A stretch of 64,000 nucleotides of DNA from Armatimonadota bacterium (GCA_025360125.1 JANYCU010000045.1:248001-312000); one strand, 5' to 3'; numbered from the stretch's first letter, positions 1 to 64,000 are shown. Translations and numbers: made by a program. The notes: a model not told the origin generated them from the letters alone.

Positions 1-362
1 ACCAGACTCAAAGCCAGATTCCGGCCAGGTTACGGTCCGTGATTCGCAACAACGTCGGCGTCCAGGTCATCTTCCAGGTCGGATTCGAGGACGCGTCGAG
101 CATTGCCAAGGAACTTCCGAAAGAAGTTACGGCGCCTGACCTTCGGAGCCTTGCTGTCGGACAGGCGTTAGTCATGTGGCGCGACGGCGAAACGGTCCAC
201 GTAACCTTCTCGAAGGCCGAGAATCGCTCGTCGCCGGGCGCAGCCGAAGCGTTCCGCGCCAGCGTGTTGCCAAGCCGACCGGCCAAGGCGAATCCGGGCG
301 TGCCAGTTCCCGAACCGAAAAGCGATAACGCCCGCTCTCCCGTCCTTGAGGAACTGATTTGA
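1..362 (+). CDS. VirD4/TraG-like conjugative ATPase, C-terminal fragment (5' end outside window)
   Basis: The frame is open from the left edge and ends at 362, so this is the last ~120 residues of a longer protein. The stretch around NNVGVQ aligns by eye with the C-terminal part of the complete ATPase at 44938-46281 (NNVGVKLFF), and the following residues (QALVMWRDGE against EAFLWHRQIE) also correspond. By analogy it would be a HerA/VirD4-type DNA-pumping ATPase of an integrative mobilisable element; neither Walker motif is inside the window. The next gene starts on a TTG overlapping this stop (TTGA), the same coupling of partner genes as at 44.9 kb. The tail is rich in Pro, Ala and Lys. Confidence 0.7.
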   Translation, partial: QTQSQIPARLRSVIRNNVGVQVIFQVGFEDASSIAKELPKEVTAPDLRSLAVGQALVMWRDGETVHVTFSKAENRSSPGAAEAFRASVLPSRPAKANPGVPVPEPKSDNARSPVLEELI

Positions 363-1036
363 AGCTGACGGAGCGCGACGCCAAGCTTGTCAGGGACGTG
401 GCCCTGAGCACCGTCCTGAGCAGGAACCAAGTGTTGCAGCTCGGCTATTTCTCGTCAGTGTCGCGGGCGAACCGGCGGCTCCAATTCCTATGCGCAGAGG
501 GGCTCCTGCAAGCCATCGACACGCCCTTCCATGCCCAGAGGTTGTACTCCGTTGGCAGGCACACTCCGACCGTCTTGGGCGACAACCTGTCGCGTATGTT
601 GACGTGCCGAACCTTGACTCCGCGGTTCATTCAGCACGCCCTTGCCGTGACCGAACTCAGGATCGGACTGGCGGACGCGGCTTCGGTTTGGCGGTTCGAG
701 GCACAAGTACGCCACCAGTTCTCGTTCGGAAATCAAGACATTGACCTTCGCCCCGACGGACTGCTCCTAGCGGACTCCGAAGCGATATTCGTTGAAGCGG
801 ACCTCGGTCACGTCTCGATGCCGAGGTTCGAAAAGCGGTTCGAAGGCTACAGTAACTATATTAACGGAGGGAATTACGGTTCCGTTTACGGCAGGCGGTG
901 TCCGAGGGTTCTTCTCGTGACGACCGGCGACCTGCGAAAGTCGCACTTGGAACAGGTTGCGAGGGCCTTTGGCATCGAAATTGATGTGAAGACCTTTTCT
1001 TCGCTAAGCGTTCCGGTCTTGGGAGGATGGTCGTGA
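359..1036 (+). CDS. Replication-relaxation family protein (Replic_Relax-like)
   Basis: 225 residues, TTG start overlapping the upstream stop. The N-terminus (residues ~1-60, TERDAKLVRDVALSTVLSRNQ) looks like the winged-helix start of replication-relaxation proteins found beside mobilisation ATPases. The middle has RPDGLLL followed by VEADLGHV, an arrangement resembling a PD-(D/E)xK-type core with the Lys replaced. It is clearly homologous to the protein at 44264-44941 (same opening, same RPDG and DLGH motifs, similar length). Inferred role: DNA processing or relaxation for transfer of a mobile element, together with the VirD4-like partner just upstream. Family assignment is good; the biochemical role is inference. 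Confidence 0.7.
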   Translation: MKLTERDAKLVRDVALSTVLSRNQVLQLGYFSSVSRANRRLQFLCAEGLLQAIDTPFHAQRLYSVGRHTPTVLGDNLSRMLTCRTLTPRFIQHALAVTELRIGLADAASVWRFEAQVRHQFSFGNQDIDLRPDGLLLADSEAIFVEADLGHVSMPRFEKRFEGYSNYINGGNYGSVYGRRCPRVLLVTTGDLRKSHLEQVARAFGIEIDVKTFSSLSVPVLGGWS

Positions 1037-1461
1037 TCCTTTGCAAACATTGCAACACGATCTGGGATGCTGGTTCAGAATATTGCGGTAGCTGTGGCGG
1101 ATCGTTGGGAAAAAGGGTCTGTCCCAAGGGTCATGAAGTCGATCTCGACGCTAAGTTCTGTACCAAGTGCGGTTCGCGCAAACTGAGCAGAGGCGTCGAG
1201 GTGGTCGAATACCGCCCAATTGTGGTCATTGCGTTAATCCTGATGACTTCATGTGCCATCCTGATTTTTCGAGATCCTCTTGCCGACTTGGGTCGGACCG
1301 TTGGAATGCTCGTTCTTCGCGTCTTTGCCTACTTTCTAGGCATCACATTTATCGCGGGCTTTGGCGGCAAAGAGGCGTGTCGTGCATGGCTCGATTTGTG
1401 CGGCGCGTTACTTCGTCTCTGCTGGGCAATCATCAGTTGGCCATTCAGGAACCGCGCGTAA
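1027..1461 (+). CDS. Double zinc-ribbon membrane protein
   Basis: 144 residues, overlapping the upstream gene by 10 nt, so probably cotranscribed. Two Cys4-type knuckles are visible in the first ~55 residues: CKHCN with YCGSCG, then VCPKGH with FCTKCG. Two hydrophobic segments follow (about 65-85 and 100-125), giving an N-terminal zinc-ribbon pair anchored to the membrane. Such double-ribbon plus transmembrane proteins are common and functionally diverse, so no function is assigned. An association with the mobilisation genes upstream is possible but may be incidental. Confidence 0.6.
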   Translation: MVVILCKHCNTIWDAGSEYCGSCGGSLGKRVCPKGHEVDLDAKFCTKCGSRKLSRGVEVVEYRPIVVIALILMTSCAILIFRDPLADLGRTVGMLVLRVFAYFLGITFIAGFGGKEACRAWLDLCGALLRLCWAIISWPFRNRA

Positions 1462-1495
1462 GCCCAAATCGGAAGAGCAAAATGCCTCAGTATTG

Positions 1496-2509
1496 CTAAT
1501 CCGTGGGCTTCTTCAGTGCCTTTCCTTCCGACTGGAGCCGGAAGCTTGGATAGGGTCTAAGTTCTTGCAAGTGGTCCCTGAAGTAATTGTCAACAAGAAC
1601 CTTCTTTCCAGCGTCAGCTTCCAATTTGCCTAGCTCCATTCCCAACCAGGTGTCGGCGAATTCCTCTCTGGATAATCTTTGGTAGATCCGCTGCCTGATG
1701 GAATTCACCGTCTTCTCGTCAACCTTGATTTTCGGCAAAAGTCCAAATTGCGAACACATGGCTTCTTTCTGTGCTCGCGTAAGGCCGAAGATGGGTGACC
1801 GGTAAGTCAGCAGTTTTCTGAGCAATGGGTCCTTCGTGTCGCGCCAGTCTTTTATAGACAAAATGCACGGGGCCTTTTCAAGACCACGGCGAGCCATAAC
1901 CGTCTTGAAGCGCTTTTTAAAGCGATCATAGGAATTGACCACGTTCAGTCCCAGCCCTCCGAGCTTGGGTGGGCCAGTAAGGTAATCAAACCATTCTTCC
2001 CTCCACAATTCACCTATTACCTCTGCGATTCGAAAGCCGCCACAAAGCTCGAACCATTTGTCATGGAAAAGTTGTCTAAGTTCCTGGAATTCCTCGTCCG
2101 AACAATAGGGAGGGGTGTTGATGTTGTAGTACAGCAGCAGGAGGATATTTCCCTTCGACGAGGGCGAACTGTTATGAAACTCGATCTCTGTTTCGGTGGC
2201 GAGCCATTCTTCCCGGTACTTGAAAATGAACCTTTGAACGTCAGCCATTGAATCGTTGGTCACGAGCGCGTTTGCAAACCGTCTGTTCACGAGAGCCGAG
2301 ACGCCGACCGCGACTAGCTCGCCCTTGCCCTCCTCAAACCTCTCGATGCCAAGAGCCAAGATGCTCTGTCTCTCGATGATGCCAATGAACTCCTTCTTAG
2401 CTTCGTCCTCCGATTTGTCCAATGCCAAAAAACGTGTGTAAAACAGCTCCCATATTCTTGGGAAATCTTCCTTTACGACTGGTCGGGCAATGTATTCAGG
2501 CTGGCTCAT
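1496..2509 (-). CDS. Unknown 337-residue protein with possible degenerate LuxR-like HTH
   Basis: Convergent to the preceding gene. The N-terminal ~120 residues (ARPVVKEDFPRIWELFYTRF) have the look of a GNAT-type or regulatory alpha/beta domain, without a clear acetyl-CoA loop. Near residues 245-290 the pattern LTRAQKEAMCSQFGLLP...VDEKTVNSIRQRIYQRL resembles the LuxR/GerE helix-turn-helix consensus (LT..E.., TV..H...I..KL), with the central part altered. I do not recognise the family. It could be a transcription factor with an N-terminal sensor domain. It ends at 1496, only 35 nt from the convergent gene's stop at 1461. Confidence 0.45.
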   Translation of the reverse strand: MSQPEYIARPVVKEDFPRIWELFYTRFLALDKSEDEAKKEFIGIIERQSILALGIERFEEGKGELVAVGVSALVNRRFANALVTNDSMADVQRFIFKYREEWLATETEIEFHNSSPSSKGNILLLLYYNINTPPYCSDEEFQELRQLFHDKWFELCGGFRIAEVIGELWREEWFDYLTGPPKLGGLGLNVVNSYDRFKKRFKTVMARRGLEKAPCILSIKDWRDTKDPLLRKLLTYRSPIFGLTRAQKEAMCSQFGLLPKIKVDEKTVNSIRQRIYQRLSREEFADTWLGMELGKLEADAGKKVLVDNYFRDHLQELRPYPSFRLQSEGKALKKPTD

Positions 2510-2930
2510 TCACGCGAACTCAATCAAGAGTATACATATTTAGAAGCGTTTGGCATCGATTCCAGACCACATTTAACCGAGAAAACTTAATTAAGTGAAC
2601 ATTAAGAGATGTGTTTTGTTTAAATATTGATGTATTTTACATACAAATAGTATACAATCTATACGATATTCACTGTTAATGTCTTCGAAAATGGAGGAAC
2701 CAACCTGGAACATAATCAAAAAAAGGGACCGCTATGCAGTCCCCTGTAATCGTCGTCGACCAGCCTACGCCCTGAATAAGTTACGGCACGGTCATACAAC
2801 TGTTGAGTCGGGACGAATCCCAACGCATTTCTCATTGTAGCCGAAATGGCGATCATTGCAAGTGCTTAGGCTCGGAACCGACCCCGATCCTCCCATCCAG
2901 ACCCGTTTGGATGGGATTTGAGCAATCATA
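2510..2930. other. Intergenic, partly AT-rich; divergent promoter region
   Basis: Gene-free 420 bp between divergent genes. 2570-2680 is notably AT-rich compared with its surroundings, as expected for promoters of the leftward 337-residue gene and possibly the rightward vWA gene. Apart from the hairpin at 2718-2744 I see no coding or RNA feature. Confidence 0.4.
2718..2744 (-). terminator. Rho-independent terminator-like hairpin (minus strand)
   Basis: On the minus strand, GGGACTGC and GCGGTCCC pair around a short loop and are followed directly by seven T (A run at 2718-2724 on the plus strand). No minus-strand gene lies immediately upstream, so it may be left over from a lost gene or may insulate the leftward gene. 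Confidence 0.55.
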
Positions 2931-3644
2931 ATGAGCGTAAAAATTATCGAAGCGATCGCTTCACATATGCGGCCAATCCGACTCGTCGGCACGGTTGCCC
3001 TCGTCCCTGCACTGAGCCTTGACCTGCCCCGAAAAATCGCGGCCGCGATGGTGGTTGCCAGCGTGATCGTGTCGTGCGGGAAGCAGCGTCCGCCCATCAA
3101 ACGACATGTCAACATCGCGATCGACATCAGCGACCAAACCGATACTGTCTTGCTCCGCTACGCGGATTGGACGTATCGAATGGAGCGCAACTTGTCAGAC
3201 ACCGATCTCCTCACCGTCACGGTTTTCGCCCACGACAACGAGATCGTGTACAGCGACCAGCCAATCCGCAACCGTTCGGATTTCAATGAGAAAGTTGCCT
3301 CGCGGTTCACCTTCAAGTCCGCTGCTCTTGGCAAACCCAATACTGAAACGGACAAGGTGATGTCCGATTTCGACGCCGACCGGTTTGCAGGGACGCAGGA
3401 GGACTGGATTCTGACTGACGGCGGCATCGAAAGCGTTGTCGGCACCAGGAAGGATCCGTTCGGAACAACGCTCAAGTCTCTTGCAAGCAAGCCGAACGTG
3501 GCGCGCGTGGCCGTAATTGGCGTGCAACAGGAGTACCGCCGCCAGTGGAAAGGTTGGCTCGACGACCTAGGCCCGAAAGCACTTCTTCGTGGGGTCGGTG
3601 ACGCGGACTCTAGCTTGGCTCTGCTGCAATCGGGGGCAAACTAA
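2931..3644 (+). CDS. vWA-domain-like lipoprotein
   Basis: 237 residues from the first ATG; the ATG at 2967 is an alternative start. A hydrophobic stretch ending in VIVSC at about residue 49 looks like a type II signal peptide with lipobox. It is followed by a domain with vWA features: VNIAIDISDQT at the first strand (MIDAS-like, DxS kept, second Ser missing) and ILTDGGIE further on, matching the conserved TDG of vWA domains. This suggests an extracytoplasmic adhesion- or complex-forming protein with a degenerate metal site. Its stop overlaps the ATG of the next gene (TAATG), so the two are translationally coupled and probably work together. vWA assignment is moderate. Confidence 0.5.
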   Translation: MSVKIIEAIASHMRPIRLVGTVALVPALSLDLPRKIAAAMVVASVIVSCGKQRPPIKRHVNIAIDISDQTDTVLLRYADWTYRMERNLSDTDLLTVTVFAHDNEIVYSDQPIRNRSDFNEKVASRFTFKSAALGKPNTETDKVMSDFDADRFAGTQEDWILTDGGIESVVGTRKDPFGTTLKSLASKPNVARVAVIGVQQEYRRQWKGWLDDLGPKALLRGVGDADSSLALLQSGAN

Positions 3645-4933
3645 TGGGCGACGTCAAGAACACGGGCCACTGGAAGCCGTTCAATCGTGACGCGGAAGGC
3701 AATCCCAAAACCCGGACGAGGATCGTGTCACCTTCCCTCATCCAGCACGACGCCGATGCCGCGCTGGAACTCGCCGATGCCCTCAAGGAGGGCGTCGGCG
3801 ATTCCGGACAACTCCTGAAGTGCCAAGCGATTAAGAATGCCATTAAGGCGGATCGGAACGCGACAGCCCTGCGGGAACATCTTGTCAATGAACGAAACGC
3901 GAACAACGAAAGGATCAAAAAGGAACTAGTCGAGGTCGATAAGAAGCGTGATGACTTCTTGGAGAAGGAGAGCCAAATTGCTCCTGAGGCGGAACGGTTG
4001 CTGCAGACACTGAACTTGCAGTGGAAGGGTCCGGGAGTAATCAGCCCGCTCGCCCCCGACGAGCCGATCTCGGTCGAAGCTCTGGCGGGATTGGAGAATA
4101 TTCCCAATCAACTCGTCGAATCGAATAGCCGCTCGCTTGACGCCTGCGCCGTCGTAGGCGGTGGAACGGTACTTGGCGTTTCCCTTGGCTCGTTGCTTGG
4201 GCAACTTGAACTGTCAAACATCGCGAACGAAGTGCCCCAATTTGCTATCCTAGCCCTGTGCGGAATGGCGATCATGGGGCTGGTGGGCGGTTGGCTGAAG
4301 CCATTGGCCCACACCGTCGGCGGAGTCATTTACCGAGTAGGAGTCGGCAGCCCGGTTTTCAAGGGGCTTGTAGCCGCGACATGGGTGTTGCTTTTGGCCG
4401 TAAGCAGCTATGCTTGCATCGCCATCGAATCCAAAGTTGATCAGAACGGTCTTTTCAAGGCGATCGCAGAGGGCCGGCGGTTGACGGTGGTCGTGCTTGA
4501 CAGAAGCGAGATGCTGATCGTGTCGATGCTTTTGGTTTTGCCGGTGATTGGTATGTACGTCACAGGAAAGCTGATTGCTGGCTTTTCCCAGGCTGCGCAG
4601 ACTCACCTTCGGGGACTCCACCATCGTGAACGGCAGAAGCTGCTCACTTCCGCAGATTATGCCACACTCTGCGAAATCTGCCCTATCCTGGCTCCGGTCC
4701 GTCGAGAACTGATCCGTCTCGAACAAAAGAGCGTTGCCCTTGAAGCGAGCCTTCGATACGCCTTCTCTGAACAGGAACTGCACCAGATCGAGGACGCCGA
4801 AAACGACGCCATTACATACAGCGAGGAAGCGAAGGCGCTTGTGTACCCGCATCCCGTGTACGGAACTGTCCAGCGCCGCCGAGTCTGGTCGTGGTTGTTC
4901 GGTAAAGTGACCAAGTCGATGAAGCCCGGCTAG
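3644..4933 (+). CDS. Coiled-coil integral membrane protein coupled to the vWA lipoprotein
   Basis: 429 residues. Residues ~60-115 are charged and heptad-like (REHLVNERNANNERIKKELVEVDKK), predicting a coiled coil. About four hydrophobic segments follow, near residues 165-190, 200-225, 240-265 and 285-310. A second charged helical stretch (about 340-400) precedes a basic C-terminus. No known family is recognised. One-nucleotide overlap with the vWA lipoprotein gene argues for a two-component envelope complex, with this protein as membrane anchor or mechanical transducer. Function unknown. Confidence 0.55.
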   Translation: MGDVKNTGHWKPFNRDAEGNPKTRTRIVSPSLIQHDADAALELADALKEGVGDSGQLLKCQAIKNAIKADRNATALREHLVNERNANNERIKKELVEVDKKRDDFLEKESQIAPEAERLLQTLNLQWKGPGVISPLAPDEPISVEALAGLENIPNQLVESNSRSLDACAVVGGGTVLGVSLGSLLGQLELSNIANEVPQFAILALCGMAIMGLVGGWLKPLAHTVGGVIYRVGVGSPVFKGLVAATWVLLLAVSSYACIAIESKVDQNGLFKAIAEGRRLTVVVLDRSEMLIVSMLLVLPVIGMYVTGKLIAGFSQAAQTHLRGLHHRERQKLLTSADYATLCEICPILAPVRRELIRLEQKSVALEASLRYAFSEQELHQIEDAENDAITYSEEAKALVYPHPVYGTVQRRRVWSWLFGKVTKSMKPG

Positions 4934-5020
4934 GCAAAAGGGAAGGATAATGTGTCCGGTTCTCGGCTTGCTTGGCCGGAGCCGGACATTTTGGGCGCAC
5001 ACTTTCCCGCAATTCAAAAT

Positions 5021-5042
5021 GGAGCCCGCCTAGGCGGGCTCC
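5021..5042 (-). terminator. Hairpin terminator between convergent genes
   Basis: Perfect 10-bp inverted repeat GGAGCCCGCC / GGCGGGCTCC with a TA centre. On the minus strand it is followed by ATTTTGAATT, so it best serves the leftward gene at 5067-5663, though it may act on both strands. Confidence 0.6.
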
Positions 5043-5066
5043 GAGAGATTCCTATTTCTATCGGTT

Positions 5067-5663
5067 TCAGAGGCACAGGTCAAGGATGAGTTGGTCAACG
5101 GTCGGGTTGTTCAGCGCGTAAGTGGGAAGCTTTGAAGGCTCCCGCTTGGATACCGCAAGGTCCGACGTAGGATCGAACTCATACCGCCAAAGGCGTGCTT
5201 CTTTGAAAGGTTCTTGGTTGAGTTCCGGGCCGAGGTGGTGGTGGAAGCCGCCGCTCAGGCACAGGATTCGAGGCGCGCCCCATCGCAAAGGAACAATTGC
5301 TGCCCTCATATGCCCTTTGTGATGAACACCTGTGACCAGGATGCGCCCCGAAAGAACGATGACGTGCGCTTCTTCTTCGATCTGGTCGAGTTGTAACTCC
5401 GTGAACGGAGGGATGCGGAATGCCGAAAGAGCCGGTGAAAGGGGACCGCTGAGCAGGTTCTCGTTTCCGTAGAGCCACAGGCCCAGTTCGTCGGAATAGC
5501 GCGGAACGCAAAACGGAGTCACGGGCAACGGTGTGGTTGGTGGATCTTGATTGATGGGTCGAGGATTGAGGGCGCATAGCGCGGAAATTTTGGAAAGGTT
5601 CAGTGTTCGCATGGTGTAGGCGGGCAGATTCGTGTAGTGCCTCTCCGCATCCTGCTCCGTCAC
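5067..5663 (-). CDS. Divergent DprA-like Rossmann protein
   Basis: 198 residues. The order of motifs parallels DprA/Smf: LWLYGNENLL (as in the LYxxG segment), ALSAFRIPPF (in place of the VGSR loop), VIVLSGRILVTGVHHKGHMRAAI (as in SGxAxGID..AH..AL) and ILCLSGGF (as in the tIaVLggG strand). The canonical GSRxxT and SGxAxGID loops are altered, and the protein is shorter than DprA (usually 280-380 residues). Inferred: a DNA- or nucleotide-binding Rossmann protein of the DprA/LOG superfamily, perhaps in immunity or DNA uptake. It stands alone between two hairpins or promoters. Assignment is tentative. Confidence 0.45.
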   Translation of the reverse strand: MTEQDAERHYTNLPAYTMRTLNLSKISALCALNPRPINQDPPTTPLPVTPFCVPRYSDELGLWLYGNENLLSGPLSPALSAFRIPPFTELQLDQIEEEAHVIVLSGRILVTGVHHKGHMRAAIVPLRWGAPRILCLSGGFHHHLGPELNQEPFKEARLWRYEFDPTSDLAVSKREPSKLPTYALNNPTVDQLILDLCL

Positions 5664-5762
5664 CGAACAACGATCAATTTATGGTACGTTGGTGCAAAGG
5701 GCGACTCAAATCCCAGTTTTCCAGAACCTTCGGGCTATGTTCCCGTGCGCTACATTCTTCTT

Positions 5763-6005
5763 ATGTCCACAAGCACGTCAAACCTATCCAAGATCGGAAA
5801 CCGCGACCCTGTTCTGCTTCGTAAGAGTGCAAAAAAGTACACCGAAATCTTGGTAACCGCTGGTACGAAGAAATTCGCAATTGAAGGGACGAACGTTTCG
5901 GTTATTTCCAATTGGGACGGTCTCAGCTTCGTACGCTGGCCGAACAAAAGCGATTCATTTGTCTCGATGCCTGAAGTTGATCTGATTTTAGAGACTCTGG
6001 AATGA
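5763..6005 (+). CDS. Small conserved protein, paralogue of the protein at 21397-21831
   Basis: 80 residues from ATG 5763. This start is chosen because from here on the protein aligns with the other paralogue: LLRKSAKKYTEILVTAG against IMKRKSANVSKIIVTVG, then KKFAIEGTNV against RKFHLEGVEA. Two short beta-strand-like stretches are followed by a solvent-exposed end. No family is recognised. The two paralogues lie 15 kb apart in unrelated contexts, so this looks like a small mobile or cargo-associated gene family. Confidence 0.55.
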   Translation: MSTSTSNLSKIGNRDPVLLRKSAKKYTEILVTAGTKKFAIEGTNVSVISNWDGLSFVRWPNKSDSFVSMPEVDLILETLE

Positions 6006-6393
6006 AGGTCATTGTGGCTCATCGGCCATAGCCGTGAACCTTGACACTTTGGAGTCACAAATGAACCTCAGAAGAATTATTTCCTTAGCAAGCAAATGGT
6101 GGAAAAGCAAATGACCGGCAAATCTAATCGCAGGACGAACTCGATTTGTTGATCGCAATCCAGGTGTCCTACTCGTCGGCAATCGAGGGACTAGATGTTT
6201 CGCCAGAACATTTGGTCGAGCACCCAAGGAACTCAAGAACGGAATATTAAGCGATGTGGCCAATCCAAGCCTTAACTCAGGTTCACTGCCTGAATTCAAG
6301 AGTTTTATCACGATTCCCAGCCACGGTGAGATTTTCTTCAGCACATTCTTAACGCTTTTCGATTATTCTATCGTTCTGCTTTGTGGGAATAAA

Positions 6394-9300
6394 TTGAAAA
6401 ATAAAAAATGCGTCGTCATATGTCTGCACGACGACTACTGGTTCGTCAAAAGTGCGGTCGAGGCAGCAAAAAGCTTCGGCCCAGTTCTCGCATTCATTTC
6501 GAGGACTTCCTGGAGCGGCGACCCAGGCGACTGGCAACGCGTCCAAAACGAAGCCCAAGCCGCCGGTGCCGAAGTAGTCCTCGGTGATTGGGACAATGAG
6601 ACGGTCCACCGTCGCGAGGCATACCGAATCGCGAAAGAGCGCGGCTACGAATACGCCCTCATTCCTGACGGCGACGAAATTATCGAACCCAAACTTCTCG
6701 ATAAGCTAATCAAGATAGCCGACGCTGGAATAAGCGATATTGCCCGCGCCCACATGGACACCTACTGGAAGTCCGCCCGCTACGTCATTCGCCCGAGGGA
6801 AAAGCTCGCACCCGCAATCCTCATAAATCTTAAGACAGTTTCCCACCAATACATAAGGGACTTCACCGGCGGAAGCGAAATCATTCTTGGCCCCGAGCAT
6901 GGCGTCATCCACCATCTCAGCTACGCCGGGCCCGACGAGCGAATCGAAAGAAAAATCAGTACCTGGAGCCATAAGCACGAACTCGTGCCGGATTGGTATC
7001 AAAACGTTTGGCTCGGCTGGGACAAAGATAAAACCCTAAGAGATTTCCACCCGACCCATCCCGCCGCTTACGGCATGGCCGAACGTATCGAAATCCCCGA
7101 AATCCTTAATGGCGTCTGGGACGAGCGTCCCATCGCAAACGAAAATCCAACTAAGCCAAACAACTGGCCAACACTCAGCATCGTTATTCCCCTCCACGGT
7201 GGACGAGAAGACATCAAACTCTGCCTCGACAGCTTAAAAACGAGTCAAGACCTCATCCATGAACTCATCGTGGTGGACGACGCCTCCCCCGACGACGCGA
7301 TAGAAGAAGCCAATAGGCCAAACATCACGCTCGTTAAAAGCGAAACTAACCAAGGCTTCGCCAAAACGTGTAACAAGGGACTCGAAAACTCTACCGGCGA
7401 AGTAATCCTCTTCCTCAATTCCGACACTGTTGTCCCCCGGGCCGGACTCGTAAAACTCGTCCAGGAACTGATGACATCCGGCACAATTGGGGCAACTGGA
7501 CCGGTATCCAATAACGTCGGCTACCACCAGCGAATCTCGCCGACCTACACATCCCTAGGCACTTTGGATCTCTTCGCCGCCGACCTTGCCGAAACCAATA
7601 AGGAAACCAAAGACGTCGAAATCCTTGTCGGCTTCGCTCTCGCCGTTCGCCGGTCCGTACTCGAGGAAGTCGGTCCCTTCGATGAGCGCTTCCCAATCGG
7701 AATGTTCGAAGACACCGACTTGTGCTACCGAATCACAAAGGCCGGATACAAACTAAGGATGGTCTGCGGAGCCTACATACACCATTGGGGATCTCGCACC
7801 CTTCAAAAGGTTATCCCCAATATGGAAACCCTGCTTCACCAAAATGGAGCAATTTACCGTGCGAAATGGCAGCACGAGATCGATTGCGGCTACGCATCCC
7901 ATCTACCCGGCTTCAACCTAAACGAGGGCATAACCAAATTTGATGAAAATCGGCATCCAGACCGGGTTCAAGAACAATTCGAAGAACTAAAACAACGCGC
8001 CAATATCTCGCTGTGCATGATCGTGAAAAATGAAGAGCGCGTCCTGAATCAATGTCTAGAGAGCGCAAAACCATACTTCAAGCAGATCATCGTGGTGGAT
8101 ACCGGTTCCACCGACCGAACCATAGAAATCGCAAAAGAGCACGGAGTCAAACTCATCGAAAGCACTTGGCCAGATTCCTTTGCTGCGGCGAGAAACGAAT
8201 CCCTCAGCCATGCCACCGGCAACTGGATTTTCTGGCTCGACGCCGACGACGTACTACCCCTTGCCAGTGGAGAAGCAGTCCTTCACGCTGCTATTAATGC
8301 AACCCCCGAGATAACTGGATTCATTGTGCCCGTCCAATTCGTTGAAGAAGGGCCAAATGCTGGAACCAAGGTAGACCACGTTAAACTCATCCGCAACTAT
8401 CCCGGTATCGAGTTCGAGGGCCGCATCCACGAACAAATCCTCAGTTCCATTCGCAAACATGGTGGCGAAATCGTTCGTCTCAACGCAGTGGTCCTCCACG
8501 CCGGATACGACACCTCAGAAAAAGGCCAAAAGAATAAACGAACCCGGGATTGGCATCTCCTCAACTTGGACCTAAAAGATAGACCTGAGCACCCATTCGT
8601 TTGGTTCAACATTGGTATGACCCACCACTACACTGGAGGTCATCAAGAGGCCGTCGATGCGCTCATAAACAGCATCCGTTTCTCTGGCGAGCTAGATTCC
8701 CACCTTCGCAAAGCATATTCCCTTATGGGTGTCTCGTACCGAGAACTGGGCGAGCTCGAAAACTCCGAAGCGGCATTCCGCGAAGGCTTGATGCGAGTAG
8801 GAGAGGATCCCGAACTCACCTTCCAACTTGCCATGACCGCTACAGCTAGAGGCAATCTGCTGGAAGCCAAGAACCTGTACGAAAATATCCCTCAAGTGAC
8901 CGGAGAATATTTTAGCAGTATGGATATCGGCATCATGACCTTCAAGCGCCTCCAAAACCTAGGCGGAATCAAGATGGCACTTGGCGACTACGTCGCCGCC
9001 AAAAAAGATTGGCTCGAAGCATTCCAGCAAAACCCAAGATCTACGATGAGCCTCATAGCCCTCTGTGATGCCGCGATCGAAATGGGAGATTTCCAAACCG
9101 CTCACCAAACTCTTGAAAGCCTAGTCCAGATAGAAGGACTCTCAATGGGTTGGGCCGAGCGAAGGGCAAAACTCGCCGACATCCAAGAAGGACCTGGCAC
9201 CTCATTCGGAGCCATGAAGCATTACCATGGGGCAAACCCAAGTGCTCTGGGGCCAAGACTCATGCTCGCCCGTCAATTCCTCGCAAGAGATCTCGTTGGC

Positions 9301-10368
9301 GACGCCATTCCCCACCTTGAATTCCTGGAACGGCACAATATTGCCGAGGCTGCATTCTTGCTAGGTGTTATTTCGCTTCAACGCGGCGACATCGAACGGG
9401 CAATCCACTGGACCCAAAGGGCAACGGTGCTCAATCCTGGTCATGGGCAAAGTATCGATCAACTCCAAAAGCTTCAAGCCATGGTTCAAACCGATGCACC
9501 TTCCATCTTGAATGCCAAAGCCCAAACCAAGCTCCTAGTCGGCCCCCATACCAAATCCCTAAAGCCAGGCGCGAAGCGCCACTCCATTGTTATCGTTACC
9601 TACAACTCTGAGAAATGGATTTCCGCTTGCCTCGGCTCGTTGCTGCCGACCATCGGCCCCAGCGACGAAATAATTGTTGTGGACAACGCATCGCATGATG
9701 GAACTGTGGAATATCTAACCGGCTTAGGTTTGGACTGCCTTAAGGTTATTGGTAACAGCGAGAACGTTGGTTATGCCCGGGCCGCAAATATCGGCATTCT
9801 GACAAGCCAAGGCGAATTCGTCACCCTTCTCAACCCAGACACGGAAGTGAGTCTTAACTGGCTTGACGGCCTGTCAAAACATCTAAGCGGCCAGGTTGGA
9901 GCAGTTGGTCCGGTATCGGATAATATTGGCGGAACTCAATTCGTTGGTCACTACATCCAAGGTGGAGTTCCAATTTCAGAGCTTCCCGGTGCAATGAAGC
10001 AAGGTTATGAAAATAAGGCATTGGAAACCAAGCTACTGATGGGTATGTGCCTGATGGTGCGGCGAGATACTCTCGCCAAAGTTGGACTGCTCGATGAGGG
10101 TCTCTTCCTCGGCGCGGACGACTTAGAGTTCTCATGGCGATTGAGATGCTTGGACTACCAGTTACTCACCGTGCTTGACGTCTTTGTTCACCATGCCGGG
10201 CAAAAGAGCTTTAACACCAGGGAGAAGTCCGAAGTCACCGAACTAGTCGCGTCTAGCGATGCGAATTTATTCGCTAAATTACAAAAATTCTATGGAGTGC
10301 AAGTACCTACGTCCTATCAACTTTGGGGTTGCGATATCTTCGATGGCGCACTAGCTAGCCTGATGTAA
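6394..10368 (+). CDS. Giant multi-domain glycosyltransferase (four GT2-like units plus TPRs)
   Basis: About 1324 residues from the TTG at 6394 (preceded by GGGA); a GTG at 6256 would add 46 unconserved residues. Four GT-A-like units are visible. Unit 1 (~1-240) resembles unusual family-2 enzymes with IPDGDEI as the DxD-like motif. Unit 2 (~265-510) has LSIVIPLHGG, VVDDASPDD and FLNSDT, then GPFDERFPIGMFEDTDL. Unit 3 (~540-740) has SLCMIVKNEE, VVDTGSTDRT and WLDADD. TPR-like helices occupy ~760-1030. Unit 4 (~1050-1320) has IVIVTYNSE, VVDNASHDGT, LLNPDTE and FLGADDLEF. Likely a cytoplasmic enzyme building a repeated polysaccharide or glycosylating a protein held by the TPRs. It lies just before the Rhs operon, whose products could be substrates, but a terminator-like hairpin separates them. 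Confidence 0.75.
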   Translation: MKNKKCVVICLHDDYWFVKSAVEAAKSFGPVLAFISRTSWSGDPGDWQRVQNEAQAAGAEVVLGDWDNETVHRREAYRIAKERGYEYALIPDGDEIIEPKLLDKLIKIADAGISDIARAHMDTYWKSARYVIRPREKLAPAILINLKTVSHQYIRDFTGGSEIILGPEHGVIHHLSYAGPDERIERKISTWSHKHELVPDWYQNVWLGWDKDKTLRDFHPTHPAAYGMAERIEIPEILNGVWDERPIANENPTKPNNWPTLSIVIPLHGGREDIKLCLDSLKTSQDLIHELIVVDDASPDDAIEEANRPNITLVKSETNQGFAKTCNKGLENSTGEVILFLNSDTVVPRAGLVKLVQELMTSGTIGATGPVSNNVGYHQRISPTYTSLGTLDLFAADLAETNKETKDVEILVGFALAVRRSVLEEVGPFDERFPIGMFEDTDLCYRITKAGYKLRMVCGAYIHHWGSRTLQKVIPNMETLLHQNGAIYRAKWQHEIDCGYASHLPGFNLNEGITKFDENRHPDRVQEQFEELKQRANISLCMIVKNEERVLNQCLESAKPYFKQIIVVDTGSTDRTIEIAKEHGVKLIESTWPDSFAAARNESLSHATGNWIFWLDADDVLPLASGEAVLHAAINATPEITGFIVPVQFVEEGPNAGTKVDHVKLIRNYPGIEFEGRIHEQILSSIRKHGGEIVRLNAVVLHAGYDTSEKGQKNKRTRDWHLLNLDLKDRPEHPFVWFNIGMTHHYTGGHQEAVDALINSIRFSGELDSHLRKAYSLMGVSYRELGELENSEAAFREGLMRVGEDPELTFQLAMTATARGNLLEAKNLYENIPQVTGEYFSSMDIGIMTFKRLQNLGGIKMALGDYVAAKKDWLEAFQQNPRSTMSLIALCDAAIEMGDFQTAHQTLESLVQIEGLSMGWAERRAKLADIQEGPGTSFGAMKHYHGANPSALGPRLMLARQFLARDLVGDAIPHLEFLERHNIAEAAFLLGVISLQRGDIERAIHWTQRATVLNPGHGQSIDQLQKLQAMVQTDAPSILNAKAQTKLLVGPHTKSLKPGAKRHSIVIVTYNSEKWISACLGSLLPTIGPSDEIIVVDNASHDGTVEYLTGLGLDCLKVIGNSENVGYARAANIGILTSQGEFVTLLNPDTEVSLNWLDGLSKHLSGQVGAVGPVSDNIGGTQFVGHYIQGGVPISELPGAMKQGYENKALETKLLMGMCLMVRRDTLAKVGLLDEGLFLGADDLEFSWRLRCLDYQLLTVLDVFVHHAGQKSFNTREKSEVTELVASSDANLFAKLQKFYGVQVPTSYQLWGCDIFDGALASLM

Positions 10369-10406
10369 ATTTATGCAGGTTCAAATGGGTACTAAATAAA
10401 AAAAGT

Positions 10407-10430
10407 GGAAAAATTTCACACATTTTTTCC
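10407..10430 (+). terminator. A/T-rich hairpin after the glycosyltransferase gene
   Basis: GGAAAAA and TTTTTTCC form an inverted repeat about 40 nt after the stop codon. A TATAGT -10-like box at 10441 follows, suggesting that transcription ends here and that the NifU-like operon starts from its own promoter. Confidence 0.4.
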
Positions 10431-10468
10431 AATAGTATCGTATAGTGCAATTACCAGGATATTGCGAT

Positions 10469-10825
10469 ATGGTTTTCTCGGATAGAGTCCACGACCACGT
10501 AGCAAGACCAAGGAACTGTGGGGAGATGCTAGATGCCAATCGTATCGGCACGGCGGGAACCCCAGGGGACGGGCCACATGTGCGCATCTGGCTTCAAGTA
10601 ACGGATGGACGAATACAGAAGGCGAGCTATCACACCAACGGGTGTCCGAGTTCTATAGCTTGTGCCAGTGCTCTTTGCGAACTCGGAACGGGGAGAGAGT
10701 TAGAGAAAATGAAACTACTCGATGCAAAAGATTTAGTCACTTATCTAGGCGGTTTGCCAGAAGGCAAAGGATATTACGCTGAACTTGCCATCCAGGCGAT
10801 TCAAAATGCTTTGGAGGATAACTAA
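10469..10825 (+). CDS. NifU/IscU-like scaffold domain with degenerate iron-sulfur ligands
   Basis: 118 residues. ATG 10469 is preferred over GTG 10445 because the domain begins there exactly like IscU (MVFSDRVHDHVARPRN against YSEKVIDHYENPRN). The fold is recognisable to the end, but of the three cluster-binding Cys only the central one is obvious (TNGCPSSIACAS). The first is lost (GTPGDGPHV where PxCGD is expected), and the third aligns with Tyr (GKGYYAEL where HCSxLA is expected). A classical scaffold role is therefore doubtful; it may bind a partner, zinc or a peptide. Its stop is 2 nt before the next ATG, whose ribosome site GGAGG lies inside this gene, so the two are coupled. Confidence 0.7.
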   Translation: MVFSDRVHDHVARPRNCGEMLDANRIGTAGTPGDGPHVRIWLQVTDGRIQKASYHTNGCPSSIACASALCELGTGRELEKMKLLDAKDLVTYLGGLPEGKGYYAELAIQAIQNALEDN

Positions 10826-10827
10826 TT

Positions 10828-11040
10828 ATGATTACTCCAGTAGTCGGTGAAGGCTGTGGCGGGACCTGCAATGTTCCTTCGGGTGGACTCTTCCCGTCGG
10901 CTGCGGGTCAAGGCTCTGGCGGAACGGGCACTTCTGAACTGTGCGGCACGAGTGGAAGTGGCGGCGTCCCTTGCCCTCCTGGTGGATATGATCCTTGGAA
11001 AGGTGACCTTCAGTTCGCCCCGACTTGCCCCACGGTATAA
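10828..11040 (+). CDS. Gly/Ser/Thr/Cys-rich 70-residue peptide
   Basis: 70 residues, ATG preceded by TTGGAGGAT. Five cysteines (10, 14, 39, 49, 67) sit in a Gly/Ser/Thr-rich sequence (GQGSGGTGTSELCGTSGSGG). There is no signal peptide or transmembrane segment. Composition recalls RiPP precursors or small disulfide/metal-binding peptides. No modifying enzyme is recognisable apart from the degenerate NifU-like protein upstream and the glycosyltransferase at 6.4-10.4 kb. It lies 2 nt after the NifU-like gene and 15 nt before the YD-repeat gene, so it is probably an operon member. Real coding is supported by spacing and ribosome sites on both sides; the function is unknown. Confidence 0.6.
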   Translation: MITPVVGEGCGGTCNVPSGGLFPSAAGQGSGGTGTSELCGTSGSGGVPCPPGGYDPWKGDLQFAPTCPTV

Positions 11041-11055
11041 CGGAGGAATTAGATT

Positions 11056-14000
11056 GTGAAATTAGTCGAAAAATCCGAAGTTCAACTTGCCGAATCTCAA
11101 GGTTCCGTTAGCGATCCAATTTACCAGCATGCCTATCGGCCGCTTCCAAATCCGATCGATGGCTCGCTGAGCGTAGATCCGGAAATAATTCTTAAGGCTC
11201 TCGGAATGGGTCTAACGGTTGAATTTTTCTACAGCAGCCATTCGACGAGTAATAAACAATTTGGCAAACGAAGGTCTGCAAGTGTCAATGCGTATGTCAC
11301 TCCGGATTTAGAGGCTGGTGGTGCGAACGTCTTCCGAGGAGACCAAAGCTTCAATGCTTGGAATCTTCAAAGCAACATTGGTGGCATAACTACGTTTTCT
11401 CCCAATGCCGCTACCTACTCTTCGACTACTCTCATCTATAACGGCACAAAGTACCAAGAGCGATTCCCTGATGGAAGTCTGCTCGAGTATGAAACTCAAA
11501 ACGCTGGGGACTATCTGCTAACCCGGAGCATTTCTGCCGCTGGTTGTGTTCAAACCTTTAACTACGGCACCACCGTCGAAGCCGGTCTTCTCAAAACTCT
11601 CCAAGTAACCGACGGACGGAAAGTCACCTTCACCTACTCGGCAAGTTCCCCGACGTCGCTTCTCAGTTCGGTCCAAGATTGGGGTGGACGGTTCTGGACG
11701 TTCCAATACGATACGGATCGCCAGCTAACTACGTTCACCACTCCATTAGGATGCCAGACCGCACTAGGCTACGCGACGTTTTTTGGTAGCAAGTACTTAA
11801 ACTCCATTACCGACCCTAGAGGCTACGCAACCATTTACAGTTACGATGCCAGCGGTCGGGTTGCCTCGATGGCCCTTGGTAGTGCTGTTTACACTTATAT
11901 ATACGGAACCGCCGTTGCTCCATTCTTTAGTGGCTCTCAAGTCACTTCTCCGACTGGTGCGATTACCACCTACCTTGCCGATACTTCTGGAGTTCGAGAA
12001 GTTCGCCGGCCCGAGGGCTACACAACCACTTACAACTATGATTCCAACGGATTCCGAACTTCGGAGCGAGATCCTTCTGGATATCGGTACACCAATGTTT
12101 ACGATGCAAGAGGACGAGTTACCAAAACCGACGATCCTCTTGGCAATAGGACAACGTACCAATACGATGCTGCTGGAAACCGAACCACTATAATTAATGC
12201 CCTCGGGTTCATCTCTTCGATGGTCTACGATTCTAGTCGCAACATGACCGCAAGCGTTGATCCACTTGGACGAAGAACCAGCTTCAGCTACGATTCGTAT
12301 GGCCAAACCCTAACCAGTCAAGACCCAAGAGGACTCACCACTTCCTACCAATATGATTCCACTGGCAACCAAACTACGATAACCAATGCCGATGGAAGTG
12401 TCGTGACTCAAACCTTCGACACGTTTGGTAGGCAGTCGACTTCGACCGATCCGCTGGGCCGGACCACTAGCTATTCCTATGATGTCGCTGATCATGTCGT
12501 TGCAGTTATGAATCCAGCCGGTGAAACAAATACAACTGTTTACGATTCATGCATGCCGGTTGCCAAGGTCACTCCGATGGATCACCGCACTACGATGACC
12601 TACGGCCGATTCTCGAACGTTCTCACGACCCAAGATCCGATGGGAAATGTTTGGAGCCAGACCTATGACAACTTGGGAACCGCCCTGTCCAGTATCGATC
12701 CATTGGGACGAACAAACACGATGGTCTACAACGCCTCGATGCAGAAAATTGCGAGCCAAGACGCCCTTGGTAACTTGACTTCGTATAATTACGATAGCTC
12801 TGGCAGGCCAAATGGGGTGCAAGATGCCCTTGGTAATGTGACCACAACTATGTACGATGCGAGAGACGTCGTCGCTTCGCAAGATGCACTTGGTATTCGT
12901 AGTACACAGACTTTCGATGCCATCGGTAGACGGATCACTTACACATCACCGCTTGGCTTCATCAACTCCACTGTATATGATGCTGCCAATCAAGTAACGG
13001 GCCAAATAGGTCCGCTTGGTAACCGCACTACTTATACATTCAACGCAAGTAGTGCAAAGGAAGCGACTCAGGATGCATTGAATAATGTTTCAACCTTAAC
13101 ATACCAGGCAACAACAAATCGTGTCTCTGCCCAAACCGATGCGAAAGGCTTTATGACTACCTACAGTTATGATGTCTCAGGTCAGGGCATTTCGATCCAA
13201 GACGCCCTTGGATTCCTCTCAACCATCTCATACGACAAGGCAGGAAGAAGTCAGGCAACCGTCAATGCCCTTAATTACAGAACATCTTACTCCTACGACT
13301 CAGATGGCAGGTTGGCGGCACGAACAAGTGCACTGGGCCAGATGTCAACCTCAATCTACGATGCCAACGGCCGACAGATCGCGACGCAGACGCCTATGGG
13401 ATTCACCAGCACCACCGTCTACGATAGCGCAGGTCAAGTCTCAACTTTCCAAAACACACTTGGCCAACGGACTTCATATATCTACGATTCTCGAAGTAGC
13501 CAAATTGAAGTGCAAGACGCAAATGGCAATCGCACATCGACAGTCTACGATGCAGTGGGGCGAACAAGTGCCACGATTGACTCATTGGGCTTCAGAACGA
13601 GTTACACATACGATGCCATCAGCCGTCAAACTGGCCGAACCGACGCGTCAAACAACTTGATCACGATGTCCTATGATGGGAATAGCCGAATGACGGCTAT
13701 CTCGAATGAAATTGGCAAAGTCACGACGACAACTTACGATGCGGACGGAAGGGTTACTCAAAAGCAACAACCAAGCGGAATGGTGACGAGCTACTCATAC
13801 GACATTATCAACGAGCAAACAGGAATTCTCTATAACAATGGAACGAGAGTTACTTACACCTATGACCCCGTAGGACTTCAAACTTCCTCATCGAATAATA
13901 CAGGAACCACCACTTATGTCTATGATGGTAACGGCAGGATGCTTGGCAAAACTGATCCAGGATCTTTGGTTCAAGCATATAGCTACGATGCAGTTGGACA

Positions 14001-14712
14001 GCGTTTAACTCTGAAAAATCCCGATGGTGGAATACGGACCTTTAGCTATGATGCAATTGGACGAAAAAGTGCCTTCCGAGACCCCGACAATAATTTCACG
14101 ACCTTCCAATACGACGCCGATTCTCGAGAAACGACCACGGTGTTCAATTCCGGCATGACGCGGATTCGTAACTACGATGGAGTTAGTCGAACTACCAGAC
14201 TTCAAGATTCCAATGCGGCAAATGTGAATTTGCAACTTTTGACCTACACTTACGATTCAATTGGCAATCCAATCCAGATTCTAGATTCGAGTGGCGATCT
14301 TGTTCAATACGGCTACGATGCGAAATATCGATTGACTTCGGCAAAATTTGCTCCGGTCAGGAACCAGGTCTATACCTACATTTACGATGCGGTGGATAAC
14401 CGGACGTTTGCCAGCGAAGATGGTCCATCAACATTCACCTACAATGCCGCAGGTCAGGTTTTGGTAGGAAATGTCCTGGGCGTCCTCTCAACTTTTACAT
14501 TTGACAACGATGGCAACAATTCTGTTGTCCAAACAGGAGCAAACTTTGTTACAATGGGATATGATCAAGAGAATCGGATGATAGTTCATTCAAATGGAGC
14601 AGTGTTGAATACATTTAGCTACCAGTCAGATGGAATGAAGGGGACTGAGCGAAATGGAGCAACAATCACTACTCTGGTTTGGGACAGAAGCGAATACTTA
14701 GGAGCTTACTAA
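11056..14712 (+). CDS. Rhs/YD-repeat protein (shell part)
   Basis: 1218 residues, GTG start with GGAGG about 9 nt upstream. From about residue 250 to 1190 it is a tandem array of YD repeats (for example TYSYDVAG, TTYQYDAAGNRT, TSYTYDAISRQT) with many DPLGR/DALGN linkers, the hallmark of Rhs and Tc-toxin B/C shells that wrap a C-terminal toxin. No signal peptide is evident. Translation stops at 14712, just before the expected core. The next reading frame (14714) continues with that core, so the locus is either frameshifted or deliberately split, as TcB and TcC are. It follows the NifU-like and Cys-peptide genes without a terminator. Confidence 0.85.
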   Translation: MKLVEKSEVQLAESQGSVSDPIYQHAYRPLPNPIDGSLSVDPEIILKALGMGLTVEFFYSSHSTSNKQFGKRRSASVNAYVTPDLEAGGANVFRGDQSFNAWNLQSNIGGITTFSPNAATYSSTTLIYNGTKYQERFPDGSLLEYETQNAGDYLLTRSISAAGCVQTFNYGTTVEAGLLKTLQVTDGRKVTFTYSASSPTSLLSSVQDWGGRFWTFQYDTDRQLTTFTTPLGCQTALGYATFFGSKYLNSITDPRGYATIYSYDASGRVASMALGSAVYTYIYGTAVAPFFSGSQVTSPTGAITTYLADTSGVREVRRPEGYTTTYNYDSNGFRTSERDPSGYRYTNVYDARGRVTKTDDPLGNRTTYQYDAAGNRTTIINALGFISSMVYDSSRNMTASVDPLGRRTSFSYDSYGQTLTSQDPRGLTTSYQYDSTGNQTTITNADGSVVTQTFDTFGRQSTSTDPLGRTTSYSYDVADHVVAVMNPAGETNTTVYDSCMPVAKVTPMDHRTTMTYGRFSNVLTTQDPMGNVWSQTYDNLGTALSSIDPLGRTNTMVYNASMQKIASQDALGNLTSYNYDSSGRPNGVQDALGNVTTTMYDARDVVASQDALGIRSTQTFDAIGRRITYTSPLGFINSTVYDAANQVTGQIGPLGNRTTYTFNASSAKEATQDALNNVSTLTYQATTNRVSAQTDAKGFMTTYSYDVSGQGISIQDALGFLSTISYDKAGRSQATVNALNYRTSYSYDSDGRLAARTSALGQMSTSIYDANGRQIATQTPMGFTSTTVYDSAGQVSTFQNTLGQRTSYIYDSRSSQIEVQDANGNRTSTVYDAVGRTSATIDSLGFRTSYTYDAISRQTGRTDASNNLITMSYDGNSRMTAISNEIGKVTTTTYDADGRVTQKQQPSGMVTSYSYDIINEQTGILYNNGTRVTYTYDPVGLQTSSSNNTGTTTYVYDGNGRMLGKTDPGSLVQAYSYDAVGQRLTLKNPDGGIRTFSYDAIGRKSAFRDPDNNFTTFQYDADSRETTTVFNSGMTRIRNYDGVSRTTRLQDSNAANVNLQLLTYTYDSIGNPIQILDSSGDLVQYGYDAKYRLTSAKFAPVRNQVYTYIYDAVDNRTFASEDGPSTFTYNAAGQVLVGNVLGVLSTFTFDNDGNNSVVQTGANFVTMGYDQENRMIVHSNGAVLNTFSYQSDGMKGTERNGATITTLVWDRSEYLGAY

Positions 14713-14713
14713 C

Positions 14714-15595
14714 ATGGCAATGAAGGAGCAATATTATTCGATCGAAGGTCAAATGATTAGCTATAAGGACATGGGCGGCCGCAAAGACTTCCTCACCGAT
14801 GCTCTTGGTTCCGTCACTGCGGAAGTTGACGAGACGTGCACCAAAACGTTCGAGGGTCGGTACAAGCCCTATGGAAGCGATTTATCGTCATTTGGCCCTC
14901 GGGGTAAGTACGGCTGGGTGGGAACCTTTGGATATCGCGAAACGGCCTTGGTTCAGCCAAGTCACTATATTCGAGCGAGGCACTATACCAGCGTAAGCGG
15001 AAACTGGAACGAGCGTGATATCTATTGGCCAAATGAGCGATCATACGCATACGTAGTTGGTCGTTCAACCTATGCGCCAGATCCTTCTGGTAATGGAGCT
15101 GGAGACAAAGGATTTCCAAGCAGTTCTCTGCCAGAAGGTCCTTGCGACGCTGTTCATTGCGGTAAACGTGAAACCACAAGAAACCCTAGACTCTCGAATC
15201 CTCAGACAAGGCCAGGTCAAGAATTCGAAATTAACGCAACGCCATTTGGAGTTGGTGTAAAATGGAAAGGTACTTCTCGACAAATTGCCTACGATGCTCT
15301 TTGGACGACAACGAAATGGAAATGTAAATGTGATGCCATTTATTATTGTCACTTGCCTATTATCTTTGCTACTTGGGTCAAAGAGAGTGAAGTTCACTGC
15401 CGCGGAACTTACTTGAAGGAAGACATAGGAGTGTTCAGCGAAACTATTATTATTCGCGAAGCTTACTACGGCGATGGATCACCAGGATGTCCAAAAGAAG
15501 ATCGAGTTAACGGATTTGCTCAAAATTTGATGCAAAAGCTATGCCTTAAAATAGGTATTCCTGATTATATTTGTCACGCGATGTATCCTGTGTAG
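14714..15595 (+). CDS. Rhs core plus variable C-terminal tip
   Basis: 293 residues in a different frame from the upstream gene. An AGGAG at 14700-14704 could drive independent initiation at ATG 14714. Residues ~10-115 are the Rhs-associated core (DALGSVTAEVD, FEGRYKPYG, RARHYTSVSG, YAPDPSGNG). The tip (~118-293) is unrelated to the core and rich in Cys (C-x-C-x8-C near KCKCDAIYYC, and CLKIGIPDYIC near the end). In Rhs systems such tips are the toxic or effector part released by core autocleavage; here the activity is unknown. The small membrane protein directly downstream is the natural immunity candidate. Confidence 0.75.
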   Translation: MAMKEQYYSIEGQMISYKDMGGRKDFLTDALGSVTAEVDETCTKTFEGRYKPYGSDLSSFGPRGKYGWVGTFGYRETALVQPSHYIRARHYTSVSGNWNERDIYWPNERSYAYVVGRSTYAPDPSGNGAGDKGFPSSSLPEGPCDAVHCGKRETTRNPRLSNPQTRPGQEFEINATPFGVGVKWKGTSRQIAYDALWTTTKWKCKCDAIYYCHLPIIFATWVKESEVHCRGTYLKEDIGVFSETIIIREAYYGDGSPGCPKEDRVNGFAQNLMQKLCLKIGIPDYICHAMYPV

Positions 15596-15612
15596 TAACC
15601 AAAACATGACTT

Positions 15613-15843
15613 ATGAAAAAACTAAATTGGATTGTCATTATCTTACTAAATGTGTGTGCTTTACTTATTGTTCCAATGCGGGTAGTTCGAGGGTACGGTG
15701 CCTTTCAAATTCAATGGAGAATGGTCTCTGATGTAGGAATCATTTCATCTGGGGATGCCGTTGTGTTGCCAATTGTTCTGATTGAATTATCACTTATTTG
15801 GTTATTAGTATTTTGCTTTAAAGATTTAGCTAAGAAAAATTAA
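15613..15843 (+). CDS. Small two-helix membrane protein, candidate Rhs-tip immunity protein
   Basis: 76 residues beginning 17 nt after the Rhs tip. Two transmembrane segments are evident (about 5-25 and 50-70), with a short polar loop and a Lys-rich end. The AT-rich composition differs from the shell gene, as is usual for horizontally exchanged tip/immunity cassettes. Position, size and the parallel with the second tip (18278-18715, also two membrane helices) suggest immunity. A membrane immunity protein would imply a tip acting at the membrane. This is inference. Confidence 0.5.
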   Translation: MKKLNWIVIILLNVCALLIVPMRVVRGYGAFQIQWRMVSDVGIISSGDAVVLPIVLIELSLIWLLVFCFKDLAKKN

Positions 15844-15856
15844 TGACAATATCCGA

Positions 15857-15956
15857 CCACTCAGGACCCGATGGGCAATGTCTGGAGCCAAACCTACGAA
15901 AACATGTGCTACCAGCTTTCAAGCGTAGATCCAATCGGTCGTGCAAATCCGATTGG
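15857..15956 (+). pseudogene. YD-repeat fragment (Rhs remnant)
   Basis: The ~100 bp read as DPMGNVWSQTYEN...SSVDPIGR and closely match the shell gene around 12625-12730 (DPMGNVWSQTYDN...SSIDPLGR). The fragment has no start and ends in TAG, so it is a broken piece of a former Rhs gene, typical of tip replacement by homologous recombination. Confidence 0.75.
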
Positions 15957-16094
15957 CTAGGTGATTCGCCGTGATCGGCCAATTTTCTTTGTTTTTAGCT
16001 TTCCGCTATTGATTTGTTCGTAGATGTAGCTTCGTGACAACGTCAGCTTTTCAGCAGCGTCAGGGGCTGGCGCGGAAGAATCGGAAGCCGACAT
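15957..16094 (-). CDS. Short excisionase-type HTH protein
   Basis: 45 residues, reading AAEKLTLSRSYIYEQINSGKLKTKKIG then RSRRIT. This is the core of HTH_17/excisionase proteins (compare LSLSRSQLYRLADQGDLATVSIGRSRR in the Xis-like gene at 43409). It lacks the usual C-terminal helix, so it may be a truncated relic of a mobile element's xis. No integrase remains beside it. From 16095 to 16351 I see no further feature. Confidence 0.5.
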   Translation of the reverse strand: MSASDSSAPAPDAAEKLTLSRSYIYEQINSGKLKTKKIGRSRRIT

Positions 16095-16351
16095 AGTTCG
16101 TGGTCACCGCGAGCTGCAAACCCACTATTCAGATGATATATGAAAAGTGTTTCTAGACAGTGGGTTACATATTCTAGTCCGGTGGCGAGTGCCGCTAGTT
16201 GTTTCAAGGTGAACTTATCGAGGTTCCCACCGTTTGTATCCTAGATCCACTCGATATATTGAGCGCGGTGAAACGACAACTCAAAGATTCAAATTACGGA
16301 ATTTACTCCTGAACTCAGTTGATTCAATGACCCTCTAAGATTGGCCACCAC

Positions 16352-17428
16352 CTAACCTGAGGTGTTCAGTGTGGAACCGAGTATCAAATGCAATTTGCGT
16401 TCAATGTCGGAATCTTCAATCCCGAGGTCCGACAGAATTGAGTAAAAGTTTTCAGCGACAGAATGAAGACCCGGGTGCTTGGCACTAGTGGCCACGGAAT
16501 GACGAACAAGTATTTTGAGTGCCCGTTCAATTAAGGCTCCAGCTTCGGAAGCTCGGCCCGTCATTTGCAAACTCAATGCAAGGAGGTTCAAGATGTTTGC
16601 GACTTCAGGGGAATCTGCACCTCGACATGATTCTTCAATCCTCAAAGCACGGCGCAAGAATGGTTCCGCTTCCGAGAAGCGGTCAGCGTCCCAAAGTAAG
16701 GATGCTAAGTTGGAGAGAGCACGAGCCACATCGGGATGATCTTCATCGTGAGAAGAATCTTCGATCTCAAGAGCTTCACGATATAGAGACTCTGCTTCAC
16801 ATACGCGACCACCCAATTCAAGTATGAGAGCAAGCTCATTGAGGTCCCTGGCTACGTTGGGATGGTTTGACCCATAATATGACCTCTCGATAATCAGAGC
16901 TCGACGTAATAAAGGCTCTGCCTCAGACAGGCGATTTGTGAGTCGAAACAAAGACGCCAGATTATACAGATTCATTGCAATATCCGGGTGATCTTTGCCA
17001 TAGCTTGATTCTTCGATTGCTAGGGCACGGTGAAATAATGGCTCTGCCTTTGCCAAGTCGCCAGCAAAATAGTATTGCAATGCTAGATTGCTCATCGTTC
17101 TTGCAAGGTAAGGATGACTGCTTTCGTGGCTTTCCTGGTAAATCTTCAGGGCTCGCAAAATCAAAGGCTCACCCTCTAAAAGGTTTCCAGAAGACCGAAG
17201 ATGGTTAGCCAGGTTGTTTAGTGTTTGGGCGACGTCAGGGTGGTCGGCACCAAGAATAGCTTCTTGAATGGAAAGCGCACGTCTCATCAAAGGCTCTGCT
17301 TCAGATAAGCGACCAGTTGCCGAAAGGAGGTTGCCAAGATTGCTGAGGTCTCTTGCCACATTAATATGACCGCTACCAAAACTAGCTTCATCGATTTCCA
17401 AAGCACGACGCAAAAGTGGCTCTGTCAC
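16352..17428 (-). CDS. Kinesin-light-chain-type TPR protein, 5'-truncated
   Basis: 358 residues from a GTG at 17428, composed of about seven 42-residue TPR units (AEPLLRRAL.IEE..G.DHPDVA..L.NLA), and a non-repeat tail. The sequence starts in the middle of a repeat (EPLLRRALEIDE) exactly where Rhs core coding begins on the other strand, with GGCTCTG shared at 17418-17424. The true N-terminus has therefore been lost by a rearrangement and the GTG is probably fortuitous. Such TPR arrays mediate protein interactions and are often fused to STAND or CHAT domains, which are absent here. Confidence 0.65.
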   Translation of the reverse strand: MTEPLLRRALEIDEASFGSGHINVARDLSNLGNLLSATGRLSEAEPLMRRALSIQEAILGADHPDVAQTLNNLANHLRSSGNLLEGEPLILRALKIYQESHESSHPYLARTMSNLALQYYFAGDLAKAEPLFHRALAIEESSYGKDHPDIAMNLYNLASLFRLTNRLSEAEPLLRRALIIERSYYGSNHPNVARDLNELALILELGGRVCEAESLYREALEIEDSSHDEDHPDVARALSNLASLLWDADRFSEAEPFLRRALRIEESCRGADSPEVANILNLLALSLQMTGRASEAGALIERALKILVRHSVATSAKHPGLHSVAENFYSILSDLGIEDSDIERKLHLILGSTLNTSG

Positions 17429-18260
17429 TGCCGAAGTAGATCAGTCAGGCAATAATAAGACATTTGAAGGGCGATATAAGCCGTTCGGCAGCGCTCTGTC
17501 GTCTGCGGGATCAGGGGGTCTTTTTCGTTGGGGCGGCACGTTCGGATATCGTCGCACGGGCCTTAGTCAGTCAGATCACTACATGCGCGCGAGACACTAT
17601 GCTACTGTCGGCGGGCAGTGGACCTCATTAGATCCAATTCTCCATTTTATAGCCACTAGATTGGGAAGCGGTGGGGTTGGCATCAATTCTTCGCTACACA
17701 ATTATACATATTCCTATCCGGTGTCGTCGGTAGATCCATCTGGTTGGGAACCAGAGAGCGGGACTAAAGGGTACAATGATGAAAATCATGGAATTGTAGA
17801 CAATTGCATCCATTTTTGGATGCCATTTCATTTTCCGGGGATTTTCAGTCATCTGGAAGTTCGATTTGACTTTTGTATGGAGATTTTTGATATAACCTGC
17901 TGCCGCCCTCCAGTGGCAAAGCAGTGCCAAGAAGGGAAATTGGTTTTGGAACTAACACTGGGAATTCCAGGTGATCTTGGAATTGATAAAATAGAGGAAG
18001 AAGTAATGCAGGTAATTAAGACCATCGGCAGCATTTTCGCCTCCATGCTAAACATGGGCCTTGCTCAATTACCCATCAAAGACTGCCGAGAACCGGAGCA
18101 CAAATATACATTTGAATTCTGTATTGGAGTTTGTGTGGGGCTCTATACAATTGAATTTTGTGTCGGCACAGATGGCACACATTTAAACAATAAATTTGGA
18201 TGGTGCGGCCTCCCAAGGGTAGATCTTACTGGATCAGCGAGTTTAAAAGATTGTCATTAG
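17417..18260 (+). pseudogene. Displaced Rhs core fragment with second variable tip
   Basis: The reading frame starts abruptly at GSVTAEVD (17418), continues FEGRYKPFGS and YMRARHYATVGG, and runs through the end of the core (SSVDPSGW) to a unique Cys-rich tip of about 170 residues (CCRPPVAKQC, FEFCIGVCVGLYTIEFCVG). It lacks a promoter and shell, which matches orphan rhs-CT cassettes kept downstream of a main rhs gene. An ATG at 17583 could in principle give a 225-residue product. A candidate immunity gene follows at 18278. Confidence 0.75.
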
Positions 18261-18277
18261 TTTATTGTGGTGGAGAG

Positions 18278-18715
18278 ATGTTCGATTCTGAGAAAGTAGA
18301 TTTTTTTTGCTCTACTAAAAGGGGCATTCTTCTCTTTCAATATATGGTGGCAACTTTGATTTGCCTTGGTTTTCCGTTTCTTTTGTTCCCTTCCACATCA
18401 TTGTGGATTAGAATTTCAATTTCTGTTCTTGCCGTAATATCGCTTCTAACATTCGCAATTGTGAACAAATCTGTTGCAAAGGGAGAATTTATAGCTATCC
18501 AAAATGATACTATCTATATTCGAACAGTTAATGGAAAAGAAAGCATAGTAATGGCTAAGGAGATTAAGAATATTGGATTGTGGAAAGGGACCATTGTTGC
18601 ATATGAATTGAGACTTCGAGACGGAAAGAAAATAGATTTACCTGGAGATAGGCTTCGTTTTTTGCAAGCTTACAATTGGATTGAGAAACGCATTAAGATT
18701 CTGGAGAGCGAGTGA
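18278..18715 (+). CDS. Two-helix membrane protein, candidate immunity to second Rhs tip
   Basis: 145 residues from ATG 18278, chosen because of the TGGAGAG just upstream; the longer open frame overlaps the tip gene. Two membrane segments are adjacent (about 20-40 and 45-65). They are followed by a cytoplasmic PH-like beta-rich region (FIAIQNDTIYIRTVNGK, DGKKIDLPG). It starts 17 nt after the orphan tip, as the 76-residue membrane protein does after the first tip. Immunity function is inferred from position. Confidence 0.5.
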   Translation: MFDSEKVDFFCSTKRGILLFQYMVATLICLGFPFLLFPSTSLWIRISISVLAVISLLTFAIVNKSVAKGEFIAIQNDTIYIRTVNGKESIVMAKEIKNIGLWKGTIVAYELRLRDGKKIDLPGDRLRFLQAYNWIEKRIKILESE

Positions 18716-18750
18716 AGGCACGTTCTGGCCATGTTATTCAAAGAGCCACT

Positions 18751-18810
18751 AGCGAGCCACTGCGTGGGCGGAGAAATAATTTCTAACCAGGAGTGGCCTG
18801 TTTAACTGAC
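18751..18810. repeat. Degenerate hairpin repeat, copy 1
   Basis: Reads GCGAGCCACT-(gap)-GGAGTGGCC-GTTTAACTGACC and is about 60 bp long. It is the counterpart of the copy at 19284-19341. The two copies bracket the IS3-like orfA relic and may be the worn ends of an insertion element. Confidence 0.5.
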
Positions 18811-18882
18811 CACCTGCGAAGGTGCGAGGATGACATGTCCACCAAAGTCGAAGGCAGAGGCAGGTTTCTACTTAGTTGCGGT

Positions 18883-18943
18883 ACTCAGTGGGCGGGTTAT
18901 TCTGGGTCGCCAGATCCCACCGAGTATGCGAAGGAAACTTCGC
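18883..18943. other. Two adjacent hairpins (possible structured RNA)
   Basis: ACTCAGTGGG (18883-18892) pairs with CCCACCGAGT (18916-18925) apart from one A/C mismatch. Two nucleotides later GCGAAG-GAAA-CTTCGC (18928-18943) forms a perfect stem capped by a GNRA-type tetraloop. The surrounding ~250 bp has no coding potential. It could be a small RNA or part of a degraded element. Confidence 0.3.
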
Positions 18944-19069
18944 GAGTCTAGTTGCGATTTGTCAGTGGTTAGTGCTCGATCGGACTTTTGAGGGACGAAA
19001 TTTAAGTACATTTTGACCGGTTCCCCTTAAACTGACCAGTTCGTATCTGTAGGATACTAATTAAATCAG

Positions 19070-19249
19070 ATGAGTGCGAAACGTTACAGCAAGGGCCAGA
19101 TTGTGAAGGTTCTTCAGGAAATCGACAATGGAGCGAGCATGGCAGGCGTTGCCAGGTCTCATAAAATGGGGACTGGTCAAAACAACGATCATGGTCAAAT
19201 TCCAAGTTCTAGCCCAAAAAACACCTTAGGACCCAATTGTGAAAAATGA
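19070..19249 (+). pseudogene. IS3-family orfA remnant
   Basis: 59 codons beginning SAKRYSKGQIVKVLQEIDNGASMAGVARSHKMG, the helix-turn-helix start of IS3-type OrfA proteins. After KMG the sequence diverges and no OrfB is present, so this is a decayed fragment. Confidence 0.7.
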
Positions 19250-19283
19250 CCGTTCAGTACTCTTTAATTCCTCTCCTTTTAAC

Positions 19284-19341
19284 GGCGAGCCACTCCGTAG
19301 ACGGAGTAAAACGTCCAATTGGGAGTGGCCCGTTAACCGAC
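19284..19341. repeat. Degenerate hairpin repeat, copy 2
   Basis: Contains a perfect inverted repeat GCCACTCC (19289-19296) / GGAGTGGC (19322-19329) followed by CGTTAACCGAC. It aligns with copy 1 at 18751-18810. Confidence 0.5.
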
Positions 19342-19553
19342 AATGTACGCAGCTCCGAGGTTAAGTAAGTTCGAACATGCAAATACTATGGGGCTGCGAA
19401 GTCGCTGACCAAGTTGTATCCGTAGTCAGTGCGGCCGGAAAGGGCCTGTACGCGTGTCTTTGTGCTATCGAGGTTATGCCCAATTCGGACTTCCAAGGGA
19501 GTTCAGTCCTGTTCTTATGGCAACACTTCACCATGATATTGCACAATTAACTT

Positions 19554-20312
19554 GTGGCAAGGTCTGAAAAGACAAGTAAGGCATCGATCGAACACGTGTC
19601 GATTCAAATTGGATCGTCAGCGGACAGTCTTTTCGCCGCGAGAGACTTCAAAGGACATGGCCATTCGTCCGCATCGAGGCAATTAGCACAATTGGCAAAT
19701 CAAGGGGTGCTGATCCGAGCAGCTAGAGGTTTGTATTACTTGCCAAAAGACACCTTGCTCGGGAAAAGCAGACCTACGCAGTTGGCTGTCTTCGAACGGA
19801 TCTGGGCGGGCAAGTATCGGCCGACACTGACGAGTGCTGCTTATATCTTGGGGCTCACCACTCAAATTCCCGCTAGGCCCCAGTTCGTTCTCTATGCCAG
19901 TCGGCTACCATCCAACTTCGGCGACATTCAAATAACCCTTCGAAGCGGCAAAAGACCTCGCCCTCTTCCAAAGCTGGAAGGAGCATTAATTGAATTCCTT
20001 CGAGACCGAGGAGCTTGTGCCGAGGCTGATCCTCAAGAAACATGCATTCGACTCCAAGAAGTCATCAAAGAATATATGTCAGGAAAAGCATTGTCTTTGC
20101 TTTGCGAAGTAGCCCTGACCGAACCAGCGAAGGTCCGAGCTATCCTAGGAGCATTGCTCGAGTGGTCAGAAACTGACAGGATCCTTTGGGAACGCCTTCG
20201 TTCTTCATTAAATCCCCGATCTCGATTTGATTTTGGTCATTTTTCTCAAATGGAAAACTGCCAGAGGTGGCAAATCAAGCTGGCCGAAATACCAGAAACT
20301 AGTAGTGCCTGA
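19554..20312 (+). CDS. AbiEi/DUF6088-like antitoxin-type transcription regulator
   Basis: 252 residues, GTG start. The N-terminal ~80 residues form the winged-helix module of AbiEi-type proteins: SSASRQLAQLANQGVLIRAARGLYYLP. A DUF6088-like domain follows (TLTSAAYILGLTTQIP, then FGDIQITLRS). In type IV toxin-antitoxin systems the AbiEi antitoxin represses its operon and counteracts a nucleotidyltransferase toxin AbiEii. No AbiEii follows here; the next 280 bp is non-coding and contains an integration-site scar. It is therefore a solitary antitoxin or regulator, possibly left after loss of the toxin. Confidence 0.65.
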   Translation: MARSEKTSKASIEHVSIQIGSSADSLFAARDFKGHGHSSASRQLAQLANQGVLIRAARGLYYLPKDTLLGKSRPTQLAVFERIWAGKYRPTLTSAAYILGLTTQIPARPQFVLYASRLPSNFGDIQITLRSGKRPRPLPKLEGALIEFLRDRGACAEADPQETCIRLQEVIKEYMSGKALSLLCEVALTEPAKVRAILGALLEWSETDRILWERLRSSLNPRSRFDFGHFSQMENCQRWQIKLAEIPETSSA

Positions 20313-20322
20313 AAGACATCTG

Positions 20323-20424
20323 GTCTCTCAAAAGTCTCTCAATTGGTGGAGACATTAAGAGACTTCCAGAGATGTCCACAGATTCAAAACGACACCATTG
20401 AACCTACGAAAACTCCCTTGAGGT
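20323..20424 (+). repeat. Integration-junction repeat, copy 1 (partial)
   Basis: Contains the 11-bp tandem arm motif GTCTCTCAAAA/GTCTCTCAATT, then ACTTCCAGAGA and AGATTCAAAA blocks, then CCTTGAGGT. It aligns with 26621-26722 and 41931-42032, and the spacing from arm to loop is 95 nt in all three. After TTGAGGT this copy diverges, so it lacks the tRNA 3' end. The following ~165 bp before comB shows nothing else. Confidence 0.7.
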
Positions 20425-20592
20425 TGAAATTATTGGAATAGCTGATGGCAAGAAATTTGACATCAATCTTCCCATTTGAGCTGTCAAGTTTGGAAAGCAC
20501 TAATGTTAGCAGATCAAAAACCTAAGCAATCGACATGAACTCCATTCGATATTCCAGGCAATGAAAGGACGCCCATATCACTCGGTGTACGA

Positions 20593-21327
20593 TTGAGTGT
20601 TTACGATCAGGACGGGTTCGACGTTCGATTCGATTGGGGGCGTGGTGGAGCTGAAAGGGCGGTTACTCGCGGTGACGCACTTGTTGTTGTAGATACGTTG
20701 CGATTTGGCACGGCAGTTGTGGCTGCTCTGGCAAAGGGTGGGGTCGTGATTCCTTGTCGTGACGTAGAGGAACAAAGCAGAGCGATTCAACTATCAGGAG
20801 CCACTGAAGTAACAAAAGGCGGTCCAGGGTATTCACTCTGTCCCAATAGTTTTGATGACTTGAAAAGAGGAACGTTGCTTGCCATTGCCTCACCGAATGG
20901 TGCTACGTGCTGTCATATTGGGGCGCGTGGAAACACGGTCATTGTCGCCTCCATCGTCAATGCAAAAGCGGCCGGAGACCATATTGCGAGCCTGCTTACT
21001 AAAAGTGCGGTGACAGTTCTTGCATGTGGTGCACATTGGGATATTCCAAACCCAGATGGTCTACTTAGGTTCGCGACCGAAGATTATTTAGGTGCCGGAG
21101 CAATCATGTCGCACCTGAAATCTTCTCTGTCTCCTGAAGCAGAAATTTGCCGTGCCGCGTATTTAGGAACCCGTGAAAATCTAGCAACAATATTCAGCGA
21201 GTCAGCGAGTGGACGCAAATTGGCTATGCGAGGCCAAGCAGAGGACGTTCTATATGCAGCGCAAGAGAATATCCACATGGTTGTGCCTGTGTTGCGGAAC
21301 GGGTATTTGGTCGAAGTAAATAGCTGA
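20593..21327 (+). CDS. comB: 2-phosphosulfolactate phosphatase family protein (ComB-like)
   Basis: 244 residues from a TTG at 20593. Motifs match the ComB family: VVVDTLRFGTAVVAALAKGG (as VIDVLRATSTIvtAL), then the IASPNGATCCHIG loop (as LSPNGS) and ASIVNAKAAGDHI. ComB hydrolyses 2-phosphosulfolactate in the coenzyme M/sulfolactate pathway, and family members in unrelated bacteria probably act on similar phosphorylated hydroxy acids. No other sulfolactate genes are nearby, so it is cargo of the element bounded by the junction repeats. The family call is good; the physiological substrate is uncertain. Confidence 0.75.
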   Translation: MSVYDQDGFDVRFDWGRGGAERAVTRGDALVVVDTLRFGTAVVAALAKGGVVIPCRDVEEQSRAIQLSGATEVTKGGPGYSLCPNSFDDLKRGTLLAIASPNGATCCHIGARGNTVIVASIVNAKAAGDHIASLLTKSAVTVLACGAHWDIPNPDGLLRFATEDYLGAGAIMSHLKSSLSPEAEICRAAYLGTRENLATIFSESASGRKLAMRGQAEDVLYAAQENIHMVVPVLRNGYLVEVNS

Positions 21328-21396
21328 GGATATTCGCGCCATACGATTCCAGCAGTTTCTGGAAGAATGCCTATTATGGGAATTGATCTTACAAGA

Positions 21397-21831
21397 TCAA
21401 TTCTTTGGTTTTCTTGGTTTGAGGAATTTCTGAACCTTGTATCCGCCCTTGCTGTCTGGCACGATTCTGGCGTTGTTGGCCTTGGTAAATGACTCTAAAA
21501 GCTCGGCCAATTCAGGCGGCACTTCGGCACTGCTTTTGCCTTTAGTAGCAGCTTTGATTCCTGGTGCTTTAGTTGTACGGAGTGCTTTCAGCGCGTCGGC
21601 TTTGCCTTCTTGACCAACCTGTTCCTTTCCTTTGAAGATGGCATGAACCGAAGGAATCGAAAGGAACGCCAAATCATCTTCACCCTTGAGCAAATATGCT
21701 TCGACGCCTTCCAAATGAAACTTCCGAATACCAACGGTGACAATGATCTTAGAGACATTCGCGCTCTTTCTTTTCATGATGAAAAGATCCTGGTTGGATA
21801 GGTTCAGAAGGTTGTTTGTCTGCTTTGGCAC
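21397..21831 (-). CDS. Small conserved protein with basic C-terminal extension (paralogue of 5763-6005)
   Basis: 144 residues. Residues ~1-70 align with the 80-residue protein at 5763 (NNLLNLSNQDLFIMKRKS, IIVTVGIRKFHLEGVEAYLL), which supports the ATG at 21831. The C-terminal half is Lys/Ala-rich (KALRTTKAPGIKAATKGKSS), ends in KPRKPK and could contact nucleic acid. Function unknown. It is convergent to comB. Confidence 0.5.
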   Translation of the reverse strand: MPKQTNNLLNLSNQDLFIMKRKSANVSKIIVTVGIRKFHLEGVEAYLLKGEDDLAFLSIPSVHAIFKGKEQVGQEGKADALKALRTTKAPGIKAATKGKSSAEVPPELAELLESFTKANNARIVPDSKGGYKVQKFLKPRKPKN

Positions 21832-21963
21832 AGAGATATTTTAGCCCAGTTAAATCAGTGCAAAGAAGCAGACCGGTTTCCCCCGACGAAGAGTGGAAAG
21901 CGAGTCGTCTTCTTTGACCTTGAAGACGAGTCCGGCTTGACAATAGTGCCCAAAACGCCAAAG

Positions 21964-21994
21964 TGCCCCCAGTGGTTGAAGCCACTTGGGGGCA
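21964..21994 (-). terminator. Terminator of the phosphotransferase operon
   Basis: TGCCCCCAGTGG and CCACTTGGGGGCA form a strong stem with a short loop, 24 nt past the stop of the isochorismatase-like gene on the minus strand. It is followed by a moderately T-rich tail (ACTTTGGCGTTTTG). Confidence 0.55.
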
Positions 21995-22017
21995 TTTAGT
22001 GCCAGTTCGATTTCGAT

Positions 22018-22575
22018 CTACAGTCTGACTGCTGAGAATTTTTTCATGGTGCTCAGAGCTTTTTCATGATCTGCATCATTTGCCGCAGCACAGCAGTTCG
22101 CCACGATTTCGACTTCGAAATCTCGGTCGTGTGCGTCTCGTGCAGCCGATTCAACCGCAATGTCGGTTGCCACACCGGCAATAAGAACTTTGGTTACACC
22201 CAGATCCTTGAGTATTTGGTCAAGGCCGGTGCCGAAGAAGGCGCTGATTCGCTTTTTCACCAAAACAATATCTCCGTCTTGAGGGGCAACTTCGCTGGCA
22301 AAAGCTGTGGAAGCCGTCTCCTCTTGCAGAATCCCGCCAGCTTTTGCACCGCCGAGCAGTGGGGACGAGCCTGGATGGTCTGAGTAATCTGATGCAAATC
22401 CAAGATGTACGTGGATGATTTTGCCGCCAGCAGCCCTAACTGCTACTTGTTCGGCTGCCAAGTTGCTCAGCGTGTTGTGTCTGGTTACAAAGTCGTAGTA
22501 GCCCTTTCCAGCTAACTTGCCGGAAGCGCCTACGATTTCATTGATGAAGTCGATGCAGATTAGTGCGTTATGCAT
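22018..22575 (-). CDS. Isochorismatase-fold hydrolase lacking the cysteine nucleophile
   Basis: 185 residues, last gene of the five-gene leftward operon, overlapping its upstream neighbour by 8 nt. The fold is clear: ALICIDFINEI (Asp of the triad), then VLVKKRISAFFGT (Lys) and VLIAGVATDIAVESAARDA. In cysteine hydrolases of this family the last motif reads TDxCVxxTAxDA; here the Cys position is Ala. True isochorismatases (EntB, PhzD) also lack this Cys, so the protein may hydrolyse a vinyl ether or act non-hydrolytically. Context suggests it processes the product of the ATP-grasp/His-domain phosphotransferase upstream. Confidence 0.75.
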   Translation of the reverse strand: MHNALICIDFINEIVGASGKLAGKGYYDFVTRHNTLSNLAAEQVAVRAAGGKIIHVHLGFASDYSDHPGSSPLLGGAKAGGILQEETASTAFASEVAPQDGDIVLVKKRISAFFGTGLDQILKDLGVTKVLIAGVATDIAVESAARDAHDRDFEVEIVANCCAAANDADHEKALSTMKKFSAVRL

Positions 22576-23521
22576 GTTGTTTTTCCTCTTGTGTGTTTAG
22601 TTGTTTTTTGTCGGCGAGATGTGTAAATTCCTTCGGCAACCGGGTCATGGGTCTTGCTTGTACTATAGTGATTTCGGCTTTGGCGTCAACTACAAGCTCT
22701 ATATCCTGTGGCATCCCGAAAATGGATTCAATTTCGAGTGAGAGTGCAATGATCTTGTTAAGCACTTCATCTGAAACGGCAAGACGGTTGCGAACGTCAT
22801 CGGGTAGTGCCCTCTTTTTAGAATTGCTGGCTCCTCTCGTGAAGGGATCATATTCGAGTGCGAATTCCTTCCTGCCCACAACTCGCTCCAAAATGCGACC
22901 ATCCTCTCTCAAAAAGGTCACTTCATCCGGACAAATTGATCCATCGACAATAACCGCGCAAGGGCCAATAGCAAGCTCAATACCACCAATTGTGCCATCA
23001 GAAAGCGGGTCGACCGTCATCACAACCGCTGAGGCTGTAGCTGGCACCATTTCCTGTACCAAGACGGTCATCGCGCTGTTGTCGATATAGTGTTCACCTA
23101 CTTCGAACGAATGGAGGCTACGTTCATTAAACAAAGAAGCCCAGCACTGAACTACAGCATCTTTTGCATCCTGCATCGGGACGTTTAGAAAGGATTCGAA
23201 TTGTCCGGCCAGCGAGACTTCTTGGCTATCTTCAGCTACTAATCGGCCATTGGTTACAATGAAACCTGAAGATCGAACCGCCAAATTTGAGTCCGAAGGG
23301 ATATTGCTGAGACCCTCATTCAATGCCGCCACAGTGCACGAAGGCATTTCAATCGTTGAGAAGATTGCTCGAATAGCGTTCGAGTCCCTCGACCACTTTA
23401 TGAGTTCTCCACGAATAGGCTGGACAGCTTCTCGGTAGTGAGTTTCGTCAAGAAAGAAGCCTGATGGGGTCCGAATCCCATACTTCGAGATTTCAATGAG
23501 GTTTAGAGCTTTTCGAGACAT
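22568..23521 (-). CDS. PPDK/PEP-synthase-type ATP-grasp domain as a separate protein
   Basis: 317 residues with a strong GGAGGA ribosome site. Motifs are those of the N-terminal ATP-binding domain of PEP synthase, PPDK and rifampin phosphotransferase: NLAVRSSG, then AGQFESFLNV, VLVQEMVPATASAVVMTVDP and the final IELVVDAKAEITIVQARP. The size (~315) equals that domain alone. The His swivelling domain is encoded by the preceding gene (19-nt overlap), so a normally single-chain enzyme is split here. Expected chemistry: ATP phosphorylates the mobile His, which passes phosphate to a substrate. The substrate-binding part may be the 335-residue protein of the same operon. Confidence 0.8.
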   Translation of the reverse strand: MSRKALNLIEISKYGIRTPSGFFLDETHYREAVQPIRGELIKWSRDSNAIRAIFSTIEMPSCTVAALNEGLSNIPSDSNLAVRSSGFIVTNGRLVAEDSQEVSLAGQFESFLNVPMQDAKDAVVQCWASLFNERSLHSFEVGEHYIDNSAMTVLVQEMVPATASAVVMTVDPLSDGTIGGIELAIGPCAVIVDGSICPDEVTFLREDGRILERVVGRKEFALEYDPFTRGASNSKKRALPDDVRNRLAVSDEVLNKIIALSLEIESIFGMPQDIELVVDAKAEITIVQARPMTRLPKEFTHLADKKQLNTQEEKQHA

Positions 23522-23865
23522 GATTCCTCCAACTCAGCTACGTATTCCTCATCGGCATTGACTAGAACAGTCAGCGCATTACGCAGATTTCCCTTCGCAT
23601 TGTCAACTTGAAGCAACGTGGGCTTTTGGTTTTCCCGGGCCCAAACAGCGGCGTGGGAAAATCGACCGCCGGTCTCGGTTACAACGGCAGATGCTCGGTG
23701 CATGGCAGGCACATACGCTATGTCCGTTTGTGCTGAAATGAGGATGTCTCCTTCGAGCACGTTGTCGAGATCAGTTTCATGTTCGATGACTACTGGACGT
23801 CCAACGGCTTTGCCAGCACATGCACGTCGCCCTGGGTACTTATTTTTTGTTTCTGGATTATTCAT
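23503..23865 (-). CDS. PEP-utilising mobile (swivelling phospho-His) domain protein
   Basis: 120 residues. ETGGRFSHAAVWARE carries the phospho-acceptor His of the family (consensus TxGGxxSHaAixARe), preceded by GDILISAQTDIAYVPAM (as in the GDILVtxxTxPdwxpam strand). This is the complete swivelling domain of PEP-synthase-like enzymes with nothing fused. Together with the ATP-grasp protein it should make a two-protein phosphoryl-transfer device. It overlaps both neighbours (8 and 19 nt), implying equimolar translation. Confidence 0.8.
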   Translation of the reverse strand: MNNPETKNKYPGRRACAGKAVGRPVVIEHETDLDNVLEGDILISAQTDIAYVPAMHRASAVVTETGGRFSHAAVWARENQKPTLLQVDNAKGNLRNALTVLVNADEEYVAELEESCLEKL

Positions 23866-24865
23866 GTCGACTCTTATATTCCGCTAAGTTAAATAAATTC
23901 ATCTTTCCTACGAGCAACTTGATTTGATCCAAGGGAGGTCTTCGCTCAACATGGTGAGCCATTCGGAAGACCATCCCGATCGGTAAACCAACGCACCCCT
24001 TAAAGCTGAATGCAGGTTCGAGAACAAGATTGAGAACGTTCAGGCTCATGATTTTGTCAACAAGAGCAAGGGTTGTAGGCTGGAGCCGAGATAATGCGAG
24101 ACCGTGACTATCTGACTCCAGCCGCTGATCACCGGAGCCTTTTTCAACCAGTGACTGAGGCGGCATCGAGGAATATAGATGCTCTGTTGCAACTAAATTC
24201 CACCGTACGTGCCGTCGCAAGAACTGCCAAGCCGTTGGGTGATGCTGCTCAGAAACATCCATAATTTCGTCTATTGACGGTGGTTGGGGGAATACGCGTC
24301 GGAAATCTTGGAAATCGTTGATCAAACAGGTTTCGGCCGTCCGTATAGGAGCCACGGGAGTACAAAGGTCGAACAATTCGTCCTCAGTACCATGTTCCTG
24401 AAGGAATTGATCTTCAAGCAATTCTATGCGTCGATCGAGACCGTCTGGAGAAGACTTTCCAAATTGACCTCGCAACGACTCTGCAACCAGCGCATCTTCA
24501 TAAATTTCGAAGATTTCCCATTGACTTGATCCGGAAAAGAACTCAAGCGCTTCAAATCCTGTCCAGACAAATCCAAGAGCACTAAATTCGAAGCCGCGAA
24601 GGAAATCAGCATGCGTTCCTGCGACCCAAATACCATGTGGCCATATCGTGTCTCGAATGACATGGCGGTAATAGTCGGTGTGCGAGTAGTACGCCTCTGT
24701 TCCGAAATCTAGAACCGTCTGTAAAAGCCTCTCTCGTCCAAAGATGCTCTCGGATCGCATGATCTCGCCTTCGATTCGGTCGACAATGCCTAGGGCCTCG
24801 GCAGTATGCGGCAACAACTCACCAAGCCAGCCTATTGGAGAAGTTAATCGGCTCATTTGGTTCAT
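23858..24865 (-). CDS. Unknown 335-residue helical protein; possible substrate-binding subunit
   Basis: Start set at ATG 24865, which forms an ATGA overlap with the stop of the HTH gene; the longer open frame begins inside that gene. The sequence is mainly helical, rich in Trp, Phe and His (VIRDTIWPHGIWVAGTHADFLRGFEF, FLRRHVRWNLVATEHLY), without membrane segments or a motif I recognise. In rifampin phosphotransferase a large helical substrate domain sits between the ATP-grasp and His domains. Here a separate protein of comparable type is encoded with both, so I infer a substrate-recognition role. This is a guess from context. Confidence 0.5.
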   Translation of the reverse strand: MNQMSRLTSPIGWLGELLPHTAEALGIVDRIEGEIMRSESIFGRERLLQTVLDFGTEAYYSHTDYYRHVIRDTIWPHGIWVAGTHADFLRGFEFSALGFVWTGFEALEFFSGSSQWEIFEIYEDALVAESLRGQFGKSSPDGLDRRIELLEDQFLQEHGTEDELFDLCTPVAPIRTAETCLINDFQDFRRVFPQPPSIDEIMDVSEQHHPTAWQFLRRHVRWNLVATEHLYSSMPPQSLVEKGSGDQRLESDSHGLALSRLQPTTLALVDKIMSLNVLNLVLEPAFSFKGCVGLPIGMVFRMAHHVERRPPLDQIKLLVGKMNLFNLAEYKSRHE

Positions 24866-25692
24866 TGATCTAATCCCTCCCGTACGAACTTTATGAATTG
24901 CTCGTCTGTCCAAGGCTCAGCAGTCCGACGGAGTTTTTCGAAAGTTTCTTCGAAGCTTGTAACTAAAGGTCGAAGTTGAAACTCAAGGTGGATATCTTCA
25001 ACCCGGACCAAGGCTGTTCCGGGAGGAGTGTGGCACCCAAACATTGGCAAGTCTGGAGAATGAGTTAAATAAACGAACCTATGTACATTTGGTTTCTTCG
25101 TGCTATCCACGAACACTTCAATCTGAGCCTGGCGAAGATCCTCTGTAATCGATCTGTAACGACCTCGACCATGCAGGAAATCCAAATAGCCGTATCCATT
25201 CCAAATCTCCCAGCTTTCGTAATTGCCCTCCTGGTAGAAGCGTTTGCGCTCCGAGCGAATTCCAAGAACTTCGGCCTCAATCTTTGATGCTTCCGAGCCG
25301 TAGTCCTCAAGCAGCAGGAGGCGGGTGATCTCTGGGAGTTCGTCGTTGACCGTGTATGCTGGCAACGTGATGAGGCGCAAGCCAGCATTCTTGGCGAGTA
25401 CTGCCTCAAGCTCAAGTCGACGTCGCTCTGAACCAAGGATGCAGTCCTGCGTCCATACTGCTCCGTTCGCGAGAGGTAGCCCAAACCGTTGAGCTAATTT
25501 ACAGACTTGCCCCAAGGAAATAGCTTCTGGGTTCGATTTGTATCGGTACATCGTCGCAATTGAGACGTCGATTGCTTCGGCCGCTTCTTCCACGGATTTA
25601 CGTGTGGTGAAACGCTCGTTTATAAAACTGCCAATCAAATCCAAATCCACAGTCTCATAGTATAGAATTTGAGACTGTAATTGTTGAAACAA
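24862..25692 (-). CDS. HTH protein heading the phosphotransferase operon
   Basis: 276 residues. Residues ~28-75 (TTRKSVEEAAEAIDVSIATMYRYKSNPEAISLGQVCKLAQRFGLPL) read as an XRE-type helix-turn-helix. The C-terminal 200 residues are not recognised; they contain charged helices (EITRLLLLEDYGSEASKIEAEVL) and beta-like segments. As first gene of an overlapping operon opposite a divergent gene (25954), it is probably a regulator sensing the operon's substrate. The 260-bp gap upstream is AT-rich and should carry both promoters. Confidence 0.6.
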   Translation of the reverse strand: MFQQLQSQILYYETVDLDLIGSFINERFTTRKSVEEAAEAIDVSIATMYRYKSNPEAISLGQVCKLAQRFGLPLANGAVWTQDCILGSERRRLELEAVLAKNAGLRLITLPAYTVNDELPEITRLLLLEDYGSEASKIEAEVLGIRSERKRFYQEGNYESWEIWNGYGYLDFLHGRGRYRSITEDLRQAQIEVFVDSTKKPNVHRFVYLTHSPDLPMFGCHTPPGTALVRVEDIHLEFQLRPLVTSFEETFEKLRRTAEPWTDEQFIKFVREGLDQ

Positions 25693-25953
25693 TCAAAAAT
25701 GGCAGTATTTTTAGGTCTTTTGGCCTATAAATGGTGGACACCTTGCGTTTAGGCAATGTGTGAAGGCTGACTGGAGCAAGGCTATTGCAAGCATTTGTGC
25801 TCAAACATCGATTTGGTCTGCCGTTCCCGTCGCAGGCTTGGGAATTTCAAAACCTTAACATGACGAAAAACCTGAGACTTCTTTGGCAGTGGTAGTTGAA
25901 TAAGACAAGGTTTTGGGACCGACTTTTGGATATAACGTTATAATCACAAACTG

Positions 25954-26577
25954 ATGAGTAAACCAGTCTTGCTTCTAACATGGTTAGAGCCATCTGAATC
26001 GAACGAAGCGAAAGCAGCCTACGACCAATATCGCGAATTCTTCGATATCGAATTTGTATTTTCTGGCAAAGGCGATCCGGGTAAGCAGATGTTTGAGGAC
26101 GGAATTCTAAGTTGGGGCGAGGGTAACGACAACGCTCAATTCTTGTACATCGGAACCCACGGTAGCCCGAAGGATATTGGGCCGCAAAGCGACCCTGGTG
26201 CAACTTGGGAAGAGCTTTGGAGGTGGCTACTCGCGGGCCAAAAGACCATGAAGCCAAGGTCGACATCGCTGACCGTCATTTTTGGAGCTTGCTTCTCGTC
26301 TTCTGCAGCTGATTCCTGGACACCTATGCTTGAGGGCTCTTTGACTCTTCCCCCCGTTTACGAAATAGTATCATTTGACGGATCGCCGGACGAGTCGGAG
26401 GTCGAAATTCTCCTCAACTCGCTTATGAAAGAATGCAAAGATTTAAATACTCGATCAACTGAAACTTGGTTGTCGGAAGTACAGCTATCTATCGAGACAA
26501 AAATTGTTCTTCACCGGTTCAACAGTCGAGATCCGATGGCCTACGCCGAAGTGCCCTTACAGGATGTTCTTCCGTGA
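25954..26577 (+). CDS. Small caspase/CHAT-like protein
   Basis: 207 residues. A His-Cys pair of the caspase-fold type is visible: FLYIGTHGSP (about residue 70) and LTVIFGACFSSSA (about residue 113), each after a hydrophobic strand, as in CHAT and metacaspase p20-like domains. Nothing is fused to it, unlike most CHAT proteins. It is divergent from the phosphotransferase operon and is the last gene before the tRNA-derived junction at 26.7 kb. It may be a stand-alone protease or a toxin-like effector. The fold inference is moderate. Confidence 0.55.
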   Translation: MSKPVLLLTWLEPSESNEAKAAYDQYREFFDIEFVFSGKGDPGKQMFEDGILSWGEGNDNAQFLYIGTHGSPKDIGPQSDPGATWEELWRWLLAGQKTMKPRSTSLTVIFGACFSSSAADSWTPMLEGSLTLPPVYEIVSFDGSPDESEVEILLNSLMKECKDLNTRSTETWLSEVQLSIETKIVLHRFNSRDPMAYAEVPLQDVLP

Positions 26578-26620
26578 TCAAGCAAACTTCGCAACTTGGT
26601 TGATCCTATTGTAACCAAAT

Positions 26621-26769
26621 GGCTCTCAAATGGCTCTCAATTGAGGGAGAAATCGAGAGACTTCCTGACACATATGTAGATTCAAAATCACCTCCTTGAA
26701 CCTACCAAAACTCCCTTGAGGTGGTAGTGCTCACAAGGTGTGAAGGTTCGAGTCCTTTCCCGCGCACCA
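26621..26769 (+). repeat. Integration junction, copy 2, with tRNA-Leu(GAG) 3' half
   Basis: The arm motif GGCTCTCAAAT/GGCTCTCAATT at 26621-26642 is followed 95 nt later by the anticodon loop TTGAGGT (26716-26722, anticodon GAG). Then come the anticodon stem GGTAG, a variable arm, T-arm GGTTCGAGTCC and an acceptor strand ending GCGCACCA at 26769. The 5' half of the tRNA is absent. 26696-26769 is identical to 42006-42079 (74 bp). This is the classic anticodon-loop target of tyrosine integrases. Confidence 0.85.
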
Positions 26770-26841
26770 AACTCTCTTTGAGTCTAAAACGTCCCCTTTT
26801 CTACTTCACTGAAATTCGGCAAACTATACTCTTCCGGGCTA

Positions 26842-26865
26842 GTCTCTCAATTGGTCTCTCACTGA
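26842..26865 (+). other. Arm-type direct repeats right of junction 2
   Basis: GTCTCTCAATTG and GTCTCTCACTGA, spaced 12 bp, begin 73 nt after the CCA end. The same layout occurs at 42152-42175 and, as a single site, at 36282. Likely integrase arm-binding sites at the left end of the element starting here. Confidence 0.6.
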
Positions 26866-27068
26866 TATGGGTCATAGACTTTGTTCCTGGTTTGGTTGGC
26901 TCGCGTTTGACACGATCTGGCTTGCTTCGTTAATGCCGGTGAAGTCAATGAAGGCGGCTAGGAGGTGCTTCTGTCCCGCCATCAACGGTTTGTTGATGGC
27001 GAAATAGGCATCACCTGAAGAGCCTTTGTGGCGCTCATCAGATGAGGCATTTTCATTTATGTTCCTAG

Positions 27069-28001
27069 CTAACCGCCGCCCTGAGGCGCGACATAGTTCT
27101 TCACCACCATGTGGTCAAGCTCCCAGTGCGCTGGAACATTGCCGACTTGCTCAACCCACACGCATCCGGTCTGAGAGCACGCAAGCGGCGGCCCTGGATC
27201 ATCTAACGCTACGAGCCCTGAACGAGACTTGACCGGCTTAAATGGCATGCTCAGTCCTTCCATGATAACGATCGGCTCCAGGTGCGGCGTTTTCTTATAC
27301 TGTCGTTCGATCATCGTCTGCTTACCGCACAGAACTGGGAGTACGCTTCCCATGGTGTCTCCTGTTCCGAGTTCCTTTTCTTCAGGATTCGGAAGCAGTC
27401 TGTCGCATGTACTGCATTGTGCATCCAAAAGGTGGTTCATCACAAAACGGGCGCGTTCTTTGTTTACTTGGTTGGGGTCGGTAATCGTGAGATCGAAGTG
27501 AATCGTTCCCCGCTTCTGATATTTTCCATCCCCCATATCCACATTCTTGTAAAAGATATTTGGCAGAGTGAAATCGTGCTTGACATCCAAGATATTCGCC
27601 GCAACATCGGCGGGAACTTTATAGTGGACACGAACAAGGTGGGTATTCAGTGAAAATAAAGCGACCCAATGTCCATCCGGAAGACTTTCCCCGTCACCGG
27701 TGATGGAAATGGCGCGATTCCCAATGGGGAGAAAGTGAAGTGGACCATGGGTTCCGATTCCCGACTTCTCAGTTCCCAAAAGAACGGTGATGGGCTTCAG
27801 CATTTTCCATTTTAAAGTATCGCCGGTATCAGGATCGAATTGAATCCATCTTTTGCCAAGTTGGCGGAGATGCTTCTTGGGATTGATGAGGAGTAATTCT
27901 AATTCACTAAACGTATCGCACTCAAGAATGACTTCAATGTCGCCATGCTTGGTGTTGTCGAGGCGGAGGATTTGGGCGGTGTATACAGGGGGTTTAAGCA
28001 T
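27069..28001 (-). CDS. Unknown 310-residue protein with two Cys pairs
   Basis: Mostly beta-rich sequence (residues 1-190) without signal peptide. Near residues 205-215 there is CSTCDRLLPNP, and near 275-282 CSQTGC, followed by HWELDHMVV, so a metal site (zinc knuckle or HNH-like) is conceivable. I do not recognise the family. It is the first gene of the cargo block after junction 2, read away from the divergent sigma-factor gene; the ~245 bp between them contains the promoters. Confidence 0.4.
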   Translation of the reverse strand: MLKPPVYTAQILRLDNTKHGDIEVILECDTFSELELLLINPKKHLRQLGKRWIQFDPDTGDTLKWKMLKPITVLLGTEKSGIGTHGPLHFLPIGNRAISITGDGESLPDGHWVALFSLNTHLVRVHYKVPADVAANILDVKHDFTLPNIFYKNVDMGDGKYQKRGTIHFDLTITDPNQVNKERARFVMNHLLDAQCSTCDRLLPNPEEKELGTGDTMGSVLPVLCGKQTMIERQYKKTPHLEPIVIMEGLSMPFKPVKSRSGLVALDDPGPPLACSQTGCVWVEQVGNVPAHWELDHMVVKNYVAPQGGG

Positions 28002-28247
28002 TGGCTTTTCTCACTATCGCATATGGCGATTAAAAGGGGAACGCATTTTCGACGGGAAATCTAACAATTTGGATAAAAGTACCCACAACTGTTCCTACTG
28101 TGACTCAGGGAGTGTAGGGCCGGGACATTTTGAAAGATGTCTGCAATCTTTTCCGTTTTGTTAGATTCAGTTCCTTCGTCTCGTTCATTGTTGTGGAGTC
28201 CGCGTATTCGATCATTTATCGAACGATGTGATAAGATTTGCCAATCA

Positions 28248-29321
28248 ATGGAAATGAAGGATGTTGACCGATTGCCTAGCCCCGACGAAGACGTGGCAAA
28301 AGAGGCATTCGATCGACTCTATCCGGCTATTAGGCAAATTCTTGAACAGTACTTAATTCCCCGAGTGTCCTTGCTTCAGGACCGTGAGGAGATCGTTGTC
28401 AAATCATGCGAGAGAATATGGCATGCAAGGCATCAATTTAAGCCTATTAGTATTGAGAGTTGGCTCAGTCATATTCGCCGATTGTGCAGATGGGCGGCGA
28501 TCGACCATTTGCGAACGAAGCGGCAAAACGACCCTCTTATTGAAACCGGAAAAAACGATCCAGAAATTGAAGAGATCGAGTCGGATGAATCTGAGTTTCA
28601 ACGGAGGCTTTACGATCTTGCCGATCAGGTTTGGCTTGGATGGGACAGCACGGTTCCGCCCGTTCAGCGCAATCGCCAAGTCCTAGCCGCCCAATTGTTC
28701 TTCCTTCACGGCCAAGCTTGGGATAAAGTTGCGGCAGTGGCTCGGCTTCGACCCGACATGGACCGATCCAAGTTTGATCAGTGGCTCGAACACGAACCGA
28801 CGCTGCTCCACATGGCGTTTCGGGAGGTGTACGCGGCGAGTCAGGAGCTCACCGACATCCTACTAGGAACTCGGGCCACGATGAGTTGCGCACCAGGGGA
28901 CGAGATCCTACTCAACGTTGATTGGACCAAGGATCAAGTTGAAATTATCCGTCACCGATTCTTGTTTGGACACGATCCGGCGGAACGAATGAAGCATGTT
29001 AGCAAGCAACTCATTGAAGAAACGATCGAAGCGTGTCTCCAACAGTTTCCCTTTTGCGACCGGTTGGAGCGCGTGAAACACAAGGTCACTCCCTCGCGCA
29101 GAATATCGAATTGTCTTACAAGGAAAGGGCTTTGGAAGCGCGTTGTGTTTCATTATTGCGCCTCAATGGACCGCCTTGAGCATAAGCACATTTTGGAACG
29201 CGTTGCCCCGTCGGCAACCGCCTGCGACCAGCGCATGGATGGCAACACGCTACAGGCTTGGTGGGGTAGCGGACGGCTTGCCGACGAACTGATCAAACAC
29301 TATCGGAAGGTGAATTCATGA
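28248..29321 (+). CDS. ECF-like sigma factor with long C-terminal extension
   Basis: 357 residues from ATG 28248. Residues ~15-95 match sigma-70 region 2 (AFDRLYPAIRQIL, then WLSHIRRLCRWAAIDHLRTKR, the ECF-type region 2.3/2.4). A canonical region 4 is not obvious. Instead ~200 residues follow with LDRSKFDQWLEHEP and other helical segments. Its last codons overlap the next gene by 4 nt (ATGA), so the next protein is probably its partner, perhaps an anti-sigma or co-regulator. The block contains CHAT-STAND, outer-membrane and protease genes that this factor may control. Confidence 0.6.
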   Translation: MEMKDVDRLPSPDEDVAKEAFDRLYPAIRQILEQYLIPRVSLLQDREEIVVKSCERIWHARHQFKPISIESWLSHIRRLCRWAAIDHLRTKRQNDPLIETGKNDPEIEEIESDESEFQRRLYDLADQVWLGWDSTVPPVQRNRQVLAAQLFFLHGQAWDKVAAVARLRPDMDRSKFDQWLEHEPTLLHMAFREVYAASQELTDILLGTRATMSCAPGDEILLNVDWTKDQVEIIRHRFLFGHDPAERMKHVSKQLIEETIEACLQQFPFCDRLERVKHKVTPSRRISNCLTRKGLWKRVVFHYCASMDRLEHKHILERVAPSATACDQRMDGNTLQAWWGSGRLADELIKHYRKVNS

Positions 29322-30316
29322 TCAATAACGACGAACCGATGGACCCGGCTTCGGCGGAATATTTGAACCTGCTGCTGGAGGGTGCCGGCGAATTCGACGC
29401 TCCCACGCCGATTTTAGGAGAGTTGCTGAGCTTTTTAATGGGAACCTGCGGGCCAGAAGAAGAAGCGATGTGTCTGGAAGCGTTGGTCCAATCAGCCGCG
29501 CAGCGCCAGGACTTGATCCACCTTCAAGCTCGGTTTGCCGACGAATCGCTGTTGACGTTGAGCCAAGACCCGACATTTGGGGGCTCGCTCTTGGCTTCCC
29601 TTCGCGCAGCGTTCGACTCACTCAGTGGGAAGTTTGAACGGGACCGCGCTGTTCCCTCGTTTGTTTGGCGATCAGTCGGCAACGGCTGGCGGCAAATGCT
29701 GAGTTCGCCTCGATATGCCACCGTTCGCGGGGCAGAGGATACGATCGGCATACGCGGGACGGAGCAGCGTCTCCGCGTTTCTGCCGATGTGGTCGGGGGT
29801 GACCTGCAGGTCGTGCTTTATCCGGGTTCGCAGGAGATTTCGGAACAGTTGTCGTTTGCGATAAAGGATCCAGGCGGAACGCTGCTGCCACTGTGGCAAG
29901 GCCCTTTGGGATCTGAGCCGGTGCCGCTGAGCTTTAGCAAGTTGGCCGACCAGTTAGGGTTTGGCGAAGGGCCGGTGCCGAGTAACCTTTTTGCCATTTC
30001 GGTGGTCACGACGCTGCCCGATCAGGAAGGGTCGATCGATTTGAGACTCAGTAATGGGCATACGGTTCGACTGCCGCTCGCGGAGCCTATTTCGATTCAA
30101 TTTGGCCGGCTTCGGTTGGCGGTGGACGTCTCTTCGTTGGACCGAGCGAAGGCGTTTGATGTGCAATTCTTGGTCCAGATGGGTTCGATCGATCTGATTT
30201 TGGGTAAGGCGACGATTCGCGAATCGGAATCGGTATTGCGGTTTGAAACGGAAATCCTCCAAATCGAATCGCTCGAAATCTGGGGAACGTCGCTGGTGAA
30301 GATCGTGGCGGTTTAG
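29318..30316 (+). CDS. Partner of the sigma-like factor, unknown family
   Basis: 332 residues overlapping the sigma-like gene by 4 nt and converging with the CHAT gene, whose stop codon it overlaps by 4 nt. Residues 1-110 are helical and acidic (EEEAMCLEALVQSAAQRQDLIHLQARF). The remainder is beta-rich (LRVSADVVGGDLQVVLYPG, IQFGRLRLAVDVSSLD), perhaps a Ig-like or fimbrial-type fold. There is no transmembrane helix, so a classical membrane anti-sigma is unlikely. Coupling to the sigma-like gene suggests a cytoplasmic regulator. Confidence 0.45.
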   Translation: MINNDEPMDPASAEYLNLLLEGAGEFDAPTPILGELLSFLMGTCGPEEEAMCLEALVQSAAQRQDLIHLQARFADESLLTLSQDPTFGGSLLASLRAAFDSLSGKFERDRAVPSFVWRSVGNGWRQMLSSPRYATVRGAEDTIGIRGTEQRLRVSADVVGGDLQVVLYPGSQEISEQLSFAIKDPGGTLLPLWQGPLGSEPVPLSFSKLADQLGFGEGPVPSNLFAISVVTTLPDQEGSIDLRLSNGHTVRLPLAEPISIQFGRLRLAVDVSSLDRAKAFDVQFLVQMGSIDLILGKATIRESESVLRFETEILQIESLEIWGTSLVKIVAV

Positions 30317-33255
30317 GAAATCACCTGTTTTGCGACGGTCAATGCGATCTCGGTCCAGTCGGTCCGGGCGTACTTCTCGTTCGACAGGGCAAAGCGCTCG
30401 GGAGGCATTTCCGAGGCGAGGCGTCTGAACTCTCGTCGGAGGGGAGTCGAGATTTCGCCGGGGATTCGGCAGCCAGCAAAGACCGCCAGCGATTCAAGGT
30501 CGGGCCTCTTTGTCGCTTTGAAGAGTTCGGCAAGTTGAAGCAAAGCGTTGCCAGCCGAGTGGAGATGGGAGGTTTCGATGGCTTGACGCACGGTCCGTTT
30601 GGTCAGTTCCATTGCTTTGTCGAGGTCGCTCCGTTGGCGATAGATCCGAGCCACCCGCATTTGAACATACAAGTGACCCTGATCGGGCGACCTGTCTTTG
30701 AGAAGTTCTTCGGCGAGGACGGCGTAGTCTTTGGCATCGGTTTCTCCGAATTGAGATTCGAAGAGGGCGTGAAGGACATAGCCGCTGGCCCGGGTGACAT
30801 CCGAGAGCAGCTCGGAATCGATTTGGTCGAATTCGTGGAGTACTTCTTTGGCCAGTTTGGGGTCCTCGGCCATGAAACCAAGGTCGGTCATGTCGACGAG
30901 AGTATCGGCGTAGTCCTCGAAATTCTCCGCCGCTCGACAGGTGTCAGCACGTTTGCGCCAGCATCGCTTCGCCCGGGCATAATCGGTTTCCCGCTTCGCT
31001 AGTTCGCCCTCGAGTCCGGCAATTTCCATGACAATCTCGGCGTCTTGGGTAAAGTGATCCTCGACAAACGGGAGGACGGAGTCGAACTCGTCAGGGCGTC
31101 CGAGTTCGAGCCAGACCCGGGCGAGCGTGAGGAGGAAAGTCCGCATCAGGTCCGCGTTGTTGGTGGCAAGGGCGAAGGCAACCGCCGCGCGAAAGTTGGC
31201 GGCCTCGACCGGATAGATGTGGGCGATTTCGGCCCACTTGGACGCGCCCTTAATTCCGGCCATAGCGGTGGCTTTTCGGGCAAAACATTCGGCGTGCCTT
31301 TGCTGAAACTCGTGGAGGTCTTTGGTGTAGGGGCTGGTCTGCAGGTATTCGCGGATGGTGTCGAGCATCCGGTAGCGCATGCGTCCGCCCTCGATGTTGG
31401 CGCTGAGCAAGCTGTTATCGCGTAGCCACGCGATGGAGTTGGCATCGCCGTTTTTGCCAACCACGCTTTGGGCATCCTCAAGATAGAAACCGCCCGAAAA
31501 GACGGTGAGGATTCCGAGAAGTACGCGATCGGATTCTTCGAGCAACTCAAGCGAGTCGCCGATGACGCGGTAGAGGTCGGCGTGGCGGTCTTCAGGCCCG
31601 CCCCTCCGCCTGAGGGTTTCGAGCCGGTTGGTCCGGATCCGAGTGGCGAGGTCGTCCAATGTGAAGTGGCGAAGGCGGCTGGCGGCGAGGAGAAGGGCAA
31701 GCGGAACGCCCTCGAGATCATCGACGATGGCCTGGATTTGGGCTCGGTTCGACTTGGTGGCTTCGAAGTCGGGAGCGAATTGGACCGCGGTATCCACGAA
31801 CAGTTCCACCGCTTCGGAGGCGGCTTGCTTGCGTTTCTTGGAAGACATGGGCGGGACGCGGAACTCGGTTTCGCCCTTGATGCCGAGAAGGATGCGGCTG
31901 GTGACGAGAATATTGACATCGCGGCACTGCTTGAGCAGGTCGGTGAGGAATCCCGACAATTCGGTGATGCGTTCGAAACAGTCGAAGACGAGGAGCATTT
32001 GGCGGTTTTTGAGGTAGCCGAGCAGGTCTTTTTCGGGATCGGCCATGCCTTGAATGCTAAGGGCATCGACGGTCGCGGCGACGAGGTCGCTGCGGGTTCG
32101 GATGGCTTCACATTCGACGAGGAACGCGCCGTCGGGCATGGTGCCCGCAGTGGCGGTTCCTAGTTGGTGACCGAGGGTGGTTTTGCCGATTCCGCCCATG
32201 CCGGTGAGTGTGACGAGGCGGCTTTTCGCCGTAAGCTCGCCGATCTTGTCCAGTTCCTCTTGACGCCCGATGAAACGCCCCGCCATGACGGGGAAATTGT
32301 GCTCCTCTTTCCCTACCAGGCTCAGTGGAGGGGACCAGGCAGAGCGAATGAGGACGGGCGCAAGCCAGTCGCGACCCATGCCTTGGATGGAGAAACGGGC
32401 GTCGCGGATGGCGTCTTCGACCGGATTACCGAGCGAGAGCGAGAGATAGAACGCACGGGCAAAGTGGGCGGCGCCTTCATCAGAGATGGGGCACTGCATG
32501 GCGATCACGGCGGGGATTCCGGCGTGGGCGAGGCATGGTCCGACGGCACGCTGGTGACCGGAAGTATCGCACGCCGAGAGGACGGCGAGACGAGTGTTGG
32601 GCTTGAGCGCCTGGGCCAGGTCTTCTCCGTAGATGGGACCGTCGGAGAAGTTGAGAAGCCCGCCGGAGGGTCGAATGTCGCCGTGTCCGCTGAAGTGGAA
32701 GAGATCGGGAGCAGGCTTTTGGAGGGCGTTGTGGACGGTCGGAACGACGGTGCGTGACCGATGGAAGAGGTTGACGATCGCCTGGATTTCGGCGTTTGGG
32801 GCTTGGAGGCTGTCGTACGCCATGGACTTCTGATCGGCTTTGTAGAGTCCCAGTTGGAGGGTGGCTCGCTCCGCAGGATTGTCCTGTTTGACCTCGGAGA
32901 TTAGGCGGATGAGGCGGACGTTTTGGGTGAGGCCAAGCGGCTGGGGGCACGCGAGGAGCTCCCACGGGAGGCGGTGGGCGAGGTTGCTGTCGCAGAGGAT
33001 GCGGACCGTGGTGTTTGGGGTGGCGAGGAGGCTGGCGAAGGGGAGGAGGTTGGCGAACGCCTCGCCGATGGCGGCGAGCTCGGGGGAGGTCTCGTGAGTT
33101 GGGAGGGAGTGAAGGGTTTGGATGCGGTCGAGGAGCGAGTCGAGGTCGGCGGTTTCGATGGTCGCTTCGGCGGTGGGGGACTGATCGTCTGGGCGCGTGA
33201 GGATTAGGTTGATGCCGTCGCTGTGCTCGCTTACGCGGATGAGAAAATCCTGCAT
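30313..33255 (-). CDS. CHAT protease - STAND NTPase - TPR protein
   Basis: About 980 residues from ATG 33255, preceded by GGGGGA; the longer open frame has no conserved sequence. Domain order: an N-terminal region, then a CHAT caspase-like domain with LFHFSGHGD (His, ~190) and AVLSACDTSG (Cys, ~228). Next is a STAND/NB-ARC ATPase with Walker A GMGGIGKTT (~342), Walker B LLVFDCFE, ILVTSR (sensor) and GVPLALLLAASRL. Winged-helix-like and TPR helices continue to the end. Proteins of this build sense a trigger through the TPRs, oligomerise with ATP and activate the protease. A trypsin-like protease and a sigma-like factor are encoded beside it. Confidence 0.85.
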   Translation of the reverse strand: MQDFLIRVSEHSDGINLILTRPDDQSPTAEATIETADLDSLLDRIQTLHSLPTHETSPELAAIGEAFANLLPFASLLATPNTTVRILCDSNLAHRLPWELLACPQPLGLTQNVRLIRLISEVKQDNPAERATLQLGLYKADQKSMAYDSLQAPNAEIQAIVNLFHRSRTVVPTVHNALQKPAPDLFHFSGHGDIRPSGGLLNFSDGPIYGEDLAQALKPNTRLAVLSACDTSGHQRAVGPCLAHAGIPAVIAMQCPISDEGAAHFARAFYLSLSLGNPVEDAIRDARFSIQGMGRDWLAPVLIRSAWSPPLSLVGKEEHNFPVMAGRFIGRQEELDKIGELTAKSRLVTLTGMGGIGKTTLGHQLGTATAGTMPDGAFLVECEAIRTRSDLVAATVDALSIQGMADPEKDLLGYLKNRQMLLVFDCFERITELSGFLTDLLKQCRDVNILVTSRILLGIKGETEFRVPPMSSKKRKQAASEAVELFVDTAVQFAPDFEATKSNRAQIQAIVDDLEGVPLALLLAASRLRHFTLDDLATRIRTNRLETLRRRGGPEDRHADLYRVIGDSLELLEESDRVLLGILTVFSGGFYLEDAQSVVGKNGDANSIAWLRDNSLLSANIEGGRMRYRMLDTIREYLQTSPYTKDLHEFQQRHAECFARKATAMAGIKGASKWAEIAHIYPVEAANFRAAVAFALATNNADLMRTFLLTLARVWLELGRPDEFDSVLPFVEDHFTQDAEIVMEIAGLEGELAKRETDYARAKRCWRKRADTCRAAENFEDYADTLVDMTDLGFMAEDPKLAKEVLHEFDQIDSELLSDVTRASGYVLHALFESQFGETDAKDYAVLAEELLKDRSPDQGHLYVQMRVARIYRQRSDLDKAMELTKRTVRQAIETSHLHSAGNALLQLAELFKATKRPDLESLAVFAGCRIPGEISTPLRREFRRLASEMPPERFALSNEKYARTDWTEIALTVAKQVIS

Positions 33256-33377
33256 GTGTCCCCCAATTCGGATTTTACTTGCGAAAAAGCTGGATCGGTT
33301 TGTTAGATTTCGGCGAGCGGTTTCGATTGATTGAGTGCTGGTTCCTCGGAACCAACTTTTTGAAAGGACTAATAACC

Positions 33378-34832
33378 ATGAAAAGCGTTCTAAATCGAGG
33401 TCTCGTTGCCTCACTCTTCGTATTGGCGGGCGCGAGCGCGTTCGCAGCTGACTACAAACTTTACTACTGCTATGCCGATCTGACATGGAGGTGCACTAAC
33501 TCCAGTGGCGCAATCGACTCGAAGATTCCAACGTTTTATCGAGGCGACCATATTCAGTTGTTCATCATTCAAAACACGTTGAAGACGACGGTCAAGGTGG
33601 AATTTGCCCAAGAAACCTTTGCATCGACCGCGCCGGATATCCTTACCAAGTTGTTGCCTGGAACACCAAGCGGGAGCGGGGTTTCGCCACAGGAAAAGCT
33701 TAAGGAACTCGCCGACTTGTACCCTTTATTGGTCGAAAAACTTCGAGCAGCCTCACCCGAGTGTCCGAGCACGCCTTCGAAATCAGGCGAATTCTTAACT
33801 TCAGCCAATGGATACATGCTCATGGGCGACCTTCAGGCAACGATTACGGAAAAGGTCAAAGGTTTCGATGACAATGGCAAGGCATTATCTGGAAGGGTTA
33901 GGGCTCTCGCTATTAATGCCCTCCAGGGTTCCCCAATCCCAACGTTCGTCAAGGTTTACAATCAGGCAGTCAAGATGGCTGATCTCCTCGAAAAGATTGA
34001 GAAGAATACACTCTTTCAATCGGGACCGTACGAGATTGAACCGGATTCCGACCTGCTAACGGCGAAGCTGACATTCACACCGGTTACCGCTCCGGATTGG
34101 GGCGTGATTTTGGTCGATGCACCTGCCGGAGGTGGCGGTGCTGCAGGAGGTGCAGGCGGACCGGGTGCGGGCGGAGGAGCGGGCGGTCCTGGTGCAGGAG
34201 TTTCCGCAAGCAGTGTCGGTGGACAGGGAGAAAAGCCTACTGCCCAAAAACCGCCAGCTACTCCAAAAGCGGGAGGCACGCCACCCGCTGCTAAGGACCC
34301 GGTTACTCCACCAAAGGAAGATCCAAAGAAGGATACGACCCCTGCGCCAAAGGACGATCAGGGAGTACCCCCTGCCGACGCTCGCCCCTTGAAGAAGTTC
34401 TATCTCGGATCTCGTGGATTGGGTCACACTCGACCAAGCTATAGTGTCGGATTATCTAATAGCTCCTTGATGGATGTTAGTTTCCGAAAGGTCACCACCG
34501 GTTCGGTGATGACGGTTCAACCGGGCGCAAAGAACAGCTGGAAGGTCGTTCCAACCGCGCTTATGCACCTCAACATGTATAGCACGCCGGATTTCCACGT
34601 TGGTCCTACACTTGGGGTCCTCTATTCCGGTCAAGACCTGGTGTCCTACTTCGCGGGCTTCTCGCTGCAGTTCGGTCGTAAGACGCGGCTCTCGCTGAAC
34701 CTCGGCTGGCAGTTTGGCCAAGTCGACGTATTGGACGGAATCAACTTCGGCGACACGATCACCGCCGACCAGACCTTGACCCGAAAGGTATGGCGAAATA
34801 AGTCGGTTCTCGGAATCTCGTATAGCTTCTGA
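33378..34832 (+). CDS. Secreted or outer-membrane-like protein with Gly- and Pro-rich linker
   Basis: 484 residues from ATG 33378 (GAAAGGA upstream). A good signal peptide is visible: a basic start, a hydrophobic core and cleavage after ASAFA. Residues ~25-265 are a mixed domain with two Cys near YYCYADLTWRC. Residues ~250-350 are low complexity: a Gly/Ala-rich stretch of repeated GGPGAGG units, then a Pro/Lys/Thr-rich stretch. The last ~130 residues have alternating beta-strand patterns and end in an aromatic (VLGISYSF), as outer-membrane beta-barrels do. Divergent from the CHAT gene with a shared ~120-bp promoter region, and followed by a strong terminator. Confidence 0.6.
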   Translation: MKSVLNRGLVASLFVLAGASAFAADYKLYYCYADLTWRCTNSSGAIDSKIPTFYRGDHIQLFIIQNTLKTTVKVEFAQETFASTAPDILTKLLPGTPSGSGVSPQEKLKELADLYPLLVEKLRAASPECPSTPSKSGEFLTSANGYMLMGDLQATITEKVKGFDDNGKALSGRVRALAINALQGSPIPTFVKVYNQAVKMADLLEKIEKNTLFQSGPYEIEPDSDLLTAKLTFTPVTAPDWGVILVDAPAGGGGAAGGAGGPGAGGGAGGPGAGVSASSVGGQGEKPTAQKPPATPKAGGTPPAAKDPVTPPKEDPKKDTTPAPKDDQGVPPADARPLKKFYLGSRGLGHTRPSYSVGLSNSSLMDVSFRKVTTGSVMTVQPGAKNSWKVVPTALMHLNMYSTPDFHVGPTLGVLYSGQDLVSYFAGFSLQFGRKTRLSLNLGWQFGQVDVLDGINFGDTITADQTLTRKVWRNKSVLGISYSF

Positions 34833-34839
34833 GCCGCGA

Positions 34840-34874
34840 GGGAGGCAGCCAGCTAGCCTGGCTGCCTCCCTTTT
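34840..34874 (+). terminator. Strong Rho-independent terminator between the OM-like and protease genes
   Basis: Perfect 11-bp stem GGGAGGCAGCC / GGCTGCCTCCC followed by TTTT. Only 15 nt separate it from the next ATG, and the ribosome site GGAGGA lies right after the T run, so read-through could control expression of the protease. Confidence 0.85.
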
Positions 34875-34889
34875 CCGGAGGACATCCTC

Positions 34890-35894
34890 ATGTCAGAAAA
34901 TCTTCAACTTATCATTCAAAAATTCGAATCCCTGTTGCAGCAGCATCGGTTTGGCGACGTCAATGCCTTCCGATCGCTCAACTTTAGCCCCGAGGAAGCG
35001 ATGGATGCGGCTCACCTCATTCAATCGCACTCCATCGGAATATCGACCGATGCCAAAGGCGAACCCATTCTTTGTGTTCACGTGCAGGACAAGCAGTACC
35101 GCAACTCGTCGCTGATCAAATGGCTACGAAAGGAGGCGGACGGTCGGCTCAAGGTGATCCACACCGGGAAAATCAGTGCTTTGTGCGGCGGATCTCCGCT
35201 CATCCAGCAGACTCGACCACTCCAGATCGGTTATAGCGTCAGCAACGAAAGCTTTAACGATGCGGGCACGATCGGCTTCTTTGCTCAGGAGAACGATTCT
35301 GCCTTCTCGGGCATCGTCTCGTGCAACCACGTTTTGGCAAACCAACAAGACCCGACCGGTACGAGGCGAATTCGTCAGCCAGGGGTTTTTGACCAAGGCT
35401 CGCCAACCGACGACATCGCCCAGCCGTGGCGATGGGTTGTCATTGGCGCCTCAGGAAATGTGTCGGATGCCGCCTATGCGCGCTTGGATGCCGGAGTCCA
35501 AATGACGACGACCTTACCGGCGGGCGTTCCTCCGATTACCGGCGCGACAATCAGCCCCGCGGTGGATACGAACGTGGCAAAGTTGGGTCGTACAACGTTG
35601 GTCACGCGAGGGAGAATCGACTCGATCTCGCACAATAACCTCGCGATTTTCTATCCCCAGTTCGGCACGATCTCCTTCAACGACATCTTCTCGGTGGTTT
35701 CTACGGAAGCCTGCTCGTTTAGTCATGCGGGCGATAGCGGGTCCTTGATCCTTTCGGAAGCAGGAGAAGCCATCGGGCTACTGATTGCAACCGCGAATGG
35801 CGACATCAATGACCCGACTCGAGTCTGCTACGGCTGCCGAATCGATCCTGTGCTGTCGAAGTTGAACATTAGAATTATTCCAACAACGAACTAA
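34890..35894 (+). CDS. Trypsin-like (chymotrypsin-fold) serine protease
   Basis: 334 residues, no signal peptide, so cytoplasmic. A catalytic triad is readable: His in SGIVSCNHVLAN (~147), Asp in AAYARLDAGV (~195) and Ser in HAGDSGSLIL (~285, the GDSGS motif). Residues 1-110 are a separate N-terminal region (ILCVHVQDKQYRNSSL). It lies downstream of the OM-like gene behind a terminator and in the same cargo block as the CHAT-STAND protein. Trypsin-like domains are known effectors and targets in STAND-type conflict systems. That role here is inference; the protease assignment is firm. Confidence 0.75.
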   Translation: MSENLQLIIQKFESLLQQHRFGDVNAFRSLNFSPEEAMDAAHLIQSHSIGISTDAKGEPILCVHVQDKQYRNSSLIKWLRKEADGRLKVIHTGKISALCGGSPLIQQTRPLQIGYSVSNESFNDAGTIGFFAQENDSAFSGIVSCNHVLANQQDPTGTRRIRQPGVFDQGSPTDDIAQPWRWVVIGASGNVSDAAYARLDAGVQMTTTLPAGVPPITGATISPAVDTNVAKLGRTTLVTRGRIDSISHNNLAIFYPQFGTISFNDIFSVVSTEACSFSHAGDSGSLILSEAGEAIGLLIATANGDINDPTRVCYGCRIDPVLSKLNIRIIPTTN

Positions 35895-36090
35895 GCGATA
35901 CAACCAATGGTGAAGACATTATCGAAATGGGTACAAAATACCTATTTCTCACGCTGATCTCGGTCTAGGAGAACTATGAAGTTGGGTCTAGATTCTCGAT
36001 GGTTCTAATGAGCCAAGGCTTTCTTCAGTCTGTCAATGTCCGTCCCAAAAGTATTTATGTAGAGCTTACGAGCAATTGGACAATGTAACT

Positions 36091-36208
36091 TTGTAGCCCA
36101 CTTGTAGCCCAAGACCTCTCCGCTAACTCATGCCTAACTCCCCGCTAAGACGGAGTTTCTACCGGTTTGAAAGTTCAAACCGGTAGAAGTGCGCTTTCCC
36201 GCGCACCA
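36091..36208 (+). repeat. Composite integration junction with tRNA-like 3' end and perfect palindrome
   Basis: Left part: tandem TTGTAGCCCAC/TTGTAGCCCAA (36091-36112), a different arm-type motif. Centre: a perfect 15-bp inverted repeat TTCTACCGGTTTGAA (36157-36171) / TTCAAACCGGTAGAA (36174-36188). Right: CTTTCCCGCGCACCA (36194-36208), identical to the tRNA 3' ends at 26.7 and 42.0 kb. A single CTCTCAA arm site follows 74 nt later at 36282-36292. Apart from these sites the 35895-36389 gap appears empty. Confidence 0.6.
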
Positions 36209-36473
36209 GAACTAATGTAGGTTCAAATTCCCTTCTTTTAAGCAGTTGCCCGATCCGGTCATGATCGCTCTTTTTGTCGAGGTCTCTCAATTGTGGGCTC
36301 GACCACCACTGCGAACCCTCAATATACTTGGGGAATCTCGTACGTGACCTGGGGTAAGGACCTAGCGTCTGTGGAGCATCCACGCCGCCTTGGCTGATTC
36401 GCATTTTGTCCGGTCTGCAGAGTCGTTGGAATCTCCCAAATATGACATAATGATCAATGGGAACTTTCCCTCA

Positions 36474-39400
36474 ATGAGGGCATCCAAAGCGGAGTGGACG
36501 CTAAACCTTTTCGGAAAGCTGAGCGTGGTCGGACGCAACCAATCTCTGGTTCAATTCAGCACCAAGCGATCCATCTTCCTTTTGGCTCGGCTTGCGGTTT
36601 CTCGCCGGAGGGTCTTCACCCGCAACGAAGCTGCCGAGTTGCTGTGGCCCGATGAATTTTTCGATGCGACAAGGCTCAGGTTGCGCCAAGAGCTTACTCG
36701 GTTACGGCGAAGTCTTGGTCCCGCGCGCGATATCTTAGTGACCGACGAGGAATTGATCCGACTTGCTGGAGATGAACTAGAGGTCGACGTCCGGGTCTTT
36801 GAGGGGCTGTTTCGAGCCGAACGAGCGGAAGTCGACCCGGAGTTGCGGGAGAAATATTGCCGCGAGGCCATCACACTTTCGAAATTGCCCTTTTTAGAGG
36901 ATTTCGAGGAAGAATGGATCGATGCCGAGAGAGCGCGGCTGGTTCAGATTCGTTACTCGATTCTCATCGACCTCGCAAATCTCCAAGCCAACCGGGGGGA
37001 CCATGAGACCGCCCTTGAAACTGCCAACCAAGCGATCCATACCGACCCAGGGCAGGAAGCCGCCCACCTGCTGGTCATGCAGGAATTGGGCAAGCTTGGC
37101 CACCCTTCCGATGCCCTCGGAAAGTATCAGCAACTAAAGCGAGTGCTGAAGGACGAATTTGCCGAGACTCCGTCGCAGGCAGCTGAGGAAATTGCAAGTT
37201 CCCTGCGCCAGCCAAAATTGGCAATCGAACCGCGAGCCGTCGGAGATGGTCTCAACTTCACGGTTCCTGCCCCGACTGAACCGATATATGGTCGCGAGGA
37301 GATGCTCAATCACCTTCGTCGACTTCTCGACCCTAATGATTCCACCGATCGGCTTGTCTGCCTCCTGGGGCCAGGAGGAATTGGAAAGACGAGAATTGCC
37401 CTGCAGGTAGCAATGCTTCTGCGGGACAGTTATGCCGGCCGCGTTGGCTGGATTAACCTTGCCGACATCGACGACCCGGCGAACATTCCTGCGGCAATCG
37501 CTGCCGCATTGGGCGTCACTCTCGGGCCGAGTTCTGATCCTGCGGAGCGAACTGCCGCGCTACTTCCCGGCGAGCCAACCTTGCTCGTACTCGATAATCT
37601 GGAAAATCTGTTGCCAGAAGGCGTCGTTCACATCCGGGCACTTGCTGAGGCGCGTCCGGCCCTGAGACTTCTGATGACCTCGCGAGTCGCCCTCAATCTG
37701 AGCGGCGAGCGGAATATTACGGTCGGTCCGCTTCCTCTTCCCAAGGACGGAGACTCCATCGATCAGCCAGCGATTCGGGTTATTCTCGACCATCTCCTTT
37801 CTGAGCCCGATTTCAAAGAGCCGGACAGCAAAGAGTTCGCAGTTCTCAGGCAAATCGCGGAAAAACTTGAGGGCATTCCGTTGGCTTTGCAATTGGCCTC
37901 GGGCCAGCTTCGAATCTTGAGCGCTTCTGATTTGTTGACCCAACTTGGCAAGCGACTCGACATCGTGAATAGGCGGGTCGATGCTCCCGAGCGGCATCGC
38001 ACCATCCGAACGACCATCGCAGGAAGCTTTCAAGTCCTTCCACCGGAGCTCCAGAGGATTATGGGGCGACTTTCCGTTTTTCGGGGCGGTTGGAACCAAT
38101 CTGCCGCCGCCTTTGTCTGCGAAGTTGAACACCCTCTGTCGGCACTGGATAAGCTCCTCGACTACTCGCTCATCCGAGTCGATCGGGAGGACAAGGGCAT
38201 TCGATTTCGAATGCTTGAGACGATCCGGGACTACGTGATTGAGACGATTCCCAGCGAGGAGTTCCGCCAAGCCCATGCGAAACATTCCCAATGGCTTATT
38301 GAGCTCGGAAGACCGGAAATGTGGCGGGACCAGTCGGCGGAAACGATCGAACACTACAAGACGATCGATCTCGAGCGCGACAACATTCGCGAAGCCTCCC
38401 GATACTCGTTGGAGAATGACCTTGAGAGCGCGGTCGCCCTTGGGGCGACATTCGGCGGATATTGGGGAAGCCGATCGCTGATTCGTGAGGCAAGGGCATT
38501 CTACGCGGCCCTTTTCGAGCATTTGCCCGAGCTTCCGGTTACTGGCGCCCTTGCACGAGCGAGCTTTTGCGAAGCCCAAACTCTCTACATCCTGCAGGCG
38601 TACACGCCCGGTGACATTGGCCTCGTAGTTTCGCAAAGGACGGCCCGTCTTTGCCAAGAAACTGGTCTGGAAGTTGAGTCGGTGATGTGCTTAGTGATGC
38701 AATCGCGAACGAAGCTTTTGGCCGGTCAATTTGACGACAGCCTAGCGCTCATTAGTCAAAGCGAGGCGCTTCTCGAGAAGTTGGATGCTCCCCGCGAGTT
38801 GGCGGTGGCCTATCAGAACCGCGCGATGGTCCAGTACTACCAGGGTCATGTTCGTGAATCGGTCGCGAGTATGGAGACGGCGATGTCGCTGATCGGCGTG
38901 GCGAACGTTCCGTTCCATCAAGTTCAGAACTCGATGATGTTGAGTTTCATGCACCTGGAGATCGGGGACCTCGTGAAATCCAAGGAGAGTGCCTACAAGG
39001 CCTTGGGCCTGGCCGAGCGGTACGGGTTTAGCCAGTTCATTCCGATGATCCAGGAAGCCTGCGGAAAAGTCGCCCAAGCGGAAGGCGACCTTGACTTAGC
39101 CGCTCAGTGGTATCGGGTGTCGGCGACTAGCTGGGACGTTTTTGGTAACGTGTATCAACACGCGGACCAACTGCATTTGCTAGCTCGAGTGCACCTCTGC
39201 CAAGCGGATCCCAAAGCGGCCCTGCCCCTTATTGCCACGGCAGCGCGAATGTGGTTGAGCAAAGGCATGTTGGCAGTGGTTCCTTGCACTCTCACCTCGA
39301 TGGCGAAAGCCCACCTATTGCTGGGTGATGCGCGTTTGGCTGCTCGATGCATGGGGGTAGTTAAGGCAATTCCGACTCCGACTCGGGACAGCGATATGCC

Positions 39401-39548
39401 GTCGGAAGCCGCTTATGTCGCCGAAATTGTTCAAGACCTTGAGGCGGCACTTGGAGCGGATGAAATGGCGGCCATCTTCGCTCATTCACCAGATCTCGAA
39501 ACTGCGCTTCAGGAAGTCTTCCCTGAAACTGCTTCGGTGCGGTCTTGA
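36474..39548 (+). CDS. AfsR/SARP-like regulator: BTAD - STAND NTPase - TPR
   Basis: About 1024 residues from ATG 36474; TTG 36390 and ATG 36450 are alternatives, but the conserved start WTLNLFGKLSV follows 36474. Residues ~8-95 are an OmpR-like winged helix (AAELLWPDEFFDATRLRLRQELTRLRRSLG). The bacterial transcriptional activator domain (BTAD) spans ~95-250. A STAND NTPase follows with GPGGIGKTR (Walker A), TLLVLDNLENLL (Walker B) and GIPLALQLASGQL. TPR-like helices run to the end. Such proteins activate transcription after ligand sensing. Next come a PEP-CTERM protein and a beta-propeller lipoprotein, possible targets. Confidence 0.75.
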   Translation: MRASKAEWTLNLFGKLSVVGRNQSLVQFSTKRSIFLLARLAVSRRRVFTRNEAAELLWPDEFFDATRLRLRQELTRLRRSLGPARDILVTDEELIRLAGDELEVDVRVFEGLFRAERAEVDPELREKYCREAITLSKLPFLEDFEEEWIDAERARLVQIRYSILIDLANLQANRGDHETALETANQAIHTDPGQEAAHLLVMQELGKLGHPSDALGKYQQLKRVLKDEFAETPSQAAEEIASSLRQPKLAIEPRAVGDGLNFTVPAPTEPIYGREEMLNHLRRLLDPNDSTDRLVCLLGPGGIGKTRIALQVAMLLRDSYAGRVGWINLADIDDPANIPAAIAAALGVTLGPSSDPAERTAALLPGEPTLLVLDNLENLLPEGVVHIRALAEARPALRLLMTSRVALNLSGERNITVGPLPLPKDGDSIDQPAIRVILDHLLSEPDFKEPDSKEFAVLRQIAEKLEGIPLALQLASGQLRILSASDLLTQLGKRLDIVNRRVDAPERHRTIRTTIAGSFQVLPPELQRIMGRLSVFRGGWNQSAAAFVCEVEHPLSALDKLLDYSLIRVDREDKGIRFRMLETIRDYVIETIPSEEFRQAHAKHSQWLIELGRPEMWRDQSAETIEHYKTIDLERDNIREASRYSLENDLESAVALGATFGGYWGSRSLIREARAFYAALFEHLPELPVTGALARASFCEAQTLYILQAYTPGDIGLVVSQRTARLCQETGLEVESVMCLVMQSRTKLLAGQFDDSLALISQSEALLEKLDAPRELAVAYQNRAMVQYYQGHVRESVASMETAMSLIGVANVPFHQVQNSMMLSFMHLEIGDLVKSKESAYKALGLAERYGFSQFIPMIQEACGKVAQAEGDLDLAAQWYRVSATSWDVFGNVYQHADQLHLLARVHLCQADPKAALPLIATAARMWLSKGMLAVVPCTLTSMAKAHLLLGDARLAARCMGVVKAIPTPTRDSDMPSEAAYVAEIVQDLEAALGADEMAAIFAHSPDLETALQEVFPETASVRS

Positions 39549-39711
39549 TCTATTTACCCCTCGCCGAGTAGCCTCCCGACCACTCAACTTAGGTAGAAAT
39601 TCAATGTTTCACGGCTAGTCGATGAATTTGTCACGCCTAGTGCCTCGATCTGTCACGCCAGTAGCGAATTATCAAGCCTGATTTGCTGACTTGAGATCTA
39701 TTGAGGAAACC

Positions 39712-40497
39712 ATGCTACTAAAACAACTCCCCCGTCCCTTCGTCCCAACTATCCTGGCGATTGCTTTGGCGACTGCCGCACATGCGCAGGTGAGCAATAT
39801 CACCTCCGAGCTAGGCTACAACAACGTGGAACGCGGCTTTGATGCTACTAACACTGAGTTTGGATTTAACCAACAGTTCTTCTTCACGCCTAATCCTCCG
39901 ACGACTTTCGTGGAGTCGCCAGCAACAGACGTCGTTGTTACAAACCCTACCACGGGCGGTGCGGCAGAGCTCAGGGCGCACACGCAGATAGGGGGAACCC
40001 TCAGTTCTACAAGCACATCGGTCTTGCTGAGTGGAACAGGGTTTAGTAGTTCGAGCATTCTCTCACGAGATGGAACGAGCACGTACCAGAGCGTGCCAGC
40101 GACCCAGGCTGATGTGTCGATGCATCTGGCAACAGCAGAGACGGTTACTTTTTCGGTAGACAGCTTTAATGAGGTGAACGGTGGAGTTTGTGTTTATGGG
40201 ATTGATAACACGTTCGTAAGTGATTTCACCACAAACGGAAATCACACCTACTCGGCAACCTTAGCCGCTGGTGACCACTCCTTGTTCTTGTACTTCTTCG
40301 CGGACTCCCTCATCAGTGCACCAGGCGAGGTCTCCACCAGTTCCAGCGGAAACTACAGCATAAGTGTCAATCCAGTGCCGGAACCAGCATCGTTAAGCGT
40401 ATTAGGTCTTGGCGCAATCGCTCTAATTCGACGCCGCAGAAAGGCCAGAGCTTGTCTCATGCTCGGTACGACCAAGCCAGGGAGAGCCACACTATGA
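39712..40497 (+). CDS. PEP-CTERM sorted surface protein
   Basis: 261 residues from ATG 39712 (TTGAGGAAACC upstream). Signal peptide with cleavage after AHAQ. The body is Ser/Thr/Asn-rich and beta-like. At the end the PEP-CTERM signature is complete: VPEPASLSVLGLGAIALIRRRRKA, that is the VPEP motif, a membrane helix and an Arg cluster. An unusual extra tail of ~17 residues follows the Arg cluster and may reflect a lost stop codon. PEP-CTERM proteins are processed by exosortase and exported with exopolysaccharide; no exosortase is in the window. Confidence 0.75.
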   Translation: MLLKQLPRPFVPTILAIALATAAHAQVSNITSELGYNNVERGFDATNTEFGFNQQFFFTPNPPTTFVESPATDVVVTNPTTGGAAELRAHTQIGGTLSSTSTSVLLSGTGFSSSSILSRDGTSTYQSVPATQADVSMHLATAETVTFSVDSFNEVNGGVCVYGIDNTFVSDFTTNGNHTYSATLAAGDHSLFLYFFADSLISAPGEVSTSSSGNYSISVNPVPEPASLSVLGLGAIALIRRRRKARACLMLGTTKPGRATL

Positions 40498-40615
40498 TCC
40501 AGTCATTTGGCGGATTTAGCCCCGCTCAAACTGACGACGAACCAAGGAACTTAGTGGAGACTCACGATTCATCATATACACCGCGATTCAAATCGACAAG
40601 AGTGTCGAGAGCATT

Positions 40616-41719
40616 ATGACTAAAGAATACAAACATTCGCAATTGTTCACGTTAGGTGGACTTATCATCGGCATTGGACTCACTCCGGCATGCGGCGGAG
40701 TTAGTACTAAAGTATCTAATGTCGCTGAGTTTGTCTATGTCGCCACCGGGTCAAGCATTGCCCAGTTTTCGGTCGACTCACACGGTCAACTTTCCCCTTT
40801 ATCGCCAGCGACTGTTGTTACAACTCCATCTGCTACCAACAATGTGTGGGTTGCCGCTAGCAAAGACGCAAAATACGCCTACACGGCCGACAAAGCCCAA
40901 GGCACCGTCTCTCAATACTCGATTAGCGGCACTGGTGCTTTGGTTCCTTTGAACCCCCCGACCGTACCGAGCGGAAATAAGCCAGTAAGCGTGGTGATAA
41001 CCCCAGACACGAAATTTGTTTATAGCCTCAATCAAAACGACAACAAGATCAAGCAATTCTCTGTCGGTGCCGACGGAACATTGACTGCATTGGTTCCGGC
41101 AACAATAAACACGGACACAAATGGCCAAACAATGGTCATCTCGCCCGACGGAAAATTTCTGTATGCGACCTGTTTCGCTTCCGGCGTAATAGATGCCTAT
41201 TCGATTGCCACCAATGGTCAACTGACTGCATTAACTGTCCCCAGCTATTCGGTGACATTTGCTATTGGCGCAGCAATATCACCTGACGGCAAGTATTTGT
41301 ATTGCCCATCTGCTTCCGATACAGCCCAATTTTCAATAAGTGCATCTGGTGCCTTAACCCCACTTTCACCATCGACAGTTGCCGGAACTGGAGTTGGGAA
41401 TTCATCCTTTGCAGTAACTCCGGACGGCAAGCATGGATACCTAGGCGTCTTTAATGGTGGAATCCCGGGTAGCCCAGTGGACCAATATAGTATCGGTGCA
41501 ACAGGTAAATTGACCGCTTTGGCTCCAACTTCAGTAGCCGCTGGTAATGCACCTCAATGGATATTGGCCGAGCTAAGCGGAAATTACCTCTACGTCGCTA
41601 ACCAAAACGATGGAACGGTTTCTGAGTTCCAGATTGCCGCCGATGGAACTCTTTCTGCCGAAAGTCCTGCGTTCGTGACATTGACGGGAGCACTTAATAT
41701 GTCGGTCACGGCGCGATAG
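40616..41719 (+). CDS. Beta-propeller (lactonase/YVTN-type) lipoprotein
   Basis: 367 residues. The N-terminal hydrophobic segment ends in LTPACGG, a plausible lipobox. The rest is about seven repeats of the lactonase-family beta-propeller, each with Y-(A/S)-I-x-x-x-G-x-L-(T/S)-(A/P)-L and SPDGKYLY or TPDGKHGY blades. Related proteins include 6-phosphogluconolactonase-like and surface-exposed YVTN proteins; the lipid anchor favours an extracytoplasmic binding role. Last gene before the tRNA junction at 42.0 kb. Confidence 0.75.
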   Translation: MTKEYKHSQLFTLGGLIIGIGLTPACGGVSTKVSNVAEFVYVATGSSIAQFSVDSHGQLSPLSPATVVTTPSATNNVWVAASKDAKYAYTADKAQGTVSQYSISGTGALVPLNPPTVPSGNKPVSVVITPDTKFVYSLNQNDNKIKQFSVGADGTLTALVPATINTDTNGQTMVISPDGKFLYATCFASGVIDAYSIATNGQLTALTVPSYSVTFAIGAAISPDGKYLYCPSASDTAQFSISASGALTPLSPSTVAGTGVGNSSFAVTPDGKHGYLGVFNGGIPGSPVDQYSIGATGKLTALAPTSVAAGNAPQWILAELSGNYLYVANQNDGTVSEFQIAADGTLSAESPAFVTLTGALNMSVTAR

Positions 41720-41748
41720 CAATTCTCCTGCCTGACGAAGAGCAAAAA

Positions 41749-41774
41749 TCCCGGTACGTTTAGGCGAACCGGGA
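41749..41774 (-). terminator. Hairpin with T run on the minus strand
   Basis: TCCCGGT and ACCGGGA pair around a 12-nt loop. On the minus strand the hairpin is followed by TTTTT (plus-strand A run 41744-41748). It is placed to stop leftward transcription from the integrase side, and weakly also transcription of the propeller gene. Confidence 0.5.
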
Positions 41775-41930
41775 AAGCTTATCTAACCGACTACCAAATG
41801 GGGACTAATTCGAGAAGACATTCTACGAACGGGAAGTGCGAGAACGACGCTGAGACTCGACCCCATTCGACACTAGGCTAGAAGCCAACGGGGGTAATGA
41901 TTTCCTCGGCGACTCAATAACGGCCATTTA

Positions 41931-42079
41931 GTCTCTCAAAAGTCTCTCAATTGGAGGAGAAAGTGAGAAACTTCCAGAGACGTCCGTAGATTCAAAATCG
42001 TTACTTTGAACCTACCAAAACTCCCTTGAGGTGGTAGTGCTCACAAGGTGTGAAGGTTCGAGTCCTTTCCCGCGCACCA
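41931..42079 (+). repeat. Integration junction, copy 3 (attL of the integrase-bearing element)
   Basis: Arm motif GTCTCTCAAAA/GTCTCTCAATT at 41931-41952, anticodon loop TTGAGGT at 42026-42032, tRNA-Leu(GAG) 3' half to CCA at 42079. 42006-42079 is identical to 26696-26769. The integrase gene begins 136 nt to the right, reading toward the site, the usual int-att arrangement. No intact tRNA-Leu is present in the window. Confidence 0.85.
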
Positions 42080-42151
42080 GACCTTGTTTAGGTTCAAATT
42101 CACGCTTTCCCCAACGAAGTTTCTTGCTAAGTTCAGTACCGAATTTGGGGT

Positions 42152-42175
42152 GACTCTCAAATCGACTCTCAATTA
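42152..42175 (+). other. Arm-type direct repeats between att and integrase
   Basis: GACTCTCAAATC and GACTCTCAATTA, period 12 bp, begin 73 nt after the CCA. They mirror 26842-26865. Probable arm-binding sites of the integrase N-terminal domain. Confidence 0.6.
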
Positions 42176-42214
42176 AAAGACAAAGCCCACCACGAATATG
42201 GTGAGCTTTAGAAT

Positions 42215-43351
42215 CTAAACCCCCAGGATGCGGTCAAGAGATTCGCGAAGTATTGCTTGGGCCGCTGTAAGCGGCCTTGTGTAGTTAGCTTCTGTCACTC
42301 CTGTAGCGGCGTGACCAATGTGCTCTTTCATCGTTGTCTGTGAAACGTCGGGCATCAACTTCTCGATGATATTGATGTGTGTCAATCGGCAGTCGTGAGG
42401 CGACATGGCGCTAGGCAGTCCAGAATCTTCGAGAATCGACTTCCAAACTTCATAGACCTGCTTCTTCATCCTTGGCTCATTAATGGTTGCCTTGGGCCAT
42501 AGAAAGGCATCAGGAGACGAACTATGAACATGGACAAGGAGAATTGACTTAAGGCGCTGGCACATGACCACGTTTCGAGTCTTATTGCCCTTAGGAAGCC
42601 CGAGACTTTGCTTGCCACCGAAGGCGACAAGTACAGCCTGATCAACGACGACCAAATTGTCATCGAAGCGCAACTTTGAAACCTGCATTGCCATCATTTC
42701 GCCCAGCCTTAGTCCTCCAAGAAGGAGGAGTGCGAGCAAGGCTCTGCGTGATTCGTCGAGCTTTTCATTTCTAATTGCAGCTATAACTTCAGTTGGGGAC
42801 AATGCTACAGCCTGACGCGCAATCGGTTGTGGGACCGATAGGCGAAAAGGATTCGCCATCGTCATTGGTATCCGTCCATACGGAACAATGGCCTGGTTGA
42901 AGGCCCTTACAAGATCCGCTCGTACCGAAATCACCAAGGTGTCCTTTGCGCCGTTCGCCCGAAGCTCCCTGTAAAAAGAGCGAACTTTCATGGGATCAAT
43001 CTTTGAAAGTGCCGTGCCACCGAAATGCTTCTTCACATACTTTTTGAATCGGCGTTTGCGTTGCTCAATAGTGACTGCTGCCAAGCTTTCAGGCCAGTCG
43101 TTTTCGGCCAGCCATGAAAACCACTCGTCTAATGTCATTTCACGAGACTGCCGAGCTGTCTCAACTTTCGTTCCTCGATGAAGAGATCGAAGAAAATCCT
43201 TTCCTTCGGTTTTCGTTGTAAAGACTCGTGAAAGCCGTTGCTTATGACCAGTTAGAGTCTCCACGGTATATTGCACCCGCCACTTCGATTTTTGTCGACC
43301 TGTTAAGATTTCACGGCAAATGCCGTCTTTGTTATCTGCTCTCTTTGCCAT
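42215..43351 (-). CDS. Tyrosine recombinase (integrase) of a tRNA-Leu-targeting element
   Basis: 378 residues. The catalytic set is visible: Arg215 in GGLRLGEM, His319-x-x-Arg322 in SPHDCRLTH, His344 or His347 in HIGHAATG, and the nucleophile Tyr357 in EANYTRP. An N-terminal SAM-like core-binding domain spans ~70-170, and the first ~60 residues form an AP2-like arm-binding region (SKWRVQYTVETLTGHK). It should recombine the tRNA-Leu 3' end at 42.03 kb and probably the related junctions at 20.4 and 26.7 kb. Cotranscribed downstream of the xis and mobilisation genes. Confidence 0.9.
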   Translation of the reverse strand: MAKRADNKDGICREILTGRQKSKWRVQYTVETLTGHKQRLSRVFTTKTEGKDFLRSLHRGTKVETARQSREMTLDEWFSWLAENDWPESLAAVTIEQRKRRFKKYVKKHFGGTALSKIDPMKVRSFYRELRANGAKDTLVISVRADLVRAFNQAIVPYGRIPMTMANPFRLSVPQPIARQAVALSPTEVIAAIRNEKLDESRRALLALLLLGGLRLGEMMAMQVSKLRFDDNLVVVDQAVLVAFGGKQSLGLPKGNKTRNVVMCQRLKSILLVHVHSSSPDAFLWPKATINEPRMKKQVYEVWKSILEDSGLPSAMSPHDCRLTHINIIEKLMPDVSQTTMKEHIGHAATGVTEANYTRPLTAAQAILRESLDRILGV

Positions 43352-43408
43352 GAATCCACGTTCTAAGAAGGTGCGTGATGCTGCAAATTCGAATTCATTG
43401 ACGCACCA

Positions 43409-43636
43409 TTAGCGAATGACTCGGAGCTTTGGAGACTGCTCCAAACTCTCGACAAACGAAATGAGTTGTTCCCGCGAAATGCGTCTACTCCGCCCGATGG
43501 ACACGGTAGCCAGGTCGCCTTGGTCCGCCAGACGATAGAGTTGGCTTCTCGACAAAGAGAGAATTTCCTCAGCCTCCTCAAGCGTAAAGAGGAGCTTATC
43601 AGGGTGTATCTGCTTGCTGGCCTCGATCCGGATCAT
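43409..43636 (-). CDS. Excisionase-type HTH protein
   Basis: 75 residues from an ATG overlapping the upstream stop (ATGA at 43636). Residues ~15-60 are a typical HTH_17/MerR-like excisionase fold: LFTLEEAEEILSLSRSQLYRL, then IGRSRRISREQLISFV. It precedes the integrase by 57 nt on the same strand, so it should be the recombination directionality factor of this element. Confidence 0.8.
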   Translation of the reverse strand: MIRIEASKQIHPDKLLFTLEEAEEILSLSRSQLYRLADQGDLATVSIGRSRRISREQLISFVESLEQSPKLRVIR

Positions 43637-44256
43637 TTCAACACCACCCGCCACCCAAAAGGTCTAGTCTTTGGTATGGCGTCGTAGTCAATCCCAATAA
43701 TCAGGAATCGTTGCTCGAATGGAAAACCCTTAGGAACTCGGCTTCTTGGCACAAGGGTAACTGTGTGCAGGCCAGGAATTTCTCCTTTCAGCAATGCATT
43801 TACACCAGGGTTTTCAGAAGCAATCTCCTTTAGGGTTAGTGCCGCCAGGTGACAGGAGGCATTGGTGAGTCTGATGCGTGGATGAGGGTACTTCGGACGG
43901 TTGCCGAGAATGTTCTTCATCACACGCTCTACCTCCAGTTTCACGATTTGACTTCGGTCTTTCCCCCTTAGACGGTCTTCGAGAATACTGGTTGCGACAA
44001 GCTTTAGCTTTGCTTTCACGGTGTCGATTACGATACGTTCAACGTTCTCTTTCATGCTGTCGCTGAGGTCATGTTCCTTTGGGCGGCTATCCAAAGTGTC
44101 GATTACGATACGCTCGATGTTCTCTTTCATGTGGTCGCTGAGGTTATGCTCTACAGGGCGGAATTCGACCTGAAAAGGGCGCGCCTCAACAGCGTCTTTT
44201 ACAATTTCCTCGATTAGCTCCCTTAGGGAAGTTGGCAGGGTTGCATAGGTTTTCAT
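43633..44256 (-). CDS. Mobile-element protein with internal duplication
   Basis: 207 residues from ATG 44256, placed 7 nt after the stop of the upstream relaxation gene. Near residues 35-80 a ~24-residue unit is duplicated (SDHMKENIERIVIDTLDSR then SDSMKENVERIVIDTVKAK), with matching DNA, so the duplication is recent. The C-terminal ~90 residues (TLVPRSRVPKGFPFEQRFLIIGIDYD) are an unrecognised compact domain. Position between mobilisation and excision genes suggests an accessory transfer role. Function unknown. Confidence 0.5.
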   Translation of the reverse strand: MKTYATLPTSLRELIEEIVKDAVEARPFQVEFRPVEHNLSDHMKENIERIVIDTLDSRPKEHDLSDSMKENVERIVIDTVKAKLKLVATSILEDRLRGKDRSQIVKLEVERVMKNILGNRPKYPHPRIRLTNASCHLAALTLKEIASENPGVNALLKGEIPGLHTVTLVPRSRVPKGFPFEQRFLIIGIDYDAIPKTRPFGWRVVLK

Positions 44257-44263
44257 TTTCTTC

Positions 44264-44941
44264 TTAACTCCATTGGCGAATTGGTCTGACACCGGTCTCT
44301 TCAAATGTCTGGCAGAGAAAGTCAAAGCCTGGACTCTTAGGTAGGACGGTGCGCAAGTGGCGAGCCCGGAGTGATCCGGTGGTAATGGTCAGCAGTCTAA
44401 AAGTGTCGAACCCGTAGAGATCTCGACACCGGTTCTCATGAGTAAGAGCGCTGTAGCCAGCTAGCTTCTCTTTGAACTTAGCTGGGGCAACATGCCCGAG
44501 ATCGACTTCAACAAAGATAGGGATGCTGTTAGTCAGGATGAGTCCATCAGGTCGAATCTCAAACCTTCTTGGAGTTTCCAGTGTGCGCCAGAGTTGTTGC
44601 TCAAATCTCCAACCCACACCCTTTTGACTCAAGGCGATTCGGGCGTTCGTGACAGAAAGCGCATGGCACACAAAGCGCGGTGATCCACTTCTGCGGTCTA
44701 TAAGATTGGATATGCCACTACCCACAATTTCACTTGCTCTGCAGCCGGGTACGTAGAGGCTTTGGGCGAAGAATGGTGTTTCTAGACGTCGGATTAGAGC
44801 AGTGGAAGACAGTTCGCGCAGTCTCGTGTTGGCACGTGTTATCGAGGAAAAGAAGCCAAGATCTATTATCTGATCACGACTCAGTAGGTGGCTTAGGGCC
44901 ATGTCCTTGACGAGACGAATGTCTCGATCTGTTACTCTCAC
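44264..44941 (-). CDS. Replication-relaxation family protein, second copy
   Basis: 225 residues from the GTG at 44941 that overlaps the upstream stop (GTGA) with GGGGGA ahead. Same architecture as 359-1036: winged-helix start (TDRDIRLVKDMALSHLLSRDQ), IRPDGLIL and FVEVDLGHV. The D...ExD pattern again looks like a nuclease-type core. Partner of the VirD4-like ATPase upstream. Inferred to process or relax element DNA for transfer. Confidence 0.7.
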   Translation of the reverse strand: MRVTDRDIRLVKDMALSHLLSRDQIIDLGFFSSITRANTRLRELSSTALIRRLETPFFAQSLYVPGCRASEIVGSGISNLIDRRSGSPRFVCHALSVTNARIALSQKGVGWRFEQQLWRTLETPRRFEIRPDGLILTNSIPIFVEVDLGHVAPAKFKEKLAGYSALTHENRCRDLYGFDTFRLLTITTGSLRARHLRTVLPKSPGFDFLCQTFEETGVRPIRQWS

Positions 44942-46281
44942 AGCCAATCCCCCAAAGACGGACTGCTTTGACTCACCGGTAGAGCCTTTTTAACCCGCCC
45001 CTGCAATTTCCTAGGTTCAAAGGGAGGAACAGCTTCTCGTAACTCACGGACAAAAGTTTGAGCCTGTGCACTCAGTTCACCAACGTTAAGTAAAAGTGGT
45101 TCACTAAGCTCAATGCGAGTTGGCTCAATTTGACGATGCCACAGAAAGGCTTCTCCGACGGGAAGATCAGCGAGATTCAATGCTTTACGATCACCTGTTA
45201 GGTCTTTGGAGAGCGCCTCGGCGTCCTCGCGACCGGTTCGGAAAAAGAGTTTCACGCCGACGTTATTGAGGATCATTGACCGCATTCTCGGAGTGAGCTG
45301 AATGAGGGTTTGGTTGGCAAGGAAGAGCGACAATTTGAATCGGCGTCCTTCGGCTAAGATCGACTCAAAATCGTCCATCGAAAAGTTTTCAAATTCATCG
45401 ACATACAAGCGTACGGAAACCCTTTGAGCTTCGGGGATATTCACCCGGGCGAATATTTCTCGGCAGATTGCCGAGAGGAAAAGAGAGCCCATCATCCGCG
45501 CCGCACCGTGAAGTTCGTCAACGGCAAGAGAGACTAAGGTGACCGTTCCCGGTGTATTGAGGTGCTTGCCAAGGTCAACTGGCTTGGGATGTCCAAGCGT
45601 TCTGCGAAGACCCTCCGTACAGAGCAGGAGGCTCACTTTGTTCATAACGGGGGCGACATATGCCGCCTGCTTCTCGGGCGTTAGATCATTAAATCGGCCC
45701 CAAAATCGAAGTAATGTCTCCGACTCTGTGATTACGAGTAGTGAGTTGCGGAAGACTTCATCGGTGAGGAGCTGTTCAAGTTCCGGCAAAGAATGTCCTG
45801 TCTCTGCCAGGAGTAAAAGTGCCATCCGAAGCGTCTCTGCCAACTGAACTCCGAAGGACTCATTCTCATTGGCAATCGCTGCTAATACATTAAGTGCGCG
45901 AAAGTAACTTTCACCTGCGCCATACAGTGGATTGAATCCGAGAGGGCGATCCTTTTCTCTGAGGTCAAAGAGCTTGACCCTGGAAGGTGGAATGCGACCG
46001 GCTATAAGCTCAAGTGCCGCTGCGATTTGATCCCCACGCAAGTCAAAAATGACAAGCGAGTGTCCTTCCTGAATGTCTTGATTCCAGAAATGGTGAAGTG
46101 CAGTTGTCTTGCCGCTACCGGTTGCGCCAATAGCGTAACCGTGTGTCCTTAGAAGATGAATAGGGACTGAAACCCACTGGTAAGGTTCTGGTTCAGAGTC
46201 CCACTCATCAAGAATCGATGCGTCATATTTCCGCCAATGCTTTTTCACTCCGAGCCAGTGAGTAGGAAGCAATTCAGCCAA
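44938..46281 (-). CDS. VirD4/TraG-type DNA-translocating ATPase
   Basis: 447 residues from the TTG at 46281, which has GGGGAGG six nt upstream and follows the previous stop; an upstream TTG at 46296 would overlap. Walker A GATGSGKTTAL is at about residue 55, Walker B SVRLYVDEFENF at about 300, and a sensor-like FLANQTLIQLTPRM follows. No transmembrane helices are seen at the N-terminus, as in TraD/MobB-type coupling proteins of mobilisable elements. It would pump element DNA during transfer. It is the complete relative of the fragment at 1-362. Confidence 0.8.
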   Translation of the reverse strand: MAELLPTHWLGVKKHWRKYDASILDEWDSEPEPYQWVSVPIHLLRTHGYAIGATGSGKTTALHHFWNQDIQEGHSLVIFDLRGDQIAAALELIAGRIPPSRVKLFDLREKDRPLGFNPLYGAGESYFRALNVLAAIANENESFGVQLAETLRMALLLLAETGHSLPELEQLLTDEVFRNSLLVITESETLLRFWGRFNDLTPEKQAAYVAPVMNKVSLLLCTEGLRRTLGHPKPVDLGKHLNTPGTVTLVSLAVDELHGAARMMGSLFLSAICREIFARVNIPEAQRVSVRLYVDEFENFSMDDFESILAEGRRFKLSLFLANQTLIQLTPRMRSMILNNVGVKLFFRTGREDAEALSKDLTGDRKALNLADLPVGEAFLWHRQIEPTRIELSEPLLLNVGELSAQAQTFVRELREAVPPFEPRKLQGRVKKALPVSQSSPSLGDWL

Positions 46282-46282
46282 T

Positions 46283-46546
46283 TTAGGCCTCCCCAACGAG
46301 CTGAACTAAATGTGTATATGTTGAGATTTCCTCAGATAAGGGACATGATGAGCATTGACCAGATCGGCAGCATCTGAGGAAGAGAATCTCCTTCAAACGC
46401 TCCTGGTCAGCATCAATTGCCTGTTGGTAACAGGGAAAGGCCATCGGGGAGACAGAGAGCTTTTTGGGACGCCATGGTTGCTCAAATGTGGCAATCTGGG
46501 GCTCATTTACGTTTGAATTTTGGGTGGTTTCGCTATGGTGATCCAT
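46283..46546 (-). CDS. Small Cys-rich protein heading the mobilisation operon
   Basis: 87 residues from ATG 46546 (GGAG seven nt upstream). The C-terminal half has FLRCCRSGQCSSCPLSEE, a Cys cluster (C-C-x3-C-x2-C) that may bind zinc. The first 40 residues are polar and probably disordered. First gene of the leftward operon ending with the integrase. Function unknown. Confidence 0.5.
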   Translation of the reverse strand: MDHHSETTQNSNVNEPQIATFEQPWRPKKLSVSPMAFPCYQQAIDADQERLKEILFLRCCRSGQCSSCPLSEEISTYTHLVQLVGEA

Positions 46547-46609
46547 GATTACTCCGGTGCTCGAGTAACCATGATTCAGTTGCGTCAAAGGCTTACCTAT
46601 TGACTTGGA

Positions 46610-46625
46610 GTCTCATGTATGAGAC
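46610..46625. promoter_or_regulatory. Palindromic operator-like site between divergent genes
   Basis: GTCTCATGTATGAGAC is a perfect 7+7 inverted repeat with GT centre, in the ~325-bp divergent gap between the mobilisation operon and the HTH regulator gene. It overlaps a TTGACT -35-like box at 46600. A related half-site, GTGTATGCGACAAACG, occurs near 46773. Likely bound by the regulator at 46872. Confidence 0.45.
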
Positions 46626-46871
46626 AACCGTTTCGAACCTACGTTGCCGAACAGAAGGACGTTTCTGCGAAGCAACTAGTTCAATCTAAAGCCCACGTTG
46701 ACGCGTGGGTGTTTTAGTTGGGGTCAGGTTGCCCGACAACACTAATTTGATTTGAAACTTGACGTCATGATCGTGTATGCGACAAACGTATCATAAAGAG
46801 CGATTTTTCCTCATTGAGCGGCCATTTTCTGATATAAAATAGTCAAATATGTTACGTGGGTATCAATTCTT

Positions 46872-48017
46872 ATGGGTAAGCAAAGAGTAGTAAGAGAGGG
46901 TCGAGATATGGGCGACGCCCTGCATTTTGCTCGGATCACTGTTTATGGCAAGTACGGCTCTGATCAGAAGATGGCCGACCTCTTAAACATGGGCAAGTCA
47001 CTGTACCGATCCTGTGAAACTGGCGCAAGAACGCTCGATAAAGAGCCTTATGACATTTTGATCGCTGTACTTGAGGACCTGCCGCAATGTAAAAAGCGCT
47101 TAGTCGACGCATGGCAGAAAACCCACGTGACCGAGGCAATTCAAGGGCACTCGATCCTCGAGGAGATCGGCTCTCTCTCACAGGAGAGGCTTACAGAAAT
47201 TATCAATGCCAACTGCGATGCGATATTCAGCCATTCATATCGGGGGGAACTTCGCGATGGTGTCAGACTAACCAATAGTATGTGGAGGACCGTGAGCAGA
47301 ATTACGGCGGATAAAGATCGACCGTATCGTGTTGACGCAACAGCGGGAGCGTGGCTAGCCGTTTCTAGCGGCAGGATTCTTTCCCAGAATGGGAGTCACC
47401 TACGTGCGGCAGAGATCAGCAAGTATGCCTTGCAACAATGGAGGCGTGAAATCAGCATCGGACTTAGATTACGCCTTGAATATGCTGAATTCGTTTATAC
47501 CAACAGGGCCCTAAACAAGCGTGGCATTGATACTGCAATTCAATATCTACGAGAGCATGATCGAATTAGAGGGATCAAGAACTCTTCCAACGAGCCAAGC
47601 GAACTCTTTGACTGGCTGTTGCACGAATCGTATCGCGAGTTTTGGGGTTGTTTAGTTGAGGTTCGCTCTGCCTCAGAGTTAGACCTGTTGAAGATGCATG
47701 AACCCGGCATGAGGCACTGGTCCGAAATCGAGAAATATTTCCGAACCCGTCAATTAACATTTCTTCGGGCGGATGCCAGCATGAATCCCCGCGATGAAGC
47801 AATTGAGAAAATCGTGACCGCGATCGCAGTAGCTCCTAGCCGGGCCGACCGACTGTACCTCAGTCACTCTCTTGTTCTAGCGTACGCCCGAAGGGGCGAC
47901 ATTGACTCCGCGAGGAAAATGGGAGAAGAAACAGTGAAAGTTGCTACGCAGCATGGTTTTTTACATACAGCAACAAAGGTCGTCGGCATTCTCGACGAAC
48001 TTAGAAATATTGCGTAA
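46872..48017 (+). CDS. HTH-TPR regulator of the mobile element
   Basis: 381 residues. The N-terminal ~65 residues (ITVYGKYGSDQKMADLLNMGKSLYRSCETGARTLDKEP) read as a degenerate XRE-type helix-turn-helix, followed by ~300 helical residues resembling TPR pairs (HLRAAEISKYALQQW, RGDIDSARKMGEETVKVA). This is the plan of RRNPP-type peptide-sensing regulators that control conjugation, and it is divergent from the mobilisation/integration operon. No partner peptide gene was recognised downstream. Confidence 0.55.
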   Translation: MGKQRVVREGRDMGDALHFARITVYGKYGSDQKMADLLNMGKSLYRSCETGARTLDKEPYDILIAVLEDLPQCKKRLVDAWQKTHVTEAIQGHSILEEIGSLSQERLTEIINANCDAIFSHSYRGELRDGVRLTNSMWRTVSRITADKDRPYRVDATAGAWLAVSSGRILSQNGSHLRAAEISKYALQQWRREISIGLRLRLEYAEFVYTNRALNKRGIDTAIQYLREHDRIRGIKNSSNEPSELFDWLLHESYREFWGCLVEVRSASELDLLKMHEPGMRHWSEIEKYFRTRQLTFLRADASMNPRDEAIEKIVTAIAVAPSRADRLYLSHSLVLAYARRGDIDSARKMGEETVKVATQHGFLHTATKVVGILDELRNIA

Positions 48018-48262
48018 GAATTAACGAGACTTGCATCCAATTAGCATCTTCTTGATTCCCCGTCGCCCTCGCGGGTTTTAGTTAAAAAGACTGGATAGTC
48101 AGTACTCAAAGGTAAGGGAGTTCTTCGAAGACCGGGTGTCATCACGCTGCGGGCCGAATAGATATCATTGACGAATTAACGACAGTGAATGAGGAAATGA
48201 TAACTATGAAGGTTGAGTTTTGCGCTAAGTTCTAGCAGGTTCAAATTGTTCGACTAGCCTTA

Positions 48263-48298
48263 GTCGGGGCAATGGTCGGGCTATTGGTTGGGGTAGGA
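48263..48298. repeat. Three 12-bp tandem repeats
   Basis: GTCGGGGCAATG, GTCGGGCTATTG and GTTGGGGTAGGA follow without gaps. They may be iterons or arm-type sites. They lie in the 450-bp gap between two convergent gene sets, which otherwise holds only the terminator at 48361-48389. Confidence 0.45.
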
Positions 48299-48360
48299 TC
48301 ACCCCTGTAGAACCCGCCCGCCCTTCCCTGTCTGTTCTGCTGGATTTTCATGAAAAATCA

Positions 48361-48389
48361 AAAGCTCCTTGCATGTCGCAAGGAGCTTT
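48361..48389. terminator. Bidirectional terminator
   Basis: Perfect 12-bp stem AAAGCTCCTTGC / GCAAGGAGCTTT with a 5-nt loop, A/T rich at both outer ends. It separates the rightward regulator gene from the leftward replication-type genes. Confidence 0.75.
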
Positions 48390-48464
48390 CTGCTTGTTCT
48401 GAATGCAAGACAGGAGGTTCAAAAGCTTAGCTGTGGAAAAGCCCGACTTTCTGTTTGTTCTTTT

Positions 48465-48788
48465 TTAACTTTCTGTTTTATATAGTCCTTCGCTTTCCGA
48501 AGGCCCTAACTTCGGATTGAGGCGAGGTTTTCTTCGGCGTCCGTGAGTGATGTGGATAAGTCCGTGATCCTCCAAAGCCTTCAATGCTTTGGAGATTGCC
48601 TCACTAGAGCGTCCTGAGCGCTGCATGAGCATCGAATAGGACAATACCACCGGATGATCAGCCCTATTCCATCCTACAGTGCTTCTGAGCAGAATTAGGA
48701 GGATTCTAACTTCAGTGTCCCGGAGCATCGGCATCAGTTTGTCAATGAAGATGTTGGGAGTTTTAGTCCACGGAGTCATCGACCCCAT
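48465..48788 (-). CDS. Winged-helix replication-initiation-like protein
   Basis: About 107 residues from ATG 48788; ATG 48812 would overlap the upstream gene more. TPNIFIDKLMPMLRDTEVRILLILLRSTVGWNR, then SGRSSEAISKALKALEDHGLI, is the pattern of phage/plasmid replication proteins with an N-terminal winged helix (phage O/DnaD-like). The basic end RRRKPRLNPK suits DNA binding. Last gene of a four-gene leftward operon. It is shorter than full initiators, so it may be a DNA-binding adaptor. Confidence 0.5.
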   Translation of the reverse strand: MGSMTPWTKTPNIFIDKLMPMLRDTEVRILLILLRSTVGWNRADHPVVLSYSMLMQRSGRSSEAISKALKALEDHGLIHITHGRRRKPRLNPKLGPSESEGLYKTES

Positions 48789-49026
48789 GAGCTTTAATTT
48801 GATCTTTGGCATAGTAGGCTTCTTTAGGAGGTGAATACTTGTTTCTTACCGCGTTAATGAGAAATGCACCGGGACGCTTGGCTTTGCGAAACGGGAGCCA
48901 TTCGAGCTGTTGTTCAACCTGGTCCAGAGGAAACTGTAGAAGCTCAACAACGCCAGCATGGCTAATACCAAGCTGCAAAAGTTTCGCGGCGACTTGAACA
49001 TTACGATCCCCGGGCGAAGCGGCCAT
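48763..49026 (-). CDS. Small protein of the replication/nuclease operon
   Basis: 87 residues. The segment FRKAKRPGAFLINAVRNKYSPPKE resembles the short conserved region of small proteins accompanying replication genes in mobile elements. The N-terminal half contains an HTH-like stretch (VAAKLLQLGISHAGVVELLQ). It overlaps both neighbours. Function unknown. Confidence 0.5.
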   Translation of the reverse strand: MAASPGDRNVQVAAKLLQLGISHAGVVELLQFPLDQVEQQLEWLPFRKAKRPGAFLINAVRNKYSPPKEAYYAKDQIKAHGVDDSVD

Positions 49027-49522
49027 GGGAAAGGAATTCGTTGACGCGTTCTAGCTGATTCTCTAACTCTCCGAAGAATGCGTAGTCTGGACTGCCATCC
49101 TGTCGGACCCCAATCTTAAATTTTTCTAACATCGAGGCGAAGAGGGAACCATCAATGACTTCGACTCTGGACTTCTCGTATTTACCTTGATTCTTTGCCA
49201 CTTTTGGGCTAAGGTCTTCGGTGGACACGACGATGCCAAAGTCGGACCCGGTGCGGTCGATGGCTCCGGCCATCTCGTCTAGCATACGAGTCCTTACACC
49301 ATCATTAATTACCTTTATAATGACTTTGATGGGGACATGACCCATGTTGGTTTGACAAAGCAGTTCACAACCGCCGGCGCGCGATTTTTGCGCCTTCAGT
49401 CTGCGGCCTAACAATTGGATATCTCCATAGCCCGAGCGAGTTAAGATTTTTGCGGTGAGCATGATGAGTACATGGAGGGAACTTCCTTTGAGGGTCCCTT
49501 TCATGGCTTGTTCTAGTTTCAT
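49001..49522 (-). CDS. Restriction-endonuclease-like (Mrr-type) protein
   Basis: 173 residues from ATG 49522, overlapping the upstream stop by one base (TGATG), AAAGGA upstream. RSGYGDIQLLGRRLKAQKSRAGGCELLCQT followed by KVIIKVIN and DFGIVVSTED has the strand-loop layout of Mrr_cat-like domains (G-x-D...E...K positions: GDIQ, CELLC, KVI). Catalytic residues are not all certain. It could be a nuclease for element DNA or a defence enzyme. Confidence 0.5.
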   Translation of the reverse strand: MKLEQAMKGTLKGSSLHVLIMLTAKILTRSGYGDIQLLGRRLKAQKSRAGGCELLCQTNMGHVPIKVIIKVINDGVRTRMLDEMAGAIDRTGSDFGIVVSTEDLSPKVAKNQGKYEKSRVEVIDGSLFASMLEKFKIGVRQDGSPDYAFFGELENQLERVNEFLSHGRFARGS

Positions 49523-49956
49523 CAATTTCCTTTCTCAGTTACAAAGCCTTTTGGGTTTCGTGATGTCACCCAGGTTCCTGGTTTGACATCGGTAAATGCA
49601 GGTAGTGTTCGTCCGAACTCGTCCAGTGCGGCTGAAGGGAGGCAACCCCTACAGCCAGTTAGGTCGCAGACCGAGCGCGTTAAGAATTCTCCATTCTCGG
49701 CAATGAGGTCTCTTGGATCGATCTTCATTCCAAGTTCCATTTCAATCGCGGCAGTTATGCGAGCCACAAGCGCAAACGATGGGTTAAGTTGGTTGTTGAT
49801 AAGCCGGGAAACGGAAGAGGGACTGACGCCAGCGTCTTTCGCAAGACGCCGAATTTTATAGAATGCGAACCGGTCAGTGTGGACGAGAACGTCGTCAAAC
49901 CGATTGAGAAGTGGGCCGAAGCCGTTAAAGGGTGGTGGGTGTTTCATATTTACCAT
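49522..49956 (-). CDS. XRE-family HTH protein with Cys cluster
   Basis: About 144 residues; starts at 49983 or 49947 are also possible. FAFYKIRRLAKDAGVSPSSVSRLINNQLNPSFALVARITAAIEMELG is a clear XRE-type helix-turn-helix. The following VCDLTGCRGCLP is a C-x5-C-x2-C cluster that may hold a metal. First gene of the four-gene leftward operon and likely its regulator. Confidence 0.65.
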   Translation of the reverse strand: MVNMKHPPPFNGFGPLLNRFDDVLVHTDRFAFYKIRRLAKDAGVSPSSVSRLINNQLNPSFALVARITAAIEMELGMKIDPRDLIAENGEFLTRSVCDLTGCRGCLPSAALDEFGRTLPAFTDVKPGTWVTSRNPKGFVTEKGN

Positions 49957-50060
49957 TTGAACACACCGAACAAACACCGACAAGTATTGTTGCGTTCACG
50001 CAACGTTGCGTGGGCGAGTTAATGTTTTGCAGACCGCTTTTGCTGTTGCACAATCGTTCT

Positions 50061-50204
50061 ATGAAACTATCAAGCGATTCTATTAGCGACCTCCAAAGGG
50101 TCCTTCATAAACAATTTGGAGCTGACGTCAGCATTAAGGATGCGGAAGAGATTGGCATTGGGTTGGTCGAGTTGTATCAGCTTCTGTTGAAGTTGCGCAC
50201 TTGA
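50061..50204 (+). CDS. Tiny conserved helical protein upstream of serine recombinase
   Basis: 47 residues: LSSDSISDLQRVLHKQFG, then IKDAEEIGIGLVELY and QLLLKLRT. It is accepted as real because an independent 49-residue homologue lies at 52036-52185 on the opposite strand (EEIGIGLVELYGLLLKLRT). Two amphipathic helices are predicted. Tiny genes of this type are seen beside large serine recombinases. Function unknown. Confidence 0.6.
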   Translation: MKLSSDSISDLQRVLHKQFGADVSIKDAEEIGIGLVELYQLLLKLRT

Positions 50205-50227
50205 TGCAAATTCGTTACGATGCCCTT

Positions 50228-50327
50228 GCTTTACCATGTGAAAAACTCAACTACTCCAAGCAATTCATGCCTAAGAAGGGCAGTTCTGTCCATGAGGACG
50301 CCGAGTAGGTGTTTCACATGGTAAAGC
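50228..50327. repeat. Long inverted repeat upstream of the serine recombinase
   Basis: GCTTTACCATGTGAAA (50228-50243) and its exact complement TTTCACATGGTAAAGC (50312-50327) are separated by 68 nt. Pairing extends imperfectly on both sides (GCCCT outside, ACTC inside). It is 43 nt before the recombinase start and may be a recombination site, an operator or an RNA hairpin. Confidence 0.6.
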
Positions 50328-50370
50328 ACAGGGCTGTCCTTCTTTTGTTTACCGGCATAACACCCTCACC

Positions 50371-52053
50371 ATGGAAACAGGCAATCTAACCAAAGCGGCT
50401 CTCCTCTGCCGCGTCAGCACAAAAGATCAAGAGGAAGGTTACAGTTTGGAGGCTCAAGAAAAATTATTGCGCGAGTACTGTGTCAAGAATGACTTCAAAG
50501 TCGCCTTCGTATGGTCTTTCTCAGAGACTGCTTCTAAGTATGAACAACGAAAGAAATTCAAGGAGTTCGTGAAAGAGGTTCAACGTACTAAGATCACCCA
50601 CGTCGTCGCAGAAAAAGTAGATCGAATTTCTCGGTCTGGAAGCAGGGACGCAGTCTTAATTGATGAGTGGATTGATAGTGACGCGAATCGGCACGTCCAT
50701 TTGGTGAAGCAATCTCTTGTCATCCACAAGCATGCACCGTCCACAACAAAATTTGTCTGGGGAATGCACCTCGCCGTGGCAAAGCATATGAGCGACAACC
50801 TAAGCGAGGAGGTCTTGAAGGCCTCAAATGTAATGCTCAGTCGAGGTATTTGGCCAACCATTACTCCGATAGGCTATATGAGGGTCAAGTCCGATCCTGT
50901 ATCACCAATTCAAAAGGACCCAAAGAATTCTGTTCTAGTGGAGCAACTCTTTCACTTGTATGACGACGGAGACTGGTCCGTTCAGAGGCTTGCGGAGGAG
51001 TTCTATCGCCGAGGATTGCGAAATTCGCGGGGAAACAAAGTACTGTCGACAAGGATTCACCAAGTCCTTCAGGACGTGTTCTACATAGGGCAGATGAAAT
51101 ACAGGGGCAAAGTCTGGGTTGGCTCCCATGCTCCCCTGGTATCTAACGAACTCTTTAACCGAGTCCAAAGGAGGCTGACTCGTAGGCGAGGCGGAACAGG
51201 AGCCGTGGCCTACCAGAAACACGATCACTTAATGCGCGGTATCTGTACCTGCCAAGGATGCAAAAACCCTCTAACGTGGGAAATCCAAAGAATGAAGACG
51301 TACGGAAGCTGCCGACGCAAAGACAAGTGCTCTGGAAGGGCAATGCGGAGTGAATCTGACATAGAAGAAGTTGCTATTGAGAAACTTCGAAAGCTGATTG
51401 TCGTCGATAAGGACCTTGCGGAATGGATTTTCGCCGCAATACAGAATGTGGAGGGGAAAGGACTTGGAAGAGATTCTGAAACGAAGGAAGGGATTGAAAG
51501 AAGCCTCTTAGCTCTGTCTCTTAAGTTGGGAAGGCTTGTGGATATGAGAATAGACGGTGAGTTGGCAAAGGAAATATATGACCAAAAGAAAGAGTCCTTG
51601 GAGCAAGAAATGCATAAGCTAAGGTCACAATTGGAATCTCAAAGCGACTTTGCCCGTGATCGGTACGTTCAACATTCCCAGGTATTCAAGCAAGCTCAAA
51701 CATTCTATAGAGATTATTTGGCAAGTGAACCCAATCGTCGCAGAGACATTCTTAAGCAAGTGTTCATGGACATTTCGGTCAGCAGAGACGAAGTAAACCC
51801 CCTGTATGCTCCCCGTTATCAAAAGCTGTTTGAAGCTGTTGACGCAACGAATCGTTCGAAATTGCCCAGAAACTTTGATTTTTCAGTTCGAGATTTCGAA
51901 CAGCTTAAAGTTGGCTCTCACAAACAGAAAAGCCAACCTTTAAGGGTTGGCAATACTGTTTGGCGGGCCGAATGGATGGAGTATCTGCACGACGAAAATG
52001 TAAATCTTCAAAACTATGGACTTCTACGCAACGGTTCAGGTTCTCAGTTTTAG
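50371..52053 (+). CDS. Large serine recombinase
   Basis: 560 residues. Resolvase domain: AALLCRVSTKDQEEGYSLEAQ with catalytic Ser in RVST (~14) and VAEKVDRISRSG. Recombinase domain ~150-260 (TPIGYMRVK, RLAEEFYRRGLRNSRGNKVL). Zinc ribbon CTCQGCKNPL...CRRKDKC at ~290-325, then a coiled coil (~375-425). Complete and probably active. The last ~30 residues (VWRAEWMEYLHDENVN, NYGLLRN) recur as fragments at 54.7-54.9 kb, suggesting that its 3' end is itself an integration target. Confidence 0.9.
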   Translation: METGNLTKAALLCRVSTKDQEEGYSLEAQEKLLREYCVKNDFKVAFVWSFSETASKYEQRKKFKEFVKEVQRTKITHVVAEKVDRISRSGSRDAVLIDEWIDSDANRHVHLVKQSLVIHKHAPSTTKFVWGMHLAVAKHMSDNLSEEVLKASNVMLSRGIWPTITPIGYMRVKSDPVSPIQKDPKNSVLVEQLFHLYDDGDWSVQRLAEEFYRRGLRNSRGNKVLSTRIHQVLQDVFYIGQMKYRGKVWVGSHAPLVSNELFNRVQRRLTRRRGGTGAVAYQKHDHLMRGICTCQGCKNPLTWEIQRMKTYGSCRRKDKCSGRAMRSESDIEEVAIEKLRKLIVVDKDLAEWIFAAIQNVEGKGLGRDSETKEGIERSLLALSLKLGRLVDMRIDGELAKEIYDQKKESLEQEMHKLRSQLESQSDFARDRYVQHSQVFKQAQTFYRDYLASEPNRRRDILKQVFMDISVSRDEVNPLYAPRYQKLFEAVDATNRSKLPRNFDFSVRDFEQLKVGSHKQKSQPLRVGNTVWRAEWMEYLHDENVNLQNYGLLRNGSGSQF

Positions 52054-52185
52054 AAGCAATCCATATAACTCAACAAGCCCTATGCCAATTTCCTCACAGT
52101 CTTTCAGTGCCACATTATTTCCAAACTGCTCTTTGAATATTTTCTGCAGATCTTCAATCTGCTTTGCCGTGAGCTCTACGTTCAT
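52036..52185 (-). CDS. Tiny conserved helical protein downstream of serine recombinase
   Basis: 49 residues: MNVELTAKQIEDLQKIFKEQ, FGNNVALKDCEEIGIG, LVELYGLLLKLRT. It shares nearly its whole C-terminal half with the 47-residue protein at 50061-50204. It is antisense to and overlaps the last 18 nt of the recombinase gene. The pair flanking the recombinase suggests either accessory proteins or a duplication of the element boundary. Confidence 0.6.
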   Translation of the reverse strand: MNVELTAKQIEDLQKIFKEQFGNNVALKDCEEIGIGLVELYGLLLKLRT

Positions 52186-52238
52186 TGCTCTTGCTTTGGG
52201 TGGATAAGACCCCTCCGCACCACACTAGCAAACGTTGC

Positions 52239-52625
52239 ATGAACGACACATTTTTAACTCAAAAGGAACCGAGCCTTCATTCTGAACATATGGAAGATGC
52301 ATACAAAACCTACCGAAAAGACCTTTCTGCTATGGGTCATGAAGCTATTCAGCAGAAGAAAGCGCAAGGCGAGCTGATGCACCTCGCTCCGTTTGGATAC
52401 AGGAATGTGAAGGACGAGCAGGGACAATCTACTATGGAGCCTGATCCGAAAACTCACCCAATATTATTGAGAGCAAGAAATCTTAGGAGTCAGCAACTTT
52501 CATTTCGGCAAATAGCCAAAGAATTGAATGGGATGGGATATCGTTCGAGAAACTCCAAGAGATTTTCCGGAACCTCAGTGTATCGACTCTTGGGAAATTC
52601 GGCTCTTACTGAGCTTTCGTCCTAA
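52239..52625 (+). CDS. Stand-alone recombinase-domain protein without catalytic domain
   Basis: About 128 residues from ATG 52239 (ATG 52290 also possible). LAPFGYRNVKDEQGQSTMEPDPKTHPILLRA, then SFRQIAKELNGMGYRSRNSKRFSGTSVYRLLGN corresponds to the Recombinase domain (PF07508-type) that follows the resolvase domain in large serine recombinases. The resolvase domain, zinc ribbon and coiled coil are missing. It could be a decayed recombinase or a DNA-binding directionality factor. Its end overlaps the convergent nuclease gene by 20 nt. Confidence 0.55.
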   Translation: MNDTFLTQKEPSLHSEHMEDAYKTYRKDLSAMGHEAIQQKKAQGELMHLAPFGYRNVKDEQGQSTMEPDPKTHPILLRARNLRSQQLSFRQIAKELNGMGYRSRNSKRFSGTSVYRLLGNSALTELSS

Positions 52626-54003
52626 AAGTACGGTAAATATTTTGTATGTATTGCATAGGTTCTTTGTCGTTACAGCGGATGTCCAATAGCGCATATAGAT
52701 CATGATCTGACAAAACGAGGATGATCTTTCTGGGGGTGCTGTCATTGTATACAGAAAGAATTTTGAGGAGCCTCTCTTTCGACGGGGCATTTCTTGTCAA
52801 GATAACTCCGAGCCTTCCAAGTCTTTCACCTAGATATGTAGCTGTCTGGTTTACATGATCATTGCTTAAAGCTTCAACGTTCTTTACCTCGAACATCAGA
52901 AAGATCGATGAGTGCTCGTTTCGGATGTAAGTCCAGAAGGATTGATCAGATTCGTTCGTGAAAATTATGTCCCTCCGCTCAGTTCCGTGGATGGTGCTAA
53001 CTTCTTTTTCGCCATTTGACAGTTCGGGGTTAAAGACAAAGTTTAGTATTTCAAGTGTCTTCTCGTGATATAGATTTGCTGCCTTTGTGCCAGTTGGGAT
53101 TGACTTCAATTCTCTACTTAGCCTTTCAGCTTGAGCGCAGGTCTGGTCATCTCGTAGATAGCCAGACGAAGGCTGAGCCTTCGATGCGTCCTTTTCCCTC
53201 TGTGTGATATATTGTTCAACCCTCTCAATTTCATTCCGATTCAAAGAGACAATTGTGGCTTTATCTGGAGCTTTCCTGTTGTTGGCTACTGCCTTTTTCA
53301 CCCTTGACCGACGCAGATAGGCGGCCATATCGTTCCGTAAAAAGTCATCATATGAAATAAAGGGAAGGCTCCTTACAATTCTCCGCGGTACGAACAGCAT
53401 GGCAGTGCCATCGACTGGCGAAACAGGAAGGTCTTCGTAGGAGTCTTCCCATGTTTTCTCTTCAAAATTGTAGATTCCTTCGATTGGAACGCCGGGCGAC
53501 AAGTCGATACCCCACTGCTGACATTGAGTCTGTGTGTATTCTATAAGGTAGTCCTTCAGAAACCCACACGCTAGGTCGCTGGTGCGATCTGGGCCAATGC
53601 CTACTGAATAGAGCTGTAGCTCTTCTATGTGACGAATGCCTCCGGTTTGAAGATGGGGGGATGATTGAATAGCGTCCAAGATACAGTTAGAGAGGAACTT
53701 TCCAATACCTGAACCTTTTCGACTTCCTTCTCCGTACCCGAGTCCAATTTCTATAGGTTCGGGGACTGTAAAAAGGTATTCAGCTTCATCTAGTTTTCCA
53801 TCCCTGATTAGCCCGATCCCTCGATTAAATTCCGCCACCATTCGAGTGTGAAATCCTTTAATTCTCGGGTCGCGGCTCTTAAAGAGTAAAAAGGGGTCAA
53901 TTCCGAGGTTAATGTCCGTGCCATGCCGAGGGATCACAAAGTCGACTCCAAACTGAGATATTTCTGGAAGAAGACGGTCTCCCTTTCGTGGCGCATTACT
54001 CAA
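52606..54003 (-). CDS. PD-(D/E)xK nuclease-like protein
   Basis: 465 residues from the TTG at 54003, overlapping the upstream coiled-coil gene by 8 nt. The C-terminal ~160 residues carry a restriction-type core: YHEKTLEILNFVF (Glu), ERRDIIFTN (Asp) and IFLMFEVKNVEAL (ExK), the order of PD-(D/E)xK enzymes. The N-terminal ~250 residues (SQFGVDFVIPRHGTDINLGIDPFLLFKSRD) are a separate, unrecognised domain, also ending in nucleic-acid-like basic helices. With the small partner it may form a two-gene defence module. Nuclease inference is moderate. Confidence 0.6.
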   Translation of the reverse strand: MSNAPRKGDRLLPEISQFGVDFVIPRHGTDINLGIDPFLLFKSRDPRIKGFHTRMVAEFNRGIGLIRDGKLDEAEYLFTVPEPIEIGLGYGEGSRKGSGIGKFLSNCILDAIQSSPHLQTGGIRHIEELQLYSVGIGPDRTSDLACGFLKDYLIEYTQTQCQQWGIDLSPGVPIEGIYNFEEKTWEDSYEDLPVSPVDGTAMLFVPRRIVRSLPFISYDDFLRNDMAAYLRRSRVKKAVANNRKAPDKATIVSLNRNEIERVEQYITQREKDASKAQPSSGYLRDDQTCAQAERLSRELKSIPTGTKAANLYHEKTLEILNFVFNPELSNGEKEVSTIHGTERRDIIFTNESDQSFWTYIRNEHSSIFLMFEVKNVEALSNDHVNQTATYLGERLGRLGVILTRNAPSKERLLKILSVYNDSTPRKIILVLSDHDLYALLDIRCNDKEPMQYIQNIYRTFRTKAQ

Positions 54004-54574
54004 CGGTAAACCTTTCAGTTATACGATCGTCCAAATTCTCAAATGAAAAGGTGTCACCTTCAAACCATCGTGAATTTATGCGGAAAAGTGCGTGCCATTC
54101 CGTGTTGTTTTCCTCGTCCCCATTGACGAAAGTGGAGATAAGCTCTTCCAATGCGTCTGCTTCATTTGACAGCTTAAAGAGGGTCTCTCCACGGCCTTTC
54201 AACCGGGGTTTACCACGGGAAATGCCTGAGATGATCTGTCCTAGAATCAAAACCCCGTCTCTGTGCTCTGGATTGTCTCCAGCCGCAACAAACTCAGTGA
54301 TGCGATCAACATATGGATCGCCTTCAAGTAATTCTTTTGAGTCCTTTATCGCTTGGTTTACCTGAGACAAGGCAAGGTTGCTCAGCGGGTGTGACGGACT
54401 TTTCTTGGAAAGCTTGTCTAATTCGGCGTACAAGCTTTCTACCACACTCTCCACCAGTTCCAGTGAGGATATTGATTTCTTCGTTTTGACTCGCTCATCA
54501 TTGATCTCCGCGACTTTTGTGGCCAGTACCTGGAGAGAGGCTTGCAACTCTGTTTTTTGTTTCTTTGTTGTCAT
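53996..54574 (-). CDS. Coiled-coil partner of the nuclease-like protein
   Basis: 192 residues. Residues 1-60 form a coiled coil (LQVLATKVAEINDERVKTKKSISSLELVESVVESLYAELDKL). The rest is mixed and acidic (FVNGDEENNTEWHALFRINSRWFEG). No family is recognised. It is first in the two-gene operon with the PD-(D/E)xK protein and overlaps it, so equimolar assembly is likely. It may be a regulatory or sensor subunit. Confidence 0.55.
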   Translation of the reverse strand: MTTKKQKTELQASLQVLATKVAEINDERVKTKKSISSLELVESVVESLYAELDKLSKKSPSHPLSNLALSQVNQAIKDSKELLEGDPYVDRITEFVAAGDNPEHRDGVLILGQIISGISRGKPRLKGRGETLFKLSNEADALEELISTFVNGDEENNTEWHALFRINSRWFEGDTFSFENLDDRITERFTVE

Positions 54575-54658
54575 ATCTACATCCTAGCTTTTCCTTCACT
54601 TGTACTCAACCTTAGCGTCAAAGAAATTTGTCGTGCGCTGTAGTTTGCTAACCCTTGA

Positions 54659-54697
54659 AACCAAAAGTGAACCTCATTAGGTCCACTTTTGGTTTTT
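54659..54697 (+). terminator. Terminator-like hairpin
   Basis: AACCAAAAGTG (54659-54669) pairs with CACTTTTGGTT (54684-54694), followed by a T-rich tail. It lies just before the recombinase-tail fragment. No plus-strand gene precedes it directly, so it probably belongs to the lost recombinase or acts on the minus strand. Confidence 0.5.
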
Positions 54698-54706
54698 GTT
54701 CGTTAC

Positions 54707-54781
54707 GTTTGGCGGACCGAATGGTACGACTTTCTGCTTTCAGAGCAGTAAATATCGCACTATTATGGACTTCTACGCAAC
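54707..54781 (+). pseudogene. Serine-recombinase 3'-end fragment, copy 1
   Basis: Reads VWRTEWYDFLLSEQ-stop and then the perfect 18-bp sequence TATGGACTTCTACGCAAC (54764-54781), also present at 52015-52032 in the intact recombinase gene (VWRAEWMEYL...NYGLLRN). It marks the right border of the nuclease-containing insert. Confidence 0.65.
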
Positions 54782-54849
54782 ATGTAATTTGTCTCAGCGA
54801 ATGCTTGTCACCCAAGGTGCTGGGGTCATGTAGATTTCCTTGCCAGGAT

Positions 54850-54905
54850 TTTTCTTGCTCGCAAGTCGAATGGCACATACCTACTTTCAGAGCTGTAAGT
54901 TCGGT
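54850..54905 (+). pseudogene. Serine-recombinase 3'-end fragment, copy 2
   Basis: CAAGTCGAATGG and CTACTTTCAGAGCTGTAAG match the preceding fragment (GACCGAATGG, CTGCTTTCAGAGCAGTAAA). This is a second, more diverged copy of the recombinase tail. The rest of 54906-55100 shows only a short inverted repeat (GCGTTAT/ATAACGC). Confidence 0.45.
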
Positions 54906-55100
54906 AAAGATATGAGCTCCTGTGGAGCGTTATCTGGCTCCATCGGTCCTCAATAACGCCGCTTTCCAAATAAATTTCGTCGTTATCGAGTAGGCACGCC
55001 GTCTATGTTAAGCTGTACTTGTCCTAAAGATCTTTACAGAGGTTCAGTTCTATAAAGGCTAAATGACGAACAGCCTATCTACGCGTTCAGTGAGAAATAC

Positions 55101-56990
55101 ATGAGAATCAAAAGGGTCGAAATCGAAAACTACCGATGCATCAATCATTGTCTGATTGAGGTTGAAGACACCACTACATTCATTGGACCAAATGGAGTCG
55201 GAAAATCTTCTGTTCTTCGCGCCCTTGATTGGTTTTTTAATGGAGACAAAGGTAAACCGCTAACAGAAAAAGACCTCTACTCTGGGGCAGCGGAAAGGAA
55301 GATTACGGTTAAAGTAGAATTTGAGGGAATTTCGACAAAGGAGCGTGAAATTTTAGGTGAGAAATATGCCCCAGCGAATGTAAACACATTTACCGCATGG
55401 AAAATTTGGGACAATGGATCCGAAAAGATTACGGGAAAAGCATTGGCTTTTCTCCCATTCGAGCATGTGCGAGCTGGTGTAAGCGCTGCCGAGCAAAAAG
55501 CCAGACTTGAAGAAGTAACGGCTCAGCATCCTGACTTAGGTCTACCGAGATGGACAAGTGCGCCTGCGACGCTCGCAGCGTTTGATGAATGGGAAAGGCA
55601 AAACCCAGAAAGCTTGGAATCAGCTCAAGTCTCTGACACAAACTTTTTTGGCTTCGCGGGTCAAGGTAAGTTATCCGGGCTTTTCGACTTTGCCCTTGTC
55701 TCGGCTGATATGCGAGCGTCCGAGGAAGGTGCTGACAATAGGACTTCCATAATTGGTCGCATCTTGGAGAAGGCAATAGATCGGTCACTGGCCAATGAAC
55801 AAATTGCCCAGCTTGGAGTTCAGTTGGTCCAGCAGCAACTTGCAATAAATGCTGAACATATTGATCCTCAGTTGGTCGCACTGTCAGAGGCTATGTCAGC
55901 CGAGGTGGCTGCATTTGCAGTAGGTCGGACCGTTTCTGTTAAGGCCGAGGTGCAAGAATTTAAAGCTCAAACCTTAAAGTTCCAGGTCAGCATCCTAGAT
56001 CACCTGGCGGAAACCATGATCGACAGACAGGGTCATGGATTTCAACGAACCTTGTTAATTGCCGCATTAAAACTACTTGCTCGACCTCAACCAAACAATG
56101 AGGATGATGCTGTTCTGTGCCTTGCAATAGAAGAACCAGAACTATTCCAGCATCCGACACAATGTAGAGCTTTCGCAAAAGTCCTAAGAACCTTGGCCGA
56201 GGATCCAACTTCAGGAATTCAGGTGGCATACGCTACACACAGTCCGTACTTTATTGAACCGAAGTATTTTGATCAGATTCGTAGAATGAGCAGGAATCAA
56301 GTTGCTGACCAACATGCAACCGTTAGCGTTTCCCATGCGACTCTTGGAAGCGTTTGCGCACGGCTAATCGGCTGTGTTGATACTGACGCCGTTGCAAGGC
56401 AACTGGACAATGCCTGTATTGGTGAGCTCGGCGAAGCAGTATTTGCTCAAGCTGCTGTCCTTGTTGAAGGAACAGCAGATGCAGGAATTTTGGAGGGCGC
56501 TGCGGCAAGGCAGAGTCCATTATCAGTAAGTGGCATTGCCGTGGCCACCTGTGGAAAAACTAATATTCCGCTTAATCATGCAATTTTGGCGGAACTTAAC
56601 ATTCCGACTTACGTGATATTTGACGGGGATAGCGGCTGTGCTGTTCGAATGACCACCGCGGGCAAGGCACCCCCTGTTGTCACAAACGCTGAGACGGCAA
56701 ATAAGCAATTGAACAGAAAGCTACTTCGGTACTTGGGGCGACCTGAAGTGGATTGGCCAAATATTGGTCCTGACGCTACCTTGATGATATTCGACGACAC
56801 CCTAGAGACATTCCTGGAGACAGACTGGATCGAATGGGGTGTAGCAAGAGATGCTTTGATTGCAGCAAGTACAGGCTACGAAGGCAAAAACGCGGGGACA
56901 TATCTTTTGGCCGCACTGCAAGCTACTGTTGATCCTCCAAATAAGCTGACACAAGCACTTCAGCATATTCGGACGCTAGCCACAGGATAA
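55101..56990 (+). CDS. OLD-family ATPase-TOPRIM nuclease
   Basis: 629 residues. ABC/AAA-type N-terminus: MRIKRVEIENYRC with Walker A IGPNGVGKSSVL (~30-40). The conserved LAIEEPELFQHP signature is near 350 and THSPYFIE near 385. The TOPRIM domain covers ~450-590 with VLVEGTADAGIL (Glu) and YVIFDGDSG (DxD-like). This layout is class 1 OLD, as in lambda-P2 Old and GajA. No UvrD-like GajB gene is adjacent, so it is a solitary OLD nuclease, expected to act in phage defence. Confidence 0.85.
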   Translation: MRIKRVEIENYRCINHCLIEVEDTTTFIGPNGVGKSSVLRALDWFFNGDKGKPLTEKDLYSGAAERKITVKVEFEGISTKEREILGEKYAPANVNTFTAWKIWDNGSEKITGKALAFLPFEHVRAGVSAAEQKARLEEVTAQHPDLGLPRWTSAPATLAAFDEWERQNPESLESAQVSDTNFFGFAGQGKLSGLFDFALVSADMRASEEGADNRTSIIGRILEKAIDRSLANEQIAQLGVQLVQQQLAINAEHIDPQLVALSEAMSAEVAAFAVGRTVSVKAEVQEFKAQTLKFQVSILDHLAETMIDRQGHGFQRTLLIAALKLLARPQPNNEDDAVLCLAIEEPELFQHPTQCRAFAKVLRTLAEDPTSGIQVAYATHSPYFIEPKYFDQIRRMSRNQVADQHATVSVSHATLGSVCARLIGCVDTDAVARQLDNACIGELGEAVFAQAAVLVEGTADAGILEGAAARQSPLSVSGIAVATCGKTNIPLNHAILAELNIPTYVIFDGDSGCAVRMTTAGKAPPVVTNAETANKQLNRKLLRYLGRPEVDWPNIGPDATLMIFDDTLETFLETDWIEWGVARDALIAASTGYEGKNAGTYLLAALQATVDPPNKLTQALQHIRTLATG

Positions 56991-57150
56991 ATCGAGCGCG
57001 TTCAATTCGTTGCACCAAGTACGCCTAAATTCCATTCAAATCATTCTTTCCGGACACTGAGACTGCGGCCAAGCCGTGAACCTTAACAACTGGAAATGAA
57101 ATGGAATACCAAAACATCCCCCAAGTTGGAGGTTGCGTCGAGGTGTTTCC

Positions 57151-58011
57151 TTGAGCGGCAATCTCTATGAAATCGTCACTCTGAAGATTATCGAGGCTCT
57201 AAGTGAGGGTGTGGTTCCATGGCGAAAACCCTGGAATTCCTCCGCTCACTTGCCTTGTAACTTAAAATTCAATCGTCCCTATCGCGGTGTAAACATGCTC
57301 CTTCTGGGACTTTCCAGATTTGGAGATCATCGGTGGCTCACCTTCAAGCAAGCTCAAGAGTTGGGCGGAAAAGTGAAGGCTGGTGAGAAGTCGACAATGG
57401 TTGTCTTCTGGAAATTACCCGAACCCAAACCCAACCAACCGGAGCCTGAATCAGACGCGCCGCGTCCAGTACCAATCCTGAGATATTTCAATGTGTTCAA
57501 TGTCGAGCAGATTGAAGGGCTAAGCGTAGCTCCTGTTGCCACAACTGGAAGTCTTACTGAGAAAGACAGGATAGATCGGGCCGACGTATTAGCTACTTCG
57601 ATGCCAAATCCTCCGTTTGTTGAGGAGCAAGGGAGTGAAGCGTGGTATCACCCGGAAAAGGATATGATTCGAATTCCCCAGATCACTCAGTTCGATTCAA
57701 TCGATTCCTATTACGGGACTCTGTTTCATGAGTTAGCACACGCCACTGGACATCCGTCCAGACTCAACCGCAAAGGAGTCACTGACAAGATTCACTTTGG
57801 AAGTGAAGGCTACAGCAAGGAAGAGTTAGTCGCTGAACTAGGCTCTGCATTCTGTTGCGCCACCGTATCCTTAGACAACTCGCTTATTCAAGATTCAGCT
57901 TCCTATATTCAAGGCTGGCTATCTGTTCTCAAAGGAGATCCCAAGATGCTGGTCTATGCCGCAGCCCAAGCCCAGAAAGCAGCGGACTACATCAAGGGAG
58001 TTGGTTACTAA
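57151..58011 (+). CDS. ArdC-like antirestriction / zincin protein
   Basis: About 286 residues from TTG 57151 (GAGG seven nt upstream); TTG 57133 is the alternative. The N-terminal ssDNA-binding domain reads YEIVTLKIIEALSEGVVPWRKPW with the GVNMLLL and FKQAQELGGKVKAGEKST segments typical of ArdC. The C-terminal metallopeptidase-like domain has the HExxH motif FHELAHATGH (~200) and the downstream Glu in EELVAELGSAF. ArdC protects incoming DNA from restriction during transfer. It is followed by a terminator and placed among defence genes. Confidence 0.85.
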   Translation: MSGNLYEIVTLKIIEALSEGVVPWRKPWNSSAHLPCNLKFNRPYRGVNMLLLGLSRFGDHRWLTFKQAQELGGKVKAGEKSTMVVFWKLPEPKPNQPEPESDAPRPVPILRYFNVFNVEQIEGLSVAPVATTGSLTEKDRIDRADVLATSMPNPPFVEEQGSEAWYHPEKDMIRIPQITQFDSIDSYYGTLFHELAHATGHPSRLNRKGVTDKIHFGSEGYSKEELVAELGSAFCCATVSLDNSLIQDSASYIQGWLSVLKGDPKMLVYAAAQAQKAADYIKGVGY

Positions 58012-58327
58012 ACTCATCCTGAACCCCCGAACTAATCGTCGGGGGTTTATTTATTGCCTGAATTACATATTCTGAAGCATATAAAATCAGGAGGAAACCG
58101 AGAAGGGCAAACAGTCCGAAATAGGGAGCGAGTTGAGCCCGCCTATTCTCACGATCTATTTGCTTGGCACACCCTTTGCAAACGACGCGTGGGCCGTACC
58201 GCACTGAGTACACGTTAGTCTTGCCGGAGCGATATTGCTTCGTCAGGTGTTCGCCCGTTCGGACCTTTCGCCTGAGCTGAAAGTCGCCGGACTTGAAGTA
58301 GGTTCCGCATCGGTAGCAGTTAGGCAT
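57992..58327 (-). CDS. Zinc-ribbon membrane protein
   Basis: 111 residues from ATG 58327; the longer open frame upstream is shadow sequence of the DUF2130 gene region. CYRCGTYFKSGDFQ and VVCKGCAKQ give a C-x2-C...C-x2-C zinc ribbon. One membrane helix follows (LFALLGFLLILYASEYVI) near residues 75-95. Its last 20 nt overlap the end of the convergent ArdC-like gene, and a terminator hairpin for ArdC lies inside its coding end. Function unknown. Confidence 0.55.
   Translation of the reverse strand: MPNCYRCGTYFKSGDFQLRRKVRTGEHLTKQYRSGKTNVYSVRYGPRVVCKGCAKQIDRENRRAQLAPYFGLFALLGFLLILYASEYVIQAINKPPTISSGVQDEFSNQLP
58022..58047 (+). terminator. Terminator of the ArdC-like gene
   Basis: AACCCCCGA (58022-58030) pairs with TCGGGGGTT (58039-58047), followed by TATTTATT. 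It starts 11 nt after the stop codon and overlaps the coding end of the convergent gene. Confidence 0.75.
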
Positions 58328-58448
58328 AGTTGAACTGTCACTTAAGTAATGCTGACTGACAATAATTGGGTATTTCGTGCAACGAGTAGTGGCCTCGATA
58401 AACCCGCTGAAACCTGATAGTATGGGTAGAATTCCGTCCACACATGCC

Positions 58449-59696
58449 ATGGAAATGATTAGCCCCACAATCAAGTGTCCCGAGTGCGGAACAGAGATTC
58501 CGCTAACCGAAACGATTGCCGCACCCCTTATTGAGCAAGCACGAATTGAAGGTGAAGCCAAACTTCGTGAAGTAATTGAGGAGAAGCAGTTAGCAGAGCA
58601 CAAATTGAGCATTGGTCTTCAAGAACTCGAAGTGGCGAAAGCTGGAATTGATGCTGAAATTGCTAAGAGGCTCGCTAGCAAACTAACAGATGGTGAGCGA
58701 ATTCAAAGAGAACGTATCCGCGCTGAATTAGAGTCAGAAATAAAGGGAGCCAAGGAGCGTGAGGAGGAAACGTCGGCCAGATTGAAAAAGTCCCAGCAGG
58801 ACGTAATGGACGCTCTTAAGGCAAAGCAATTTGCTGAGCTTGCAGCACAATCTGCCGAAGTAGAAGCTCAAAAGAAAGTCCAGTTTGAAGTCGGCAAGCT
58901 TAGAGAGGAGGCTCAACGAGAAGCCCAGGAAACTGAGAGATTGAAAATTGTCGAAAAAGACAAGCAGATCGAAAAATTACTTCACCAGTTAGATGAAGCC
59001 AAACGTCAGGCACAACAGGGATCTCAACAAATGCAGGGTGAAATTCTTGAGTTAGATTTCGAAAGCACCATACGAGGAACGTTTCCCTGGGATGAGATAG
59101 AAACAGTTAAGACGGGGCAGCGTGGTGGCGATCTCGTACAAAAGGTAATGACGGGCCCTGGCCAACTGGCGGGGACAATTATGTGGGAACTCAAAAGAAC
59201 GCAAAACTGGGGTGGTGACTGGACATCGAAGGCAAAGCAAGATGCCTTATCGGTTAAAGCAGAAGTCGCCATTATTGTTAGCGAATCAACTCCAAAGGGT
59301 ATTGAAACATTTGGCTTCTTCGAGGGGGTCTGGGTTTGTCGACCGCTATACGCGGTTCCCCTTGCTCACGCGATGCGCCAACAGCTAGACCAAGTTTCGA
59401 ATGCTCGTCGAATGGTAGTAGGTAAGCAAGGTAAAGCTGAAATGCTATATGATTACTTAATTGGGCAGGAGTTTCGAGCAAGATTAGAAGGAATTGTTGA
59501 ACCATTTATTCAAATGCAGTCTGATCTTGAAACAGAAAAACGAACAACTTTAAGCAGGTGGAACAAGCGAGCAAAGCAAATTGAGCGAGTCCTATGTTCC
59601 GCCAGTGCCCTTTCTGGTGACCTGCAAGGTATAGGTGGTCGCGAAATGCCAGAATTGCCCGCGTTTATTTTGGAAGACGGCGACACTGATGAGTAA
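58449..59696 (+). CDS. DUF2130 domain protein (coiled coil plus nuclease-like domain)
   Basis: 415 residues from ATG 58449. It begins with a zinc-knuckle half (IKCPECGTEIPL), then a long coiled coil (~25-205). The DUF2130 domain then starts at GEILELDFESTIRGTFPWDEI, with the later IMWELKRTQNWGGDWTSK (E-x-K, as in PD-(D/E)xK-type cores) and ALSVKAEVAIIVSES. First gene of a tight operon: its stop overlaps the SIR2-like start by 8 nt. DUF2130 proteins are proposed nucleases; here it is probably an added effector or sensor of the SIR2-HerA system. Confidence 0.75.
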   Translation: MEMISPTIKCPECGTEIPLTETIAAPLIEQARIEGEAKLREVIEEKQLAEHKLSIGLQELEVAKAGIDAEIAKRLASKLTDGERIQRERIRAELESEIKGAKEREEETSARLKKSQQDVMDALKAKQFAELAAQSAEVEAQKKVQFEVGKLREEAQREAQETERLKIVEKDKQIEKLLHQLDEAKRQAQQGSQQMQGEILELDFESTIRGTFPWDEIETVKTGQRGGDLVQKVMTGPGQLAGTIMWELKRTQNWGGDWTSKAKQDALSVKAEVAIIVSESTPKGIETFGFFEGVWVCRPLYAVPLAHAMRQQLDQVSNARRMVVGKQGKAEMLYDYLIGQEFRARLEGIVEPFIQMQSDLETEKRTTLSRWNKRAKQIERVLCSASALSGDLQGIGGREMPELPAFILEDGDTDE

Positions 59697-60915
59697 CACA
59701 ACAACTTTGAATTCTGCAACTGGCATAGACCTGCGACGGGCATTAAATCTCCTTACTACTGTTCTAAGTTCCCACGATCTTCCAGTTGCATTTTTGTTTG
59801 GGGCAGGAACCTCATGTGCGGTCAGAGTGCCCACAGGCGTTGATGATGAAACACGGCCTCTAATACCAGCTGTTATTGCCTTGACAGAACGATGCAAAGA
59901 ATCAGTGACTTCGGAAGCAACAGATGGCACGATATGGAAGGCCGTATGGGACCAACTCGAGGCAGATTCTCAAACTTACAACAATCGTAAGGATATTGAA
60001 GCAATTCTTTCTCGCCTTAGGATGGTTATTGCGGCACTTCCAGGGGCTAATTTTCAGGGCGCAACCTCAGATCAACTCGGGCGAATGGAGAAGCATATTT
60101 GCGGCGGAATTGCCAGGGAAGTAAACCCAAAGGAATCAGACATACCAGAAGAACTGCCTCACGACCATTTTGCCCGATGGATAAAGAAGTTGCACCGAAC
60201 CCGGGCGATCGAAGTTTTCACAGTGAACTACGATATCCTAATCGAGCGAAGCCTGGAATCCCAGCGCGTACCTGTTTTTGACGGGTTTGTTGGAAGTTAT
60301 CGACCGTATTTCGATGCTTCTGTCTTTGATCGCGATAATGATGAACTTCTTAGCTCCTGGCTCCGGTTGTGGAAGCTTCACGGTTCAATCAACTGGTCGG
60401 GCGGCAATGGAGAACCTATTGTAAGAGGTGAAGTCAAGGAGGATGGCCAAATGATAATGCCATCTCACTTCAAGTATGAAGAGTCCAAGAAAATGCCCTA
60501 TCGGGCGATGCAGGACAAGCTTGGACGGGTGATGAGCCAGAAAAGTGCAGTATTAATTGTCGAAGGATATGCTTTTGGCGATGATCACATCAATGAAATA
60601 ATTCTTAGCCATGCTGAACGTAGCGGTGCAACAATCCTCGCTTTAATGTATTCAGATCCAGTTGAAGGCTCCGCAGTAAAGAACCTTTCAAAGGGTAAAG
60701 GAAATTTCGTTTGTATAGCTCCGAAAGAGGGGTGCATAGGCGGAGATTGGGCAACGTGGGATGCTCAATCACTCAAAGAAGTGGCCGACGACCCGTTGTT
60801 CAAGACGCTTGTAAGTGAAGAACATGGGTGTATTTTGGGTGACTTCGCTCAGTTTGGGAAATTACTTTCCCGCCTTTCTTTTCCAAGTCTAACTTTGGAG
60901 AAAGATGTTAGCTGA
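59689..60915 (+). CDS. SIR2-like NADase domain protein of a SIR2-HerA defence system
   Basis: 408 residues from ATG 59689 (ATGAGTAA overlap with the upstream stop). SIR2_2-type motifs: FLFGAGTSCAV (GAGxS nucleotide loop, ~35), VFTVNYDILIE (the N-Y-D motif, ~180) and LWKLHGSINW (catalytic His, ~235). In known SIR2-HerA pairs the SIR2 protein degrades NAD+ on phage infection and assembles with hexameric HerA. Its last codons overlap the HerA gene by 11 nt, supporting a complex. Confidence 0.85.
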   Translation: MSNTTTLNSATGIDLRRALNLLTTVLSSHDLPVAFLFGAGTSCAVRVPTGVDDETRPLIPAVIALTERCKESVTSEATDGTIWKAVWDQLEADSQTYNNRKDIEAILSRLRMVIAALPGANFQGATSDQLGRMEKHICGGIAREVNPKESDIPEELPHDHFARWIKKLHRTRAIEVFTVNYDILIERSLESQRVPVFDGFVGSYRPYFDASVFDRDNDELLSSWLRLWKLHGSINWSGGNGEPIVRGEVKEDGQMIMPSHFKYEESKKMPYRAMQDKLGRVMSQKSAVLIVEGYAFGDDHINEIILSHAERSGATILALMYSDPVEGSAVKNLSKGKGNFVCIAPKEGCIGGDWATWDAQSLKEVADDPLFKTLVSEEHGCILGDFAQFGKLLSRLSFPSLTLEKDVS

Positions 60916-62644
60916 AGACACGCCGATTGGCTCCGTCGTGGCCGTAAATGGAGTATCAATTAATGTTCGACTTGGCCATTTACCTTCGTCGCTCGCAATT
61001 TTGAATGGTGAAACTTTCAGGCTAGGGCAGACTGGGAGTCTTTATGCAATAAAGGCTGGCTTAATCCACCTCATTGGAATTTGTGATGGAGTAATGGCTG
61101 GTGCACCTCGCGGCGAAGCCCAAACCCGCCATGATGATTATTCTGATCATACGATGACTCTAACCTTGTTCGGCGAGGTTTCACAAGGAGCATTTCAACG
61201 TGGTGTAGGACAATATCCAACGATAGGAGATGAGCTCTATGTGGTGGATACCGCATTGATGCGAATCATTTATAAGTCTTCCAGCATTACCGATCTTTCA
61301 ATTGGAGTATTGTCATCGGCTCCCTCAGTACAGGCTCCGATCAATTTAGACACCCTAATAACTCGACACTCCGCAGTGTTTGGGTCAACGGGATCTGGTA
61401 AGTCAAATTTTGTTGGTCTCTTAGTCGAGGCGTTAACAAGTTCCCGATTTCCGGGAGCGCGAGTGCTGATCCTAGACCCTCATGGAGAGTATGGATTCGC
61501 AGGTAAGCGATTTGATATTGCCGCTGCAGATCCCTCTGAGCAACTCTACTTGCCGTATTGGGCACTGCCGTTTGACAGTTTGTTGGATGTGTTTCAAATG
61601 AGGTCCTCTGCCCCGAATGAACTGTATATTCGAGATATTGTGATCCGGCATAAACGAGAATATGCCAGTAAGACCAGTCTTGATGTTGACGTTGCGGCCA
61701 TTTCAGCCGATAGCCCTGTTCCTTTCAGTGTCAGAGAGCTTTGGTTGGAACTTCAAGAAGGTGAGCTTGCAACATATACTGATAACCAAAAGACGACGAG
61801 GACTCAGCCGACCATTGTTGGTAATGCGACAACCCTCGTTGCTCCCCAATATCCGGCCCATATGTCGGCGTCGAACGCCCCCTTTGCACCAGTTACGAAG
61901 GGGTTGCAACGAAATTTAGATGCTTTGAAGTCTTTATTGACGGACCCGAGGTACGCCTTTTTAGCGGGCAAGGGCATTGATCCGATCCTTGACCCCGACG
62001 TGCCGGTAGTCAAACTTGCTGACTTGGTTTGCAGTTGGATTGGTAGTGATCAAACGGTTTGTACGCTCGATCTTTCTAACGTGGATTCAAAGGTAGATGG
62101 ATTAGTTGCCGGAAGTCTTTTGTCCATTGTCTATGAATTTCTTTTTTGGGGATGTCAAACCGAGATATCTGCCCTAAAGCAACCTGTGTTGATTGTGCTT
62201 GACGAGGCTCACCGAGTTCTACCATGTGAAGGTGATACGATTTGCAACAGAATAGGTGCGCGGATCGCAAAGGAAGGTCGGAAATATGGCGTTGGTCTCA
62301 TGCTTGTGACGCAAAGGCCAAGTGAAGTAAACGAGACAATTTTGAGCCAGATTGGCACGCTGGCCGCAATGAGAACTACTAATGCCGCTGATCGAGCTAA
62401 AATACTGGCGGTTGTACCCGACGAATTCGGCGGCCTCGGCGCAATTCTTCCAGGTCTCAGAAATGGAGAGGCATTTGTTGTCGGCGAAGCAGTACCTCTG
62501 CCAACCAGAATGAGGACTCCAAAGGCGATTCGTAAGTTAGTGGGAGGCGATCCTCCCGTTTCTGTGCCTTGGTCGAAAGCGGAAAGACCAGCAGCTGACG
62601 AATATCTGGCAGCTTATAAGAACTGGGTTTCAAGAAAGCAGTAA
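60905..62644 (+). CDS. HerA-type DNA translocase ATPase
   Basis: 579 residues. An N-terminal HAS-barrel-like region (~1-150) is followed by the ATPase: Walker A GSTGSGKSNFVG at ~160, then ARVLILDPHGEYGF (the conserved DPHGEY of HerA), Walker B VLIVLDEAHRVL at ~435, and LMLVTQRPSEVNETILSQIGT at the C-terminal arginine-finger region. Forms the motor or scaffold ring for the SIR2-like protein. Coupled to the upstream gene and followed 10 nt later by the KTSC gene. Confidence 0.85.
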   Translation: MLAEDTPIGSVVAVNGVSINVRLGHLPSSLAILNGETFRLGQTGSLYAIKAGLIHLIGICDGVMAGAPRGEAQTRHDDYSDHTMTLTLFGEVSQGAFQRGVGQYPTIGDELYVVDTALMRIIYKSSSITDLSIGVLSSAPSVQAPINLDTLITRHSAVFGSTGSGKSNFVGLLVEALTSSRFPGARVLILDPHGEYGFAGKRFDIAAADPSEQLYLPYWALPFDSLLDVFQMRSSAPNELYIRDIVIRHKREYASKTSLDVDVAAISADSPVPFSVRELWLELQEGELATYTDNQKTTRTQPTIVGNATTLVAPQYPAHMSASNAPFAPVTKGLQRNLDALKSLLTDPRYAFLAGKGIDPILDPDVPVVKLADLVCSWIGSDQTVCTLDLSNVDSKVDGLVAGSLLSIVYEFLFWGCQTEISALKQPVLIVLDEAHRVLPCEGDTICNRIGARIAKEGRKYGVGLMLVTQRPSEVNETILSQIGTLAAMRTTNAADRAKILAVVPDEFGGLGAILPGLRNGEAFVVGEAVPLPTRMRTPKAIRKLVGGDPPVSVPWSKAERPAADEYLAAYKNWVSRKQ

Positions 62645-62654
62645 GATAGAAAAC

Positions 62655-62876
62655 ATGGAACCAGTCGAAATGATAATTGTTTCTTCGAGCAACATCGAAG
62701 CGATCGGATTTGATTCAGCATCAGACGAACTTTATGTTCGCTTTATAAAGGGCGGAACTTACATTTACTCAGGCGTTTCTGAGTTCCAATTTAGTGAATT
62801 CGTTGATGCTCCGTCGAAGGGGCAATGGCTTGATCAAAATGTGAAGAAGCCAGGAAATTCATATCGGAAGATGTAA
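62655..62876 (+). CDS. KTSC domain protein
   Basis: 73 residues. SSSNIEAIGFDSASDELYVRFIKGGTYIYSGVSEFQFSEFVDAPSKGQWLDQNVK is a complete KTSC-type domain (the pattern of Y.Y..VP...f..l..A.S.G.yfn..IK). Small KTSC proteins are common near mobile and defence genes with unknown role. Ten nt behind the HerA gene, so probably an operon member. Confidence 0.75.
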   Translation: MEPVEMIIVSSSNIEAIGFDSASDELYVRFIKGGTYIYSGVSEFQFSEFVDAPSKGQWLDQNVKKPGNSYRKM

Positions 62877-62982
62877 TCGACAGGTCTTCTTTGCGTTTGA
62901 CCGTTTCGGTTTGCCGTAACTTCAAGACTTGAGTTTTTCCCCTGTCAAAAAGGAAAGAAGTGAAGAGGCCTAAGTGTTTGGC

Positions 62983-64000
62983 CTATGCGAAGACCGGTGA
63001 CGGCACTGTTGGGTAAGCATAGTAAACGTGCCTGAAGACGGCGTCCACTTTACCCTCAATTTCAGGTCCGCTATAGGATTCTGGCAGACCAGTTTGATCG
63101 CTGTATAGAAAATCAAAGATAGTAGAGCGGACCGCGTCACGAGTTGCTTCCTTCTCGGTCCATTGGGCGATCTTTAGCTTTTCACCTTTCAGGGTCGCAA
63201 GAAGTTGTCCAGCGATCTGCTTAATGGTAGCGACTTCCTTGGGGCTGAGATTTGGCTTCATGAGCAAGTCAAACATGACTACTGACTCAGGGTCGAGACC
63301 CTCCTTAATGTAGCGCTTTTCCTCGCCGTCAAGTGTTTCTACAAAGCGTAAAAGAGCCTCGAATGTTCTTTCAATTGTAAGCCGATCCTTTTCAGAATTG
63401 TAGCTTTCGACGATTTCTTCGTAGCGAGCCTGGAAGTCTGCACGAAGCGGATTTTCTCTCATGAGTTTGGCCAGCCTCCGTTCGATTATCGTCTTGAGTT
63501 CCTGGACGGTCGTGTTCTTTTTAGGACTCTTGGCAAATTCCTCGCGAAGACGTTCGAAGTCTATCTTTGAAATGTCGTAGGGTCGGCTGTGTTCTTTAAC
63601 GACATCCTCTTGAATCGGTTGAATTGCATCAGCAACAACCGCGTGAAGGTCTTTCATGATCTTGCTGATATCCGCATCGTTGCGGTCCTCCTGAAGGCTC
63701 TTATAGATGACGTTGATCGCATCGTACGCATACTTGAAATCGTTGACTCCATCAATCGTGATGCAAGCCTTAAATTTCTTAAAGACCTCACGTGCAATCA
63801 CCTCAAATTGTTTTCGGCACTCGTCCGACTCATTTGCGGCTTCCTTCGCAGCGATGATGGTTGCGTTTCTGGCAAAGCCCGTCTCATTCATGATTGAATC
63901 CAGTGACGCGCCGCGTTCGGCAAGGAAATGTCGCACGAACTCCACGGCCTCGGCGAGTTCAGCTAACAATTCCTCATTCGATCTAGCTGGCTCATCCTCA
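62983..64000 (-). CDS. hsdR: Type I restriction enzyme R subunit, C-terminal part (5' end outside window)
   Basis: The frame is open to the right edge, so at least 338 residues are visible. The end has RLAKLMRENPLRADFQARYEEIVESYN and ERTFEALLRFVETLDGEEKRYIKEGL, the C-terminal (DUF3387-type) helical region of HsdR. It closes with KVDAVFRHVYYAYP, which also matches the usual C-terminus. The motor and nuclease domains lie outside. It would work with HsdM and HsdS, which would be expected further right. The convergent KTSC gene ends 106 nt away. Confidence 0.85.
   Translation of the reverse strand, partial: EDEPARSNEELLAELAEAVEFVRHFLAERGASLDSIMNETGFARNATIIAAKEAANESDECRKQFEVIAREVFKKFKACITIDGVNDFKYAYDAINVIYKSLQEDRNDADISKIMKDLHAVVADAIQPIQEDVVKEHSRPYDISKIDFERLREEFAKSPKKNTTVQELKTIIERRLAKLMRENPLRADFQARYEEIVESYNSEKDRLTIERTFEALLRFVETLDGEEKRYIKEGLDPESVVMFDLLMKPNLSPKEVATIKQIAGQLLATLKGEKLKIAQWTEKEATRDAVRSTIFDFLYSDQTGLPESYSGPEIEGKVDAVFRHVYYAYPTVPSPVFA

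Follow-up and report, generated by a model that had tools for sequence, protein, structure and literature searches.

A candidate three-component small-molecule dikinase encoded by an overlapping five-gene operon of an Armatimonadota bacterium

The two-component small-molecule dikinases HpeHI, CreHI and PpsAB carry their substrate and swivelling domains on one chain and the ATP-grasp domain on the other (PMC12167813; PMC6114531; PMC7500099). In rifampin phosphotransferase (RPH), the ATP-grasp, RIF-binding and swivelling domains follow one another on a single chain, and the enzyme uses Lys22, Arg117 and Thr136 to position the phosphates of ATP (PMC4844700). PEP synthase and PPDK likewise combine ATP-grasp and swivel with a PEP/pyruvate-binding domain on the same chain. 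The operon described here appears, from its predicted proteins, to go one step beyond the described two-protein versions, the swivel being separate as well, which makes three proteins in all.

The window, that is, the whole 64,000-nucleotide stretch of DNA analyzed, corresponds to positions 248001-312000 of contig 56 of a 4.13-Mb genome. Five overlapping open reading frames run along its minus strand from 25692 to 22018 in the order A-B-C-D-E, exactly where the first-pass annotation of this DNA had placed them, and are followed by a candidate end-of-operon hairpin:

Gene A, 24862..25692, minus strand: helix-turn-helix (HTH) protein of up to 276 aa (HTH_22, E 0.0028; HTH_3, E 0.0062; both matches below the Pfam cut-off)
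Gene B, 23858..24865, minus strand: protein of 335 aa with an ATG start at 24865, the proposed acceptor/substrate subunit
Gene C, 23503..23865, minus strand: stand-alone phospho-histidine swivel of 120 aa (PF00391, 6.9e-17)
Gene D, 22568..23521, minus strand: stand-alone PPDK-type ATP-grasp of 317 aa (PF01326, 4.1e-45)
Gene E, 22018..22575, minus strand: isochorismatase-fold protein of 185 aa (PF00857, 4.4e-36)
Hairpin, 21965..21993, minus strand: GCCCCCAAGTGG-cttcaa-CCACTGGGGGC with one bulge, read directly from the sequence and unflagged in a simple terminator scan

As read from the sequence, genes A and B share a 4-nt ATGA (24862-24865), while the overlaps amount to 8 nt between B and C (23858-23865, with C in another frame), 19 nt between C and D (23503-23521) and 8 nt between D and E (22568-22575). 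Since every junction overlaps, this arrangement suggests joint translation of the five genes. All five frames are open, and good ribosome-binding sites precede several of them; the start codon of A, a TTG at 25692, is uncertain. The status of A and B as genes was judged from two features, namely the overlap of start and stop codons at their junctions and a distribution of GC over the codon positions that resembles that of C-E. A single genome is so far known to carry the operon. The first-pass annotation had described a five-gene operon with junction overlaps of 4-19 nt, containing a stand-alone swivel, a stand-alone PPDK-type ATP-grasp, an isochorismatase fold and a 335-residue protein without assignment, and the analysis bore out each of these points; its HTH protein holds as far as HTH matches to gene A are present, though at a strength short of the Pfam threshold.

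Both catalytic modules look intact. The swivel protein C carries the motif TGGRFSHAAV, which is of the GG-x-T-S/C-H-A-A type and contains His71, with Phe at the position of the regulatory Thr, and it aligns with the swivel domain of solved PEP synthases and RPH. In alignments of 14 sequences (D and 13 others) and 39 sequences (D and 38 others), the ATP-grasp protein D keeps K4, R83, S84, S85, E97, D98, Q156, E275, Q288 and R290, all of them in invariant columns. According to our own reading of the alignment, the counterparts of RPH Lys22 and Arg117 are retained, and Thr136 corresponds to Ser110. The AlphaFold2 model of D is well ordered (mean pLDDT 91) and matches PEP synthase 2ols (Z 31.0, rmsd 2.1, 276 residues), RPH 5hv1 (Z 30.6, rmsd 2.4, 283 residues), HpeI 9goj (Z 23.8, rmsd 6.1, 278 residues) and several PPDK structures (Z about 18-20). 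In NCBIfam, C and D fall among enzymes of the PEP synthase, RPH and prodigiosin-ligase type, where they are always part of a longer chain. Homology and modelling establish, at the level of sequence and predicted structure, the identity of C and D and the conservation of their catalytic residues. The first-pass reading of the operon as a split PEP-synthase/RPH-like phosphotransferase in a tight gene cluster agrees with these intact-looking modules, and the ATP-binding residues, on which that reading had been made to depend, are kept in the alignments of D.

The operon shares with HpeHI, CreHI and PpsAB (i) an ATP-grasp on its own chain with the ATP-positioning residues, D being the counterpart of HpeI, (ii) a swivel with the conserved His, and (iii) the gene order substrate - swivel - ATP-grasp, if B is taken as the substrate part. 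However, in these systems the swivel and the substrate domain are fused in a chain of about 70 kDa, whereas B and C are separate genes in the window, and no homology of B to the substrate domain of HpeH or PpsA can be recognised. As the swivel-substrate fusion, the defining trait of that group, is absent, the operon was not filed as a two-component dikinase; its B-C-D order is what an alpha-beta pair would show if its alpha chain were divided between two genes. With RPH the operon shares the ATP-grasp and swivel modules, catalytic residues included, but RPH has them on one chain and in another order, and no RIF-binding domain of the RPH kind was recognisable in the operon. Similarly, ATP-grasp and swivel are common to the operon and to PEP synthase and PPDK, but they are split in the former, and none of its five proteins gave a Pfam match to the PEP/pyruvate-binding domain. 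Plasmids of T. roseum and D. radiodurans contain annotated two-gene pairs with the ATP-grasp on its own chain, which are like the operon in that the PEP/pyruvate-binding and PEP-utilizing genes are separate and lie in accessory DNA; unlike in the operon, swivel and substrate part form one chain, and the neighbours are oxidoreductases, a P450 or a carbamoyltransferase. Stand-alone ATP-grasp genes were also found in loci L110, L119 and L126.

In Patescibacteria, a stand-alone swivel gene adjoins an orphan protein of about 350-370 aa, termed P3 (loci L170, L155, L169, L171, L172 and L174). P3 matches occurred in 8 of 287 genomes, and profile comparison gave no significant link between P3 and known substrate domains. 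At one locus, L170, a stand-alone ATP-grasp lies beside them, so that swivel (1182-1574), P3 (1540-2637) and ATP-grasp (2604-3578) form a chain of overlapping genes. The Patescibacteria loci are like the window in having a free-standing swivel gene beside an orphan protein of this length, and L170 also in its three overlapping genes; they differ in the order swivel - orphan - ATP-grasp, in a P3 not detectably similar to B, and in that no HTH or isochorismatase gene was recognised alongside. The three-gene layout is therefore not unique to the window, and both splits have precedents: the ATP-grasp stands alone in two-component systems and the swivel stands alone in Patescibacteria. The statement of the first-pass annotation that no system of this composition had been described was too strong in view of HpeHI, CreHI and PpsAB, the T. 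roseum and D. radiodurans pairs and L170. In the openly licensed literature, no three-component dikinase was found.

Protein B belongs to no family in Pfam, NCBIfam or PADLOC. No relative of it was found among 291 genomes of its phylum, in plasmids or in phages, nor in genome and viral contigs searched with exact 8-residue patterns, by which close relatives only are detectable; searches of 211 Patescibacteria genomes and of 216 genomes of a Chloroflexi phylum, both run without a positive control, gave none either. By hhalign, B was set against the profiles of the RPH/alpha substrate region (96 rows), of the Patescibacteria alpha proteins and of the P3 family. With the first profile the score (P 0.14) was equalled by 3 of 60 shuffles, and with the second (P 0.77) it lay within the shuffled controls; shuffled or reversed B did about as well as B itself. 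In the control comparisons, these two substrate-domain profiles recognised each other at 4e-8, and single true substrate-domain members gave P values of 6e-5 to 0.07 in one direction and 0.08 to 0.71 in the other. Since single true members often fail this test, B may still be a divergent substrate domain. A relationship of B to P3 was unsupported (P 0.26-0.41, with 23 of 60 shuffles as high). BLASTP against single alpha proteins picked out a suggestive WPHG stretch (E 0.046), but neither by BLASTP nor by profile did B rise above shuffled or reversed controls. A single-sequence AlphaFold2 model of B (pLDDT 36) was discarded and its all-helix look was not used. Gene order and size point to B as the putative acceptor/substrate subunit, B and C together comprising 455 aa versus 478-567 aa for the single-chain alpha proteins found.

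On balance, we consider it somewhat more likely than not that the operon encodes a three-component small-molecule dikinase, in which D would phosphorylate C and C would pass the phosphate to an acceptor held by B. By analogy with RPH, HpeHI and PpsAB, D would bind Mg-ATP, and His71 in free C would receive the beta,gamma-diphosphoryl group, with release of AMP; loss of Pi would leave phospho-C, which would then dock on B and phosphorylate an acceptor carrying a hydroxyl, amine or carboxylate group. The putative regulator A probably controls expression of the operon, E probably acts on the product or the substrate of the phosphotransfer, and all five proteins would serve one shared pathway; these roles, the substrate and the single pathway we infer. 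The phosphorylation may serve antibiotic inactivation, signalling or defence, as the first-pass annotation had suggested, or catabolism. The gene cluster is real, and we take it for a probably functional three-chain variant of the small-molecule dikinases, with an orphan protein as the proposed acceptor subunit. A further-reaching version seems to us rather unlikely: B would be a new acceptor module instead of a divergent one of the RIF-binding type, free C would be a mobile phospho-carrier serving B and perhaps A, the whole would perform a modular, PTS-like phosphorylation of a small molecule, and the Patescibacteria three-gene loci would be an independent instance with a different acceptor protein.

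The presence of gene A also allows a regulatory phosphorelay to be envisaged, in which D would phosphorylate the free carrier C and C a protein (A or B), like EI and HPr of the PTS, to control transcription. The C-terminal approximately 200 aa of A match no known family, and no relatives of A were found among the 291 genomes of the phylum or in plasmids. Such a relay would suit a carrier that is a free protein, an HTH gene that overlaps the system and a protein B in which no resemblance to known domains for small-molecule binding was detected. We nevertheless regard it as unlikely: the characterised ATP-grasp and swivel systems in the cited papers act on small molecules (PMC4844700, PMC12167813), the lack of relatives of A and of B leaves no conserved acceptor residue to be identified in either, and E looks metabolic. 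Alignment of E with biuret hydrolase, 3kl2 and RutB shows that Asp9 and one Lys (107/108) are retained and that Ala140 occupies the position of the nucleophilic Cys, which leaves the Asp-Lys-Cys catalytic triad incomplete; E is therefore predicted not to be an ordinary cysteine amidohydrolase. True isochorismatases likewise lack this Cys, and E may act by a Cys-less mechanism of their type. It is E that the first-pass annotation had named a downstream hydrolase; in the amidohydrolases of this family, the nucleophile is that Cys.

The surroundings of the operon contain repeats and further genes:

20325..20424, plus strand: left copy of an att-like repeat of about 105 nt, 79% identical to the right copy
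26623..26768, plus strand: right repeat copy (26623-26722), running into a tRNA 3'-end-like sequence GGTTCGAGTCC...CGCGCACCA, a tail shared in four aligned copies
20593-21327: 2-phosphosulfolactate-phosphatase-like gene (PF04029, 1.4e-22)
25954-26577: divergent 207-aa gene with the caspase-like motifs GTHG and GACFSS and a weak C13 match (E 0.26)
19554-20312: AbiEi-like gene (PADLOC match), just outside the module

The genome contains more than 10 full or partial copies of the repeat, and six strong copies lie on this contig. The four aligned copies run into the same tRNA 3'-end-like sequence, terminating in CGCGCACCA; the window itself yielded no complete tRNA. Tyrosine integrase genes lie near other copies (42218-43351 in the window, and contigs 14 and 38), and Replic_Relax and TraG-like genes occupy 44264-46296. 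From their position, the repeats would be attachment-type repeats of integrative elements. The two copies bracket a module of 6.3 kb that comprises the phosphatase-like gene, a 144-aa ORF, the operon and the divergent 207-aa gene, with a GC content of 0.47-0.49 versus 0.52-0.61 over 29.5-40 kb. Flanked on both sides by a tRNA-end-linked repeat that is also found beside tyrosine integrases, the operon is probably horizontally acquired cargo of this att-like-repeat-bracketed module.

A location between integrase-linked repeats would also befit a decaying or neofunctionalised remnant, that is, a fused or two-component dikinase broken up on a mobile island, with its phosphotransferase activity gone. 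Between RSSG and AED, next to the Arg involved in positioning the ATP phosphates, protein D contains 8 additional residues, an insert that none of the 13 other sequences of the first alignment shares; it has GPCA where a GLGE motif is expected, and its branch in the tree is very long (2.2 versus a median of 0.39). Because of these three features, an altered or lost function of D is possible, and the missing Cys of E points the same way. On the other hand, the five open frames, tidy overlaps and several good ribosome-binding sites, the retention of invariant ATP residues and of the swivel His, which drift would not favour, and the well-ordered model of D speak against decay, and we judge a remnant to be as improbable as the phosphorelay. 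The tree position of D was uninformative as to the parent system, D pairing with two fused Rhodococcus proteins (support 0.72) on its very long branch. Least probable of all, and quite unlikely, is a conflict or defence cassette in which the phosphotransferase would make or remove a modified metabolite and the divergent caspase-like gene or other cargo would be the effector, since the bracketing att-like repeats, the AbiEi-like neighbour and the peptidase-like motifs of the 207-aa protein are offset by the lack of any PADLOC match for A-E, by a single known locus and by a caspase reading drawn from motifs and an insignificant C13 match.

Antibiotics and aromatic compounds are among the targets of RPH-like dikinases, which in the described cases consist of one or two chains. 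If the proposed three-component dikinase is real, the swivelling mechanism would work among three separate proteins, and one phosphorylation engine could be combined with a range of acceptors. Judging from the Patescibacteria loci, the three-gene architecture seems to recur and to have been overlooked so far, in part for want of a Pfam model of the substrate parts.

The five-gene operon shares its 6.3-kb module with other genes, and copies of an att-like repeat of about 105 nt bracket the module. Features inside and around it are these (window coordinates):

11056-14712, 1218-aa protein with RHS repeats, where the window is lower in GC
16352-17428, TPR-repeat protein, likewise in the lower-GC stretch
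19554-20312, AbiEi-like antitoxin gene, directly outside the module
20325-20424, repeat copy
20593-21327, 2-phosphosulfolactate-phosphatase-like (ComB) gene, inside the module, convergent with the operon
25954-26577, 207-aa protein with GTHG and GACFSS motifs, inside the module, divergent from the operon
26623-26768, repeat copy
near 41931-42032, repeat copy
42218-46296, tyrosine integrase, Replic_Relax and TraG/TrwB-like coupling protein

Judged from its sequence, the 207-aa protein is possibly a caspase-like peptidase; its sole family match, to Peptidase_C13, was insignificant.

Swivel and ATP-grasp genes were also found elsewhere. A second PPDK_N match in the host genome (C56:98958-99848) lies within a 614-aa open frame, and no swivel match accompanied it in the fetched stretch. 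On Deinococcus radiodurans pSP1 (L177), the pair occupies two genes adjoining P450 and carbamoyltransferase genes, with Qat anti-phage genes not far away; its ATP-grasp, annotated as only 258 aa, is probably incomplete. At two loci of one Patescibacteria genome (L156 6087-10561 and L157 6337-10598), three alpha-like proteins of about 360 to 505 aa, each with a swivel domain, are encoded in tandem; this genome gave ten matches to such proteins in total. Six other patescibacterial loci (L155, L169, L170, L171, L172 and L174) have a stand-alone swivel gene adjoining that of a protein of about 350 to 370 aa, whose family has no recognised relatives; in L170 (1182-3578) a stand-alone ATP-grasp follows, all genes overlapping.

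Many further copies of the repeat are present elsewhere in the host genome. Several copies, among all those in the genome, are joined to tRNA 3'-end-like sequence and tyrosine integrases are found nearby, so that the copies look like an array of integration sites. The 42218-46296 genes probably belong to an integrative conjugative element.
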